From Atriophallophorus winterbourni (Eukaryota; Platyhelminthes; Trematoda; Plagiorchiida; Microphallidae), in contig JACCGJ010002714.1 of the NCBI GenBank assembly GCA_013407085.1, positions 62,001-126,000 on the forward strand: DNA of 64,000 nucleotides, in the 5' to 3' direction. The translations under genes were made by a program, and so were the position numbers. Positions 1 through 64,000 of this stretch are shown here, one piece after another (the first letter of the stretch is position 1; every line of letters starts with the position of its first letter). The notes under the pieces were generated by a model. That model did not search any database and was not told where the DNA came from. It saw nothing but the letters and a program-made list of their open reading frames with translations.

Positions 1-129
1 TAACCGAAGGTCTAGAATCAGTCAGTTATCTAAAATGTGTTTTTACCAAGCACCAAAACTCTCTGTTTTACTTTACGAATCCGAAACCTGATTCCTGAAA
101 TCACAACATATACACTCAGTGACCGTGTT

Positions 130-262
130 TTTTGATTGATACAATAGGAGAATCCTAATATATTGTGCTACTCACATCAACATTACATGCACACCACTAC
201 CGGTTTCTGAATGTCTGTTTCTGTTTCTGTCATCATGTGGAAACAGTAAGTTTCGGCTCAAG
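130..262 (-). repeat. Family-B hammerhead repeat, fragment
   Basis: Read on the minus strand this is the 3' part of the 240-nt family-B unit: an altered hammerhead core, then GAAACCGGTA, then GTGGTGTG and the start of the next unit. The conserved CTGATGA is changed to ATGATGA. The stem II loop is expanded by a run of CAGAAA repeats. It is therefore probably an inactive copy. Assignment rests on similarity to the copies near 28, 37 and 58 kb. Confidence 0.6.
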
Positions 263-669
263 CTAATCCTAAGTTTCCGATATTCAAATGCGTTATTTAC
301 TCTGCTGTTAACACACAATGTAGTGACACAGATTTACTATCTGTTCCATTTCAACAGCAAAGAGAGCAGTGGTTGGGTTCCATCATCCGAAAGTCAATAC
401 TAGTAATCTTCTAACTTCTTTTAGTCTGCAGATGCGTGATACTTTTCCCTGGAATCTTCCGATTGCTGTGGAAATTATTTCCTGGCATCCGTTGAATACA
501 CTTTTTGTTAATGTTCATTCATTGGTGAGTTGAATGCGCAAATTCAACTGCACATAAAACGTACAAAATTAATGAAAGAATTCCGGTTGGTTGCGAGAGA
601 AAATGTCTACTTATAAAGTAGTCTGATTATAATGCTGACGAATATCTCGTATATCAAATTACTAGCACG
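263..669. other. No recognisable feature
   Basis: AT-rich non-coding stretch with no long ORF or repeat that I recognise. It could hold the promoter and 5' leader of the candidate gene at 670. A TATA-like TTATAAAG lies near 612-619, about 50 bases before that ATG. Confidence 0.3.
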
Positions 670-884
670 ATGACATATTCAGCCATTGCTTGTACGCTGC
701 TTGTGTGTAGCACATTGTTTTCGGTGCAAGGTGAGTTCGAATTCTCATGTCGTTCTTATAATTGTTTAAACGGCTATCTTATACATTTTGAGTTAAAAGC
801 AGCAACAAATGCAACTTTATCCGTTTTCCTAATTTCAGATGGATCTGTTTCATTTACGGAAAATACAAGAGTACCAAATTGGAG
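670..884 (+). CDS. Possible first two exons of a small secreted protein (micro-exon-like)
   Basis: Exon 1 (670-730) encodes 20 residues that look like a signal peptide: Met, a hydrophobic Ala/Leu/Val/Cys core, then Phe-Ser-Val-Gln. It ends at a near-perfect splice donor, CAAG|GTGAGT. After a 108-base interval, a pyrimidine-rich tract ending TTTCAG at 838 is a good acceptor. A 46-base open exon (839-884) follows and ends at GGAG|GTAAGG, another good donor. Splicing joins the phase-1 exons without a stop, giving ...SVQ-D-GSVSFTEN... . Reading straight through also stays open to 888, so the sequence alone does not prove splicing. Short exons behind a signal peptide recall trematode micro-exon genes, but the 46-nt exon is not a multiple of three as those usually are. 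Later exons were not found. Confidence 0.33.
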
Positions 885-1972
885 GTAAGGATGTGGTTTA
901 CAGATTTCTCATTGCCAGAGAACTATTTCTTTTCTGTGTGGAGGCGGAGAGAGTGGAGAGTATGAACCCTGGTTAGTATCCGTTTCTGAATGATAACGAT
1001 CGCGAACTTTTCTTTTCTGCGTGACAGGATTTGTAGATTCTATGAAACAAAGCTGCCGCCGTGTAGGTTTAATTTTCTAATCCTACACATAATGGATACG
1101 CTATGATAGATGGTCGACTACGGAATATACATTTAATGGAGGAATAGGCACATCCATCTATTTTTTGCATAAAACAAACTGTACTTAATTATTAATTAAT
1201 GGATAAACTCAATTTGAAATAACTGTTGGATATTATTCTATGCCTGAGGCTAAAAAAATGTTGTATTCGGCTTATCAAACGTAGCCAAGATCAAAATAAT
1301 GTTAGCGCCTCAATCCTTGGTTTGGTTTTCTAGGAAAATGTTGCACCGTTTCACTTATAAGCTGAGTGACATATGGTATCTTTTTGTTCGCGGTGGTATA
1401 TATTTTATAAACTTTCAGAGAACTTGATAATAAGATAAATGAACTTAAATCATTGACTCGGTGCACAGCAAATCAATTACAGTGGAACTGATTCGCTGAT
1501 CACGAATTCTATAATTGCTAAACACTCGTTAAACAAGTTTCACGGTTGAACTTGTAAAGTAGAACAGAATAAACGATACATGGAATGAACTCACGAATTG
1601 ATGTTTGGATAAAAGATTCCTAGCAAAATGCGAAAAACAAAGAGAATGATGTTGATATCGTCACAATCTGGCATCCGGTTCTGCGTGGGATAAACAGTAA
1701 CACGCGTGATCATTCGTATGCGTGATTATTAATTACAGAGTCAAGTGGATCGGACAGCGGATGCAAATTACAGATGGACACAGTGAAAACAGTTGAGTAA
1801 TTACAGTCCCCGCTGGCTAAGAGGAGTCATACGGATAGAAGCGGGATGTTCAGCACTGTAAATAGGAATGCAGGAATGTTCTATGCAGGGAAAATTAGGA
1901 TAGTTCATTTTCTCGGTTAAATCGAAAGTATAATAGCTGGAGTTTACCATGAACTAGGTAGGTTAGAATTTA
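885..1972. other. No recognisable feature
   Basis: About 1.1 kb of AT-rich sequence without coding potential or clear repeats. Further exons of the candidate gene at 670-884 could lie here; I could not pick them out. Confidence 0.3.
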
Positions 1973-2690
1973 CTACAAGAATAGTTTGTCATTATAAATT
2001 TTAACTGCTTTTGATAAATAAATATGAATTGAGTTAACGAAGTTGCAAGCATTTATTAGCTGAGACCATGCTTTTTTTCTAACAGGTAGTTTGTCACGAT
2101 AGATCGTTTTTCCCGAACGCATGCTGTGATTCAGAGATTCGGTTAGTGATCTCAAGGTGATTCCGCAAGCATCACCTATAGTGGACTGCATTGACTTAGA
2201 GAGCACTGGTGACAATTCTAGTGGGCGATAGATTATCATATTTTGTTGTTCCACCTCCGTTGTAGGTCAGACAAATCGGGGTATTTTTTAATTATTTTTT
2301 TCATGAATCTCTGTTTGAACATTATCTTAAACACGTCAGACGTCGGTATTACCACTTCGGAATACAGATTGTGCAAATGTTTGTGGAGAATATTTTGTAT
2401 TCCAGTTTTATTCATTGTTATTAATTTTGTTTAGTATCGTGTAGAGGGAGATTTCTTTTCGTAAATAATCGGCACGGGCTGCTGGTGTTAGATTTGAGAA
2501 ACTTCCAATGTGTCAACAATTTAGTGAGTACTTAAGCAAGTTGTTTTGAAAGCGTTTGCACAATCTTCAAATGATGTCGCTAAGCCTGTATGATAGGTCA
2601 GTAGGAGTGTTCACATTATAGCACGCCTGATGTTGTTGAGGTGCATGTAAAAATTATATGGGATTCATAACAAATGATATTTGGAGAATA
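1973..2690 (-). pseudogene. CR1 (type C) reverse transcriptase fragment
   Basis: A minus-strand open stretch at 1,973-2,254 keeps RT-like blocks (YRPLELSPVLSKSM, then a degraded HGFR...LSKAF region). They align with the better type-C copy at 7.1-8.1 kb. Similarity continues at DNA level from 2,254 to about 2,690, matching roughly 7,480-7,760, where the reading frame is lost. It is probably the ORF2 part of the same relic whose ORF1 pieces lie at 3,290-3,417 and 4,240-4,560. Catalytic motifs are absent or corrupted. Confidence 0.65.
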
Positions 2691-2692
2691 TG

Positions 2693-2900
2693 TCGTTCTT
2701 ACTTGTGACAAGTTATCCGTGCAAAAGCCATCTCACAATTCACAAAGTGGATCAAGACGCTCCATATTGGAAGTACCGGAGTCGACAATCGCTCTAACTT
2801 GAGCTTATCATCAATGCATAACCTGCGCTTCGTGGGTAGGATTCGAACCGCAAGCATCATCATTGTTGTTTCACGTCTTAAGGACATGGACTAACGTGCA
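2693..2900 (-). repeat. tRNA-derived SINE-like repeat, copy 1
   Basis: The minus strand carries an exact RNA polymerase III B-box, GGTTCGAATCC (near 2,846-2,856). A tail follows that is shared with a second copy at 3,115-3,285: both read GATC(C/A)ACTTTGTGAAT and then a GTCACAA motif. The A-box is not convincing. A B-box-bearing interspersed unit of about 170-200 nt fits a tRNA-derived SINE. It sits in the type-C CR1 relic. Confidence 0.5.
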
Positions 2901-3114
2901 GCGTTTTATCGATCGCAGTTTAGTGATTATAAACTGATCTTAGACGGTATATTTAAGTAGCTGTGTTTGCCTGACCAGTCCAGATGGAGCCAGCAACATC
3001 TGTTGTTGTCGGCAAACCGGAGAGATCTCCGTGCCAGTTAATTCCAATGGATACAGTGTATGCTAACACCAAATAGACCTGATGAGCATTGTTGTTTGAG
3101 CGATATATGTAGAA

Positions 3115-3285
3115 TATGTTGTTTAAATTTGTGACTACTCATCCATGACAAGCCCATCGAACTATTCACAAAGTTGATCACGACCGTCCATAATGGAAGC
3201 TCTTACCTGAGCTCAACAGAAGTTCACACCATCCGCTTCGGGTGTGATTCGAACCACATTTTGATGATGACAGACAATGGCAGTT
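3115..3285 (-). repeat. tRNA-derived SINE-like repeat, copy 2
   Basis: Second copy of the unit at 2,693-2,900, in the same orientation, with B-box GGTTCGAATCA on the minus strand and the same downstream blocks. The copies differ at many positions, so they are old or belong to different subfamilies. Confidence 0.48.
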
Positions 3286-3289
3286 GCGA

Positions 3290-3417
3290 TTCCATTTTTG
3301 GCCTAAGGCACATAACACGATTCATTAATATGCCGTATGAGCCTAAGACCTAATGTAAAAATCTCCATTCCCTGCAGTCGTGTTGCAACGGATTACTGGA
3401 TTCTTCTTCGTTCAAAC
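3290..3417 (-). pseudogene. CR1 (type C) ORF1 fragment, 3' part
   Basis: Aligns base by base with about 9,072-9,200 of the type-C element at 6.0-10.5 kb, for example the shared AAAAATCTCCATTC. It is the same ORF1 as 4,240-4,560. The two halves are separated by the RTE insertion at 3,428-4,229. Confidence 0.65.
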
Positions 3418-3427
3418 TGGTTACACT

Positions 3428-4229
3428 GTTGTTGGCCTCCGTCGGTCGATGTCGACCATGGATGTACATCACATCGCATGAATTTCATGTTTTGCAACTT
3501 TTTGAATGACCAAACAGTCCGATTCGGGAGGAACAATCTCTCCCGCAGCGCTTGCAACGATAGTCAGAACTCTGTTGTATTGCATCAGTTGCACGCCGGC
3601 GGCGTGATCTGCGTTCAGCAGCCGGGAGCTGTATTTGCTCCTGCCCGGCTTGTAGTCGATGCTTTACACAATGCCTCCAAAGTGAGCGGTCAAGAGCAAG
3701 TTCTTCCCAGCTTGTGGGGTCAATGCCATGAGCTTTCATATCTCTTTTGCAAACATCTTTGTACCGCAAGTGCGGTCTGCCCAATGGTCGACTTCCTAAT
3801 TGCAACTCACCGTAGAGTAGATCTTTCGGAATACGACAATTTTCCATTCTTTAGACATGACCAAGCCACCGCAGGCGGCGCTGACGTAGTAGGGTGAACA
3901 TGCTCTGTAGACCAGCTTTTGAAAGCACTTCAGCGTTAGTCACTCTGTCCATCCACGATATGTTCAAGATACGACGAATGCTTCGTAAATGGAAAGCATT
4001 CAGCTTCCGTTCGTGTCTTGCGTGGGTGGCCCAGGTTCCACTGCCGTATAGTAAAGCATTTAGTACGCACGCGCTGTATACCATCATCTTTGTCTTTACA
4101 GTCAGCTTGCGGTTACCCCAAACACGAGAGTTCAATCGGGACAAAATGACAGCTGCTCTGCCAATCCGCCTATCAATCTCCGTGTCTAGCGAGAGGTTAT
4201 CCGCAATGGTTGAACGAAGATATGTGAAA
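3428..4229 (-). mobile_element. 5'-truncated RTE-like non-LTR insertion with 10-bp TSD
   Basis: The minus strand encodes the C-terminal end of an RTE-type ORF2 in two frames (4,144-3,851 and 3,847-3,485). The blocks run in order: NLSLDTEIDRRIGRAA, SRLNSRVWGNRKLTVKTKMM, LRSIRRILNISWMDRVTNAE, LRQRRLRWLGHV, GRPHLRYKDVCKRDMKA, and a terminal Cys/His knuckle (CKRCGRDC...H...C). The 10-bp TGGTTACACT is present at 3,418-3,427 and again at 4,230-4,239, immediately flanking the insert. The flanks align with consecutive parts of the type-C ORF1 at 9.2 kb. This is a textbook 5'-truncated insertion. Naming the clade RTE is from memory of the protein blocks; another related clade is possible. Confidence 0.8.
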
Positions 4230-4239
4230 TGGTTACACT

Positions 4240-4560
4240 ATGCACTATAATATCTCAGCGATTTTTTGCATCGTTTTTCCGATTCCGGATTATCACGACG
4301 AATCTGTCGTTCTTTCCACGGAATATAGCGAATTGAAGGTTGAGCGGAACGTACCACAACGAAGAGGGATGAGGCGAGAACGATATGTTATAAACAATTT
4401 ACAGGCGTTCCTACTGCTGGCGGTAAACTTGGTATGTTCGCACGAGGTGAGTTCGGATCAATGAAGTAGGTTTGGCTCTGATACCAAGGCTTAGGCAAAT
4501 ATGATTCTATTTATTCATGTCATCTGCATCGCCAGACGATAGCGATTAGGATGTTGATTC
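4240..4560 (-). pseudogene. CR1 (type C) ORF1 fragment, 5' part
   Basis: Matches about 9,210-9,530 of the type-C element. Shared blocks include GATTCCGGATTAT, the AAGAGGGATGAGGCGAG stretch and GGTGAGTTCG. It continues the ORF1 piece at 3,290-3,417 across the RTE insertion. Frames are broken. Confidence 0.62.
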
Positions 4561-5160
4561 AATGAGTTTGATGCAAATTAACGTTAGATTTTCAATCTGT
4601 ATCTCATAAACAATCCTCTTGTTTAAACCCTCCCCTCCTTGTTCATACAAATCATTCGATAATATAACCTTCCTTTCAAACACACGCAACCTACGACGGG
4701 TTTCGTAATATTGGCACTCATTTGTAAGGGACAGTAGGATCGAGATCTGCATGCGCTTGAAACAGTGGAGGAATGATAAACTAGTGGCGCTTGTACGCCA
4801 ATTTTGGATAACGTTGGTACGACCACCCTATTCAATCACATGAGCACAATCATCTTTGCTTTTGGTATTTTACGCCTAATCATGAGTAGTACGTTGTGAA
4901 TATTCAAGCAGTAATCATTATTTGCAAGCACTGAACACGAAATATCAAAGTAACCTAGACAATGAAGCCATATTTCATTCTGGTTCAGGCAACAATCAAT
5001 GGTCTTAAAACACAAAAACTAATATTGATTCATCATAAATCATTCAAAGAGCTTCTATGCCCGAAAGTTTCACACTACAAACGGTTTTTCGCGAAGCATC
5101 TTGACCAGGAATCAGTGAGTGATTCCATGTGTGAACAACAAGGGATTTTCTGATAGGCGT
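4561..5160. other. Uncharacterised; weak similarity to 12.8-12.96 kb
   Basis: No coding sequence. About 130 bases (4,720-4,850) resemble 12,820-12,950, ending in GGTACGA(C/T)CA then TCAATCA. It may be an unclassified old repeat. Confidence 0.3.
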
Positions 5161-5164
5161 CGAA

Positions 5165-5340
5165 GTTAAACTGAACGATCAAGCATCCAGAATCCGACTG
5201 ATATTGAACGTATGGTGGATGGACAAGGTTACGAATGCTGATGTTTCTCCAAAAGCTTGTCAACAGAGCATGTTCCGAATACTGAGTCAGCGCCACCCGC
5301 GCTTGCTGAGTCATGTTTACATGATGAAAAATAGTCGTAT
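5165..5340 (+). pseudogene. RTE-like ORF2 fragment
   Basis: Plus-strand translation gives WMDKVTNADVSPKACQQSMF and then RLLSHV. This is the same region as WMDRVTNAEVLSKAGLQSMF...RWLGHV in the insertion at 3,428-4,229, but inverted relative to it and more decayed. Only about 55 codons remain. Confidence 0.6.
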
Positions 5341-5479
5341 TTCAACAGGTCTAATATATAGTATGTTAAAATCATGAAGTTGACAGTCATAATATATTTA
5401 TTGCGATACACAGATGCTTGAATAAAAAATGAGTCAAATCTAGACATTGCCACAACGAATTAAGAATTCCAATCGATTG

Positions 5480-6014
5480 CTGACTCCTACGAGCCCCGTG
5501 TTCGAAAATTGGCCAGCGAGTTGGTGAGAACAGCGGAATATGAAGCCAGATGGGTGAACCACCGCATCTTTAACCTTTGTTGCAAGAAGCGCGGCATAGT
5601 ATCAAGGGATCTGGTGGAAAAACCTTCGGATAATTCACGCAAATCGACAAAAGCGGCCGCAAGCGCATCCAAATTGTTTTTGAAACAAAGGATCCACCGG
5701 GTCAATGAAACCCTATTGACCGCTCGATCGAAAGCCTCAAGAATGATGGCGAAACTGCGATTCAAATTAACCTAAGCGGATTTCTGCAGAATTTGTGGAA
5801 AGCATGCACAGGTTTTGGCCACGCAAACGGAGCGAATAGGAGAAAGACAAAACCGTAAGTTCAACAAGATATTAGAGTTATATAAGAAACGTTCATCTAA
5901 TTAATCTAATAAGACAACCAGTATTCTAGTGTTTTGAATTTATCTAATCGGTAACTTTCGCAAGCTGAGCAAAGATGTTTGGGGAAGGACTTGAATTTCT
6001 GCATAAGTAAGAGC
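5480..6014 (+). pseudogene. Penelope-like element, N-terminal part
   Basis: The basic, helix-rich stretch at 5,509-5,772 (RWVNHRIFNLCCKKRGIV, later ASKLFLKQRI and ASRMMAKLRFKL) looks like the N-terminal region of Penelope-like polymerases. A further piece follows (ERIGERQNRKFNKILEL, then GKDLNFCISKS at about 5,979-6,011), close to the conserved GLNF motif upstream of PLE RT. PLE homology stops where the 3' tail of the antisense type-C CR1 begins at 6,015. It resumes near 10,620 with the next part of the same protein. So this is one PLE split by a CR1. It contains stops and frameshifts. Confidence 0.55.
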
Positions 6015-6130
6015 TTTATTCATAGATTTATTCATAGATTATATGCAGCTAAAAAGCAATGCTTTACAAGACCCACAAAAATGTACATCGGGTCAGATGG
6101 TAAAAAATATCAAAATATTGTTAGATTATT

Positions 6131-8790
6131 ATCAAACATAAAAAACATACTTTTCCATGTGGATATCTAGTGATTTCTTGAAAACTTCAACAGTTCCAGA
6201 TTGTACCACATGAGTATGTAAACGGTTCCACAGTTGCACATTGCGAACGGAAAATGCATATTTGCGGCAGTTCAACCTGCTATGCTGTTGCTAAAGTTTC
6301 GATTGGTGAACTCGCAGATGTGTGTTATGGGGAAGATTAAACAAATGACCACAAGGATGATTTGTTTGGTTAAGCACTGTCCAAATGAATATCAGTGCTC
6401 CTCGTTTCCGTATGTATTCAGCCGAATGCAAAGTCAATAATTTAGGTCGCGTTTCGTATGGATAATTTGATAGTCCCATGACGAATTTTGTCCCTTTGCG
6501 CTGTGGAGTTTCTAATAGCAGAATATCTTTTTTCAACCAAGGATCCCATGCCGGTATAGCATATTCAACATGAGGATGGATGTACGTTGAAATCAATTTG
6601 CAGGGAATATTGGGGTCAAATGAACCTAGGACTCTTCTAAGGAGACCCAAGTTGTTTTCAGCTTTGCAGGCAGCCAGTCGACATTGCATTGAATTTCCTA
6701 AGTCTGATTGGATAATCACACCTAAATCTTTTTCGGTGGAAGCGCGGTTTAATAACAGTGCGACCAAGATAATGTTCTTTGCTCGACTTGCTGTTGAGAG
6801 ACAATAGGCTGCATTTCGAAGCATTCAGGTGCATTTCGTTGTCTATGGACCAAGTGTGAATCATATCGAGATCCCGTTGTAGGTTCTGCGTGTCGTCTGT
6901 GGAGTTTATCTTGCGCCAAATCTTTGCGTCATCAGCGAAAATAAGCACGGAGGACTGTAATCCTAAAGGCAAGTCGTTTATATAAATTAAAAACAAACGC
7001 GGTCCGAGGACTGATCCTTGTGGGACACCACAGGCAACTTTAATCGACTCGGATAGTTCGTTTTTGACTCTCACGTACATCTCACGAGACATCAACCATT
7101 ATTTAATCCATGCATGGAGTTTACCCTGTACTCCGTAGATGAGTATTTTCGACGAAAGTATTTCGTGATTCACACAATCGAAGGCTTTTGAGAAATCGAT
7201 ATAAATTACGTCCACGGAGTTGCCGGCGTCCAGTAGCTCAGACCAAGATTCTTTTGCTAATAGCAAGTTTATCAGACAGAATCGTTTTTTCCTGAATCCA
7301 TGCTGTGCCTCCGAGATTAAATTATTAATCTCAAAGTGATTCCGCAAGGCATCAGCTATTATGGACTCCATTACTTTTGATAGCACTGGTAATAACTCTA
7401 TCGGGCAATAGTTTAAAGGATCATTTCTTTTGCCACGCAAAATGTTTGCGTGTATATTGTCTATAACGGGTGAGCCTGTTCTCTTCATCGTCATTAATTT
7501 TGATTGAACAACGTTGGGGGGAACTTCACCCGTGAAGAATTGGCAGGCTGCAGCTTTCAGAGTGTAAGGGCTGTCTATGGGTAGACACTTGTGAGATAAC
7601 TGATGCGAATTGTTGTCGGAAAACGTAGCGCAATCTTTAAATGACCTCACTATTCCAGTAGCAGAGACCAGTGGCGGTATTCCCATTTTAACATTCCGGA
7701 GGTCGTTGACGTGTCTATACAATGCTTTGGGATTTATAATGAATTTTTCGACAAGACTGATTTGGTAATCTTTTCTGTCTTTTCGAATGAGGCAGACACA
7801 CTTATTTCGCAATAACGTGTAGTAGCACCAAGTTATCCCAGACGGATCGTCCAAGTATTTGAACCAGGCATTGTCGCGCTTACACATCCATTTCCGAGTA
7901 CTGCTTCTGAGAGGCTTTTTCGGACGCTGTTTGCTGGATATTATTATCACCTTTGATGATAAGTCAATGATAATACGAAGTTGGCTGTGAAACGATTCCC
8001 AGATTTCCTTAGCTGATTTGAGTTCAAGGAAATCCCCTCGAATTGCAGTAGTAAGAGCTCCAAGCAAGTCATAGTTCACAGTTGTATACGTTCGTTGAGT
8101 ATTTGCTGCTGGTTCCTATTGATAAGTATAATCAAATGTCATGACAACATGATCACTGAATCTGAGTGGAGCTGCATATGAAACAGATCCTATCATGTGT
8201 TCTTCGTTTGTAAGTATGAGGTCCAGGCTAGATGGGGTTTGTTCAGATCGAAATCGGGTTGGTTGTTGCACATGGTTGTAAAGAGGGTTGCAAGTCATTA
8301 TTTCTCGAAAAAAGCTTCTGAATGAATCGTCACCGGCAATGTGTGTTGCAAGGGTCGGTACATTAAAATCACCGAGGAGGAGCGAATGTGAATATGTGAG
8401 CTTCAATGCAAAACGTATTGCATTAGAAAGAACAGTGTCAGCGGCAGATGATGAATAATAAGGTCGATAAATCAATGCTTAGAGGCACTTACGTTTATCA
8501 TTTAAGTCAAAAGAGCAAAACAATGTATCTGGGATATCTAACTCGGGGGAGAAAAGGACAGTGCAGTTGATGCTTTCATGGAAGTAGAGGAGGACACCGC
8601 CAACTTTCGTTGCTCGATCTTTTCTGTAAATTATCATATGAGGAATTTTGAGTTCAGATTCGTGTATAGAATTACACAACCATGTTTCTGTCACTGCAAT
8701 CAAATCTCAAGACGCCACGGTCGCACGTGAATACAGTTCAGTGGACTTGCCCAGAAAGCTCTGAGCATTGTTGTAACTGCATGATAGTGA
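6131..8790 (-). pseudogene. Type-C CR1 ORF2: endonuclease plus reverse transcriptase, broken
   Basis: Fragments in order on the minus strand: the APE-type endonuclease start (DLIAVTETW at about 8,710-8,680), GGVLLYFHES and LLGDFNVPT (8,475-8,116 frame), then SLDLILTNEEH and FSDHVVMTFDY. RT blocks follow: YCPIELLPVLSKVMESI, QHGFRKKRFCLINLL and IYIDFSKAFDCVNHEIL (8,079-7,099), then VPQGSVLGPRLFLIYINDLP and LIFADDAKIW with the catalytic FADD (7,095-6,658). The C-terminal domain runs through 6,824-6,291 and ends near 6,131 (LNCRKYAFSVRNVQLWNRL). At least five frame changes or stops break it. The endonuclease would nick DNA for target-primed reverse transcription. Confidence 0.75.
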
Positions 8791-8816
8791 TTTGATTTTC
8801 GTTGACGATGAAGAGC

Positions 8817-10085
8817 TCATAGTAGTGGATTCGCTGACCCAGAATTGGTCGTTGGCTGCTCCACGTTTTTTGTCTCAAGTGCATTTGATTGACTTGGTAG
8901 CGAAGTCATTTCAGGAACAATGGTGTTCGTGCGTTTTATGTCGCATACAACCTGAATACGAATTTCAGGAGGTGCAAATTTTCGACACTGATACCACGCC
9001 TGAAGTATTCTGTCCTTCATCTCATGTGTGCGGAATGATATTTTGAGAGGAGGAAGCTGATGCGTTTCTTTTTTAGGTATAAGTCGCATAACATGAGTCG
9101 TTATTATGTCCTTTAAACGTAGGATCTCTTATAAAAATCTCCATTCGCTGCAATCGTGTTGCAGACGTTTGCTGGATTCTACTTCGTTCGAAATGGGTAC
9201 ACCATGAAGTATAACAACTCTGCGATTTGTAGCCTCTTCTGCTAGTTCCGGATTATTACGACGAATTTGCCGTTCTTCCCAAGGAACGTCCGGAAATATT
9301 CGCACAGTCGATTTTTGCACAACTAAGAGGGATGAGGCGAGCAACATATTTTCAACATCTTGGACTGACATGAGCACTACACGCAGTAACTGGGGTGTGT
9401 CCCCTCGAGGTGAGTTCGAGGGTCTAAACAATTGCGTCAGCGACGCAGGTGAGGCAGTGATGTCTAAGCTTCTGCAAAGGTCATTCCATTGATTCCGTCA
9501 TCTGATTCGCGTTGCTTTAGCGAGGGCGTTAGATCATCAATGTTTGTCTTTTTGGGGGGGGTTAGTGTTCAAACTCTTCGGCCTAAGATCATGCACATCC
9601 TTCGATAATTCAGCACTATCATTCACTTGACTACAGGTCTGATTCGCAGACTCATCGGTCGTACCGAGCTGTTGGAAGTGACTTTTGTCGATTTCTGGAG
9701 AAATCAGCGTTTCTGTAGTAGCTAGCGCTTCCCTGTAAGACTTGCGGTTAATGTGGCTAGGGACTGCGTTTATAACTGGTTTCAGCGCTTTCAAACACGC
9801 AAATGTTTGGAAAGACTCTAACGTGTTTTCAAGCCGTTTATGGTTTGCCTCTACAGCGAACATGCGTCTTTCCATAATGGAATCAGTGTTGTCGGCTCTT
9901 GATAAATCACTATTTAATTTCAATCTGCGTGGATTACATATATAGCAAATGCATGGTAATTTTTCATTAATAATTTGAGTCACAGATTCGGGTGATAAAT
10001 ACTTTTCACAGTTCGCATGAATAGCACAAGTAACATTTAACTTGACGCGATCTGGGACTTACCAACTTTTGACAAAGTTTGCACT
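8817..10085 (-). pseudogene. Type-C CR1 ORF1 with PHD-type zinc finger, broken
   Basis: Minus strand. It begins near 10,085 with CKLCQKLVSPRSRQVKCYLC, then CEKYLSPESVTQIINE, LPCICYIC; this is the Cys-rich PHD-like module seen at the start of the other ORF1s in this window. Coiled and low-complexity sequence follows (9,983-9,537), then RNA-binding-like blocks (IFPDVPWEERQ, VVILHGVPISNE; LPPLKISFRTHEM at the end). Frame breaks lie near 10,000, 9,500 and 9,100. It would be a nucleic-acid chaperone if intact. Confidence 0.62.
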
Positions 10086-10619
10086 TTTTACAAGCCTCGT
10101 CGTCAGGTCCGTTTAAGGTCACGTTAGGTCCGTTTAAGGTCACGTTGTCGGTCATTGTTACAATTTCGCGAGATCGAGTCGATACACTGGGCTAAGCGGT
10201 CGATTATCGATCGGTGTCTCTCGGTGGAGTGCAAGAACGAGTGGATGCAAAGCAGTGCAGTCCAACGGACAGTAAAATGGGGTACACTTTCACGCAAAAT
10301 CTGTTCTGTGAGATTTGATCCGACAGTGTTGAAATAACTGTCAGTAAATACCAAATAGCGAGATCTTCCTGATGGTATCCGAGTTGTTGCGTTATTCTGG
10401 ACTGGAAGCAATGTTGCACGCGTATGCAATGTTTGATGATTATCAACAATTCGCGTTTTTCCGACTTGAAAATAGTATATTCCGAATGAGGAAGTTGAGA
10501 CGCGTTCAATGATATAAAAACCGTCTAGATCCGTCAATAGAGCCAGCAATAAAATCCAAAAGCATGAGAGCACAAATGTGTACGTCCACACCGTAGCCTG
10601 TATGCACATATGTAGGCTG

Positions 10620-12330
10620 AGGATATTATCCAATGTATTGAGGGGTCATTAAATGCACTTCCTAATGAACAGGCAGACTCGATAATAAACTGTATCGTTT
10701 GTGTCATTAAAATCCAGGAACAAGTCGATGAATACCTTGATTGACATGGAAGAAAAGCACTTCTGACGCTGAAGCAAGATACGAATATAATCATCACTAA
10801 GGCTGATAAAGGTAAAGTAACGGTAATTTTGAACAAAAAAAGATTATGTCGACAAGGTTGGGGTGCATATATCCGAGGACCCTTATGAACGGATAGATAA
10901 TGGAAAAATGAAAAGGGTAATGAATAACTGCAAAATGGTAGTCTCTAGGTACTTACGTTGCATTAAGGAGAGTTTGGGAAAGGGCTTGTGGTATAACCGG
11001 TTTCCCAAGTCTACGCTAACTCCTAGGTTCTACGGCCTGCCTAAAATTCATAAAGATGGCATTCCTGTAAGACTTCTCGTCGATGGTATCGGATCACCTG
11101 CACACGAGTTAGCTGGACATTTGGATTATTTGTTGGAACCTTTAGTCGGCAATACAGCCTCGTTCATCAAGAACGCATATGACTTTGCAGCACGCTGAGA
11201 GTCAGTAACAATGGATGACGATGAAATAATGGTTAGCTTTGATGTTAGCGCTTTGTTCGCCATCTTCGATCCAACAAGTGCGTTACAACTAGCTAGACAT
11301 GCCTTGGAATCTGATGCCAGTTTGTCAGATCGCACAAACTTGAACGTCCAGCAAATTATCAACGGTGTATCGATCTACCTAAGCATGAACCACTTCATAT
11401 TTAATGAGCAATTGTATAGACAAAAAGAAGGGTTAGCGATGGGTTCATCAATATCTCCAGTACTTGCGACCATGTATATGGAGCATTTCGAGAACAAAGC
11501 CCTTAACAATATAGGGCTTAAGCCAAAATTATGGTGGCGCTATGTTGATGACACATTAGTTAACATCAAGCGAGATCAGTTAGAGACATTCAACTATTTA
11601 AATGAAATAGACCCACGTATTGCGGTCACAAAGGAAGTTGAGTCTTGTTCAGTCAATCTTCCATTTTTGAACTGTTTAGCACAAAAAGTAGACGGAAAAA
11701 TAAAAACTTCTGTCTACCGGAAACCTATTGATACAGATGCTGTACTACAATACTCTTCCGCTCATCCGAGACAAATCTTTAGCTCCATATCTTGTTCCAT
11801 TTTCCACGAGATAGAACATTTGTGCAGTGACGAAAGAGACCGTAAACAGGCGCACCGTGAATGCGAGCCAAAGGCTCATTGATCACGGTTATCCAAAACG
11901 TTTTGTAAAACGCCAATTGATGAAGGTAAAATACCCGTCAGAAAAATCGGAGAAAAATTTGCGAGATACAGTTTGTTTACATTAAGTAAAATGCACATCT
12001 GAAGCGATACGTAGAATCTTGAACCAGGCGGCCATACGCGTGACTTATAAGAAAGGGAATACTATGCTGCATGCATGTATGAATACACGATCGGTCCCAA
12101 ACATATTCCAATCGATTGGGGAATACTATCCGTTCGGTTCGTGATTCCGCCTTGGTGAGCACGTTTTAGATACGGGCCACAACCTCGATCTATGTTAACC
12201 TTAAGCCCGTTAGTTATGTAATTTTCGCATGTGGACCGCCGTGTCAACTGACCTTGACCGTGTTCACTTGTATCAGATTGATATGGATACACGCTAGTAG
12301 GAAAATCGACCACTGATCCTGGTCATTCCC
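10620..12330 (+). pseudogene. Penelope-like element: reverse transcriptase and GIY-YIG remnant
   Basis: Plus strand. IEGSLNALPNEQADSIINCI (from 10,653) and IIITKADKGKVTVILNK lead into a Penelope-type RT: PRFYGLPKIHKDGIPVRLLV, VSFDVSALF (first catalytic Asp), GLAMGSSISPVLATMYMEHF, RYVDDTLV (catalytic Asp pair at about 11,543) and LPFLNCL (11,211-11,882). YPKRFVKRQLMKVK and RRILNQAAIRVTYKK follow, then a short remnant of a GIY-YIG nuclease (GEHVLDTGHNLDL near 12,150). Defects visible: an extra A in an A-run near 10,840, a TGA at 11,196, a frameshift near 11,840 and loss of most of the GIY-YIG domain. The RT motifs themselves look intact. It is the downstream half of the PLE beginning at 5,480. 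Confidence 0.8.
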
Positions 12331-12439
12331 ACGAGACGTGACACACGGTAAGCGTACTATAGGTTGTTTAGCGGTAAGGTCAAATAAGGGTGGGTGGGTT
12401 GACCGCTACTTAATCATGTTCCCTGTCCTGACTATCACC

Positions 12440-12483
12440 CTTGGTCTGACGAAGCTTTTGTGTCAGAAGTGAAACGTTACCCG
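12440..12483 (+). ncRNA. Hammerhead-like motif at the PLE 3' end
   Basis: CTGACGA (12,446-12,452) is followed by a 5-bp hairpin (CTTTT/AGAAG, one G-U pair) and GAAAC (12,471-12,475). That is the layout of a hammerhead core with a non-canonical N7. Three-base flanks GGT and ACC could form a short stem I. Stem III would have only AC/GU and no loop, so a single strand probably cannot fold it; a dimer might. PLEs are known to carry minimal hammerheads, hence the call. Confidence 0.35.
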
Positions 12484-12499
12484 AAAACTACTCTTACCA

Positions 12500-14050
12500 A
12501 TTCCACTCAAATTTATTTGCATTCAGAAGACTTTACTTTAGACCGCTCACATTGAAAGCAGACTAGTTTAGTTGAGATATGCTCACATACGGACACATTG
12601 TTCAGTGTTTGAATCAACATTTTAACTGTTAATTTTTGTTCAAGTTAACGATCCCGCAGATCAAGTGAGATAACTCTAATGTTGCTGAAAAGCAATTGTC
12701 TTTACATTGATCTGGCATGTTTATTCATTTGCTCTTTAGCCGGAATGTCAAGAAGCGATTGGAACGTGTGATTATTTACACATTCGCAAACGTGGTTGCC
12801 TTTCCGATGACTAAATTTGCAGACCAGTGTTTCCGCTCTCTTCGTTATCAAGAGTGAATGATGACAGGATGACATGTTGTGCGCGTATGCCACTGTCGCT
12901 TAATATTGGTACGATCAACCTCTTCAATCAAATTTCATAAGGTATGCTTGAAGGCATAGCAGGCAAATAAGCATTTTTTGTTGATCATACGTTATATACC
13001 AATCTAAATGTGTATAAGCAAATGTAATTGAGTATGTTTATCGTACCAAAGCTTTTAACACTGGCATACATGCGCAAATTGTTTATCGTGATTCCATCCA
13101 CGCGGATACTGAATTTGTTTTCCGTATTTGATGAGTTCAAACAATACGAAACCGGTCCTGAAGTATGTGTGTGTGTGAAGATAATACATGCGAACAGGTT
13201 TGTTTTCAAGGCTTGTAATTTTAAACTTGATATACGTGTGTAAAGGCTCATGTGCTTGAACAAGTTGGTAGATCAGTGAGTTGAAATATGTTTCGCTGAT
13301 TAAGAATAATGTCTAATTTTAGCCAACCAAAGAAACTGGCTGTTTTATTCGTTATAAGCAGTGCCTTCTAACACTGGGGGAAAGCAGGTACTGCTCACGG
13401 CAGCGAATCGTTGATCACGGCGTCAGCGTACAACTCAAGTCGAACTTCCTTGTACTGTTTTTCGCGGTGGTTGAAATGGGCGAGATATTAACTGACGAAT
13501 CCTAATGCTGTTGAATATGAAGCTATAGTACACATGTAATGTACATCCACGTACCACATCATCCGAACGATGCCAAAACATCAATTACAAGAAACACGTT
13601 GCTTGTGTAATCGAGAGACATGCCTCAGAATTTTGCATTAATACTAAATGTTTCAATGAGTTAGTGATCGCGATTTTGCTCAGTTTTAAAACAACATAGT
13701 TGATGGTAGTGGTCATGGATTTATGAAATTCAGAGAGTGACACGTCATATAGCTTTAGGATTCATCAAGCTATATGGATATTCAAAAACAGCTTTCGATT
13801 AATTATTGTTCCTCATGTTTATACTGTGACTCGAATTTCAGTTATACAGCTCCAGCTTAACTCTACGCATGCACAAATATGGAACAACTTATTTACACGA
13901 TAGTAAACGATAGTATGCCATAAAAGTATCAAGGTATGATGGCGGGTAGGGTTTTGAAAGGTCAGAATGTTATACATTTCTCCTTGAGTATTTTACTGCA
14001 AATGGCCTTCTTCACCATTGCTATAGTATCATGGCCAAAAACCCGATCCC
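12500..14050. other. No recognisable feature
   Basis: About 1.5 kb without supportable ORFs. It holds only a short similarity to 4.7-4.85 kb (12,820-12,950) and a small GT run near 13,166. Confidence 0.3.
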
Positions 14051-14054
14051 TTTA

Positions 14055-14142
14055 AACAGAACAATATAATCACAGCTATGTGTTCCTCACATTTGCTTCA
14101 CTTACACCAAACTGCCGGTTTTTGGTTGTATGCCGTCATCAG
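14055..14142 (-). repeat. Family-B hammerhead repeat, fragment
   Basis: Minus-strand copy of the hammerhead region: CTGATGA, stem II, then AAACCGGCAGT and the following TGTAAGTG and GAGCAACAC-like sequence. It ends abruptly at 14,142 inside the core, where a piece of CR1 ORF2 begins. The core is mutated downstream of stem II. Confidence 0.6.
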
Positions 14143-14214
14143 ACGGAAACGAGGAGCACTTATATTCATTTGGACAGTGCTTAATCAAACAAATCATCAT
14201 TGCGGTCATTTGCG
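14143..14214 (+). pseudogene. Type-C CR1 ORF2 fragment fused to a family-B repeat
   Basis: About 70 bases nearly identical to minus-strand 6,342-6,412 of the type-C element; both encode KRGALIFIWTVLNQTNH. It has no start and no neighbouring CR1 sequence, so it is a fragment joined directly to the family-B repeat at 14,142. Confidence 0.7.
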
Positions 14215-14689
14215 TTGCTGTTGGTTTGTGGGCAATCACGAGACCAGTGGTCGGCCGGCCAAATACCATCGTCAGTTCAAATTCGAGCAGTCAATTTGCC
14301 AACACTCGCTGTAGATGTTGCCTAGTCTGGCAACGAAACGTCCGATGCAAACTCAACAAGCTCGGAGAACAAATCCAAGTAAGCTACATATTTCATAATT
14401 TTGTAATAGTGGTAGACCTGATTTAATAGATGGCGTCACGAAACTCTTCATCAAAGGCTCGCATATTACACGCACGTCTTCCACCGTGAAAAGGGATATC
14501 CAGCATTTCAAACCACAGTGCAAAAAGCACATATAGTCTTTCATGGATATTACATTTCTTAAAAACTAGATGTCACACGTTAAGCATGATGTTACGCCCG
14601 TAGTAATAACTACAGGAAAACCATGCTTCAGTAGTTCGCGAATGTTAGCTCCGGAAATGCTCAGAATCGCTAAAACCGAATCCCAGCAT

Positions 14690-17230
14690 ATTTTGCAATT
14701 TGAAATTATTCTCCATTTCAGCAGAACGTGGGCGAAATAGATGCCTCAGAGTGTGCGCTTTTGAGTTCATTATTTTGTAAGTTAGGGTTAGATCAAATCG
14801 AAACCTTCTGCAAAGCAGAAGATGCTCAAGTCGATTCTCTGTGATAAATCCTCTCGAGCAGCTTGATGTCCTTTTGTAGCCGCGGTGTCCAAGCTTGCAC
14901 TGAGTAATCCATCACTGCGTTAATATTCGTATTTATGAGCATGTAGAATGATTCACGGGAAAAATGTCCGAAAATACGCCGAAGCATAACTAGAATGCAG
15001 CTAGCACGGTTGTACACTGCTTCACATTGCATGCTATTCTTAAGACTTCCTTTAATCCATACGCCTAGGTCTTTTTCTTTGGTCGTTCTTTCCAGTTGAT
15101 TTAATCCAAGGTTGTATGAGAATGAGAACTCTTTGCCTATTTGCAACATTTTACACCTTCGGAAGTTGAATGGAAGTTTATTTCGCTCCGACCAGCTGTC
15201 CAATATATCCGAATCGCTTTGTAAGCGCAAACAGCCCACGCTCGACGTGATTCACATCCAAAGTTTAACATCATCCGCAAAGAGAACCATTTTGTATGTG
15301 ACAAGTTTCGGAAGATCGTTGATGTAGACCAACAAGAAAACCAGACCCTGTACCGAATCTTGTGGGACACCGCTGGAGGCTTCGATTTCCCCAGACATCA
15401 CACCATCGATACGTACAGTTGCCTTGCGATCAAGAAGGTAACTTCTCAGCCAGGTAAGAATGCACCCAGTAATACCAACATCGTGCAGCTTAATCAGCAG
15501 TATAGAATGCTCCACGCGATCAAACGCCTTTGGTATGTCCGAGTAACACGCATGCACGCAACCACCATCATCCACTGCCTGCGTCCAGTCGTCCATTGTC
15601 TCCAGTATGTTAGTCAAGTAAGAACGAGACTTCCGAAATTCACGTTTCTCTCTGGACAACAAGTTTTGGGCTTCGAGATGACTCACAATTCTCTCGCACA
15701 AAATTTGCTCCATAACTTTTGAGATCACTGGAATAAGTGTAACAAGGTAATAATTTGCTTGATCAGAACGAGTTCCACCTTTGTAGATGGGTGTTATGAT
15801 TCCTCTCTTCCACTCAGTTGGTACAACACCTTCCCTCGAAGAATGATTAAATAAATCACAAAGTGGTTCGCGCAATTGATTGCCGCATAACTTTAGGATT
15901 GCAGGGGTGATTCCGTCATCTCCCGGGGACTTGTTGATATTCAACCTGCGTAAGTGATGCTGCACTCTTTTAGAATTGATGCATATGTCGCATATAGTCT
16001 CCGGCACAATTGGTGCTGGCAATCCCGATAATTGTAATGAATCCTAGGAGGTGAAAGCTCGTGAATAAAAACTGGCGAGAGCGTTAGCGGTTTCCAGCAC
16101 AGAATCAGTTAGTCCGTTATCTGTCATGATCGGAAAAACACCGGGTTTCAGCTTCGTAGTGTTGTTAACAGTTCGATAAAGCAGTTTGGGATTTTGCTGC
16201 ATTCTTACTGACAGCTGAATCTGGTGATATTGTTTGTCCTTTCGGATGAGATTTGTGACTTGATTCCGCAAATCGCGAAAGTTTGCCCAGGTCGAATCAG
16301 TTCTGGTGACCCTGTGAATAGCCCATGACAAATTCCGCTTCGTCAACCATTTTCTATTCCGACTGCGAATTCTGAATTGTGGTTCTTTGCTATTATGTTT
16401 CGGGACATATTTCGAATTGGAATATATCATGTTGATGATGTAATCTGTCAGGTTTGTAAAATATGAGTCCCGATCGCTGAATTTTGTATTATTTTCATCG
16501 AAAGCTACCATTGTTTCCATCAAACCAATGTAATCCACTTTTGTATTTATTTTTCTTCGCTTGACAACTCTACTGGCGCTGCACACGTATTGAAAGAGCA
16601 GAACAAGGTGGTCACTTCGACACAGCGGAGTGTGATACTGAATATCTTCAACTGCTGTGGCTTCAGAGGCTAAGACTAGGTCTAGAACAGAATTCTGTTG
16701 CAAATTTCGTTCTCGTGTATAATCGAAAACATGATTATACAAGGAGATGTAATCGAACAGTTCGCGAAATTTGTAGTCTAGTGATAGGGGTGGATGATCT
16801 ACTCGGTTATATAGTTGATGCAGATTGAAGTCTCGCGTTATCAGCGATTGCGAATTGCGCTGTTTTCCGGCGTACTGCATTGCTTTCAAGAGTTTTTCGT
16901 TATACGGTTAACGGAAAACTACACCAACGATGCCTGATTCGAGCTTCAAGTTGCACCATATACTGTCTTCCAGATCGAGTTTATTGTCTGTAACTACCGT
17001 ACAGTATAAACGTTCATGGTGGTAAACAGCTACTCCCCCACTTCTTCTCGAGCGGTCTCTCCGAAATAGGGTCATGTTTGGAATAGAGAGTTTGCGATCG
17101 CTCATGTGAGGATGGAACGATGTCTCAGTTATTGCTATGACGTCGAGTGAGTGCTGATTGCTTTTTGTGAATCTTTTTTCTCCACCCAAAGTTATTATGT
17201 TATTCCCTATTCTAGAACTAACAAATCGTT
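14690..17230 (-). pseudogene. Type-B CR1 ORF2, decayed
   Basis: Minus strand, in order. Endonuclease: LDVIAITETSFHPH, SGGVAVYHHERLYC (17,258-16,908), then LITRDFNLHQLYN and LVLASEATAVEDIQYHTPL, SDHLVLLFQYVC (16,889-16,044). RT: NKSPGDDGITPAILKLCG, GIITPIYKGGTRSDQANY, KAFDRVEHSILL, SSGVPQDSVQGLVFLLVYIN and LFADDVKLW (16,022-15,252). The C-terminal part runs to about 14,690, with an internal deletion near 14,815. FADD is kept; VPQG is changed to VPQD. Frameshifts near 16,900, 16,030 and 15,245. The ORF2 start, ORF1 and the 3' end are missing. Closest relative in the window is the element at 23.07-27.88 kb. Confidence 0.75.
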
Positions 17231-17647
17231 GCCGTGACATCGTGCCATGCGGTCGCATTATTTTGAGCTCCTGATTATCAAGATATACTGTTCTTAAACT
17301 TACACTTACGTGGACATATTATACGTTGTTGGACTCCTCTCGAAGTCAGCTTTCTGGATATACCACTCTCGTAGCGGTATTCGATAATACGAGCAAATTG
17401 GGATTTATCGTGATTTTCCCATATTGGATCTACGCGTGCAACTCTGTTAATACTCTTCAAGTCCTCAAAGGGATTAACGTCATCGGAAAGATCTCATTCT
17501 TCGCCGTCGACTGGTCATACTTTCAACATCGTGCGATCAACTATCGAAGAGTATCACCGGATTAAATTCTGATTTTGCTCTTTTTCGTGAACACTGAATT
17601 TTTTTGTCGCGCACACTATATTCATCATCGATCGCTCGACAGAGCCA

Positions 17648-18976
17648 ATGCTTGTGCACAAACCACTGAACAGTGCTGCTCATAACCCTGACCGGATGAC
17701 CCCAAAACGAAAACAAAGCGCACCGGGCTGCATGTGTGCGGTTTGCCGAAAGTCGGTAAGTCCTAAGGCAAAGTCTGTCACATGTTACCATTGTTTGTCG
17801 AAAGTTCATGCTAAATGCGACAAATCGCTGACCTCGGATTTAGTATCGATTATTAATGGAGATGATTGCCCTGGTGTTTGTTATGTTTGTCTGGTTTGCA
17901 AGGCCAAATCAACACCGTCAGCCTCGGCGACGAAAACCCCTGAATATGATATTGAGACGCGTCTAAATGGAATGGAATCCAGTATACAAAAATTAAATGA
18001 ACTGATAATAAACGTTATAAAGACACCGTCGTTACCCGTCGTTACTGCCGAAGAGCCGGTAGATAATCCATCATACTCAACTTTACCACCAAACCAATCA
18101 ATGGAAAAGGTTGAATTCTTGCAGCACAGCACCCAGCAGAGTGTTAAAAGCGTCTTAAAGCCGAAAACGTTCACATCGAAGGCCCCGTTAGCGAAAGTTG
18201 CCTCTAAAGGAATTTCTCTTAGTGTTATCTGCACCAACGTGCCAGAGTCGACTGAGACTTTATTTTCGAATAGACATCAGGATGATTTGGCTGAATGGTT
18301 GAAACTGTGCACTCGCATGAATCTCAAAGCGATCCACCCGGTTTCGTTGATTCGCTTGAGTCGTCCTCCCAAAGCGCTACACCAAGATAAGCCGCGGTTG
18401 CTCAAGGTAGTAGTGCAAAATGAGAAGGACTTAGAAGATGTACTTCTGTCGACATACTTGCTACGAGACGACATGGAAAATACATCTCGTGTATTTGTTG
18501 ATGTGCCCTGGTCGGAACGGGCAAAATCGCCACTGAAAGGTAACCAAAATAAAGCAAACGATCGCAACAAGCGCACCCTTATTCTGTTAAATGTCCCAGA
18601 AGATGCCACCGGTTCCGATACAAAGTGTAAATCCAACCACGACCTACAACAGTGGAGATTTATCAGTAATGCTATCCAAACCACCAATGTAACGGTTATC
18701 GATACGTTCCGAATCCCAAAGTCATCGAATTACGAAGGTAATGGTCCACGACCCCTTAAACTGACACTTTTGACCACCACTATGGTGAACACCGTGCTTA
18801 ACAACTGGAAACAGTATCGATACAAAGTTCCACGAGAGATCAAAATTGTCGGTAAACACCTGAAAACCTGCTCTATCGTGGAAGTTGCCGGACCCGTTGG
18901 TAATGAGCACAGTGATGCCGGGACTCCTGCTCCAAAAAACGGATGTCGACCGACTCTATCGGAGTCGGTGATGTAA
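17648..18976 (+). CDS. CR1 ORF1 protein: PHD-type zinc finger plus two RNA-binding-like repeats
   Basis: 442 residues. The second Met (residue 17, position 17,696) may be the true start, because related ORF1s begin just before the first Cys pair. Residues 30-84 form a PHD-like C4HC3 finger (C30, C33, C46, C49, H54, C57, C81, C84), with an extra C78. A low-complexity linker leads to two tandem modules of similar layout: LSVICTNVPES...DLAEWLKLC...LIRLSRPP...PRLLKVV, then TLILLNVPEDA...DLQQWRFIS...DTFRIPKS...GPRPLKLTLL. Both resemble the RRM-like domain of non-LTR ORF1s. The expected role is to coat element RNA and help target-primed reverse transcription. The stop overlaps the ORF2 start by 34 nt in another frame. 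Confidence 0.85.
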   Translation: MLVHKPLNSAAHNPDRMTPKRKQSAPGCMCAVCRKSVSPKAKSVTCYHCLSKVHAKCDKSLTSDLVSIINGDDCPGVCYVCLVCKAKSTPSASATKTPEYDIETRLNGMESSIQKLNELIINVIKTPSLPVVTAEEPVDNPSYSTLPPNQSMEKVEFLQHSTQQSVKSVLKPKTFTSKAPLAKVASKGISLSVICTNVPESTETLFSNRHQDDLAEWLKLCTRMNLKAIHPVSLIRLSRPPKALHQDKPRLLKVVVQNEKDLEDVLLSTYLLRDDMENTSRVFVDVPWSERAKSPLKGNQNKANDRNKRTLILLNVPEDATGSDTKCKSNHDLQQWRFISNAIQTTNVTVIDTFRIPKSSNYEGNGPRPLKLTLLTTTMVNTVLNNWKQYRYKVPREIKIVGKHLKTCSIVEVAGPVGNEHSDAGTPAPKNGCRPTLSESVM

Positions 18977-21858
18977 TATACCCATTAACACGAGGCCCAA
19001 CATCTTTGACACGTACTCAACTTACATGCTCAAATACTCATCATCCAACACTTTTATCAAGATCTACCATCAAATGTTTATACACCAACGCACAATGCTT
19101 GATAAATAAGTTACCCGAACTAATCGAGCTTCGTCAAAAATATTCACCACTCCTGATAGCCGTAACGGAAACTTGGTTCAATCAGCAATTAGTTGAGGAG
19201 GAAATTTCCATTCCAAACATGTTTCTTTTTCATCGTACTCGAATGGATCGTGGAGGAGGAGGTGTTGCTATTTACTATGATCAACACCTCACGTTCAGAG
19301 AAATCACGGATAATGATTTGATACTGGAAGATACACTTTGGTGTTCACTTGAATTAGCAACAGGTGAAAACTGTGTTGTTGGTGTGATTTACCGACCACC
19401 GTCAGCAGACGAAGCATACAATGCTAGTTTAATTGAGAAAACTCAGCTGGTTGTTTCCAGATATCAAAACAACGTCCTGATCATGGGTGACTTTAATCTC
19501 CCGAATTTACTAAAAAGCGAGATTCCACCGGTGAACTCTCTTGATCATCTATTCTACAAAATGTTCAACGAAATTCCTTTATTCAACCACATCTCAAGCA
19601 GCACTCGCTTCAGAGGCACAAACACACCGTCCATTCTCGATCTTGTTTTGACTAGCGAGGAAAATGTCATCGAGGATATCCGTTATGAAGCACCTCTTGG
19701 AAAGAGTGATCATGTAGTCATTGTTTTCGACTATATATCTGAAGCGATAAGAGCAAGTGATGCTCAGAAGTTGATAAGAAAAATCGATACGGTTGCATTA
19801 TCAATGTCTCTTCAAGAAGTCACCGACTGGGCACCGATTAGCACTGATGTCCAACAATGCTGGTCATCGATACTTCAGAAAATCAACCGAAAAATAGAAC
19901 TCCACTCAAAATATGTTTCAAAACAACTGAAAAAAGGATTCAAATTCGTGATCCGGAGTCGAACACGGAAATGGATAAAGGTGAGAAACTGTGCGTGGAG
20001 AAGCCACATACTGCATTCAACACCTGAATCTTGGGAATCTTACCGTTTGTTGAGAAACAAAGTTACTAAACTTGTCCAGGAGGATAAAGAAAAGTATCAA
20101 ATGAATCTGATGGATAAAATTGAACGAAATCCGAAGCTCCTCTTCCAGATCGTGAACAGAAAGGCCAGGGTAAAGCCAGGTGTTTCTGCTTTACTTACAA
20201 CAACTGGAACTACATCCACAGCTCTCGAAGCCGCTAACGAACTCGCTCAATTTTACTCTAGAGTGTTCTACCCTAACGAGCGCGTATCCTACGATATACC
20301 TGCATTCAGGTCGCAGAATACAATACACGAAATCGTTGTGAAACCCGAGAGTGTCCTGGTAAAGCTACGCGGGTTAAATACAAAAAAATCCCCAGGTGCT
20401 GATGAAATAACACCATTCATCCTAAAGCAATGCGCCCATGCTCTATTCTCACCACTCTCTGACCTTTTCAACCTGTCCTTGAGTTGTAGCACGGTTGCTA
20501 ATGACTGGAAATGTGGACTAATCACTCCGATATACAAAGGAGGGAACCGATCTGATGCGTCTAACTACAGACCAGTCACGTTGTTGCCAGTGGTCTCTAA
20601 AGTTCTCGAACGACTTGTGGCCGACGAACTTATCAAACACTTGGAACAAAATAAGCTTCTTTCCATCGCACAGCACGGATTCAGGACAAGACACTCCTGT
20701 CTCACCAATCTTCTCATAACTCTTGATAATTGGACTCGAGCCGTGGACGATGGATGCCCTATCCATGCGTGTTACTTGGACATGTCTAAAGCTTTTGATC
20801 GTGTTAACCACAGCATACTGCTACAAAAATTGGAGCAGCTCGGGGTATGCGGCAGATTATTGGCCTGGATAAAGGACTACTTGACTGGTAGAGTTATAAG
20901 GGTTAGAGTTGATGGGGCACTATCAAGCCCAGTAGAAGTTACAAGTGGCGTACCTCAAGGCTCAGTCTTGGGGCCAATACTCTTCCTCGTGTACGCGAAT
21001 GATATACCTGAAATCGTACGCAGAAAAATCATTTTATTTGCGGATGACATCAAAGTCTGGACTAGCATACGCACCATAGAAGATTGCGAAATTCTGCAAA
21101 AAGATCTCGAAGCACTTCATAATTGGTCCTTGCGGAACTGCTTACCATTCAACATCCAAAAATGTAAAATGTTGAACGTCGGTAAATCATTCGAATTCTC
21201 ATACTCTCTGGGATCTCAGCAACTTCCATGGGTTACTGAAGAGAAAGACCTGGGCGTGTGGATTAGCAGTAACCTGAAGTCTTCACGGCACTGTTCTGTT
21301 GTATACAAAAAGTCCTGCCAAATCTTAGCATTGCTCAGAAGGATCTTCGGTCGTTTCTCAAAGCAGATACTCCCACGTATAATTAACACCTATATCAGAC
21401 CAACAATGGAGTATGCTGTTCAAGCATGGTCCCCATGGTTACAAAAGGACATGACCTTGCTGCAACGGGTATACCACCGCGCTACAAAACTGGTGACCGG
21501 TCTATACAACAGGCCATACGAGGAGCGGATTGCAACACTAAACCTCTTTGACTTTTCGTACCGTCGTCTCAGGGGTGACTTGATCCTGCTTTTCAATATT
21601 CTGCATACAGTGGATCACCCACTCGAACACCTGTTTCATCGGCAAGAAGCACGTGGTAGCAGATCGCATGGATACAAGTTAATTATTCCACACTCCAGAT
21701 CAAATTGTCGAAGGTTTTTCTTTGCTGTCAGAGTCTGTTTTCTATGGAACTCCCTGCCCCCACATATCATTTGCGCAACAAGCCTGAACATGTTCAAGGC
21801 TGAACTTGACAAGTATATGTTGACCAAACCCAACCTTGCACCTGAATACACGTGCTGA
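18943..21858 (+). CDS. CR1 ORF2 polyprotein: endonuclease and reverse transcriptase
   Basis: 971 residues, a normal length for CR1 ORF2. N-terminal APE-type endonuclease: TETWF with catalytic Glu76, GGGVAIYYDQ, VVGVIYRPPSADEAY, GDFNLPN (about residue 182) and SDHVVIVFDY (about 255). Central RT: KSPGADEITPFILKQC, LITPIYKGGNRSDASNYRPV (about 526-545), QHGFRTRHSC, YLDMSKAFDRVNHSILL, SGVPQGSVLGPILFLVY (about 667) and FADDIKVW (about 699) with its Asp pair. The thumb and C-terminal domain include EKDLGVWISS, RRIFGRFSKQ, NTYIRPTMEYAVQAWSPWLQ and RVCFLWNSLP. The ATG at 18,943 overlaps the end of ORF1 (stop at 18,974-18,976), which suggests termination-reinitiation or ribosomal coupling. No catalytic residue appears missing. 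Confidence 0.9.
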   Translation: MSTDSIGVGDVIYPLTRGPTSLTRTQLTCSNTHHPTLLSRSTIKCLYTNAQCLINKLPELIELRQKYSPLLIAVTETWFNQQLVEEEISIPNMFLFHRTRMDRGGGGVAIYYDQHLTFREITDNDLILEDTLWCSLELATGENCVVGVIYRPPSADEAYNASLIEKTQLVVSRYQNNVLIMGDFNLPNLLKSEIPPVNSLDHLFYKMFNEIPLFNHISSSTRFRGTNTPSILDLVLTSEENVIEDIRYEAPLGKSDHVVIVFDYISEAIRASDAQKLIRKIDTVALSMSLQEVTDWAPISTDVQQCWSSILQKINRKIELHSKYVSKQLKKGFKFVIRSRTRKWIKVRNCAWRSHILHSTPESWESYRLLRNKVTKLVQEDKEKYQMNLMDKIERNPKLLFQIVNRKARVKPGVSALLTTTGTTSTALEAANELAQFYSRVFYPNERVSYDIPAFRSQNTIHEIVVKPESVLVKLRGLNTKKSPGADEITPFILKQCAHALFSPLSDLFNLSLSCSTVANDWKCGLITPIYKGGNRSDASNYRPVTLLPVVSKVLERLVADELIKHLEQNKLLSIAQHGFRTRHSCLTNLLITLDNWTRAVDDGCPIHACYLDMSKAFDRVNHSILLQKLEQLGVCGRLLAWIKDYLTGRVIRVRVDGALSSPVEVTSGVPQGSVLGPILFLVYANDIPEIVRRKIILFADDIKVWTSIRTIEDCEILQKDLEALHNWSLRNCLPFNIQKCKMLNVGKSFEFSYSLGSQQLPWVTEEKDLGVWISSNLKSSRHCSVVYKKSCQILALLRRIFGRFSKQILPRIINTYIRPTMEYAVQAWSPWLQKDMTLLQRVYHRATKLVTGLYNRPYEERIATLNLFDFSYRRLRGDLILLFNILHTVDHPLEHLFHRQEARGSRSHGYKLIIPHSRSNCRRFFFAVRVCFLWNSLPPHIICATSLNMFKAELDKYMLTKPNLAPEYTC

Positions 21859-22329
21859 CTTTCCATGTGTATAAAACATTTGTGTTGTTTTTATGAATTC
21901 CCTATATTTTTAATCTGTGGTTACTGTAAAGTATTTACTTTTTGGACCATTAAAACTTTGAATTACTTTGAATTAAAAAACTCTTTTGTTCCATACTTGG
22001 CTCGATACATGGTTGATCAGTCGAAAGCTGTTATGGAGTTGTAGAAGCGCTTGACAATTTTTTAAATGACGCTGAAATGTTCCAGTCATTCTCCAATTTT
22101 TGTTTTTCAAATTCGCCTCACATTTGTTTAGCTTATGGTAACCTGACACTTTATTAGCTCAAGCATCATTTCATTGTGCTGCACTTTATACATTTTATGA
22201 TATTTGTATTTTGTGGAGAAATTAATGTATTTCTGAAAATTCGTGTAAACGAATAGAGTCGTTCTCTTCTTCTTCTTCTTTATTGTGTCCGCGAACAGCA
22301 AGAATAACAAAACTGCGTGGGTCAAATTT

Positions 22330-22690
22330 TTACTCATGGTTTAAAATTCTTTTTCTTTCCCACCAAGGAATATCATCATGTATGCGACATTTATTCTGTG
22401 AACATGTACGAACCAAGTAAGAGTTTAAATGAACGTCTTCCATCTCTTTTTGGCTTTTGAGAGTTATTCTCAGTAAACGTGTTTCGTCAAGATAAGCAGA
22501 ATTAAGGTGCCGACTTAGACGGGTTATTGAGTCAGGCAGTAACGAGCTCATATCCATCATTGAACACAGCTGGTACCATTGTTCAATGTCGTGAGTTCTT
22601 TTACTCGACAGAAGTGTCCCTGATTTTTCCGGTTCACGTTTGGGAGATGAAATTTGCGAGGTTCATGTGTGAACGTATCGCAATGTATTG
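22330..22690 (-). pseudogene. CR1 ORF1 fragment
   Basis: The minus strand encodes ESGESLL-like residues in a broken frame, then HDIEQWYQL, SITRLSRHLNSAYLDETRLL, EMEDVHLNSYLVR and CRIHDDIPWWERK. This aligns with the middle of the ORF1 at 35.8-37.2 kb (LIRLTRHSTSPYSDEPRLLR, CRIYPDVPWWERK). No other part of the element is attached. Confidence 0.7.
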
Positions 22691-22784
22691 GATGCAAATT
22701 AACGAGTAAAACAGTCCTGCTTACCGTAGATTAAATCTCGCACAAAGGATGCACAGCTTGTTAAATTCAGCATAAGAAGATCTT

Positions 22785-23066
22785 CCGAACGATATCCGTC
22801 CCGACCAAGTCACAAGAGCTGGTAGTAATATGTAACTGCGACTGATATGAGCAACACACTGCTTTGGTCATCCATAAGCGTCTCGAGTGCTTGACCACGA
22901 ATCACTATGTGATTCTGTGCTTGAACATCGTGTTCGTTGTACGAACCACATGCACCAGTGGCATCCACGTACAACTTTGTTTACAATTCATCCACGATTT
23001 CAAGGCTCACAGAACCTAATCTCACCGTCCCAATCTGATGACAGCAAACAGCCAACAACCGATACT
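22785..23066 (+). repeat. Family-B hammerhead repeat(s), left of the type-B CR1
   Basis: One 240-nt unit plus part of the preceding one: GAGCAACACACTGCTTTGGT, ACGAATCACTATGTGATTC hairpin, GTACGAACC, and a hammerhead region CTGATGACAGCAAACAGCC at about 23,035. Its 3' core is altered (CAACAACCGATA), so it is probably inactive. The sequence breaks off at about 23,066 within a unit. The matching next part of the unit is found at 27,877, on the other side of the CR1. Confidence 0.7.
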
Positions 23067-23544
23067 GGTGTGTATTGTATGTATTCAACGGGCGTATATT
23101 TCGGCGCTCCTACGATTTTGAATCTACTTCACTCCCGGTTTGTCGTATCTGGATATTTTATACCTTTTCGGATTCCTCTCATAACAAGCATTGTGAACAC
23201 AATATTCTTGGAGAGAAAACACGCAATTTCTAAAGAAATTCATCCTTTACCTTCTGAACCAAACTGAACGCACGCGTGCAAGTTTGAGTAAACTACGGAA
23301 TATTCGACTGATTTTACGACTGTTCGAAAGAGCTCGAACTTCTACTTCGCTTGTCACCTTGGACCACAAAATCGGATCCAATTTTGAGGAGCTACGCGGC
23401 TTTTTACCCATACTACACTAGGCGCGATTTTTCACTCACCTAGTTCGTTTCATCCGCTACGAAACCCGTCTACACATCATACGGACCTACACGAACACAC
23501 CCACTTACCCGAACCATCGATCGATAATTTTTCGCTCCGGTGCC

Positions 23545-24870
23545 ATGACCTCAAAAACGAAGCCCATTGACAGCGGTCACGTGTGCAAACTTTGTCGAAA
23601 GGCCGTAAGCCGCAAAGCCCGACAGGCTAATTGTTTTGTTTGTCGTGAGAAGGTTCATATGAAGTGCGATGCTACTTTGACCGTCGATGCCCTTACTGTT
23701 ATCAATGCAGACGAAATTCCAGGAGTTTGCTACATCTGTCAGACATGCAGATCTCAATCGAGAAATTTTACGAAGAAAACTGTGAGCACACAGACCGACG
23801 CGGATACGAAAATTTTATGTTTAGAGAGTAGTGTACAAAGAATCGAAGGTCTGTTAAACGAGCTACTGATTGGTAAACTCGGATCTAGAGCAGATTGTGA
23901 ACATCATGTCTCTTCCGCGGTTATAGAAAGGCAGCACACCGAAAAAGATGATGATCAACCTGTACACAAGCGCCCACATAATTCGAAACACTTTTCTGAC
24001 GCGAACTCCTCTGTCACTAAAACGATTACGAAGACCAAGATGCTTGCTCATCGGGTGGTTCCGCTCAAACAATCGGTTTTAACACCTAATGTTGCCGCCG
24101 CAAAGATCGCAAAAAATCTCTCTGTAATCTGTACCAACATACAGGAGTCTAGCGAGACACTTCTGGTGAATAGACAACGATACGACCTAGAACAATGGTC
24201 CAAACTTTTTACGTTGATGGGGTTGGAAACGATAAAACCTTCAGCTGTTACACGTTTGGTTCGCCACCAAAGCTCCCCACACTTCGGTGAAGCGCGGCTA
24301 CTAAAAGTAACACTAAACAGTGAGAGGGATATGGAGATTATTCTTTTGAATTAAAACTTGTTACGTGACAAACCTACGTGCAATACTCGAATCTACGCCG
24401 ATATACCCTGGTAGGAAAGAAAATGAGGCGGAGACGTTCGTAAGAAAATCAATGAGCGCAGTCTGATCCTTCTAGGCGTTCCGGAGGCTACCAGTACAAC
24501 AGAGGCCGCGAAACTACAACAACACGACTATAAACAGTGGTTATACGTTGCAGAAGCGATTGGAGCACGCGAAAGTGTTGTCGCAAATACCTTCAGGATA
24601 CCGAGGTCATCAAACTACAAAGGTGATGGACCACCCCCTTTAAAACTCACTTCCCTAACTTCTGTTATGACAGCTTTGTCAGACAAAATTGGAAAATACA
24701 CAGAAAAAATATACCAAATGAGCTCAGACTCAGCATACCGAAGGTTGCCTCCGAAACACAAGCTGCAGCGACGCCGGGCGAAGACACGGATAGACTGAAC
24801 TCGGAAGTTGTTTCAAAAAACTGCAATGGTCCGGCTCTCGGGGGGTCGGACATACAAACATCATCCGCGT
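23545..24870 (+). pseudogene. Type-B CR1 ORF1, interrupted
   Basis: Starts MTSKTKPIDSGHVCKLCRK. The PHD-like finger follows: CKLC, CFVC, HMKC and CYICQTC. The first RNA-binding-like module is intact (LSVICTNIQESSETLL...WSKLFTLM...VTRLVRH...ARLLKVTL). A TAA at about 24,352 ends the open frame after 269 codons. The same frame continues with RIYADIPW, SLILLGVPEATS, QQHDYKQWLYVAEAI, FRIPRSSNYKGDGPPPLKL to about 24,700, interrupted by further stops near 24,412 and 24,424. The loss looks recent because the downstream sequence is still well conserved. Confidence 0.8.
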
Positions 24871-24889
24871 AGGCTCGCTACACACTAAA

Positions 24890-27662
24890 ACCACTGTTAA
24901 ATGCCTATACACAAATGCACAGTGCTTGCGGAGCAAAATCGCCGAATTATCCCATTTTAACGCTCAGTTTTCTGCTGACATCATTGCTATTACCGAAACA
25001 TGGTTCTACGATCAGGTGAATGATTGCGAGTTGGCACTTCCCAACATGATCCTACTTCGACGAGACCGTTCAAGATCAGGTGGTGGAGTTGCTTTGTATT
25101 ATAACGAGCGTCTTCAATGCACAGCTGTACCTGACACAACGTTTGAGCTCGAGGACACCATGTGGTGTAGCCTTTTCTTGGAAACTGGATAGAACTGTAT
25201 ACTTGGTGTTATCTACCGCTCGCCCAACTCTTCCGATGCCCACAATGAAACGTTGTTACAAATGATGCGCAACGCTGGAAACCTTAGAGGATGCCAATTG
25301 TTAATAATGGGTGATTTTAACCTCCCACATCTCTACACCAAAAGTGTGCATACTCAGCAATCCCTTGAGTACAAATTCCGTGAGATAATCACTTTTACTC
25401 CCCTAAACAACCATGTCCGTTCATTCACTCGACAAAGGGAACTCAATGAACCATCAATTCTAGATCTGGTTTCAACCTCCGAAGCAACAGCAGTGGAGTC
25501 AGTGCAGTATCATAGTCCTTTGGGGCTAAGTGACCATCTTGTGTTGTCCTTCGAATTCGTGTGCAACCCCCGAAGGGCGTCGGGCGACGTTAAGTTCATC
25601 AGGAGAGTCGATTACTTCGGCCTTCGCGGAGGAAAAACATCTCGATCTAACGAATGCAGATACTCATTGTTCTAGTCTGTTAAGTTATATCGGTACAAAA
25701 CTAGACGAAAATTCTACCTGTGTTCCCAAAAGAAAATCAAGAACATTTTGCTTCAAACTCCGAAGCCGCACTCGGAAGTGGATAGCCATGCGAAACTCCG
25801 CATGGGCTGCACATAAAATAACACGAACAGACGCATCTTGGGAACACTTTCGTAGTTTTCGTAACAAGGTGACGTCCTTAATTCGAGAAGACAAGCAATA
25901 TCACCATTTTAAGCTGATCGACCAGATGGAACGACATCCTAAGTTGCTGTACACCATCGTAAACACCGCGACCAAGGTTAAACCAGGTGTATTTCCTATC
26001 CAGACAGAGAACGGACTGACTGATAATGTCAAGGATACAGCTGATTCCCTAATATCATTTTATGCGCAAGTATTTTGTCCAAAGAACGTGTCAACGCTGA
26101 CGTCTTTGCCGCACCCACTACAAGTCGAATGCCTTAGCAACATCGAGGTAAATCCTACGGTTGTGCGAAAGCATCTACGCCGGCTGAACGTTCACAAATC
26201 ACCATCAGAGGATGGAATAACACCCGCTGTTCTAAAGTCATGCGAGCTGGAGCTTTGTGGCCCACTAAGTGGTCTATTCAGGCACTCATTGAATACGGGA
26301 ACCGTACCAACTCAATGGAAAACCGGTGTTATCACACCAATCTACAAAGGGGGCAGTCGTTCTGATCCGGCGAATTACCGCCCCGTGACGCTTCTTTCAG
26401 CGGTTTCTAAAATTTTGGAACGCCTGGTGTGTGAACGACTTGTTGAACATCTCGAGAACCATCAGCTAATAACTTTCACACAACACGGATTTAGGAAAAC
26501 ATATTCATGCCTGTCTAACTTACTCACGACTCTAAATGACTGGACGCAAGCACTAGACCAAGGGGGTTTCGTTCATGCCGGTTACTTAGATATATCTAAA
26601 GCATTCGACAGAGTGAATCACTCCTTACTGCTTCAGAAGCTGCAGAATGTTGGCGTCATCGGAAACCTACTAACATGGTTCACAAGTTACCTGTCTGGAC
26701 GCAAAGTAAAAGTCAGAATAGATGGTGAAACTTCTCGAACAATTGAAGCCACGAGCGGAGTCCCTCAGGGTTCGGTTCTCGGTCCGATACTGTTTCTCTT
26801 ATTTATAAATGACCTACCGAACTTACTAGCATGTAAGCTTGTTTTATTCGCAGACGACGTAAAAATCTGGACGAAGGTCAACTCTATCGAGGACTGTCAA
26901 GTTCTGCAAGGAGATTTGAATAAACTGCACCAGTGGTCAATCCAAAACAAACTGCCATTTAATTTCCGCAAGTGCAAAATGTTGCAAGTCGGAAAACCCT
27001 TTCCCTTTCCCTATACACTTGGCAGCCACCCGCTTGAATGGAGTACATCACAAAAAGATCTCGGAATCTTGGTGTCTGGCACTTTGAAGAACAGCCTACA
27101 GTGCGAAGCCGTCTACAAGCGTGCGTGCAGCTTGCTAGGTTTACTGAAACGCATTTTCGGACGTTTCCCACCACACTCACTCGTGAAATTACTAAACACT
27201 TACATACATCCTGTCGTTGACTACGCTGTACAAGCTTGGACGCCATGGATGGAAAAAAACATCTCGCTCCTCGAACGAATTTATCACAAGGCAACCAAAA
27301 CGGTTACCGGATTGAATAATTTACCCTTTGAGCAGCGACTGACCAGACTTGGACTGTGCACCCTCGAGCGCAGACGTATCCTACACGAACTCACTCTGAC
27401 ATATCGAATCATCTACGCGAAATCCCACCCTCTCAAACACCTCTTCAAGTTTCGTTCCGTTGTCCCCACACGCAGCCACCCTTTGACCCTTCAAATCCCA
27501 CACTCACGATTGAATTGTCGTCGTCACTTCTTCGCTGTTCGTGTATGCTTCTTGTGGAATAGCTTGCCGATAGATATTGTTACCTCATCGAACGAGCACA
27601 TCTTTAAACAAAGGTTACGAAACCTTATGTTGAGAACTACTGCGTTGGCCCCTACCTATTGA
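24890..27662 (+). pseudogene. Type-B CR1 ORF2 with one stop and one 17-nt deletion
   Basis: Endonuclease blocks: KCLYTNAQCLRSKIAELSHF, IIAITETWF, GGGVALYYNE, LLIMGDFNLPHLY, LGLSDHLVLSFEF. RT blocks: KSPSEDGITPAVLKSC, VITPIYKGGSRSDPANYRPV, QHGFRKTYSCLSNLL, YLDISKAFDRVNHSLLL, SGVPQGSVLGPILFLLFIND, LFADDVKIW. The C-terminal domain ends ...LRTTALAPTY at 27,662. Two lesions: an in-frame TAG at 25,190-25,192, and a 17-nt deletion at about 25,629 that shifts the frame. The deletion lies between two GG dinucleotides and is visible by comparison with the near-identical copy at 40,24x. The last 680 codons are uninterrupted. Confidence 0.85.
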
Positions 27663-27876
27663 TGTCTATAAAATTTTAACGCACGGAACTACCGTCCATC
27701 CAAAGATTCTTTTCCCTCAGTCTGTGTTGCCATTGAGGATTATTTTTGCTCCACCTATGAAGAACATGGACATGATCATACAAGTAACGATTTTTTTTAT
27801 AATTTTTTATACGTATATCCTATGGTATTGTACAGCAATTTGCTTTTTTAACCATAAATCTTGAATCTTGAATCTA

Positions 27877-29312
27877 AGTGCAGATATGTAAGCAACACAT
27901 CATATTGGTCCTCCGCAAGCGCCTAAAGTAATCGACCACGAAACACTATGTGATTCTGAGTTCTGAACGTGTGTTGTGGGAACGCTGTAACAGTGATATT
28001 CAATATAACCTAGTTCTGCATTTATCCGCTGTTTCAAGGCTCATTGAAACTGGTTTTTCTGTCTCCACCTGATGAGGTCAAACAACCAGAATCATGGAGT
28101 GATATGTAACTGCCACTGATGTAAGCAAAACAAGACTTTGGGCATCCATACGGCTCTGGAGAGCTTTAAACGAATCACTATGTGATTCTGTGTTTGAACA
28201 TAGCGGTTCTTTGTACGAACCATATACAACAGTGGCATTCAAGTATAACCTTGTTTACGATTTATCTACGGTTTTCAAGGCTCACTGAACTCAATCTCAT
28301 TGTCCCAACCAGATGACAGCAAACAGCCAGAAACCCGTAGTGCAGTGTTATTGCGAGGATGTAACCAACACATTTCTTTGGTCATCCTTAAGCGCCTCGA
28401 ACGCTCAACCACGAATCACTATGTATTTCTGAGTTTGAACATCTCGTCCGTTATAGGAACGCTGTGTAACAGTGGCATTCAAGTATAACCTTGTTCAGCA
28501 TTTATCAGCTGTTTCAAGGCTCATTAAAACTGATTTTACAGTATCCACCTTATGACGGCAAACAGCCAGATACCGGTAGTCGTGTGTAACTGCGAATGAT
28601 GCGAGCGAAGCATTACTTTGATTATATTCAGGCGCCTCCGAAGCTAGAATACCAATCACTACGTGATTCTGTGCTTAAACATAGTTGTTCGTTGTAAGAA
28701 ATATATGTAACAGTGGCTTTTACGTATAACCTTTTTACAATTTAGCCACTGTTTCAAGTCTCATTGAAAATAATATTACTTTATCCACCTGATGACGTCG
28801 AACAGCCAGAAACCGGTAGTGGTGTGTAAGTTCGGGGATCTGAGCATCATATTACTTATGTCATCCATAAGCGCCTTGAGTGCTCGACCACGAATCACTA
28901 TGTGATTCTCTGTGAGAACATCGTGATTCGTTGCACGATCCCAATGCAGCAATGGCATTTAAGTATAACCTTGTTTACCATTTATCCACTGTTTCAACGC
29001 TCAATGATCCTAATCTTACTATCTCCACCTGATGAGGGCAAAGAGCCAGAAGCCGGTAGTGGAGTGTAAGTTCGGGGGATGTGAGCAACATATTACTTTG
29101 GTCTTCCATAATCGCTTTGAGTACTTCACCAGGAATCACTTTGTGATTCTGCGTTTGAACATTGTGGTTCGTTGTAGGAACACTATGCAACAGTGGCATT
29201 CAAGTATAACCTTCTTTACCATTTATCCACTGTTTCTAGACTCACTGAAACTGATCTTACTGTCTCCACCTGACGATGGCAAACAGCGAGAAACCGGTAG
29301 TGCAGTGTAAAG
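27877..29312 (+). repeat. Family-B hammerhead repeat array, about six units
   Basis: Head-to-tail units of about 240 nt. Each has TAAGTGCGGGGGATGTGAGC, TTTGGTCATCC, the perfect hairpin GAATCACTATGTGATTC, AACAGTGGCATTCAAGTATA, a TTTATCCACTGTTTCAAGG block and a hammerhead motif (cores near 28,069, 28,310, 28,549, 28,789, 29,029 and 29,270). Only the unit at 28,789 keeps an unaltered core. Others have CAGATGA, CTTATGA or changes in GAAAC. The array starts exactly at the 3' tail of the type-B CR1 and is the continuation of 22,785-23,066. Confidence 0.8.
28783..28824 (+). ncRNA. Minimal type I hammerhead ribozyme (family B)
   Basis: Stem I CCAC (28,785-28,788) pairs with GTGG (28,819-28,822). The core is CTGATGA (28,789-28,795); stem II is weak in this copy. 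GAA is followed by a two-base-pair stem III read from ACCGGT (AC/GU closing CG), then cleavage triplet GUA, predicted cut after 28,818. All conserved core bases are present. Such short stem III hammerheads are known from newt satellite, PLEs and animal retrozymes and often act best as dimers. Confidence 0.65.
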
Positions 29313-29689
29313 GATGGGTCGTGTGGGATTATTGCCGCGATTAATGTCTTCGAAGACCAGTTTCCTCAAATAATATACTACATGATTTCTGTTTGTCTGA
29401 GTTATCTGTATGAAAATGGACAAGTTATTCCCAATTATGAAGCATCCAGAGGGCTTACGAAGCACACCGGCCGAAAGCAATACATAGGATTAGTTTTGTT
29501 TACGTCGATCAGGATGACATTGGCTGTAAAAGAAATATGATCATGAATCCGAAGTCTTTTTTCGCTTTGCAATCTAAAAATATATAATTTCTTTACCAAA
29601 AGCAATTAAAGCTGACTATGGTCTCCTATCAATGCAAAAACAATCTTTAGTCTATGTCACATTTAATCATTCAACACTGTCGATTGACG

Positions 29690-30130
29690 TTCCATGTGAA
29701 TTTTTTTGAGTTGACAATGAAATCTTCGAACAGGACTCTACCCGAAGTGAGTGAAGCTTCGGTTTAGCATGACGAGAATTGCCTTCGGGATTTGTACGAA
29801 TTGTATTGAGGGCGCTTGTTTTATGATTGTAAAATTGATCGAGGCTATGTACCGAGAATGTGTGCTAGTTTTGCGGTAATGCTTGATATGATAGCATTGG
29901 TTGACTTTCGTTAAACTGAAGTTTTTACATTTCAATCTACTTTCTGTGACAAACAGTCCAATTATTGGACGTAGGATGATAATGATGATGATGTTAAATG
30001 GTTAAATGAAAAACTGTCTAATGATTGGTATTTCATTGCTAAGATAACACAGTCAGTGTTCATTGCTTTAGATAAAATGATTATATATGTTTTGATTGCA
30101 AATTGAAGAAAGCCTTCGCATTCATTATCA
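29690..30130 (+). repeat. Inverted, diverged copy of repeat R
   Basis: 29,700-29,790 matches the reverse complement of about 34,795-34,870 (shared TGACAATGAAATC and GTGAAGCTTCGGT). 29,990-30,130 resembles 34,915-35,050 and 54,525-54,680 (TTGGTATT, then GAAAGCCTTCGCATTCATT) in direct orientation. It is a rearranged fragment of the repeat described at 33,860-35,050. The rest of 29,313-30,190 shows nothing recognisable. Confidence 0.45.
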
Positions 30131-30189
30131 TATTTCTCTTATAGCACACTTCGAGTAAAATCAGTTGCAAAGATCCTTGGAACAGTGGT

Positions 30190-30345
30190 AAAGTAGTAAA
30201 AATTTTTTTACTTTAATGCCACTGTTACATAGGGTTCGTGCAACGAACCACGATGTTCTTACACAGAATCACAAAGTGATTCTTGGTCCAGCAATCAAGT
30301 CGCTTATGTATGACCAAAGTAAAGTGTTGCCACATCCTCATCCTT
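30190..30345 (-). repeat. Family-B hammerhead repeat, fragment
   Basis: Minus-strand unit covering GAGTG-like to ACAGTGGCATTAAAG: it keeps the hairpin GAATCACTTTGTGATTC and GGTTCGTTGCACGAACC. The hammerhead region itself is not recognisable; the sequence diverges near 30,340. Confidence 0.6.
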
Positions 30346-30394
30346 TAGTCTCCACTGGCTGTTTGATAATAAAAACGGGATTTTTTGCTTACTG

Positions 30395-31112
30395 TGCAGT
30401 TCCGGAATCATGTCATCCGCAAATAACAAGATATTGCAGCGAACGAGTTTAAATAAGTCATTGGCATGCATCAGTAAATTAATTGATGCAAGCACTCATC
30501 CCTCGGCACCACACTTTTTACTGTAATAGGTCGTGACAAAGCCTAATCAACCATTACTCGAATGTCGCGGAGATAATCCCCAAAGCACGCTAGTAATGAA
30601 CACTTGATTACCCATAGCTCCGTATTTTGTAGTAACAGACTGTGGTTGACACGATCGAATGCTTTTGACATTTCAAGATAACAAGCGTGTATGTTGAGAC
30701 CTTTGTCTACAACTTGTATCCAGGCATTGATGACGTGCAAAAGGTTTGAAAGGCAAAATTGTCTCTTTCTAAAGCCGTGTTGTTTGACTGCGAGCAAGCA
30801 ATTGTCTGTCAGATGTTTTGTAACGCTGTTTGCTACGAGGCGATCTATCACTTCAAAGATCACCGGTAGTAGTGTTACTGGTCTATATTCGGTTACTTCG
30901 AAACGGTTTCCTCCTTTGTAGATCGGGGTAATGATGCCCTTCTTTGAATCACAGGGAACAAAACTTTGGGTTAAATAGATGTTCAACAAATAGATGAGAT
31001 GCGTACACAAATTAAAAGCACAGATTTTAGGAATCAGCAAGGTAATTTCGTCAGCTCCAAGAGGATTTAGATGTCCTGAATCACGAGGTTCAACAAAATC
31101 AAATACCTTCAA
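30395..31112 (-). pseudogene. Type-A CR1 reverse transcriptase fragment
   Basis: Minus strand: LGADEITLLIPKICAFNL, GIITPIYKGGNRFEVTEYRP, QHGFRKRQFCLSNLL, YLEMSKAFDRVNHSLLL (31,112-30,543), then HANDLFKLVRCNILLFADD (to about 30,395). It is closest to the ORF2 at 18.9-21.9 kb. The endonuclease and C-terminal domain are missing, and a frameshift with a deletion removes the VPQG block between 30,543 and 30,495. Confidence 0.75.
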
Positions 31113-32155
31113 ACATACGCAAATGTAAAACGTACACCTTGACCGTCAATACGAGCATACATATAATCATGATCATGCAAAACCGGGATAATGCCAACGC
31201 GTAGAAGGATCAGCGTAGCTGCATTACTGATAACCTTGAACCGAATAGTCAATGCCTGAAAGGAAGCACATCAGTAACCCGGCTATGCTGAAATTGATCG
31301 ATTTAACATAAAGTAGACCGAGGAACTCGTGGTCAAGGGCATCATTGCCAATACGCAATCTTGAGCAAAGTCTATAAGTCAACTGAATCTATCATTCTGC
31401 AAAATCATAAAAAACTATTTCTCTAATGACTTTAGTGAAAATAATATCAATAACTTTCATTGAATTAGGGATTTTCATTGATTTACAAATTTCAACAACA
31501 TTTCGTTACCTAACGCGTTGGTCTCATCATTATCTAATATAAGGCCAGCTCTCAAAACATTGAAAATTTTAGCCAAATTTTCAAGATGATCCTAAATTTC
31601 AAACCATTCAGATGATTTAGACTACTGGAACTCATGCAGGGTATCATTTGAGGAAACTGGTATTCACAATTAATACAATACAATACATAAGCCGATTTTC
31701 AATAGTGGCAAAACACGTTTGCTGTTTTTTTTTATAAATTTTTGATATTTTAATCCATGAAGAAAACGTGCGTGGATAATCGCCGTACAACAAAACGAGA
31801 CAGATTATATGTCTGGATTAATCTAGCACGGTTGAAAAGCTTCGGGTTCGCACCCTAATATGGATATTGCTCGATGCCGCGGTAATTCGGAAGATCATTT
31901 TATGTTGGATTCAACAAAAACGGGTTCCGTGTGTTTGAGATCAAATATACGGACACCACGACTGTATCACCGGATAATTCGCATCTAATACATTGTGATA
32001 CGCTCTCACACTAACCTCACAAATTTCATCTTTTTAAGGCTATTCGTTTCTTCTTCTTCTTGGAATCTTTCTAAACTCATATAACCTTGACCTCAACTGC
32101 CATAGGAACTCAGGACCATAGAAAAATACGCGCGATATGTGTAAAAGTTGCAAAA
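31113..32155. other. Mostly unassigned; short repeat shared with 54.85-54.98 kb
   Basis: No ORF of interest. A block near 31,620-31,675 (GGAACTCATGCAGGGTATCA and following) recurs in diverged form near 54,925-54,960. A GGTTCGCACCC near 31,845 is B-box-like but isolated. Confidence 0.3.
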
Positions 32156-32159
32156 AGTG

Positions 32160-33421
32160 AGTTCAAGTAAAATCAAACGAGTCATGTTTTATTTGCGTTC
32201 CGCAAAATACACACTTCTTGCGTAAAGGTTTTACTAAAGAGACAGTTGCCTTGAATAATAATGCTAGAATTCCATGTGTCGGAATTATGTGCAGTTTTTG
32301 CGCAACAAAGCGGGTAAAAGGCATCGAGAACTTTGTATCAAAACCAGAAAACCTAGAAGATCGCATCAAATACTTAGAGAAGGTTTCTCAAACGTTAGAG
32401 AAAACGTTAAATTCGCGGGTAATTACCAACAACAACACAGCTAGCGTGAAAGCAACCTATATCAAACACTACATCCTGTAACTTCACAAGATTTTTCGCT
32501 ACGCAAAAGGAAATTCGCTTGAGACTGAACACTTAAACAGTTACTTTTCTCAAGTAGTCGAACTCACGACATTAAACAATGGCATGAGCTTTGTTAAATG
32601 ATAGGTATGAGCTATTGAAAGCCAAAAATATATGTAGGACTTTTTCTGAAATCTTAAATGTTGTTTACTTGTTCAGAGACTAAATGCCGCATACATGCTG
32701 ATATTGCTTTCTGGGGAGAAAAAGGTTATTCAAACAATGGAGATAAAATTGACGAACGCAGTGTGGCTCTTCTTTCTGTTCGCAAACACACTAACACTGC
32801 TTCGGTTTGTGAAATACAGTAACACCATTACAAATAGTGTGTTTGCATTCTGGGTTATAGTTCATAGGAATTTCCAGAAATATATCATAATTAGTGATCC
32901 CGGACATTCTACACCGAAACAAAATAATGAATCACGGCTTTCTCAATCGAACGAGACACGGATTATAAAAATCGTGTAAATCCCGGTGAGATATCCATGT
33001 ACTCAAACTCACCCATCCTCACCTAAACAAATGAGACCTGGTTCCAAATAATGATCGCGAGCTCTCTATTCAAAACACGACTTTGTTTCGGAGAAACCGC
33101 CTTAAAGCAATGCATTACTTTGATACACAATGCAGTCGGCAATTACTGATTGTTAGAGACTTTAATCTGCCACAACTATTTGAATTTATTGAACAATTCG
33201 TCATAGCAAAACAAGATTTCATTTGAATCCAAAATTGCGAAATATAAAAATATGCAATGATTTCCCATTCTCCTACAACCTAGAGTCACGTCAATTGGAA
33301 TGAACAATAAAGAAAATGGATCTAGGCATTCTGGTTAGTGGAAATATTGAAAATAGGAACGAGTGCGTATTTATATACCACTGATCTAGCTGCATGCTGG
33401 GTACGCTTCAGCTCATAACTA

Positions 33422-33457
<36 letters not shown>

Positions 33458-33548
33458 TAATATATATATATATATATAACAGACGAATATTTTGTGGTTG
33501 TGTACAGATACAAGCTTTTCTACCCTAAATTCTTGAATCGTGAATCGG
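32160..33548 (+). pseudogene. Degenerate CR1 element, internally deleted
   Basis: Plus strand. An ORF1 start remnant has Cys motifs and the helical segment after the finger (NNNARIPCVGIMCSFC, then LEDRIKYLEKVSQTLEKTLN, 32,218-32,481). A scrap of endonuclease follows (LLIVRDFNLPQLFEF, about 33,140), then a scrap of the RT C-terminal region (FPFSYNLESRQLEWT, MDLGILVSG, about 33,265-33,340). A 3' end with TTCTTGAATCGTGAATC closes at about 33,548. So large internal deletions left three islands in the right order. The (TA)n run at 33,424 lies in its 3' part. Confidence 0.6.
33424..33478. repeat. TA dinucleotide microsatellite
   Basis: About 55 bases of alternating TA with one short interruption (TTAATATAA) near 33,452. 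It can extrude as a cruciform; likely length-polymorphic. Confidence 0.9.
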
Positions 33549-33859
33549 GACTTCTCTTAAAAATGTGATGAGACATGACACTAATGAGCAGTTGATAACT
33601 CGAATTTGCTCATCGAACTCCACCAGGAAGCGGATTACTCAGTTCAAGCTTAAGCACAATGAACGACATCAAGCTGATCGATAGGATTTAAATTAATAAA
33701 GCATAATAATCAAGGTAGTCACAAAAATAACTGAACTTAAGTGAACTTCGCTGCTTAATGCAATATTGTAGCAGGTGGTAAGATATATGCTGTCGATTGA
33801 ACAAACAAACATTTTTCATCCTATATTAATGCAAATGATTTCGAAAGTTACATTTGCCT

Positions 33860-35050
33860 AATTCGGTCGATGTCTCTCATTATTGCGCATCATCATCACA
33901 CGGTCTTTTCATGTTTCGCGGCTTCTCTAATGATTAAACAGCGTGATTCAGGATGATTAGTTTCATTGCAGCAATTAAAGCTCAATCTATTCCATTGCAA
34001 CTTGTAAACGTAGTTTTACACAATGCCTCAGATGTGTGCGATCAGGAGCAACTATTTGCCAACTCATGAGGTAAATGCTACATAATTTTGATGTCTTTGT
34101 AACCTAACGGCTGTCTGACAAATGGTCTACTTTCTTATTCAGGCCCACTATACATTACATCGTTCGGAATAGGACCATTTATCTAATGTTTATACAAGAA
34201 CATGTGATGCATCTTCTCTTTCACTGTCGGGTTTTTTTTCTTGGTTAGCATTGGAATTATGCTATCATTCATTATGTTGAACATAAGAAATCGTGTGTTG
34301 TTCATGGTGTATTTAAGCTGATCTAAAAGGCAAAAAGTTCGCACCATTGTTCTTTATATGCTAATTTTTATGTGAGAATATTTAAAAAGACAGCTTCGTT
34401 GTTACACTAATTGTGTCTGTTTTATACTGATATCTACTTGCAATACAACGACGAAACGAAACAAAATGGTATCCCTTCTTTAAACACAATTCTTTGAATC
34501 TAATAATTTTCAAGTAATTTATCAAAACTTTCGATCAAAACCAATAGAAAATCTTCAATTTAAGCCTTAGTTTTGCACTTGCAATGTGCACATATCCACC
34601 GAAATTAGATTCGTACACCACATTGTTATGCCCACGAATGTGGGTGCCAAATTATGAACGTGCCACTGTTGACCTGAAAGTTACTCATCGTGGGTATTGT
34701 TTTGATGTACATTCTGATGTACTGAGCACAGTTTTAGCGTGCGCCGCGATCTCTGGTCACGCGCCATCCATAAACTTCGAAGAAACCTAACCGGAACTTT
34801 AGTAATGCAAACACCGAAGCTTCACTGAATTCCGGTATTGTCGTGTTTGAGGATTTCATTGTTAACTCAAATAATAAACTCCAGACAGAACGACAATCGA
34901 CGGTGTTGGATGGTAAAATACAAAATAGAATAATGTTTAGTATTGCTTTGCCAGAAACCAAAGTCAGCTTTGATAACTTTCGTTTGAGAAAGTGTATATT
35001 TATAGATTGCAAATAAAAACGCCTTCGCATTTATTTTTATATTTAACCAT
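33860..35050 (-). repeat. Repeat R, copy 1: RTE 3' end joined to unclassified sequence
   Basis: 33,980-34,190 is a decayed copy of the RTE ORF2 end seen at 3,650-3,845 (shared TTTACACAATGCCTC, and the CTGCCCAATGGTC-like block). It continues into about 850 bases of unclassified sequence. The whole stretch is repeated with divergence at 53,420-54,690 in the same orientation. Joint conservation of both parts in two copies suggests one repeat family, perhaps an RTE derivative with its own 5' part. No intact ORF. Confidence 0.5.
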
Positions 35051-35074
35051 GAACGACATAAATGTAACCAATTA

Positions 35075-35424
35075 TATACTGCTTCAAGTCTTAATGAACC
35101 TAATCTTACTGCGTCCACCTGATGACGGCAAAGAGCCAGAAACCAATCGTGGTGTGTAAGTGCGGGCGACGTGAGCAACGCATAACTTTGGTAATCCATA
35201 ATCGCCTTGAAAGCTTAATCACGAATCACTACGTGATTCTCAGTTTGAACATCGTGTTTCGTTGTACGAACCCTATGTATAGGAAAAATTCAACTCTAAA
35301 CTTGTTCATAATTTATCCTTTGTTTCAAGGCCCACTGAATTTAATCTCACTGTTTCCACCTAATGACGGCAAACAGCCAGAAACTGGTAGTGGTGTGTAA
35401 GTGCGAAGAATGTGCGCAACAATA
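35075..35424 (+). repeat. Family-B hammerhead repeats, left of the ORF1-only CR1
   Basis: About one and a half units. The first hammerhead (CTGATGA at 35,119) has a good core but an altered stem III (ACCAATCG). The second (35,360) has CTAATGA followed by GAAACTGGTA. The sequence stops at GTGCGCAAC (35,424), where the CR1 derivative begins. The next bases of the unit (TTGGTCATCC) resume at 37,563. Confidence 0.75.
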
Positions 35425-35840
35425 CTGGCGTGGGGTCGCATTTTTGTTGTTCTGACACTTTTGCCCGTTTCTTCACCAAATCAACTCGGATTTTAACCGT
35501 TCAAAAACTTTTTGCTATACTTTGACGAGAGCTATCGGAATTTATACGTTTTGAGCTGGTCCGTCGATTAACAGCAAATTTACCGTTTCAACGTAAATAT
35601 ATCGGTTTGCTCACGCGTGCAAACTTTCTCCCACAGTTAAGTATCGTACGGTTTATGCTTTCATTGCAAAGATCACATCGAACTACACATTTTGATACGC
35701 CATTCTGTGCTCTACTCTGTGTGGTTATTGAGTTATCACGGATTATTCGCAAAATGACCAAATGAAGAATTATAACCCAGCTAAATCGACCAGTCGAACG
35801 GACGACCATTCTTCAACCGGTCGTCCCAATTCAGCCTACA

Positions 35841-37219
35841 ATGCGTGGTCGACTCACGAGATCCAACACCCACGCGAAAAAATCGATCGATCATGGTGTG
35901 CATACGACGGTTGTTCCCCCGATAGCGACATCAAACCACCTTGACCTCTGCGCCAAGTGCCTGTACCCGGTAAGCAATGATAGTGCATTGGTTAAATGTA
36001 TTTTTGTGATATACATGTGCACGTGGCCTGTGATGAGACTTTGACCGATGAGTGTGTAAAGATCGTGAATGATAAAAATCTCCCATCCGTTTGCTATTTC
36101 TGTATTGACTGTAGAAATTCAATAGCGAATCATAATCCCAACAGTACACAATTCTCTGCTAGAAACGAGACTAATACAATAGAGAATAGATTATTGATAA
36201 TAGAAGAGGAACTTGCAAATTTAAAGAATAATCTACGACCAATAATCAAGACTAAAACAGTTGAATTGAATAATGGAATACGCTCGACCTCACCGCCACA
36301 GAGTGCTTCTAAAAAGGTTAAATTACGCGACACTGAAGTGATACTTAAAAAGGCCTTGAAGCAGAAACCGTCTACGTCGAACGCTCCTTTGGCCAAAGCT
36401 GCCACGAAAAATACTCCGCTTAATGTTATCTGCACCGATTCGGCACCAATTGAAACGCCCCCGGTGGTACAAAAATCATACAGAGAAATACTTTTGCGGT
36501 CGACCTCCGCTGCACAATCTGAGCCTGGCACACTAAACCTAAATCAAAAAGCCTCACATTCTATGAAGAATGACCGGACACGCGACAAGCATTCTCATTC
36601 GTTAAGCGTAATATGTACGAATGTTAAAGAGTCCGGTGAGAGCTTGTTAGATAGAAAACACAAACACGACCTCGATATATGGTCTCAAATTTGTCAACAG
36701 TTGCAAATTGAGCATGTTACTCCTGACAAACTGATTCGTCTAACTCGCCATTCCACCTCACCTTATAGTGATGAACCTCGGTTACTGAGAGTCACACTGA
36801 AGTGCGAGGCTGATATCGAAAACATACTGCTAAATTCGTGCCGACTAAAGACGGATCCGACTTCAAATTGCCGGATATATCCTGATGTGCCATGGTGGGA
36901 ACGGAAGGGTGCCTCAAACACTAAGGAAAAAACGGTATCGCGGTGTATGTTTTTACTTGGGGTACCAGAAAATACCACTGAAGCATCGGGACAGGAAACA
37001 GCAGATTATGACTTCAAGCAGTGGCGTTACATTGCGTCTTTTCTTAATATTTCTAACGTTGTGATCACTGACACCTGCCGGGTGCCTTTTTCAATAAACT
37101 ATAAGGGAGACGGACCGAAACCTCTCAGGATTACCTTTTTAACTACCGACATGGCTGAATTTGTCAAGTCCGAATGGAAAATAGCAAAACGTGCATTACC
37201 GAAAGACATCAGACTTTGA
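35841..37219 (+). pseudogene. ORF1 of the HAL1-like element, one-base frameshift
   Basis: The ATG at 35,841 opens MRGRLTRSNTHAKKSIDHG and the first zinc-finger half (CAKCLYP...ALVKCIF). A T-run at about 36,001-36,005 has one T fewer than in the sister copy (63.80 kb). This shifts the frame; the rest is open from 35,996 to 37,219 (407 codons). That part holds HVACDET, CYFCIDC, a basic linker, a short partial module (LNVICTDSAP), then two RNA-binding-like modules: LSVICTNVKESGESLL...PRLLRVTL and MFLLGVPENTTEAS...GPKPLRITFL. The shift could be a sequencing error in a homopolymer. Confidence 0.82.
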
Positions 37220-37237
37220 CCACCGAGACCAAGTTCC

Positions 37238-37438
37238 ATGAGTGAGACACATTCGCGGCTAGTGGCGGTAGACGGCAGCGTTCCCACCGAAACGGAAGCA
37301 ATCAATACATCAAAAAACGTAGTGGTTCTATGGAATGCGCTACCGCAAGATGTTGTGAATGCAACGACAATTGATGTTTTCAAATCGAAATTGGATGCAT
37401 ACGTCAAACAAAACCCTGAATTTGGCCCGGTGTATTGA
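37238..37438 (+). pseudogene. Residual ORF2 C-terminus in the HAL1-like element
   Basis: An open stretch with VVVLWNALPQDVVNATTIDV and FKSKLDAYVKQNPEFGPVY matches the extreme C-terminus of CR1 ORF2 (compare FLWNSLPPHII...MFKAELDKYM in the type-A ORF2). Everything between the ORF2 start and this end has been deleted. It probably has no protein function; the underlying RNA may be the 3' recognition region for CR1 RT. Confidence 0.75.
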
Positions 37439-37563
37439 AGCAACACGAACCCAAAAAACATTAACAATGTGATTTTGATTGATTTTTTTTCGCAATAGTT
37501 GTCATCCAATGGTACGTGTAAAGCATTAGTTTTTATCACCATAAATATTGATTCTTGATTCTT

Positions 37564-37785
37564 GGTCATCCTCAAGCGCCTCAAGTTCTTGACCACGAAA
37601 CACTACGTAATTTCGAGTTTGAACTTCGTGGTCCGTTGTACAATCACCATGTATCAGTGTCATTCAAGTATAACATTGGTTACCGTTTATCCACTGTTTC
37701 AAGGCTCCTTGAAACCAACCTCAATATCTCCACCTGATGACGGCAAACAGCCAGAAACCGGTAGTGGTGTGGAAGTGTGGGAAAT
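37564..37785 (+). repeat. Family-B hammerhead repeat, right of the HAL1-like element
   Basis: Resumes the unit broken at 35,424: TTGGTCATCC, a diverged hairpin, CATTCAAGTATAACA, TTTATCCACTGTTTCAAGG and a fully conserved hammerhead (37,728-37,769). It ends in AAGTGTGGGAAATGG, where RTE 5' sequence begins at about 37,786. Confidence 0.75.
37728..37769 (+). ncRNA. Minimal type I hammerhead ribozyme (family B)
   Basis: Stem I CCAC (37,730-37,733) pairs with GTGG (37,764-37,767). The core is CTGATGA (37,734-37,740); stem II is GGC-AAACA-GCC; then GAA (37,754-37,756), stem III ACCGGT and triplet GUA. Predicted cut after 37,763. All core bases match the hammerhead consensus. With 58,554-58,596 it is the best-preserved family-B ribozyme here. 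Confidence 0.75.
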
Positions 37786-38170
37786 GGTTCCAAAGGTTGT
37801 CATAGCCGGGGGTGGCAGTGGGGATAAGCTCCCACTGTTTATATAATGCTCTCATATGGCACGCGTCTCAAATAGCCTCTGACAATCAAGTCCAGCTTCT
37901 GGCCTGCACGAGTGGCTCTCCGAGCCCGGCGGAACTGCTTTTACCAACAGAAGAAGGGGCGAGGGCGAGTGACTGGCGCCTGAAAACCAGTTTTCTTCGG
38001 GCAGTTGGAGCTCGTTAGCCTGGGAGGGCTTTTCATCTAAGGGAAGGAAAACCCTGATTTTCAACCTCCGCTGCTTTGTGGGATACCAGATTGCGGGAAA
38101 GGCTTCGGGAGGAAAGCATGAGGAAAAACCTGGAACAGAGTCTGGTAGACCACCTCTTTCATGTCTTCGC
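37786..38170 (+). repeat. RTE-like element, 5' region fragment
   Basis: Aligns with the reverse complement of about 48,050-48,308, the 5' region of the RTE element on the minus strand: shared GGTTCCAA(A)GGTTGT, GGCCTGCACG, CGGCGGAACTGCTT, GACTGGCGCCTGAAAA. GC-rich relative to its surroundings and without a long ORF. Both copies begin next to a family-B repeat. Confidence 0.6.
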
Positions 38171-38174
38171 TGAT

Positions 38175-38700
38175 CTTATTTGGTTAAACATTTTCTGATC
38201 GAGTCGTCGAAATGTAGTTTTTTGTCAACAATTGAAACATCATTTGACGTTGTGGCAGTCTGAATCATTCGTGAATCTTTCTTAAGATTTACTAAGCGTA
38301 AATATTCTGTCGTGAGCTCTTCAATAGATAGCTGAGCAGTGTCAAGTTTGGACACTATCCTTTTAGAATATCGGCATCACTCGATGAAGTTAATCCGGAA
38401 ACAAAAAGCAGTGACTTGAACTGATCATCTGATATACTTTTAAATTAAATTGTCCATACTCGCGGCATACGATAAAATGTCTTCATCTGATGATTTGTTT
38501 ATTTTGATGAAATTGTACCGAATGTTGAAAGGCGATGTTCTTTCGCCAAACATGACTTTATGCTTGCTGCGGTTCTGCATGTACTTGAGTATTCAAATTA
38601 AGTTTCGACAAAGAAGCATCAAATAGTTTGTTTTGACGTTGCTCCGTTTCTCTGATTAAACGAACGATTTCTTTATTCAGGCTCATCCCGCCACTGTTTT
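38175..38700 (-). pseudogene. LTR-retrotransposon gag-like start
   Basis: On the minus strand an ATG opens MSLNKEIVRLIRETEQRQNK, a charged helical segment. It runs on as a partly open, Lys/Glu-rich sequence to about 38,180 with stops. It lies directly downstream (minus sense) of an LTR-like sequence and of TGGCGCC, which resembles a tRNA primer-binding site. The location and composition suggest a gag start; no zinc knuckle is seen, so this is tentative. Confidence 0.4.
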
Positions 38701-38704
38701 GAAA

Positions 38705-38925
38705 GTTTATACCTGGCGCCAAAATATTATAACTGTGGGGTGTTGCACTGGCCCAGCCGTCAGTCAGAGAACACAACCGAACTTGAACTCGTCTATTGGC
38801 CGAATGAATGAATAACAATCTTGGTACAGTGAGTGAATATCACATTGTCTATACCGTATACAGTAATCACTCTTTACATTAACAATCTATATCGATCGAT
38901 CAATAATCGATTCACGAATAACGAT
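38705..38925 (-). repeat. LTR-like sequence, copy 2
   Basis: Lies between an integrase C-terminus and a gag-like start on the minus strand. Its first part (TGATTACTGTATACGGTATA, then GACAATGTGATATTCACTCA) is repeated at 40,319-40,462. The candidate primer-binding site TGGCGCC follows near 38,710. Exact LTR ends are not clear. Confidence 0.45.
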
Positions 38926-39354
38926 TAATGTGGTGCACGCGAGGCATGGCACGTTCGCTGCTCCGCATCACCTCCCTTTTCCGAAGCCTGTTCACGTAGG
39001 TTTTCCTGTAAGGATCGATGTTCAGCCGATTCACGGGGTATCGCGTGCGTTGTGATCTTCCTAATGATTCGCTTGTGTTGGCGTTCGGCTCTGTTATCTG
39101 CTTTGTTTCTTGTGATACGGACAGTAGAAGGCGATACCAGACTAGAAATAAGTCTAATGGCGTTTCACAATTTTCATTCTGGTTTCCATTGGACTTCGTC
39201 CGGCGGCTTCTGATATGATTAATATGTCTCATTTGTATCACTCCCCCAAAACGGACCTTATAAATAACTGTTCCGACAGGTTGTATAATAAATGCAGGCT
39301 ACCAATATGAACCTTTTTTTCTGAACACGCGTATATAAACCGTATCTCCAGACG
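38912..39354 (-). pseudogene. Ty3/Gypsy-like Pol C-terminus (integrase end)
   Basis: Minus strand: GDTVYIRVFRKKGSYW, then VGTVIYKVRFGGVIQMRHIN (39,354-39,200), which resembles the small C-terminal domain of Gypsy integrases. A basic tail follows (SQRTRYPVNRLNIDPYRKTY) to a stop at 38,912. The upstream RT and integrase core are missing; a CR1 fragment joins directly at 39,355. Confidence 0.55.
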
Positions 39355-40318
39355 TGAGCAAGTTAGACAGGCATGAATATGTTTTTCTAAATCTGTGTTG
39401 TGTGAATGATTTCAGCTGATGGTTTTCGAGATGTTCAACAAGTCGCTCACACACCAGGCGTTCCAAAATTTTAGAAACCGCTGAAAGAAGCGTCACGGGG
39501 CGGTAATTCGCCGGATCAGAACGACTGCCCCCTTTGTAGATTGGTGTGATAACACCGGTTTTCCATTGACTTGGTACGGTTCCCGAATTCAATGAATGCC
39601 TGAATAGACCACATAGTGGGCCAAAAAGCTTTAGCTCGCATGAATTCAGAACAGCATCCTCTCCTGGTTATTTGCGAACGTTTAGCTCGCGTAACTTCTT
39701 TCACACAACCGTAGGATTTACCTCGATGTTACTTAGGCATTCGACCTGTAGTGGGCGCGGCAAAGAAGTCAGCGTTGACACGTTCTTTGGACAAAATACT
39801 TGCGCATAAAATGATATTAGGGAATCAGCTGTATCCTTGACATTATCAGTCAGTCCGTTCTCTGTCTGGATAGGAAATACACCTGGTTTAACCTTGGTCG
39901 CGGTGTTTACGATGGTGTACAGCAACTTGGGATGTCGTTCCATCTGGTCGATCAGCTTCCTATGGTGATATTGCTTGTCTTCTCGAATTAAGGACGTCAC
40001 CTTGTTACGAAAACTACGAAAGTGTTCCCAAGATGCGTCTGTTCGTGTTATTTTATGTGCAGCCCATGCGGAATTTCGCATGGCTATCCACTTCCGAGTG
40101 CGGCTTCGGAGTTTGAAGCAAAATGTTCTTGATTTCCTTTTGGGAACACAGGTAGAATTTTCGTCTAGTTTTGTACCGATATAACTTAACAGACTAGAAC
40201 AATGAGTATCTGCATTCGTTAGATCGAGATGTTTTTCCTCCATAATCGTAATGGCACCGCGAAGGCCGAAGTAATCGACTCTCCTGATGAACTTAACGTC
40301 GCCCGACGCCCTTCTGGC
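39355..40318 (-). pseudogene. Type-B CR1 ORF2 fragment embedded in LTR element
   Basis: Nearly identical to 25,575-26,530 of the type-B element: DYFGLRGAITIMEEKHLDLT, FCFKLRSRTRKWIAMRNSAW, KPGVFPIQTENGL, VITPIYKGGSRSDPANYRPV, SCLSNLL. It has the 17 nt missing from that element. It starts at the endonuclease end and stops within RT at SNLLT, where LTR-element integrase sequence begins. A small decayed stretch lies near 39,690. The ends show neither a poly-tail nor the CR1 3' end, so this is not a normal 5'-truncated insertion. Confidence 0.8.
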
Positions 40319-40462
40319 AATTGAGTGAATATCACATTGTCTATACCGTATACAGTAATCCCTATTCACGTCAAAAATCTCTATCGATCGATCAATAATC
40401 GATTCACCTTTAAGGATCAATGTGGTGCACGCGAGTCATGGCACGTACGCTGCTCCGCAGCA
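40319..40462 (-). repeat. LTR-like sequence with Pol tail, copy 1
   Basis: About 140 bases strongly similar to 38,828-38,985. The shared parts are the last Pol codons (RSS.RAM.RVHHI) followed by GATCGATCGATA and the GTATACGGTATAGACAATGT block. A direct repeat flanking the CR1 fragment at 39,355-40,318. The right side joins RTE sequence at about 40,463. Confidence 0.6.
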
Positions 40463-41608
40463 CTTTTGCACTGCAACCAATGAAATAGACTGAGCATTTC
40501 ATGCCTCAGTGGAAAAATACAACGAATTTGAGCAGCATTGGGGGACAGCCTATCAGATCGAGCATTTCAAAATAGACCCAATAACCAACAACTTCGGTCT
40601 TGCTCATGCTGGTTTTTTGCCCAAATGCATTGCAAGCTGACAAGAAACAGTACATTAGCGTTTTGAGGTTCTCTTGGGAGTGAACAATAAATGCTGCATC
40701 GACGGCAAACAGCGGGTCTCGGATAAGCACATCTCGTGCAATGGTTTTGTCCTCTCAATTTATTCAGTTTTACAAGCTTGCCATCTCTCTATGTGCGTAG
40801 GTAAATGGCTTGTGTCCTGGTCCCGAGAATGTGCTTGAGATGCGACGAGAAGCATACACAAAAAGCGTTTGAGCAAGCCCACACTTAGTTGACGCCTTGA
40901 TTGATTTCAAATGCGTCGAAACTGAAACCATTAAAATAGACTGAGCCCTTCATGCCGGCGTTGAACAAAATAACGCGTTAAACCAGTCTTGAGAACAACC
41001 TATGAGATTGAACATTTTGAAAAGTCGTTACCTGCTGACGTGGTCCAAACCATTCGTTAAATCAATAAAACATCCTATTATGTCGTTCCCGACACTCCTC
41101 TTGAAGTTGTCTCATGGAAAAGATCATGTCAACGGTTAATCTTTTCTTGCAAAAGCCACATTGAAATTCGTAGTAAATACTGTCCGCTAAAATTTGTAGT
41201 TGGATCTGCAAGACTTCAGCAAACAGTTTGCCTACAAAATACAGAAGGGAGAATCATTCGTAATTGTTGCATACGACTATATAACCGTTATATTTACATA
41301 TATTGATGATCTTCGTGTATTGAACCTCTTGTGGGACCGGCTCATTCAGCTAGCCATGAAGAAGCGAATTATGAACATGTTGTAATGATGCTTCTCTGCA
41401 GCATTTAGTGAGCTCAGGTGATTGTTGTCGCCACTATAACCCTTCCTTTTCGCTTATCTGTCGATTATATCTAGAGATTCAATGGTTGGCAACCGTTTGA
41501 CATTTTCAAGTGCATGCGTTAGAACCGTACTGTCCCTGAAGTAGAGAAATGAAGGATCCTCTACCCATCTTTCCATCTGTTGAGTTTTGTCGACAATAGG
41601 GTTATTAG
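40463..41608 (-). pseudogene. RTE-like ORF2, reverse transcriptase half
   Basis: Minus strand, several frames: VDKTQQMERWVED and LTHALENVKRLPTIESLD (just left of the array), GKLFAEVLQIQLQILADSIY, EFQCGFCKKRLTVDMIFSMR and QLQEECRERHNRMFY (about 41,240-41,020). KGSVYFNGF and NQGV follow, then an FADD-region remnant (LFAVDAAFIVHSQENLKTLM, with FAVD in place of FADD; 40,730-40,570). A second copy of the LIGCPP...MK.SVYF block (40,463-40,565) lies out of order downstream. It is the 3' continuation of 46,313-48,308, separated from it by the hammerhead array. The C-terminal domain is missing. Confidence 0.7.
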
Positions 41609-41616
41609 ATACAGAC
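41609..41616. repeat. 8-bp target-site duplication, left of the array
   Basis: ATACAGAC immediately left of the first array base. The same 8 bases lie immediately right of the array at 46,305-46,312. Removing the array and one copy rejoins the RTE frame on the minus strand (K-S-V-S-N-N-P-I-V-D-K). Confidence 0.8.
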
Positions 41617-44600
41617 AAACCTCGAAACCGGTCCTGTGCTTCCGGTGAGATTTGAGCGTTTCGGAATGGTATTCTACTTCGAACTAGCCTGGGGTTGTAA
41701 TAACCCTCGCGGTAACAGGCCGTTCGATCAGTTGGGGCTTAGTTTAGTCCCTTCAGCTACTTATAAAGTAGCGAGTAGACGCGAACTTCGATTCACATTG
41801 CGCCATCCGTCTACACAAATACTAGTTCGAAACGCGAAGAGTCCAGCGGATACGCATAGCTGATGAGAGGCAAAAACCTCGAAACCGGTCCTGTGCTTCC
41901 GGTGAGATTTTAGCGTTTCGGAATGGTATTCTACTCCGAACTAGCCTGGGGTTGTAATAACCCTCGCGGCAACAGGCCGTTCGATCAGTTGGGGCTTAGT
42001 TTAGTCCCTTCAGCTACTTATAAAGTAGCGAGTAGACGCGAACTTCGATTCACATTGCGCCATCCGTCTACACAAATACTAGTTCGAAACGCGAAGAGTC
42101 CAGCGGATACGCATAGCTGATGAGAGGCAAAAACCTCGAAACCGGTCCTGTGCTTCCGGTGAGATTTTAGCGTTTCGGAATGGTATTCTACTTCGAACTA
42201 GCCTGGGGTTGTAATAACCCTCGCGGCAACAGGCCGTTCGATCAGTTGGGGCTTAGTTTAGTCCCTTCAGCTACTTATAAAGTAGCGAGTAGACGCGAAC
42301 TTCGATTCACATTGCGCCATCCGTCTACACAAATACTAGTTCGAAACGCGAAGAGTCCAGCGGATACGCATAGCTGATGAGAGGCAAAAACCTCGAAACC
42401 GGTCCTGTGCTTCCGGTGAGATTTTAGCGTTTCGGAATGGTATTCTACTTCGAACTAGCCTGGGGTTGTAATAACCCTCGCGGCAACAGGCCGTTCGATC
42501 AGTTGGGGCTTAGTTTAGTCCCTTCAGCTACTTATAAAGTAGCGAGTAGACGCGAACTTCGATTCACATTGCGCCATCCGTCTACACAAATACTAGTTCG
42601 AAACGCGAAGAGTCCAGCGGATATGCATAGCTGATGAGAGGCAAAATCCTCGAAACCGGTCCGGTGCTTCCGGTGAGATTTTAGCGTTTCGGAATGGTAT
42701 TCTACTTCAAACTAGCCTGGGGTTGTAATAACCCTCGCGGCAACAGGCCGTTCGATCAGTTGGGGCTTAGATTAGTCCCTTCAGCTACATATAAAGTAGC
42801 GAGTAGACGCGAACTTCGATTCACATTGCGCCATCCGTGTACACAAAAACTAATTCGAAACGCGAAGAGTCCAGCGGATACGCATAGCTGATGAGAGGCA
42901 AAAACCTCGAAACCGGTCCTGTGCTTCCGGTGAGATTTTAGCGTTTCGGAATGGTATTCTACTTCGAACTAGCCTGGGGTTGTAATAACCCTCGCGGCAA
43001 CAGGCCGTTCGATCAGTTGGGCTTAGTTTAGTCCCTTCAGCTACTTATAAAGTAGCGAGTAGACGCGAACTTCGATTCACATTGCGCATCCGTCTACACA
43101 AATACTAGTTCGAAACGCGAAGAGTCCAGCGGATACGCATAGCTGATGAGAGGCAAAACCTCGAAACCGGTCCTGTGCTTCCGGTGAGATTTTAGCGTTT
43201 CGGAATGGTATTCTACTTCGAACTAGCCTGGGGTTGTAATAACCCTCGCGGCAACAGGCCGTTCGATCAGTTGGGGCTTAGTTTAGTCCCTTCAGCTACT
43301 TATAAAGTAGCGAGTAGACGCGAACTTCGATTCACATTGCGCCATCCGTCTACACAAATACTAGTTCGAAACGCGAAGAGTCCAGCGGATACGCATAGCT
43401 GATGAGAGGCAAAAACCTCGAAACCGGTCCTGTGCTTCCGGTGAGATTTTAGCGTTTCGGAATGGTATTCTACTTCGAACTAGCCTGGGGTTGTAATAAC
43501 CCTCGCGGCAACAGGCCGTTCGATCAGTTGGGCTTAGTTTAGTCCCTTCAGCTACTTATAAAGTAGCGAGTAGACGCGAACTTCGATTCACATTGCGCCA
43601 TCCGTCTACACAAATACTAGTTCGAAACGCGAAGAGTCCAGCGGATACGCATAGCTGATGAGAGGCAAAACCTCGAAACCGGTCCTGTGCTTCCGGTGAG
43701 ATTTTAGCGTTTCGGAATGGTATTCTACTTCGAACTAGCCTGGGGTTGTAATAACCCTCGCGGCAACAGGCCGTTCGATCAGTTGGGGCTTAGTTTAGTC
43801 CCTTCAGCTACTTATAAAGTAGCGAGTAGACGCGAACTTCGATTCACATTGCGCCATCCGTCTACACAAATACTAGTTCGAAACGCGAAGAGTCCAGCGG
43901 ATACGCATAGCTGATGAGAGGCAAAAACCTCAAAACCGGTCCTGTGCTTCCGGTGAGATTTTAGCGTTTCGGAATGGTATTCTACTTCGAACTAGCCTGG
44001 GGTTGTAATAACCCTCGCAAAAACAGGCCGTTCGATCAGTTGGGGCTTAGTTCAGTCCCTTCAGCTACTTATAAAGTAGCGAGTAGACGCGAACTTCGAT
44101 TCACATTGCGCCATCCGTTTACACAAATACTAGTTCGAAACGCGAAGAGTCCAGCGAATACGCATAGCTGATTAGAGGCAAAAACCTCGAAACCGGTCCT
44201 GTGCTTCCGGTGAGATTTTAGCGTTTCGGAATGGTATTCTACTTCGAACTAGCCTGGGGTTGTAATAACCCTCGCGGAAACAGGCCGTTCGATCAGTTGG
44301 AGCTTAGTTTAGTCCCTTCAGCTACTTAAAAAGTAGCGAGTAGACGCGAACTTCGATTCACATTGCGCCATCCGTCTACACAAATACTAGTTCGAAACGC
44401 GAAGAGTCCAGCGGATACGCATAGATGATGAGAGGCAAAAAACCTCGAAAACGGTCCTGTGTTCCGGTGAAATTTTTGCGTTTCGGAATGGTATTCTACT
44501 TCGAACTAGCCTGGGGTTGTAATAACCCTCGCGGTAACAGGCCGTTCGATCAGTTGGGGCTTAGTTTAGTCCCTTCAGCTACTTATAAAGTAGCGAGTAG

Positions 44601-46304
44601 ACGCGAACTTCGATTCACATTGCGCCATCCGTCTACACAAATAGTAGTTCGAAACGCGAAGAGTCCAGCGGATACGCATAGCTGATGAGAGGCAAAAACC
44701 TCGAAACCGGTCCTGTGCTTCCGGTGAGATTTTAGCGTTTCGGAATGGTATTCTACTTCGAACTAGCCTGGGGTTGTAATAACCCTCGCGGCAACAGGCC
44801 GTTCGATCAGTTGGGGCTTAGTTTAGTCCCTTCAGCTACTTATAAATTAGCGAGTAGACGCGAACTTCGATTCACATTGCGCCATCCGTGTACACAAATA
44901 CTAGTTCGAAACGCGAAGAGTCCAGCGGATACGCATAGCTGATGAGAGGCAAAAACCTCGAAACCGGTCCTGTGCTTCCGGTGAGATCTTAGCGTTTCGG
45001 AATGGTATTCTACTTCGAACTAGCATTGGGTTGTAATAACCCTCGCGGCAACAGGCCGTTCGATCAGTTTTGGCTTAGTTTAGTCCCTTCAGCTACTTAT
45101 AAAGTAGCGAGTAGACGCGAACTTCGATTAACATTGCGCCATCCGTCTACACAAATACTAGTTCGAAACGCGAAGAGTCCAGCAGATACGCATAGCTGAT
45201 GAGAGGCAAAAACCTCTAAACCGGTCCTGTCCTTCCGGTGAGATTTTAGCGTTTCGGAATGGTATTCTACTTCGAACTAGCCTGGGGTTGTAATAACCCT
45301 CGCGGCAACAGGCCGTTCGATCAGTTGGGGCTTAGTTTAGTCCCTTCAGCTACATATAAAGTAGCGAGTAGACGCGAACTTCGATTCACATTACGCCATC
45401 CGTCTACACAAAAACTAGTTCGAAACGCGAAGAGTCCAGCGGATACGCATAGCTGATGAGAGGCAAAAACCTCGAAACCGGTCCTGTGCTTCCGGTGAGA
45501 TTTTAGCGTTTCGGAATGGTATTCTACTTCGATCTAGCCTGGGGTTGTAATAACCCTCGCGGCAACAGGCCGTTCGATCAGTTGGGGCTTAGTTTAGTCC
45601 CTTCAGCTACTTATAAAGTAGTGAGTAGACGCGAACTTCGATTCACATTGCGCCATCCGTCTACACAAATAGTAGTTCGAAACGCGAAGAGTCCAGCGGA
45701 TACGCATAGCTGATGAGAGGCAAAAAACCTCGAAACCGGTCTTGTGCCTCCGAAGAGATTTTAGCGTTTCGGAATGGTATTCTACTTCGAACTAGCCTGG
45801 GGTTGTAATAACCCTCGCAAAAACAGGCCGTTCGATCAGTTGGGGCTTAGTTCAGTCCCTTCAGCTACTTATAAAGTAGCGAGTAGACGCGAACTTCGAT
45901 TCACATTTCGCCATCCGTCTACACAAATACTAGTTCGAAACGCGAAGAGTCCAGCGGATACGCATAGCAGATGAGAGGCAAAACCCTCGAAACCGGTCCT
46001 GTGCTTCCGGTGAGATTTTAGCGTTTCGGAATGGTATTCTACTTCAAACTAGCCTGGGGTTGTAATAACCCTCGCGGCAACAGGCCGTTCGATCAGTTTT
46101 GGCTTAGTTTAGTCCCTTCAGCTACTTATAAAGTAGCGAGTAGACGCGAACTTCGATTCACATTGCCCCATCCGTCTACACAAATAATAGTTCGAAACGC
46201 GAAGAGTCCAGCGGATACGCATAGCTGATGAGAGGCAAAAACCTCGAAACCGGTCCTGTGCTTCCGGTGAGATTTTAGCGTTTCGGAATGGTATTCTACT
46301 TCGA
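41617..46304 (+). repeat. Family-A hammerhead satellite array, about 18.2 units of 257 nt
   Basis: Anchor ATGGTATTCTACTTC recurs at 41,666, 41,923, 42,180, 42,437, 42,694, 42,951, 43,205, 43,462, 43,717, 43,974, 44,231, 44,488, 44,745, 45,002, 45,259, 45,516, 45,774, 46,031 and 46,288. Spacing is 257 except for a few 1-3-nt indels. Each unit has a hammerhead ribozyme, the hairpins GGGTTGTAATAACCC and GCTACTTATAAAGTAGC (the latter TATA-like) and a 65-codon ORF. The array is partial at both ends (starts AAACCTCGAAACC, ends TTCTACTTCGA), and neither end is the ribozyme cut site. It lies inside an RTE element with an 8-bp duplication. Copy-to-copy identity is very high in the left half and lower on the right. 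Confidence 0.95.
41842..41906 (+). ncRNA. Minimal type I hammerhead ribozyme (family A), first full copy of 18
   Basis: CTGATGA at 41,860-41,866, stem II AGG-CAAAAA-CCT, then C-GAA (41,880-41,883), stem III ACCGGT (AC/GU closing CG) and triplet GUC. Predicted cut after 41,890. Stem I is GCATAG/CTGTGC, an internal loop, then CGGA/TCCG. Further copies have CTGATGA at 42,117, 42,374, 42,631, 42,888, 43,143, 43,399, 43,655, 44,682, 44,939, 45,453, 45,710 and 46,225; these 13 keep all core bases. Five are mutated: 43,911 (G12 to A), 44,168 (G8 to T), 44,425 (C3 to A, stem III also changed), 45,196 (G12 to T) and 45,968 (U4 to A). Tandem transcripts should self-cleave into 257-nt monomers with cyclic-phosphate ends that can be ligated to circles. 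Confidence 0.85.
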
Positions 46305-46312
46305 ATACAGAC
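46305..46312. repeat. 8-bp target-site duplication, right of the array
   Basis: ATACAGAC, identical to 41,609-41,616. RTE sequence continues to its right. Confidence 0.8.
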
Positions 46313-48308
46313 TTAATGTTTGTTTGTTTGTTTGTTTGTGCCAATGGCTCACCTAATCCCATCATACATACCGTGAAAATTTCCTGTATCCGCAGCGTTT
46401 TGGATATTGAGGCTAATTTCAGTCCAGTAGTCGTTTGCACATCGCCATGCAGCCTGTTTGACCTTATTTCTAGCTGCTCTTATACGTCGTAAGTCTTCAG
46501 CTGTTGGCATACCTTTGAACCTTAGGAATGATGAGCGTTTTCCATCCAAAACAGCAGTCATCTGTGGAGCCTTTGCTTCGCTCGTTTGAGCTTTCTTCGG
46601 ACCGAAACTTGAAAGTGAGATCCGTCATATGCAGCTTTTTATCGATTCCTAGTTTTCTGAAGCCAAATCGAGTGGGGTTGTTTTGATGAACTCGGCTGTG
46701 AAGGATTTCGCAAATCGCGCAGCTAGATTAGGTTTGCATATGCGAGTGACGTCTATCCTATGCTTAGCAGACAATTTGGTTCAGTGAAATCTCGTGTAGG
46801 AAATCACATGCACAGACTAATGCATGATCAGTGTCACAGTCTGCGCTTTGATATGATCTGGTGAGGAGTACGCCTCCTATATTAGTGTGCCTAACAAAAA
46901 TAAGATCAAGCTGATGCCAACGCTTAGAGCAAGGATGTTTCCAACAGACCTTATGCTGCGGTTTAATTTAAAAGAACGTGTTACTGACACAAAGACTGAA
47001 CTGTTTGCACAATTATAACAGGTGTAGTCCATTTCCATTGATTTCACCTGCACGAAAACTCCTAAGACAGTTTTGTTAAGACTCGTAATCAGCACCAACT
47101 CTAGCAGTGAAATTACCCAATACCACAAAACAGTTTTTTTGTGGCACGTTTTTGAGGAGATTTGTGAGGTTGTGATATTAAGCGTCTTTTTCAGGAGGTG
47201 TCGCAAAGAGCGTCGGTGCATAAACTTTGGTTAACGTAATGGTACCAGTAATGCACTTTAGATTTGAAGTCCAAATCCGTTCGATCCCACTTTTGCTCGG
47301 TTCTTCCGCTTATAGTAGGTTGTTTTGAATGGTAAACCTATCTTAACGCAGTCGAGGCTCATCGAAACACCTTCCTTTCCGAAAAATGTGCAGTCACATT
47401 CTGTTTGTATATCAGTGTCTACTAATCGCGCTCTTGCAGAGCAGTCACGTCAAGATGCAGCCTCTTTAGCTTATTGTTAATTACAGCTGATTTCTTACGC
47501 CTTTGATATTCGAGACGTCGTCATGAAATCCAGGAAGCATGGACGGGACGTTCGAGGTTCCCAGTTTCAGAAATGACATTTGTAATTTAGTAGTTCGTTT
47601 CGCTGGTGCAAAATGCAATCTGCTTGTCTTTTGATTCCTAATCTCCAAGCACCCAATGAGGATAGCAGACGAGACGGCGAGTCGGCACCATATTGACTGG
47701 GGGCTGCCCAGCTTAAGGTGGGCGGTAACCATATAATGAGACCTAAAATTCTCTCCCTCGTCAGAGGCAGATGGTATCCGCTGCTTCCCGCGTGATTATC
47801 CGTAGAAGCGGAATAGAGTGTCCTCTCCATTGGTGCGTTGTGATGTACGTCAGGGCAGTTCAAAATAAAGAACTAGCTGTTGCTCATGCAGCAAGGGCTC
47901 CCTCTCTACGGCACCACCGCAACCAAAGAAACAGCTAGGTTGATTCGTTTGGACAACGATGCAGTCACAGAAGCTGGCAGGACGACGTTGAATAATCTTC
48001 GGACTGCTTAACGGTATTCTGGCTCTCTAGGTTGAGTCATGAAGCCTTTTCTACGATCGGATGTAGCCGAAAAGCAGTGGAGGTTTAAGATAATGGTTTT
48101 TCTTCCCCATGCCTGTTTTCAGGCGCCAGTCAGCCGTGTCCGCCCTTTTCCCTGTCAGTAGAAGCAGTTCCGCCGGGTCACACTGGACAACACGTGCAGG
48201 CCAGGAGCTGGATTGGTTGTCTTATGCTATATGAGACGCGTGCAATTGGAGCATTTTTGGAATTGAGAGATTATCCCCAAAACCGCACCGGCTTTTACAA
48301 CCTTGGAA
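46313..48308 (-). pseudogene. RTE-like element, 5' region and endonuclease half
   Basis: Minus strand from 48,308. The 5' region (shared with 37,786-38,170) leads into an endonuclease beginning with KRTTKLQMSFLKLGTSNVPS (about 47,640), in place of the family's TWNVRT-type start. KRLHLDVTALQE follows, then LGNFTARVGADYE, KPQHKVCWKHPCSKRWHQLD and ADCDTDHALVC (47,200-46,800, in broken frames). The linker RRIRAARNKVKQAAWRCAND, GNFHGMYDGIR follows (46,561-46,349), with a TGTT/AAAC run near 46,319-46,338. The frame then meets the hammerhead array. Many frameshifts; not functional. Confidence 0.68.
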
Positions 48309-48838
48309 CCAGTGGCGATAATGTAAAACCTTGTCAATCATTTATTCTCTGATTTAAGGCTCACAAAAACTAATCTTACTGTATTTTCGTGATGAAAGCT
48401 AACAGCCAATAACCGGTAGTTATGTGCAAGTGCAGGGGATGTGAGCAACACACATTACGTTCTTCACACATATAGGCCCTCGAGTGCTTGACCAGGAACA
48501 ACTACGTGATTATGTGTTTCAACATCGTGGTATTTATGTATAATCTTGTTTACCATTTATCCACTGTTTCAAGTCTCACTAAACCTAATGTTACTGTTTC
48601 CACCTGATGACATGAAACATCCAGAAACCAGTAGTGGTGTGAAGTGCGGCAGTTGGGGGCAACACATTAATTGGTTTTGCATAAGCGCCTCGAGTGGTCG
48701 ACCACCAATTACTATGTTCAGTTTGACATCGAAGTCCGTTTTAAAAACCCTATGTAACAGAGTCATTGAAGAATGACCTTGATCAGCGTTTATTCAGACT
48801 CTGTCACAAGGCTCACTGAACCTAATCTCAATGTGTCT
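48309..48838 (+). repeat. Family-B hammerhead repeats, degenerate
   Basis: Two units and part of a third. The first hammerhead (about 48,391) has CGTGATGAAAGCTAACAGCC. The second (CTGATGA at 48,605) has GAAACCAGTA, so stem III is broken. The third is cut in its core at CTAACTGA (48,838) by the CR1 stub that follows. Units are more diverged than those at 28 kb. Confidence 0.7.
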
Positions 48839-48967
48839 AACTGACTCAAAATGATTCAAAGTTGTAATGGTCGAAAAAGCATTTAGCTTAACAATAACCA
48901 TAGGATGAAGTTATGAGGTATATACAATAAAAAAGAAGAACAGGGAAACTCATGTAGTGTAAATCGT
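48839..48967 (-). mobile_element. 5'-truncated type-A CR1, 3' UTR stub
   Basis: About 125 bases nearly identical to 59,522-59,645, the 3' end of the type-A copy on the minus strand (shared ACAATAACCATAGGATG, GAGGTATATACAATAAAAAA). It keeps only the last codons and 3' UTR with the terminal CTTTGAATCATTTTG. It splits a family-B hammerhead core. No clear target-site duplication. Confidence 0.8.
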
Positions 48968-49770
48968 ATCAATCCAAACAGCCGGAAAACGGTAGTGGTA
49001 AGTGCGGGGCGTGTGAGAAATAAATTACTTTGGTCATCCATAAGCGCCTAGAGTGCTTGACCACCACGAATCACTACGTGATTCTGTGTTTGAACAGCCC
49101 GCTCCGTTGAGCGAAACGTATGTAACAGTGGCATTCAAGTACAACCTTGTTTAAAAATTAAAAACTGTTTCAAGTCTTCTTGAAACTAATCTCAATGTCT
49201 CCACCGGATAACAGCAATTAGCCAGAAATCGGTGGTGGGGTGCATGTGCGGAACGTGTGAGCAACACATTACTTTGGTCATCCATAAGCGCCTTGATTGC
49301 TCGACCACAATTCACTATGTGATTCCGTGTTTGAACATCGTGGTTCATAGTACGATCCCTGTTTAATACTGGCATTTAAATATAACCTGATTTATAATTC
49401 ATTCTCTGTTTCAAGGCTCACTAAAACTAATCTTACTGTTTCCAGCGAATGACAGCAAAAACCCAGAAACCAGTAGTGGTGTGTAAGTGCGGGTGATGTG
49501 AGCAACACAGTACTTTGTTTATTCATGAGCGCCTCGAGTGATGGACCAGAAATCACTATGTGATTTTGTATTGGAACATCCTGGTTCGTTGTAACAGTGA
49601 CATTCAAGTATAACCTTGTTTAGCATTTAAACACTGTTTCAAGTCTCACTGAAACTAATCTTACTGTATCCACCTAATGCCGCCAATCAGTTAGAAAATG
49701 GTAGTGGTGTGTATTTGCACAAGATGTGAGCAACACATTACTTTGGTTATCCATAAGCTTCTTGAGTGAA
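48968..49770 (+). repeat. Family-B hammerhead repeats, degenerate
   Basis: Begins inside a hammerhead (CCAAACAGCCGGAAAACGG), the continuation of the core broken at 48,838. It runs through about three more units with altered cores at about 49,204 (CGGATAA), 49,445 (CGAATGA) and 49,678 (CTAATGC). None looks active. It ends near 49,770 in unrecognised sequence. Confidence 0.72.
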
Positions 49771-50039
49771 TGTAGTGCCCAAGAAAATTAAACTGTCATG
49801 CTCTGAGAGTCAAGTTAAAAAGCGCTAGTTTCGCACAAATGGTTTACTCTGTAGGCGCTCTATCTTACAAAACCTGGAATTATTATGAGAGAAATATTCA
49901 ATGTTTGGTTTGAAGGAATCTGTTTAACTGAGTTGTTTTTTGCAGCGAAGCAAAAATAATCATTAGATGAAACAAAATTCAATTAAATGAGATTTTCACA
50001 AAGCTACCAACACAAGTGATACTCGGTGAAATTCACATG

Positions 50040-51740
50040 CCTCCGGAACAAATTTATCAGCTTTATTCGAGTTGATAAACGAGCTTCCAAATAACAATCG
50101 GTTTCTCAGATGCGAATCAGTTATGTAGTGTGGTAAAAGATAAAACTAATATTAAACAAGGAGTCTCTGCCCAAAGTCTTCGCCAGGCTTCACAGAGTCC
50201 AAAGCTGTTCAAAAACTGTCATGCGCCGCTATCTGAACCTATATCTTACATGTTTATTAATTTGCTCGAAGCTGTTGTGGTAGCAAAATACCGGAAACTG
50301 GGAAAAATAATACCCATTTGCAAAGGTGGTTGCCGTTTTGAAGGTAAAACTTGCAGGCCGGCGACATTGTTGTCTTCGGTATCAAATGTTTTTGAGCGGA
50401 TAATAACCACATAAATCTTACGGAATCTGGAAACGAACCACCTTTTGGCAGTTTTCCAAAACATTTGCCGACAATCATACACGATTGAACGAGGATTGTA
50501 GATGCGGGATGCTGTATTCATGCATGCTACCTGGACATTTCTTAATCTTTCGACAGAGTTTATCATAAGTGACTCTTGAACAATCGAAAAAAGCACAATA
50601 TTGTGTTGAGACTATATGAATTTATATATGATTACATCAGCAACAGACACATCAGAGTCCATGTCGACGGTCTATTATCGAAAAACACGATATCACTAGC
50701 GTTGTTACACAAGGCTCAGTGCTTGTATCAATGCTGTTCCAAGTTTATATGAACGATATACCAATGCCAAATAAGAGTAAGATAGTATTTTGCTGAAGAT
50801 ATAAAACTATGGAGGCAAATCAGCAATGCTGCTAGTTTCAATTTGTTGTAAAACTAATTGAGTGCTCTGCACAACTGGTCCTCAGAAAATAAACTGCCGT
50901 CGAATATGCAAATGTCCTAGATAAATTACTTCGGTCCTTACCTTCGCTTTTCTTATCAATACTCGTTCGGCGACAAAAACCTGTATTATAACGAAGAAGA
51001 AAAGGGCATGCGTGTTTTGATTTTCGGAAAGTTGAAAAATGGTCTAAATTAAAATGCCGCGTACAAATGCGCGATTCATCTGCTCGGCATTTTCCTCCGA
51101 TATTCCGACGTTTTCCCCCGAGGAGTTTTCGTTTCATGATGAACACATATATACACTAGGTTCTAAACTATGCGACGCTCACCTGGACATTTTGGCTTCA
51201 AAATGTGATCCCTTTTCTGGATTGCATATATCAGAGAGCTTCTAAGCTTGTGATTGGACTGGAAAATATGCCATCCGCCGGGCGACTCAGACGACTGGAA
51301 CTAAGGACCTTAAAACAAAGGCGAATGCGAGGTGATCTCGTTCTCTCATACGAAATACTGTTAACTGGTTCCCACCCACTGGACATATTATTACACCACC
51401 GAACTTCCAGCAACAACCGTGCCCATGGTTGTAATTTGGAGATACCACATTCTGAACGGAACTGCCTCAGAAATTTTGATACAGTGCGGGTGTGCTTTTT
51501 TGGAATTCCCTGTCTGCCACTTTGATAAGCTCAACCAGTTTACCTATATTCAAATCGATACTTCACGATTACATGAAAGCTAATTCCGATTTTGCCCTCA
51601 ATTATCAACGAAATATCATCGTCCCTTTGATTTTGATTTTATTTTAACGGATAATTACATTTATACCTATAGTTCGACCTAATAGTTGTTGTAAAGTTAA
51701 TTGTATTTTCAACCACAAATATTGAATATTGAACTTCGGT
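50040..51740 (+). pseudogene. Type-D CR1, decayed, RT and C-terminal part
   Basis: Plus strand. RT entry: LFKNCHAPLSEPISYMFINL, KIIPICKGGCRFEGKTCRPA, VFERIITT (50,130-50,414). Scattered remnants follow: CCIHACYLDIS-like near 50,510, VHVDGLLS near 50,655, NDIPMPNKSKIVFC near 50,750. The thumb region lies near 51,060-51,150, and the C-terminal domain at 51,205-51,525 (YQRASKLVIGLENMPSAGRL, RGDLVLSYEIL, SERNCLRNFDTVRVCFFGIP). The 3' end (CACAAATATTGAATATTGAA) is at about 51,740. Closest to the copy at 56.6-58.2 kb. Confidence 0.7.
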
Positions 51741-52650
51741 TAATCCGCCTGTTTTCGAAAGTGATCATTTGCATTAATTTTAAAGGTTGACTTGGCCACT
51801 GTGATAACCGATTTGGCCTATTTATCTTTTCTATACGCTCACATGTTGTAAAACAATGTCGTCCATGTGTACCTTGGTTAAACATTTTGAAATTTCCAAC
51901 TTATCACAGAAACCATATTACCTTCTTCACAAAATTATGATAAGCACGCAAAAACCGTTTGGGTTGGATTTTGACAATGGAGATGATCACTTGTAAACGT
52001 GTCTAGTTATATATTATTACAAAGCTCACTGCTACCACGTATTTTGATATAGTTCAAATCTTGACTGAACATTTAATGCAATTTGTTGCATTTTGTAATA
52101 TATTTTATTACTTTTCTAGTTACAAGTTCTATCCCAGTTCTGGAAGATCACACCACAGCATGAAATAATCATAAACATAAATTTGAGAAGTATATGCTTG
52201 TTTTGAAATTAAGCATCATTTTGAAAATTTGGCTAATATTTTTAATGTCTGGATAGCTGACCTTATATTACATAACTATGAGACCACCCCGTTAGACAAG
52301 ACAAAGTTGTTCAAATCATTAGATCCGTGCAAATCAGCAATCGGATCAAAATTATTAAAATTAGTTTCAATAAATTCATTCGAGTACGAGTGTTGATGGT
52401 TTATCTGAATGATACTTTTAGTTACAATATTCATTGTTTCCCAACTTCCTATTAGTAATATCGACTAGTTAATTTTATAAAACGGCAACCAATGCGGGAT
52501 GATAACGCACAAGTTCTCTTAATTCTAATGATGTATGTGACAAAGGCCTGCGTGAGAGATGTTTTATATGTTTCTGCACACCCACACTTGCATTTGCTTC
52601 ACATTCGCAAAAAGAAACTGCTTCTCGTATTTGTTCACGATTCTCTATAA
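51741..52650. other. No recognisable feature
   Basis: AT-rich non-coding sequence without repeats known from elsewhere in the window. Confidence 0.3.
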
Positions 52651-52835
52651 GAAATGATGCCCATCAACCTCAGCCTCTTACTTTTAGTTGTGTATATTCT
52701 GTCAATCCCAGCATGGCCATTCGCTGTTTGTGAGTCATGTGCTGCATCACTTCAACTAGCTTCGTCGCTCGGTGGTACACTTTACACAGCAATTTAATAT
52801 CTTTTCGCAGCCACGGATCCAAAAAGGAACCATGT
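52650..52835 (-). pseudogene. Orphan CR1 ORF2 C-terminal fragment
   Basis: The minus strand reads DPWLRKDIKLLCKVYHRATK, LVEVMQHMTHKQRMAMLGLT without a stop. It matches WLQKDINLLQRIYHR-type segments of the CR1 ORF2s. No CR1 sequence is visible on either side. Confidence 0.6.
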
Positions 52836-53419
52836 TCTCATTCGTTGGATTGATAATGATTAAAGTTCGATTTACATATTTGTAATTCATTTATAATTAT
52901 ATAAAACTTATAATTTATTTTTATTTATAATTCGTGGTAACGTTTTAGGAGAGAACCTCCAAATATTCTTCTCAAAATTCTAAAGATACCACTTGCCATA
53001 TTGAAGAGTTTCTGGCAAAGACTATTCGGTTTCAGAAAAAAAGTCGTACCTAGGAATGGCGTGCATAGCGCATTCACGACTGTTTATCGAATTTAGAGAC
53101 ATGATCCAATATTTTCAGGTTGATTTTAAAACAAATCACCTTATTTAACGAAGCTTTAAATTGTGTTTTAGCTACTTGCCCTGTTCGATGTTTGATGAGA
53201 GTTGTCTGTTCAATGGCGAGTCGAAAAGTGCAGGGATTGCTTTCCGTACTAGAACACTGTCGTTACTGGTACTAAATTAATATACCTAATAATATCTTCT
53301 AAAAATAATGAGCAAATTAACCAAAGGAGTCGCAAACAGAACTGAACGTAGGGTAACTTCGATTTCGACTGCTAAATTGTAGCTGTTGGGGAGTTGAATG
53401 CTGCGATTGAAGTTATTTT
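52836..53419. other. No recognisable feature
   Basis: AT-rich stretch with short TTATAATT-type repeats near 52,880-52,935. No coding potential seen. Confidence 0.3.
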
Positions 53420-54690
53420 TGACTCTATTTAGTCGATGTCGATCATGAATGCACATCAAAATCACGTGATATGTTATATGTTCCATAGATATTCTAATGA
53501 CTAACAGGTCGATTTAAGAGGCATATTCTCTCATCCATCGCCCGCAACGATACTCAGTACACCGTCGAACAACACCCGATGCGATCTACTTTTTGAAGCC
53601 AAGGTCTCGATCTTTTCCACTCAGCTTGTTATCGACATTTGATATAATGCCTTTATTGCCTGCGTTTAGAAGCATGTATTTTCCAACTTTTCTGGTCAAC
53701 GCCAAAAGCTTTCATATCTATTATCAATTTCTACGTGAGGCAAGGACTGTCTGCCCAATGGTCGACTTCTTGATTTGAACTCCCCTAGAGAATATATTTT
53801 GAAAAACGACCATTTTCGTTAATTTTATAGAAAAAAGATGTGATTCATTTTCTCTTGCTGCGTCGGGGTTTTTCATTGGTTATCATTTGAATTAGGCTAT
53901 AATGCAATAGGTTACACAAAATAAATCGTGTATTGTACTGAGAGAATTAAAGTCGATCTAAAAGTCAGAAAGTTCCTAAAACAGTTCGCTTTATACTCAT
54001 TTTTCCGCGATGATTATTACGATGCAATGTATGAAGTTTGACTGCTCGTTCCCTTAGTTATCTGGTTTGTACATGCGATACCATGACAAAATGTAATACC
54101 ATGTTATCTCTTCGTAAGCCACAATTCTTTTGAATAAAATTCTCGTCAATTAATTTATCCAAACGTATGATCAGAACCAAAAGTCGCCTAAGTTTTGCTC
54201 TTGCAATGCGCACATATTCACCAAAAATCGATTTGTACACCACATTGTTTTGCACACCACTGTTTTTGCCAAATTTTGAACCATCCACTATTGACCTGAT
54301 ACACATCATGATGATTGTTTTGATGTAAATTTCGATGAAAAACGCACAGTTTTTCGTGCGCCGCTTTTTCAGTTCACGCGCTTTCCATAAACTTCGTAAA
54401 ACATAAACGGAATTGTACTAATGCTAAGACGAAGCATCAGTGACTTACGGTAGTGTCCTGTTGGAGCATTTCATCGTCAACCTAAATGAGTAATTCCACA
54501 GCGAACGTCAATCAACGGTATTGGATGGTGAAAACTAAACTAGCTTAACGATTGGTATTGCATTGCTTAGAGACACCACAGAGCTTTGATTGCCTCGGGT
54601 TTAGTGAATGAATATTTATAGATTGCAAAGTGAAGAAAGCCTTCGCATTCATTTTCAAATTTCACCATGAAAGACATAAAAGTAGCCAGG
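53420..54690 (-). repeat. Repeat R, copy 2: RTE 3' end joined to unclassified sequence
   Basis: 53,420-53,800 corresponds to 3,440-3,845 (RTE ORF2 end, heavily decayed; shared CTGCCCAATGGTCGACTTC). It continues as in copy 1 at 33,860-35,050, with shared GTACACCACATTGTT, CATAAACTTCG, ATTTATAGATTGCAAA and AAAGCCTTCGCATTCATT. No intact ORF. Confidence 0.5.
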
Positions 54691-55339
54691 TCACTGTATT
54701 GGTTTTTTGCCGGTGTGCTTCGTGAGCTCTTCAAACTTTATAACTGGGCATAATTTGTTCAGTTCCATACACTTGACCCAAACCTCTCGTGCCTAATTGC
54801 CGACATTGTAAGGTTTAGAGAATATCTGTTCTGTTGCCGTTCTAAATAATCGAGCATTTAAGCTCGTCGACAGATTTTAATACCGGATACACGGTCAGAG
54901 ATTCAGATTTTTAGAAATTACCGGAACTCATACAGGATATTATTTGAGAAAACTAGTATTTAAATTTATAATTTTCAGTAATATCCCATAATCCTGGAAA
55001 TCTTTTTGAGCTCCCTCAAATATGATCATATCCGATATTCCCGTCAGAGCGGTCGCGTGCGTTTTCCTACTAACAGTGTCTCTTCTCAGCTAAATTCCAT
55101 CCGATATGATGTTCAAAATCAATTAATTACGAAAATATATTTCTGTGCATTTCTGTGCTTTTCAAGAAAACACTTTTAATAATTTTACTAGCGTATCTTC
55201 ATTGGTCGCATCGTTTTTTTCGAGAATTTGCTCGAATTTACTTGCAAAAGTGTTTTCCTTTCAGAGAGTTAGCGTTTTGGCCATACAAGGAGGTGTTAAT
55301 TGGTAACCGTTTGTTTCAGTTATTGTAGCCGTCAAAACT
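54691..55339. other. Mostly unassigned
   Basis: No ORF. It contains the second, diverged copy (about 54,925-54,960) of a short block also found near 31,620-31,675. Confidence 0.3.
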
Positions 55340-56450
55340 GATCACATTATTGCTAAACTAAACCAGCATTGTACGCTTCGTCTTCTGACGGTGGTCGGTA
55401 AATCACAACATGTTCACAGTTGGCAGCTGTTGCAAATTCAAGTGAACACCACAATGTGCGTTCCAGTATCAAATGGTATTCCGTGATTTCATTGAACATG
55501 AAGTGTTCATCAAAGTGAGTAGTAACACCTCAACATCTACGGTCCATACGATCACGGTGCAAAAGATAAGTTGACAACGTGTCAAAGGTGGTTGCCTTCG
55601 TGTTGGTGGGTACATTACATCAGCGACCTTCACAGAGTCGGTCAACATCCGTTTTTGGATCGAGGTATTCCGTGTTGCTGTGCTCGGCAACGTCTACGAT
55701 GGCGTCGGTTATTATTTGCTTACCGATAATTTTGATCACTCATGGATCTTTTTGTCGATACTGTTTTCAATTGTTAATCACGGTGTCTACCATAGTGGAG
55801 GTCCAGATTGTCCGTCTAAGTGGTTATGGACCAATACCTTCGTAATTCGGTGACTTCAGGATTTCGAAATTATCGATTACAGTTTCATCGCGGGTTTGGA
55901 TAGCATTACCATTGTTTGATTTCCTGGTTGTATTTAAAGTTTGTATCAGAACCAATGTCATCTTCTGCGACATTGAAGGAAAAAGTTTGCGCTTATTACG
56001 ACCTTTTTTTTTGTTTTGCTTGCATTCCGGTGGCGATTTGGACTGTTCTGAACAGAGCACATCAACAAATACACAGGATTGATTTTCCATGTCGCTCCTT
56101 AGCAGTTATGTCGACAAAAGTAGATCTCCTTAATCCTTCAAATATCGCACTACTATCATGTAAAACAGCGGTTTAACTTTGTTTAACGCTTTGGGAGAAG
56201 TACTCAAGCGATTTAACTATATCGGGTAAATCACTGTCAGATTCGTCGGATTGACATTTTTAACCATTCAGCTAAGTCATTCTGATGTCTATTCGAGAAT
56301 AATATATCAGTGGACTCTAGCACGTGAGCATAGATAATACTAAGCGAAATAACTTCTGAGGCAATTTTGGTTAATAAGACATTCGACGTGAACGACTTTG
56401 ACTTTAGAACGTTTTTAACACTCTTCTGGGTGTCGTCCTAGAACAAGTTC
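55340..56450 (-). pseudogene. Type-A CR1: ORF1 second half and ORF2 start, decayed
   Basis: Minus strand. ENQSCVFVDVLCSEQSKSPP and ETVIDNFEILKSPNYEGIGP (56,090-55,824) align with ENTSRVFVDVPWSERAKSPL and IPKSSNYEGNGP of the intact type-A ORF1. Then the ORF1/ORF2 junction follows (MLTDSVKVADVMYPPTRRQP, 55,690 onward; compare MSTDSIGVGDVIYPLTRG). An endonuclease scrap follows, which in the type-A ORF2 reads DTLWCSLELATGE and YRPPSADEAYNA (55,490-55,345, in broken frames). A large part of the endonuclease N-terminus is deleted. DNA similarity to the first RNA-binding-like module extends upstream to about 56,450. Confidence 0.65.
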
Positions 56451-56639
56451 ACCTTTTTAGGAGCATGGTATGTTGGTGGTAAAGTTTAGCATATTCGTTT
56501 TATTAGTTCAAATATTTAGGCTTGAATAATGGCTCTACAATATTCTTCACTTGTTCAGCCTTTTCCCAGTTGCGACCAACTGTTCCATATTATAATAAGG
56601 ACATTTCCAACAGATGAATCTATACTCTTGCCATTTATA

Positions 56640-58231
56640 TTTGAATTTCGACAGGCATTGCGTAGATAGCAAACTGTCAGAAGCTGTCATGCGCAGCTCT
56701 CGGAACCTTTATCTCGTCTGTTTAACGAATTGCTTCAAGTTGGAATGGTACCAATCGATTGGAAGCTGGGACTAATTACACCAATTTACTAAAGTGGATG
56801 CCGTTCTGAAGTGAAAAATTACAGGCCTGTGACATTTCTGTCTTTGGTTTCAAAGGTTTTTGAGCGCATAATCACTGCAGAAGTAGTGCGCTACCATGGA
56901 ATCATACGGACTCTTGACAATTACCCAACATGGATTTCACAGAAACCGCTCTTGTCTGACTAATTTGGTGACATGTTCGGACTACTGGGCTTGTGTAATG
57001 GACGCTGGAGGCAGTATTCATGCATGCTACCTTGACATTTCTAAAGCTTTTGACAGAGTTGATCACAACTTACTGCTGAACAAGCTAAAGAAACACGGTA
57101 TTGCTGGAGGACCGTATGACTTGTTGCGAGACTATCTCAGCAAAAGACACATACGGGTTCGAGTTGACGGTATACAATCGAAGGAAATCGACGTCACTAG
57201 CGGTGTTCCACAGGGATCCGTGCTTGGACCGATACAGTTTCTGATTTATATGAATGACCTGCAAACACCACGCGGCATTAAGATGGTTCTGTTCGCAGGC
57301 GACATAAAAATCTGGAAAAAATCAGCACTGCCGAGGATTGCAGTGTGCTTCAAAGTGACTTGGATGCTGTGCGAACGTGGTTATCTGAAAATAACCTACA
57401 TGCAGAAGTCTCGAATCATGCACATCGGTCGTGTACTTAGCTTTTCTCATTCATGCAAGCTTTGTAACAATATCCTGGAGTACACCAAAGAAGAAAAAGT
57501 CCTGGGTGTCTGGATTTGCGGTAGCCTGAAAAATGGTCTACAATGCGAAGCGGTTTACAAACGCGCGTCTCGGATGCTCGGTGTGTTAAGGCGGATATTC
57601 GGACGTTTTTCCCAGAGCTGTTTTTCTCTGATGATGAACACGTACATACACCCGCTTATTGATTGCGCTTCACAAGCCTGGACCACATGGCTCCTAAAAG
57701 ACATTTAACTATTGGATCGCATATATCACAGAGCCTTAAAGTTGGTCATTGGGCTCGAAAACCTACCATTCGCCGACCGACTAAGTAAACAGAAGCTGAC
57801 GACACTTGCACAAAGGAGACTGCGAGCCGACCTCCTCCTCACATTCAAAATCCTTAACAATGTTTCCCACCCTTTGGATATACTATTTCACCGACGAACA
57901 TCAAGCAACAACCGCGGTCACAACTGCGAGTTGGAAATATCCCACTCCAATCAGAACTGCCGCAGGTATTTTTATGCTGTGCGTATTTGTTTCGCTTGGA
58001 ATTCCCTGCCAGCCAATTTGGTGAGCTTGAACACTTTTTCTATGTTTAAATTAAAACTGGACGATTTCCTGAGAGCTAATCCAAACTATTTATAATCTAT
58101 CGTTAACAGAATTATTTTGATTTTGAAATTTTTCCACACACATATACACATATACACTTGTACCTATAGTTCAACTGCATGGTTATTATAAAGTAATTGC
58201 TTTTTCAACCATAAAATCTTGAATCTTGAAT
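56640..58231 (+). pseudogene. Type-D CR1 ORF2: RT and C-terminal domain, lightly damaged
   Basis: Plus strand, 5'-truncated near 56,640. ITQHGFHRNRSCLTNLV, YLDISKAFDRVDHNLLLNKL, SGVPQGSVLGPIQFLIYMND, LFAGDIKIW (FAGD in place of FADD, so the RT would be dead), EEKVLGVWICGSLKNGLQCE (56,896-57,708). A TAA at 57,706 is followed in the same frame by YHRALKLVIGLENLPFADRL, NCRRYFYAVRICFAWNSLPA (57,712-58,095). A 3' UTR and CTTGAATC tail follow to 58,231. The next base begins a family-B array. Confidence 0.78.
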
Positions 58232-59348
58232 CTCGAGATTCACATAGTGATTTATTCTCGAGCACTCGAGACGCCTATGGATAACCAAATAATGTGGTGC
58301 CAACAAACGCCACACTTACACACCACAACCGGTATCTGGTTGTTTGAGGTTGTTAGGTTGAGACAGCAAGATTAGTTTCAGTGAGACTTGAAACAGTGCA
58401 TAAATGGTTAACAATGTTATACTTAAATACCACTGTTACATAGGGTTCGTATTAAGAACCACGAAGTTGAAATACAGAATCATATGATAAATCGCACTCG
58501 AAGAGCTTATGGATTACCAAATTATTTTGTGGCTCAAATAACCCGCACGTACACACCACTACCGGTTTCTGGCTGTTGGCCGTCATCAGGTGGAGACAGA
58601 GTGGCAAGTTTAGGTATGCATTGAAACAGTGGATAATGGCTAAGCAAAGTTTTACATAAAAGCCACGGTTACAAAGTATTCGTATATACAACCACGACGT
58701 TCGAACACAGAATCACTTTGTAATTCGTGGTAGAGCACTCGAGACGCTTACATATATAACCAAAGTGATGTGTTGCTCACATATCCCTTACTAAAAACTA
58801 CTACCGGTGTCCGGCAGTTCAGCTTCATCAGGTGGAGACAGTAAGATAAGGTACAGTTAGCCATGGAAAAGTGTTTATATTTTAAACAAGGTTAACATTA
58901 AAAGCCACTGTTGCATAGGGTTCGTACACGAACCACGATGTTCAAACACAGAATCGCATAGTGATTCGTGGTCGAGCAGATGAGGCGCTTGAGGATTACC
59001 GAAGTAATGTGTTGTTCACATCTCCCGCACTTACTCACCAATTCCTGGTTCTGGCTGTTTGGCGTTCTCAGGTAGAGACAGTAAGAATAGTTACAGTGAG
59101 CCATGAAACAGTGAATAAATGCTGACAAGGTTATACTTGAATGCCACTGTTACATAGGAGTCGTATAACGAACGTAGATGTTCAAACACAGAATCACATT
59201 GTGCAGTGTGGTGTAGCAATTGAATCGCTTATAGATCACCATTGAAATGTGTTTTTCACATCCGCCGCGCTTGAACAACAGTGCCAAAAGCTAGCTATTT
59301 GCTGTCATCAGGTTGAGACAGTAAGATTACGTACAGTGAACCATAAAG
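58232..59348 (-). repeat. Family-B hammerhead repeat array, about four and a half units
   Basis: Minus-strand units of about 240 nt with the hairpin GAATCACTATGTGATTC (diverged copies) and hammerheads near 58,325, 58,555, 58,800, 59,040 and 59,280. Only the second keeps a full core. The left end abuts the 3' tail of the type-D CR1 (58,231). The right end abuts the 3' tail of the HAL1-like element (59,349). Confidence 0.78.
58554..58596 (-). ncRNA. Minimal type I hammerhead ribozyme (family B)
   Basis: Minus strand: stem I CCAC (58,593-58,590) with GTGG (58,559-58,556). The core is CTGATGA (58,589-58,583); stem II is GGC-CAACA-GCC; then GAA, stem III ACCGGT and triplet GUA. The predicted cut is between 58,560 and 58,559. 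Core and stems are intact. Confidence 0.75.
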
Positions 59349-59511
59349 AAGAATCAAGAATCAAGAATCAAGAATCAAGATTTATGGTGATAAAAAGCTA
59401 ATGCTTTACACGTACCATTGGATGACAACTATTGCGGAAAAAAATTTAATCAAAATCACATTGTTAATGTTTTTTGGGTTCATGTTGCTTCAATACACCG
59501 GGCCAAATTCA
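59349..59511 (-). mobile_element. HAL1-like CR1 derivative, copy 2, 3' end
   Basis: Matches 37,415-37,560 of copy 1 on the minus strand: the last ORF2 codons (GPVY stop), CAACA(C/T)GAACCCAAAAAACA and the CTTGATT repeat tail. It is the downstream part of the element at 62,379-64,000, separated from it by the type-A CR1 insertion at 59,512-62,378. Confidence 0.75.
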
Positions 59512-62378
59512 AAGTGATTCAAAGTGATTCAAAGTTGTAATGGTCTAAAAAGCATTTAGCTTAACAATAACCATAGGATGGAGTTATGAGGTATATACAA
59601 TAAAAAAGAAGAACAGGAAAACTCATGTAGTGTAAATCGTATCAAAGTTTGGGTTGTCTCTCAAGTATTTGTCCAAATTAGCTTTAAAAATATCCAGGTT
59701 GGCTGAGTGTGTAACAGTGGAGGGGAGGGTGTTCCATGTGAAACTTACACGTACAGCATACGAATATCTTCGACAGTTCAGTCTTGAAGTGGGAATAAGC
59801 ACTGAAAGTTCATGTTTCCGACTGGCACGGGGTGGCGAGCGTGTGAAAAGTTTGGACAAGGGATGGTTAGGGACGTGCATAATATTGTACATCAGTATGA
59901 GGTCACCTCTTAGTCGACGACAGCGAAAGTCGAAAAGATTGAGACTCCTCAAACGTTCTTCATATGGTTTAGCAGCTAGTCCGGGTACAAGCTTTGTGGT
60001 TCGGTGGTAAATACGCTGCAGAAGATTGATGTCTTTCTGAATCCAGGGTGACCAAGCCTGAACAGCGTACTCCATCGCTGGTCTCAGATAGGTGTTCATG
60101 ATACGGGGCACCGACTGATTGGAGAATCTGCCGAAAATTCGTCTCAATAACGCCAATACTTGTGACGCCTTTTTGTATGCCGCTTTGCACTGCAGTGAAG
60201 TCTTCAGACTTGAACTGGTCCAAACACCCAAATCCTTCTCTTCAGTTGTCCAGACGAGTTGGTGGGACCCAAGAGTGTAGTTGTAATTAACAGTCTTTCC
60301 AATGTTTAACGCCTTGCACTTTTGGAAGTTGAATGGTAGTTTGTTTCTCAAAGACCAATCTTGCAATGTGTTTAGATCCTTCTGCAAAGTTTCACAGTCA
60401 TCATTGGTACGTATGCTTCTCCAAAGCTTTATATCGTCTGCAAATAACATAATCTTGCATTTAACACGCTCGGGAATGTCGTTTGCGTAGATCAAAAACA
60501 AAATCGGTCCGAGGACCGAACCCTGGGGCACTCCGCTCGTAATTTTGAATGGTTTCGATAAGGCGCCGTCAACTCTGACTTGGGCACTCCTGTCGCGTAA
60601 ATAGTTTTCTAGCCAAGCAAGAAGTTTTCCTGTTATCCCGTGCAATTCAAGTTTCTGGATTAAAATACTATGATTGACGCGGTCGAAAGCCTTTGACATG
60701 TCTAAAAAGCATGCGTGGATGGAGTAACCATTGTCCACACACTCAGTCCAGTCGTTTAAGGTGAGCAAGAGGTTAGATAGACATGAGTGATGTTTCCTGA
60801 AACCGTGCTGTTCAGTCGCAAGCAGTCTATTGTTTTCGAGGTGATGGGTGATCTTTTCCGCTACTAAACTCTCTAGCACTTTAGAAATTACTGGCAACAA
60901 CGTAACTGGTCTATAGTTCGCAGCGTCAGATCGACTCCCGCCCTTGTAGATTGGTGTGATGATACCAGATTTCCATTCCGCGGGAACGATACTATTTTCG
61001 AGCGAAATTTGGAATAATGTGCTGAGTGGACCACACAATGAGGATGCGCATCGTTTGAGGATAAAAGGAGTGATTCCATCTGCTCCTGGTGACTTTGCGG
61101 TATTCAAACGAAGAAGTTTGAGCATGACACACTCATTGTTTATTGAGATTTCATTTAGTATTTCATTGGAAAAGCCAATCGAATGCGGTGTAAGATGCAC
61201 TGATTCCTTGGGGCAAAACACTTTGCAGTAGTAACCTGCAAGAACTTCGGCAGCCTCGAACGCAGTCGTAGTTAGACCATTTGGTGTGCGTAGTGCTGAG
61301 ATTCCTGGCTTAATTTTTGATGTAGTGTTAACGATCTGGTACAGGACTTTGGGGTTCCGCTCCATCATGGTCAGTAGTCTTGCCTGATGAGACTGCTTAT
61401 CCTCGGTGATAAGAGAGGTGACCTTGTTCCTCAACAGACGATATGTTTCCCAATTATCTGGCATCGGATTGTGGACATAGTTTCTCCATGCATCGTTGCG
61501 TATCTTAATCCACTTCCTTGTGCGGCTTCTCAACGTGAAGGTAAATCGTTTTTTCGCTGTCTGTGGCACAAGTCTGGAATGTAGGTTTATTTCATCACAC
61601 AGCTTCTCTGTGAAGTTTACCCAAGAACGATGCACGTCCGTGGTGTCTGGTTTCCAGTCAGAAATCGTTCGAAGAGCATTTTGAAGACTTCCAATATCCA
61701 GTTGTAGTTTTGTTTTGTTGATGTCATTCGTTCTCTCAGCTTGACAAACATAATCGAATAAGAGGACCAGGTGGTCGCTAGAACCCAATGGAGTTTCGTA
61801 GCTCAGATTTTCGACGGCATGTTCCTCACTCGTTAGTATTAGATCCAGGACAGATGGCATGTTACCATCTCTATATCTAGTGTTATCGAAGACGTGGTTA
61901 TAAAAAGGAATATCGAAGATCAGTTCTTGAAACGCCTCGTCGAGCGAATTCGTTGAAAGAGCATTATTCTTCATCAAGTTTGGAAGGTTGAAGTCTCCCA
62001 TAACCAGGAGTGGCGATTGAAATCTGGCAGCCAGAAGTCGAATTTTCTGGAGTAGTTCAACATTGTGCGCATCACTTGCGCTTGGAGCCCGATAAATCAC
62101 GCCAATAATACAATCATCTCCGGTAGTCTGCTTAATTGAGCACCACAGAGTATCCTGTACACGTAGGTCAATATCGTCAATTTCTCTGCAGGATAACTGT
62201 TGGTTGTAGTAAAGTGCTACGCCACCGCCGCGTCCCAAACGGTCTTGACGGAGAAGACACATTCCTTTTAATGCCAATTCATTGTCTGATAAGTGAGGTT
62301 CAAACCATGTTTCGGTAATTGCAACTAAGTCCGGTGAGTGCTGTGTACATACGGTATCAAGCTCCTGTATTTTGTTTC
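59512..62378 (-). mobile_element. 5'-truncated type-A CR1 inserted in the HAL1-like element
   Basis: Host sequence breaks between CCCTGA (62,384-62,379) and ATTTGG, and resumes at 59,511. The insert begins in the ORF2 endonuclease region, runs through the whole RT and ends with ACTTTGAATC repeats (59,535-59,512). TGA at the two junctions may be a 3-bp TSD. Same orientation as the host. Only about the first 50 residues of ORF2 and all of ORF1 are missing. Confidence 0.78.
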
Positions 62379-62439
62379 TCAGGGTTTTGTTTGACGTATG
62401 CATCCAATTTCGATTTAAAAATATCAATTGTCGTTGCAT
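59623..62439 (-). CDS. CR1 type-A ORF2 with a new N-terminus, otherwise intact
   Basis: 938 open codons. Residues 1-20 (MQRQLIFLNRNWMHTSNKTL) are read out of frame from the host HAL1-like element. Element-derived sequence starts at residue 21 (RNKIQELDTVCTQHSPDLVA). Endonuclease motifs: ITETWFEPHLSDNEL, GGGVALYYNQ, IIGVIYRAPSASDAHN, LVMGDFNLPNLM, LGSSDHLVLLFDY. RT motifs: KSPGADGITPFILKRC, ITPIYKGGSRSDAANYRPVT, QHGFRKHHSCLSNLL, FLDMSKAFDRVNHSILI, SGVPQGSVLGPILFLIY, LFADDIKLW. C-terminus: NCRRYSYAVRVSFTWNTLPS. All catalytic motifs seen are intact. The conserved NAQCL segment of the family's start, upstream of TETW, is lost, which probably impairs the endonuclease. Confidence 0.82.
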   Translation of the reverse strand: MQRQLIFLNRNWMHTSNKTLRNKIQELDTVCTQHSPDLVAITETWFEPHLSDNELALKGMCLLRQDRLGRGGGVALYYNQQLSCREIDDIDLRVQDTLWCSIKQTTGDDCIIGVIYRAPSASDAHNVELLQKIRLLAARFQSPLLVMGDFNLPNLMKNNALSTNSLDEAFQELIFDIPFYNHVFDNTRYRDGNMPSVLDLILTSEEHAVENLSYETPLGSSDHLVLLFDYVCQAERTNDINKTKLQLDIGSLQNALRTISDWKPDTTDVHRSWVNFTEKLCDEINLHSRLVPQTAKKRFTFTLRSRTRKWIKIRNDAWRNYVHNPMPDNWETYRLLRNKVTSLITEDKQSHQARLLTMMERNPKVLYQIVNTTSKIKPGISALRTPNGLTTTAFEAAEVLAGYYCKVFCPKESVHLTPHSIGFSNEILNEISINNECVMLKLLRLNTAKSPGADGITPFILKRCASSLCGPLSTLFQISLENSIVPAEWKSGIITPIYKGGSRSDAANYRPVTLLPVISKVLESLVAEKITHHLENNRLLATEQHGFRKHHSCLSNLLLTLNDWTECVDNGYSIHACFLDMSKAFDRVNHSILIQKLELHGITGKLLAWLENYLRDRSAQVRVDGALSKPFKITSGVPQGSVLGPILFLIYANDIPERVKCKIMLFADDIKLWRSIRTNDDCETLQKDLNTLQDWSLRNKLPFNFQKCKALNIGKTVNYNYTLGSHQLVWTTEEKDLGVWTSSSLKTSLQCKAAYKKASQVLALLRRIFGRFSNQSVPRIMNTYLRPAMEYAVQAWSPWIQKDINLLQRIYHRTTKLVPGLAAKPYEERLRSLNLFDFRCRRLRGDLILMYNIMHVPNHPLSKLFTRSPPRASRKHELSVLIPTSRLNCRRYSYAVRVSFTWNTLPSTVTHSANLDIFKANLDKYLRDNPNFDTIYTT

Positions 62440-64000
62440 TCACAACATCTTGCGGTTGCGCATTCCATAGAACCACTACGTTTTTTGATGTATTGATTGC
62501 TTCCGTTTCGGTGGGAACGCTGCCGTCTACCGCCCCGGCCGCGAATGTGTCTCACTCATGGTACTTGGTCTCGGTGGACAAAGTCTAATGTCTTTCGGTA
62601 ATGCACGTTTTGCTATTTTCCATTCGGACTTGACAAATTCTGCCATGCCGGTAGTTAAAAAGTTAATCCTGAGAGGTTTCGGTCCGTCTCCTTTATAGTT
62701 TATTGAAAAAGGCACCTGGCAAGTGTCAATGATCACAACGTTAGAAATATTAAGCAAAGATGCAATGTAACGCCACTGCTTGAAGTCATGATCTGCTGTT
62801 TCCTGTCCCGATGCTTCAGTGGTATTTTCTGGTACCCCAAGTAGAACCATACTCCGCGATACCGTTTTTTCCTTAGTGTTTGAGGCACCCTTCCGTTCCC
62901 ACCATGGCACATCAGGATATATCCGGCAATTTGTAGTCGGATCCATCTTTAGTCGGTACGAATTTAGCAGTATGTTTTCGATATCAGCCTCGCACTTCAC
63001 TGTGACTCTTAGTAACCGAGGTTGATCACTATGAGGTGAGGTGGAATGACGAGTTAGACGAATCAGTTTGTCAGGAGTAACATGCTCAATTTGCAACTGT
63101 TGACAAATTTGAGACCATATATCGAGGTCGTGTTTGTGTTTTCTATCTAACAAGCTCTCGCCGGACTCTTTAACATTCGTACATATTACGCTTAACGAAT
63201 GAGAATGCTTGTCGCGTGTCCGGTCATTCTTCATAGAATGTGAGGCTTTTTGATTTAGGTTTAGTGTGCCAGGCTCAGATTGTGCAGCGGAGGTCGACCG
63301 CAAAAGCATTTCTCTGTATGATTTTTGTACCACCGGGGGCGTTTCAATTGGTGCCGAATCGGTGCAGATAACATTAAGCGAAGTATTTTTCGTGGCAGCT
63401 TTGGCCAAAGGAGCGTTCGACGTAGACGGTTTCTGCTTCAAGGCCTTTTTAAGTATCACTTCAGTGTCGCGTAATTTAACCTTTTTAGAAGCACTCTGTG
63501 GCGGTGAGGTCGAGCGTATTCCATTATTCAATTCAACTGTTTTAGTCTTGATTATTGGTCGTAGAGTATTCTTTAAATTTGCAAGTTCCTCTTCTATTAT
63601 CAATAATCTATTCTCTATTGTATTAGTCTCGTTTCTAGCAGAGAATTTTGTACTCTTGGGATTACGATTCGCTATTGAATTTCTACAGTCAATACAGAAA
63701 TAGCAAACGGATGGGAGGTTTTTATCATTCACGATCTTTACACACTCATCGGTCAAAGTCTCATCGCAGGCCACGTGCACATGTATATCACAAAAAATAC
63801 ATTTAACCAATGCACTATCATTGCTTACCGGGTACAGGCACTTGGCGCAGAGGTCAAGGTGGTTTGATGTCGCTGTCGGGGGAACAACCGTCGTACGCAC
63901 ACCATGATCTATCGATTTTTTCGCGTGGGTGTTGGATCTCGTGACTCGACCACGCATTGTAGGCTGAATTGGGACGACCGGTTGAAGAATGGTCGTCCGT
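62379..64000 (-). mobile_element. HAL1-like CR1 derivative, copy 2, 5' part (runs off the window)
   Basis: Minus strand: leader beyond 63,957 (reaches the window edge), ORF1 (63,957-62,527), then the same ORF2 C-terminal remnant as copy 1 (VVVLWNAQPQDVVNATTIDI, about 62,490-62,384), broken by the CR1 insertion. Very similar to copy 1 at 35.4-37.5 kb across the shared length, including the deletion junction. Confidence 0.75.
62527..63957 (-). CDS. ORF1 protein of the HAL1-like CR1 element, intact
   Basis: 476 residues from ATG at 63,957. PHD-like finger at about residues 29-81: CAKC, CIFC, HVAC, CYFCIDC. An Asn/Thr-rich helical linker and a basic stretch (KKVKLRDTEVILKKALKQK) follow. Next is a partial module (LNVICTDSAPIETPP), then two RNA-binding-like modules: LSVICTNVKESGESLL...LIRLTRHSTSPHSDQPRLLR and MVLLGVPENTTEAS...CQVPFS...GPKPLRINFL. 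Compared with copy 1, the T-run is one base longer (frame kept), and the stop after LPKDIRL is replaced by TGC, adding 17 codons. An intact ORF1 without ORF2 fits a family that supplies its own RNA-binding protein but borrows RT. Confidence 0.85.
   Translation of the reverse strand: MRGRVTRSNTHAKKSIDHGVRTTVVPPTATSNHLDLCAKCLYPVSNDSALVKCIFCDIHVHVACDETLTDECVKIVNDKNLPSVCYFCIDCRNSIANRNPKSTKFSARNETNTIENRLLIIEEELANLKNTLRPIIKTKTVELNNGIRSTSPPQSASKKVKLRDTEVILKKALKQKPSTSNAPLAKAATKNTSLNVICTDSAPIETPPVVQKSYREMLLRSTSAAQSEPGTLNLNQKASHSMKNDRTRDKHSHSLSVICTNVKESGESLLDRKHKHDLDIWSQICQQLQIEHVTPDKLIRLTRHSTSPHSDQPRLLRVTVKCEADIENILLNSYRLKMDPTTNCRIYPDVPWWERKGASNTKEKTVSRSMVLLGVPENTTEASGQETADHDFKQWRYIASLLNISNVVIIDTCQVPFSINYKGDGPKPLRINFLTTGMAEFVKSEWKIAKRALPKDIRLCPPRPSTMSETHSRPGR

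Follow-up and report, generated by a model that had tools for sequence, protein, structure and literature searches.

How does a long tandem array of hammerhead-bearing units come to lie inside a dead retrotransposon? The question is raised by a locus in the window analysed here, a stretch of 64,000 nucleotides from one contig of the Atriophallophorus winterbourni assembly. A sequence-only reading had placed a hammerhead array there between exact 8-bp duplications, and this description is borne out, with ATACAGAC on both sides of the array (Table 1). TRF gives a period of 257 nt, 18.3 copies and 97% matches, with an array length taken from one assembly whose read type is not given. Each unit carries one hammerhead, of type I layout by our reading of the alignment. 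Rfam model RF02275 yields 18 matches on the + strand of the array (best 42.5 bits, E 1.7e-7) and, at its curated cut-off of 52, none. The complete CTGATGA..GAAACCGGTC core is kept at 13 places in the array and, across the family's loci, is intact at 282 of 367 unit junctions; self-cleavage is predicted, with the cut after GTC and the first such cut after position 41633. Counted from this cut, unit phase is 241 at the start of the array and 49/50 at its end. The final A of the array is identical to the base that opens the duplication, which leaves a one-base uncertainty at the 3' edge. Among open reading frames of at least 100 aa (stop to stop), the longest in the array is a minus-strand stretch that crosses the 3' edge (46126-46479).

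Table 1. Positions of the array, its duplicated flanks, its target and a Penelope-like element (PLE) remnant within the window.
Feature	Position	Strand	Basis or remark
PLE remnant, broken, reverse transcriptase part	10833..11882	+	RVT_1 profile match
Dead retrotransposon target, left part	40902..41608	-	extent as covered by empty site L031
Left 8-bp target-site duplication copy, ATACAGAC	41609..41616	.	single copy at empty sites L031, L032
Retrozyme array, 18.24 units of 257 nt, 4688 bp	41617..46304	+	period by TRF
First complete type I hammerhead of the array	41842..41913	+	motif; palindromic stem III ACCGGU
Right 8-bp duplication copy, ATACAGAC	46305..46312	.	exact match to left copy
Dead retrotransposon target, right part	46313..46662	-	97% identical to two places on contig C4529

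The same reading had traced the array to an integration event and had named the empty site as a check. Such a site exists within the window's own 537-Mb assembly, where L031 and L032, a pair of almost identical target copies on C4529, each connect the left flank (95%) to the right flank (98%) by a single ATACAGAC and lack the array. Each of the 15 more distant target copies that we fetched, drawn from 37 listed at 86-87%, also carries one related 8-mer and no array, and the 8-mer is found twice without an array, a pattern said beforehand to speak against integration, in 0 of 17 target copies fetched. Since ATACAGAC is not rare in itself (1.9 copies expected and two found in 64 kb), it is the placement of the pair and the empty site, rather than the rarity of the 8-mer, that mark the pair as a true duplication. 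The halves of the target, which we take to be an RTE element, were also said to join in frame. This holds locally, where the joint reads IKSVSNNPIVDKTQQMERW, and fails beyond it, because the copy was already frameshifted with prior losses of 30 and 2 nt, as are the empty copies; we therefore dropped the in-frame joint as a proof of integration.

Integration also leaves its mark elsewhere in the family. Duplications of 8-14 bp edge 7 of the 19 insertions with both ends (8, 9, 10, 13, 13, 13 and 14 bp, microhomology counted), compared to 0 of 342 mismatched flank pairs, and a duplication of at least 8 bp is missing in the remaining 12; the other outcome that had been named against integration, family loci elsewhere devoid of flanking duplications, is thus absent. 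It is conceivable that no insertion took place, that the array arose by slippage in place or spread as a DNA circle, as satellites can, and that an 8-mer expected about twice per 64 kb flanks it by chance. However, this is refuted at the window locus by the empty site, it does not fit the duplication counts, and circular DNA should open with no preferred phase, whereas the 3' ends of this family do have preferred phases; we consider it hardly credible.

Specifically, 36 of the 38 measured 3' ends fall inside two 12-nt stretches, about 50 nt (site B, used by the window array) and about 167 nt (site A) past the cut, compared with a mean of 10.1 and a maximum of 14 in 400 random draws. The retrozyme uses the two sites about evenly. 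No 3' end lies at the ribozyme cut, so that what the sequence-only reading had seen at one locus, ends away from the cut, is true for all 38. The 5' ends are scattered, with at best 11 of 29 in stretches (random 8.4, maximum 12). These counts exclude rows L001-L010, which overlap with other loci, ends left open where a fetched segment or a contig stops, an isolated 51-bp hammerhead motif in L020 (phase 7) and a 22-bp palindrome match in L060; the 5' list leaves out L016, which equals the window locus, and L066, which has the same flank as L062. L011 and the minus arm of L030 have 20 nt of 3' flank in common and are perhaps not wholly independent. A second hammerhead family (240 nt) was rejected as a replicate for the end statistics as it is too decayed for clean ends. 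Seven loci hold head-to-head inverted arrays. Six of these composites have both outer ends known, and in five one arm ends at A and the other at B, while in the sixth, L014, both arms end at A and there is no duplication; duplications of 9-14 bp are present in four of the six. It should be noted that the L057 minus arm, at raw phase 33, is scored outside the clusters in the 3'-end statistic and is treated as site B, by eye and after a 10-nt internal loss, in the composite count only.

Which enzyme might leave such ends? The PLE remnant in the window matches RVT_1 over 11199-11882 (E 3.1e-6, 27.5 bits, below the cut-off of 29.6), and the genome has abundant relatives whose open frames are long. 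One of them, L068, has both reverse transcriptase and GIY-YIG matches, the latter just below the cut-off of 22.6 (20.4 bits, E 6.6e-4). Among 39 PLE copies fetched, eight end at +42..49, 22 end at +82..88 and nine run on, meaning that all 30 copies that reach +42 and end do so at two sites. Both head-to-head PLE inserts checked have one arm per site and 13-14 bp duplications. By our own reading, PLE copies appear to contain a hammerhead motif with a predicted cut, and an Rfam scan of the copies scored no hammerhead. The likeness is one of kind: the end sites are about 42 nt apart in the PLEs and about 117 nt apart in the retrozyme, and their usage is unlike, with 8 and 22 copies compared to about even. 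We found no convincing likeness between the end sequences and claim none; at PLE end 2 each of the two retrozyme ends reaches a score of 12, with a best score of 14 over the 257 phases, and for PLE end 1 they rank only 79th and 53rd.

A CR1-like or RTE-like LINE of this genome could instead have moved the retrozyme, with the inverted composites produced by LINE twin priming. The window does contain long open LINE frames, of 938 and 980 aa, that match RVT_1 and endonuclease profiles, and LINEs would also fit scattered 5' ends, 8-14 bp duplications and inversions. They are not known to leave two internal 3' end stretches without a matching LINE tail, and it is the genome's PLEs that end at two sites, with one arm each in two inverted inserts. 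The end maps cover the retrozyme and the PLEs, and two-site ends could be less special than thought. We consider a LINE unlikely and favour a PLE mechanism because the genome's PLEs show the same kind of footprint: two end sites, inverted inserts and duplications.

We thus propose, with a probability of roughly 0.75, that the array is an integrated animal (non-LTR) retrozyme, for which a PLE reverse transcriptase started inside a circular or multimeric RNA. In this mechanism arrays would be transcribed, cleavage by the hammerhead would release 257-nt RNA units, and these would be circularised, by analogy with published retrozymes. The reverse transcriptase/endonuclease of the genome's PLEs would then take up this RNA in trans, and synthesis, primed by the cut target DNA, would begin inside the RNA at B or A, as the end positions suggest. 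Copying would go round the circle or along the multimer and halt at a variable point, giving the scattered 5' ends, while staggered cuts would give the 8-14 bp duplications and priming by both target strands may account for the head-to-head arrays. At the window locus, site B would have been used on the dead retrotransposon, giving or seeding the 18-unit array, whose unit content was perhaps altered later by exchange. The model predicts RNA start positions at +50 and +167 from the cut.

How the array reached its length is a separate matter. Many arrays mix two strongly linked unit haplotypes that are common to unlinked loci, and therefore they are not simple clonal expansions. A short copy may have been inserted and the array then grown and reshuffled by unequal exchange and conversion, which is compatible with the insertion mechanism, concerns array length and content only and seems to us to have nearly even odds. 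Short insertions do exist (L056 and L057, with arms of 0.2-1.4 units), and private variants lie in blocks in some arrays (L011, L022). In addition, the homologous array L016 has a subfamily II unit at unit 4 where the window array has subfamily I, and therefore post-insertion exchange (or else faulty assembly at the end of that contig) also plays a part. Yet growth of one clone does not yield mixed linked haplotypes common to unlinked loci, and the rare shared variants of the window array (units 10/17, 5/15, 14/18 and 6/8) lie at unequal distances rather than at one block length. In the inverted pair L014, the rare variant 75G occurs in nearly all units of both arms, a pattern consistent with repeated copying of a single template on both strands, but also expected from two short copies inserted and then grown. 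More tentatively, each array could be a frozen record of the ribozyme circles present in the cell, the PLE reverse transcriptase starting at a fixed internal site, rolling round one circle and switching to others during a single insertion; subfamilies would then alternate along arrays and, with both target strands used at once, inverted arrays would result, a picture that we hold to be less likely than not.

Two further measures bear on the units. Variants common to at least four loci are few at the hammerhead sites, with 16 at 61 sites compared to 135 at the 196 other sites, while singleton variants are closer (38 and 158); we count this in favour of the proposed retrozyme. Unit-type switches are more frequent in the 146-nt interval holding the cut and end sites (60/240) than in a 65-nt inner interval (9/262; p = 0.0003); we do not take them as proof of jumps near unit ends, as uneven recombination fits too, and a cruder single-site count of switches showed no excess in the interval with the cut and end sites. 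Nearest-neighbour units (about 37 of 220 nearest within their own array) were dropped as evidence of mixing because the least mutated unit of a star-like family neighbours everyone, and shared diagnostic sites were used.

Among known systems, the metazoan non-LTR retrozymes (Cervera and de la Pena 2020, PMC7229834) come closest in form. In the excerpted text of that article they are type I hammerhead repeats in tandem units of 150-450 bp, with a GC content under 50%, as dimers to large multimers, and any target duplications exceed 4 bp. The window array has a type I hammerhead per 257-bp unit and 49% GC, and its family has dispersed insertions with duplications over 4 bp. Plant LTR retrozymes are likewise non-autonomous, with hammerheads and circular RNA (see PMC4918200), but have LTRs, PBS/PPT, type III hammerheads and 4-bp duplications (PMC7229834, excerpts), unlike the type I layout and 8-bp duplication here. 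Newt satellite 2 and the salamander hammerhead repeats share the short stem III, with which hammerhead dimers cleave better (PMC7229834, excerpts), but are vertebrate repeats of about 330 nt. Schistosome hammerhead satellites, or W-elements, are alike by description, being flatworm repeats with hammerheads and suspected mobility; the excerpts of PMC8490949 report one possible duplication, and we found no systematic end map in them.

The enzyme that moves animal retrozymes was previously a stated guess: the excerpts of PMC7229834 argue from co-occurrence and features in common that PLEs are a strong candidate, and in the literature searched we found no prior integration evidence for this. Beyond those excerpts, the insertion footprint is mapped here (empty site, two 3' end sites, composites and mosaics), and it points to an enzyme that may move the arrays and shows a way in which hammerhead satellites can reach new positions in the form of long arrays. 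The 257-nt unit is not itself a PLE, since PLEs encode a reverse transcriptase and a GIY-YIG endonuclease and we see no coding capacity in the retrozyme; the likeness to PLEs is confined to the insertion footprint. As far as the excerpted articles go, the purified PLE Poseidon_Ac initiates reverse transcription at two positions within its RNA and extends each strand of the target (Frangieh 2024, PMC11167929), and in Adineta PLEs the pLTRs are inverted, one of them bears a tail, and the duplications measure 8-10 bp (Arkhipova group 2013, PMC3846280). The retrozyme has the corresponding two internal 3' end sites and seven head-to-head composites. In one genome, a two-site, two-strand, 8-14 bp footprint is seen both in the retrozymes and in the PLEs, and an empty site is present too. 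The retrozyme has in common with the PLEs of these excerpts two 3' end sites past a hammerhead, tandem and head-to-head arrangements, duplications of roughly 8-14 bp and, in inverted pairs, a tail on just one of the arms.

The family-A array of the window is a genuine insertion. It lies between two copies of the same 8-mer, as the sequence-only reading had observed, and the empty copies of the site for which that reading proposed a search exist in the same assembly: in stretches L031 and L032, both from contig C4529, the left and right flanks are joined through a single ATACAGAC with the array absent. Besides the window itself, the right flank matched two places on C4529 at 97% identity and 37 at 86-87%, making 40 listed matches; 15 target copies were fetched from the 37, and the array is absent in every one. 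The target, a retrotransposon copy, was already dead, with losses of 30 nt and 2 nt relative to stretch L039 and a shifted frame, all common to the empty copies. Each unit of the array, whose structure is as given in one assembly (537 Mb, 15,840 contigs), carries a type I hammerhead on the + strand (Rfam profile RF02275, best 42.5 bits, below the curated cut-off of 52). Stem III of the hammerhead is a loopless palindrome, ACCGGU, so two unit copies likely pair with each other there.

Coordinates of features in the window
Feature	Position	Strand	Remarks
Family-A array, 18.2 head-to-tail copies of the 257-nt unit	41617-46304	+	ATACAGAC at both edges
Terminal pieces of Penelope-like elements	12072-12118 and 12195-12531		3' edges ~+85 and ~+53 from the PLE hammerhead cut
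Second, older hammerhead family, ~240 nt, much decayed	27886-29310, 49000-49587, 58236-59203		CTGATGA..GAAACCGGTA motif; single units elsewhere
Long open LINE frame, 938 aa (stop to stop)	59623-62439	-	RVT_1 and endonuclease matches
Long open LINE frame, 980 aa (stop to stop)	18916-21858	+	RVT_1 and endonuclease matches

A second copy of the locus, on contig C12263, shares its left junction with the window and is 97.9% identical to it across 4.4 kb of flank; three 1-kb samples farther out keep the window order at 96.3, 97.5 and 93.0% identity. Given this shared junction and ordered flank, C12263 is either another, divergent haplotype or a duplicate of a large region, and the array went in before the two split. 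Positions 1-35000 of C12263 are colinear with the window from 43147 down to about 1490; the sampled parts are 93-98% identical, and the two stretches differ in length by ~8 kb. The arrays of the window and of L016, a homologous copy of the locus, differ at unit 4; barring a misassembly at the contig end, exchange after insertion therefore has some part in array content.

The genome contains at least 368 matches to the family-A unit. Ends were mapped, with two unit subfamilies as queries, on 37 stretches from contigs among the matches listed and on six extended contigs; all loci were drawn from the best matches, and some may be haplotype pairs counted separately. In 7 of the 19 insertions with both outer ends mapped, an exact direct repeat of 8 bp or more lies within 5 nt of both edges, versus 0 of 342 mismatched flank pairs with a repeat above 6 bp; a looser 14-nt rule gives 8/18 (one an artefact inside the unit) versus 5/306. 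The descent of the array from an integration event, claimed from the sequence, is thus borne out by the empty sites and by these duplications at other loci of the family. The 12 insertions without such a repeat may be older, or may have joined with deletion or microhomology.

Insertions of the family have fixed 3' ends and scattered 5' ends. Two stretches past the ribozyme cut, site B at 43-54 and site A at 161-171, account for 36 of 38 3' ends, and the best two 12-nt windows hold 36/38, versus a mean of 10.1 and a maximum of 14 in 400 draws of random phases. The same measure for 5' ends is 11/29 (random 8.4, maximum 12), and their phases look random. None of the 38 3' ends lies at the cut, the closest being 18 nt past it (contig C10244), so that the avoidance of the cut site noted earlier for the window array, which ends at B, extends to all of them. 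Inverted products also occur, as seven head-to-head loci (L014, L026, L030, L056, L057, C12291 and C7158). For six of these pairs the outer ends are known on both sides: in five, one arm ends at A and its partner at B (L057 by eye), and in L014 both arms end at A; duplications of 9-14 bp flank four of the six.

Among 412 unit matches, 277 are readable at all 11 diagnostic sites, and two linked haplotypes, subfamilies I and II, dominate these (112 and 67). The window array is almost all subfamily I (mean pairwise difference 2.5%), and the two haplotypes alternate inside many arrays on different contigs, with 196 like neighbours of 300 (168.3 in shuffled order, sd 5.9). Such mixed content fits template switching during the copying of circles, source transcripts that were already mosaic, or exchange that followed insertion. 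The linked sites separating I from II cluster at unit phases 46-54, 83-92 and 149-167, near both 3' end sites and the positions that pair with them, outside the hammerhead. At site B, the predicted circle fold has a 6-bp helix that the subfamily II changes (46, 47, 50 and 92) are read as exchanging for a longer one in another register, which suggests a role for structure at this site. Within the hammerhead, variants shared by at least four loci are scarce (16 at its 61 sites versus 135 at 196 other sites) and the contrast is smaller for singletons (38 versus 158), a pattern that fits selection acting on the ribozyme among lineages that spread.

The Penelope-like elements (PLEs) of the genome have a similar pattern of ends. 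With a PLE remnant in the window as query, 150 of 7497 candidate matches were scored; their open frames reach 837 aa, and tandem copies are spaced 2.83-2.84 kb apart. One copy, L068, has an RVT_1 match above cut-off (32.7 bits) and a GIY-YIG match slightly below it (20.4 bits, E 6.6e-4). Directly ahead of the PLE frame, a motif resembling a hammerhead, CTGACGA..GAAACGTT^ACC, was picked out by eye, with a putative cut; Rfam scored no hammerhead in this region. A segment that stops 42 nt past that cut, and so could reveal no end short of +42, listed 40 copies, each identical to the segment; on the downstream side, taken for all but L068, 9 of 39 continue, 8 stop at +42..49 and 22 at +82..88, these last including two pairs with common flank (20 independent). 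Copies met by chance in other loci end at +3, +22, +42, +53, +77 and +85..87, in the same two regions with few between or before. Two head-to-head PLE inserts have an arm at each site and duplications of 13 and 14 bp including microhomology. A third such pair lies on contig C9354.

Other elements accompany these. Family-A arrays sit inside units of the ~240-nt family at stretches L017 and L058, and a small palindromic element at L020:1290-1560, in which two hammerhead-like motifs form an inverted pair, is different in kind from family A. For the 938-aa LINE protein, among the best 120 of 290 matches, the first named relative is from Paragonimus westermani (64% identity) and the next from Dicrocoelium dendriticum (43-44%), with metagenome proteins between, which points to a fluke genome.

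We propose that arrays would be transcribed, cleaved by the hammerhead and made into RNA circles, that a PLE protein would act in trans on the retrozyme RNA, and that sites A and B would be the start sites of synthesis. The two end sites are about 117 nt apart in family A versus 42 nt in the PLE, and the likeness between their sequences is not convincing. Integration evidence for animal retrozymes moved by PLEs was not found in searches of open-licence PMC papers; PLEs were earlier proposed as their movers, in PMC7229834, from type I hammerheads in both, tandems and co-occurrence. The tail pattern in Frangieh et al. (PMC11167929), tied there to a pair of internal start sites and to both strands of the target being extended, is the pattern of PLE ends in A. 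winterbourni, and the Adineta PLEs, with inverted pLTR inserts and 8-10 bp duplications (PMC3846280), resemble the head-to-head PLE inserts found here.
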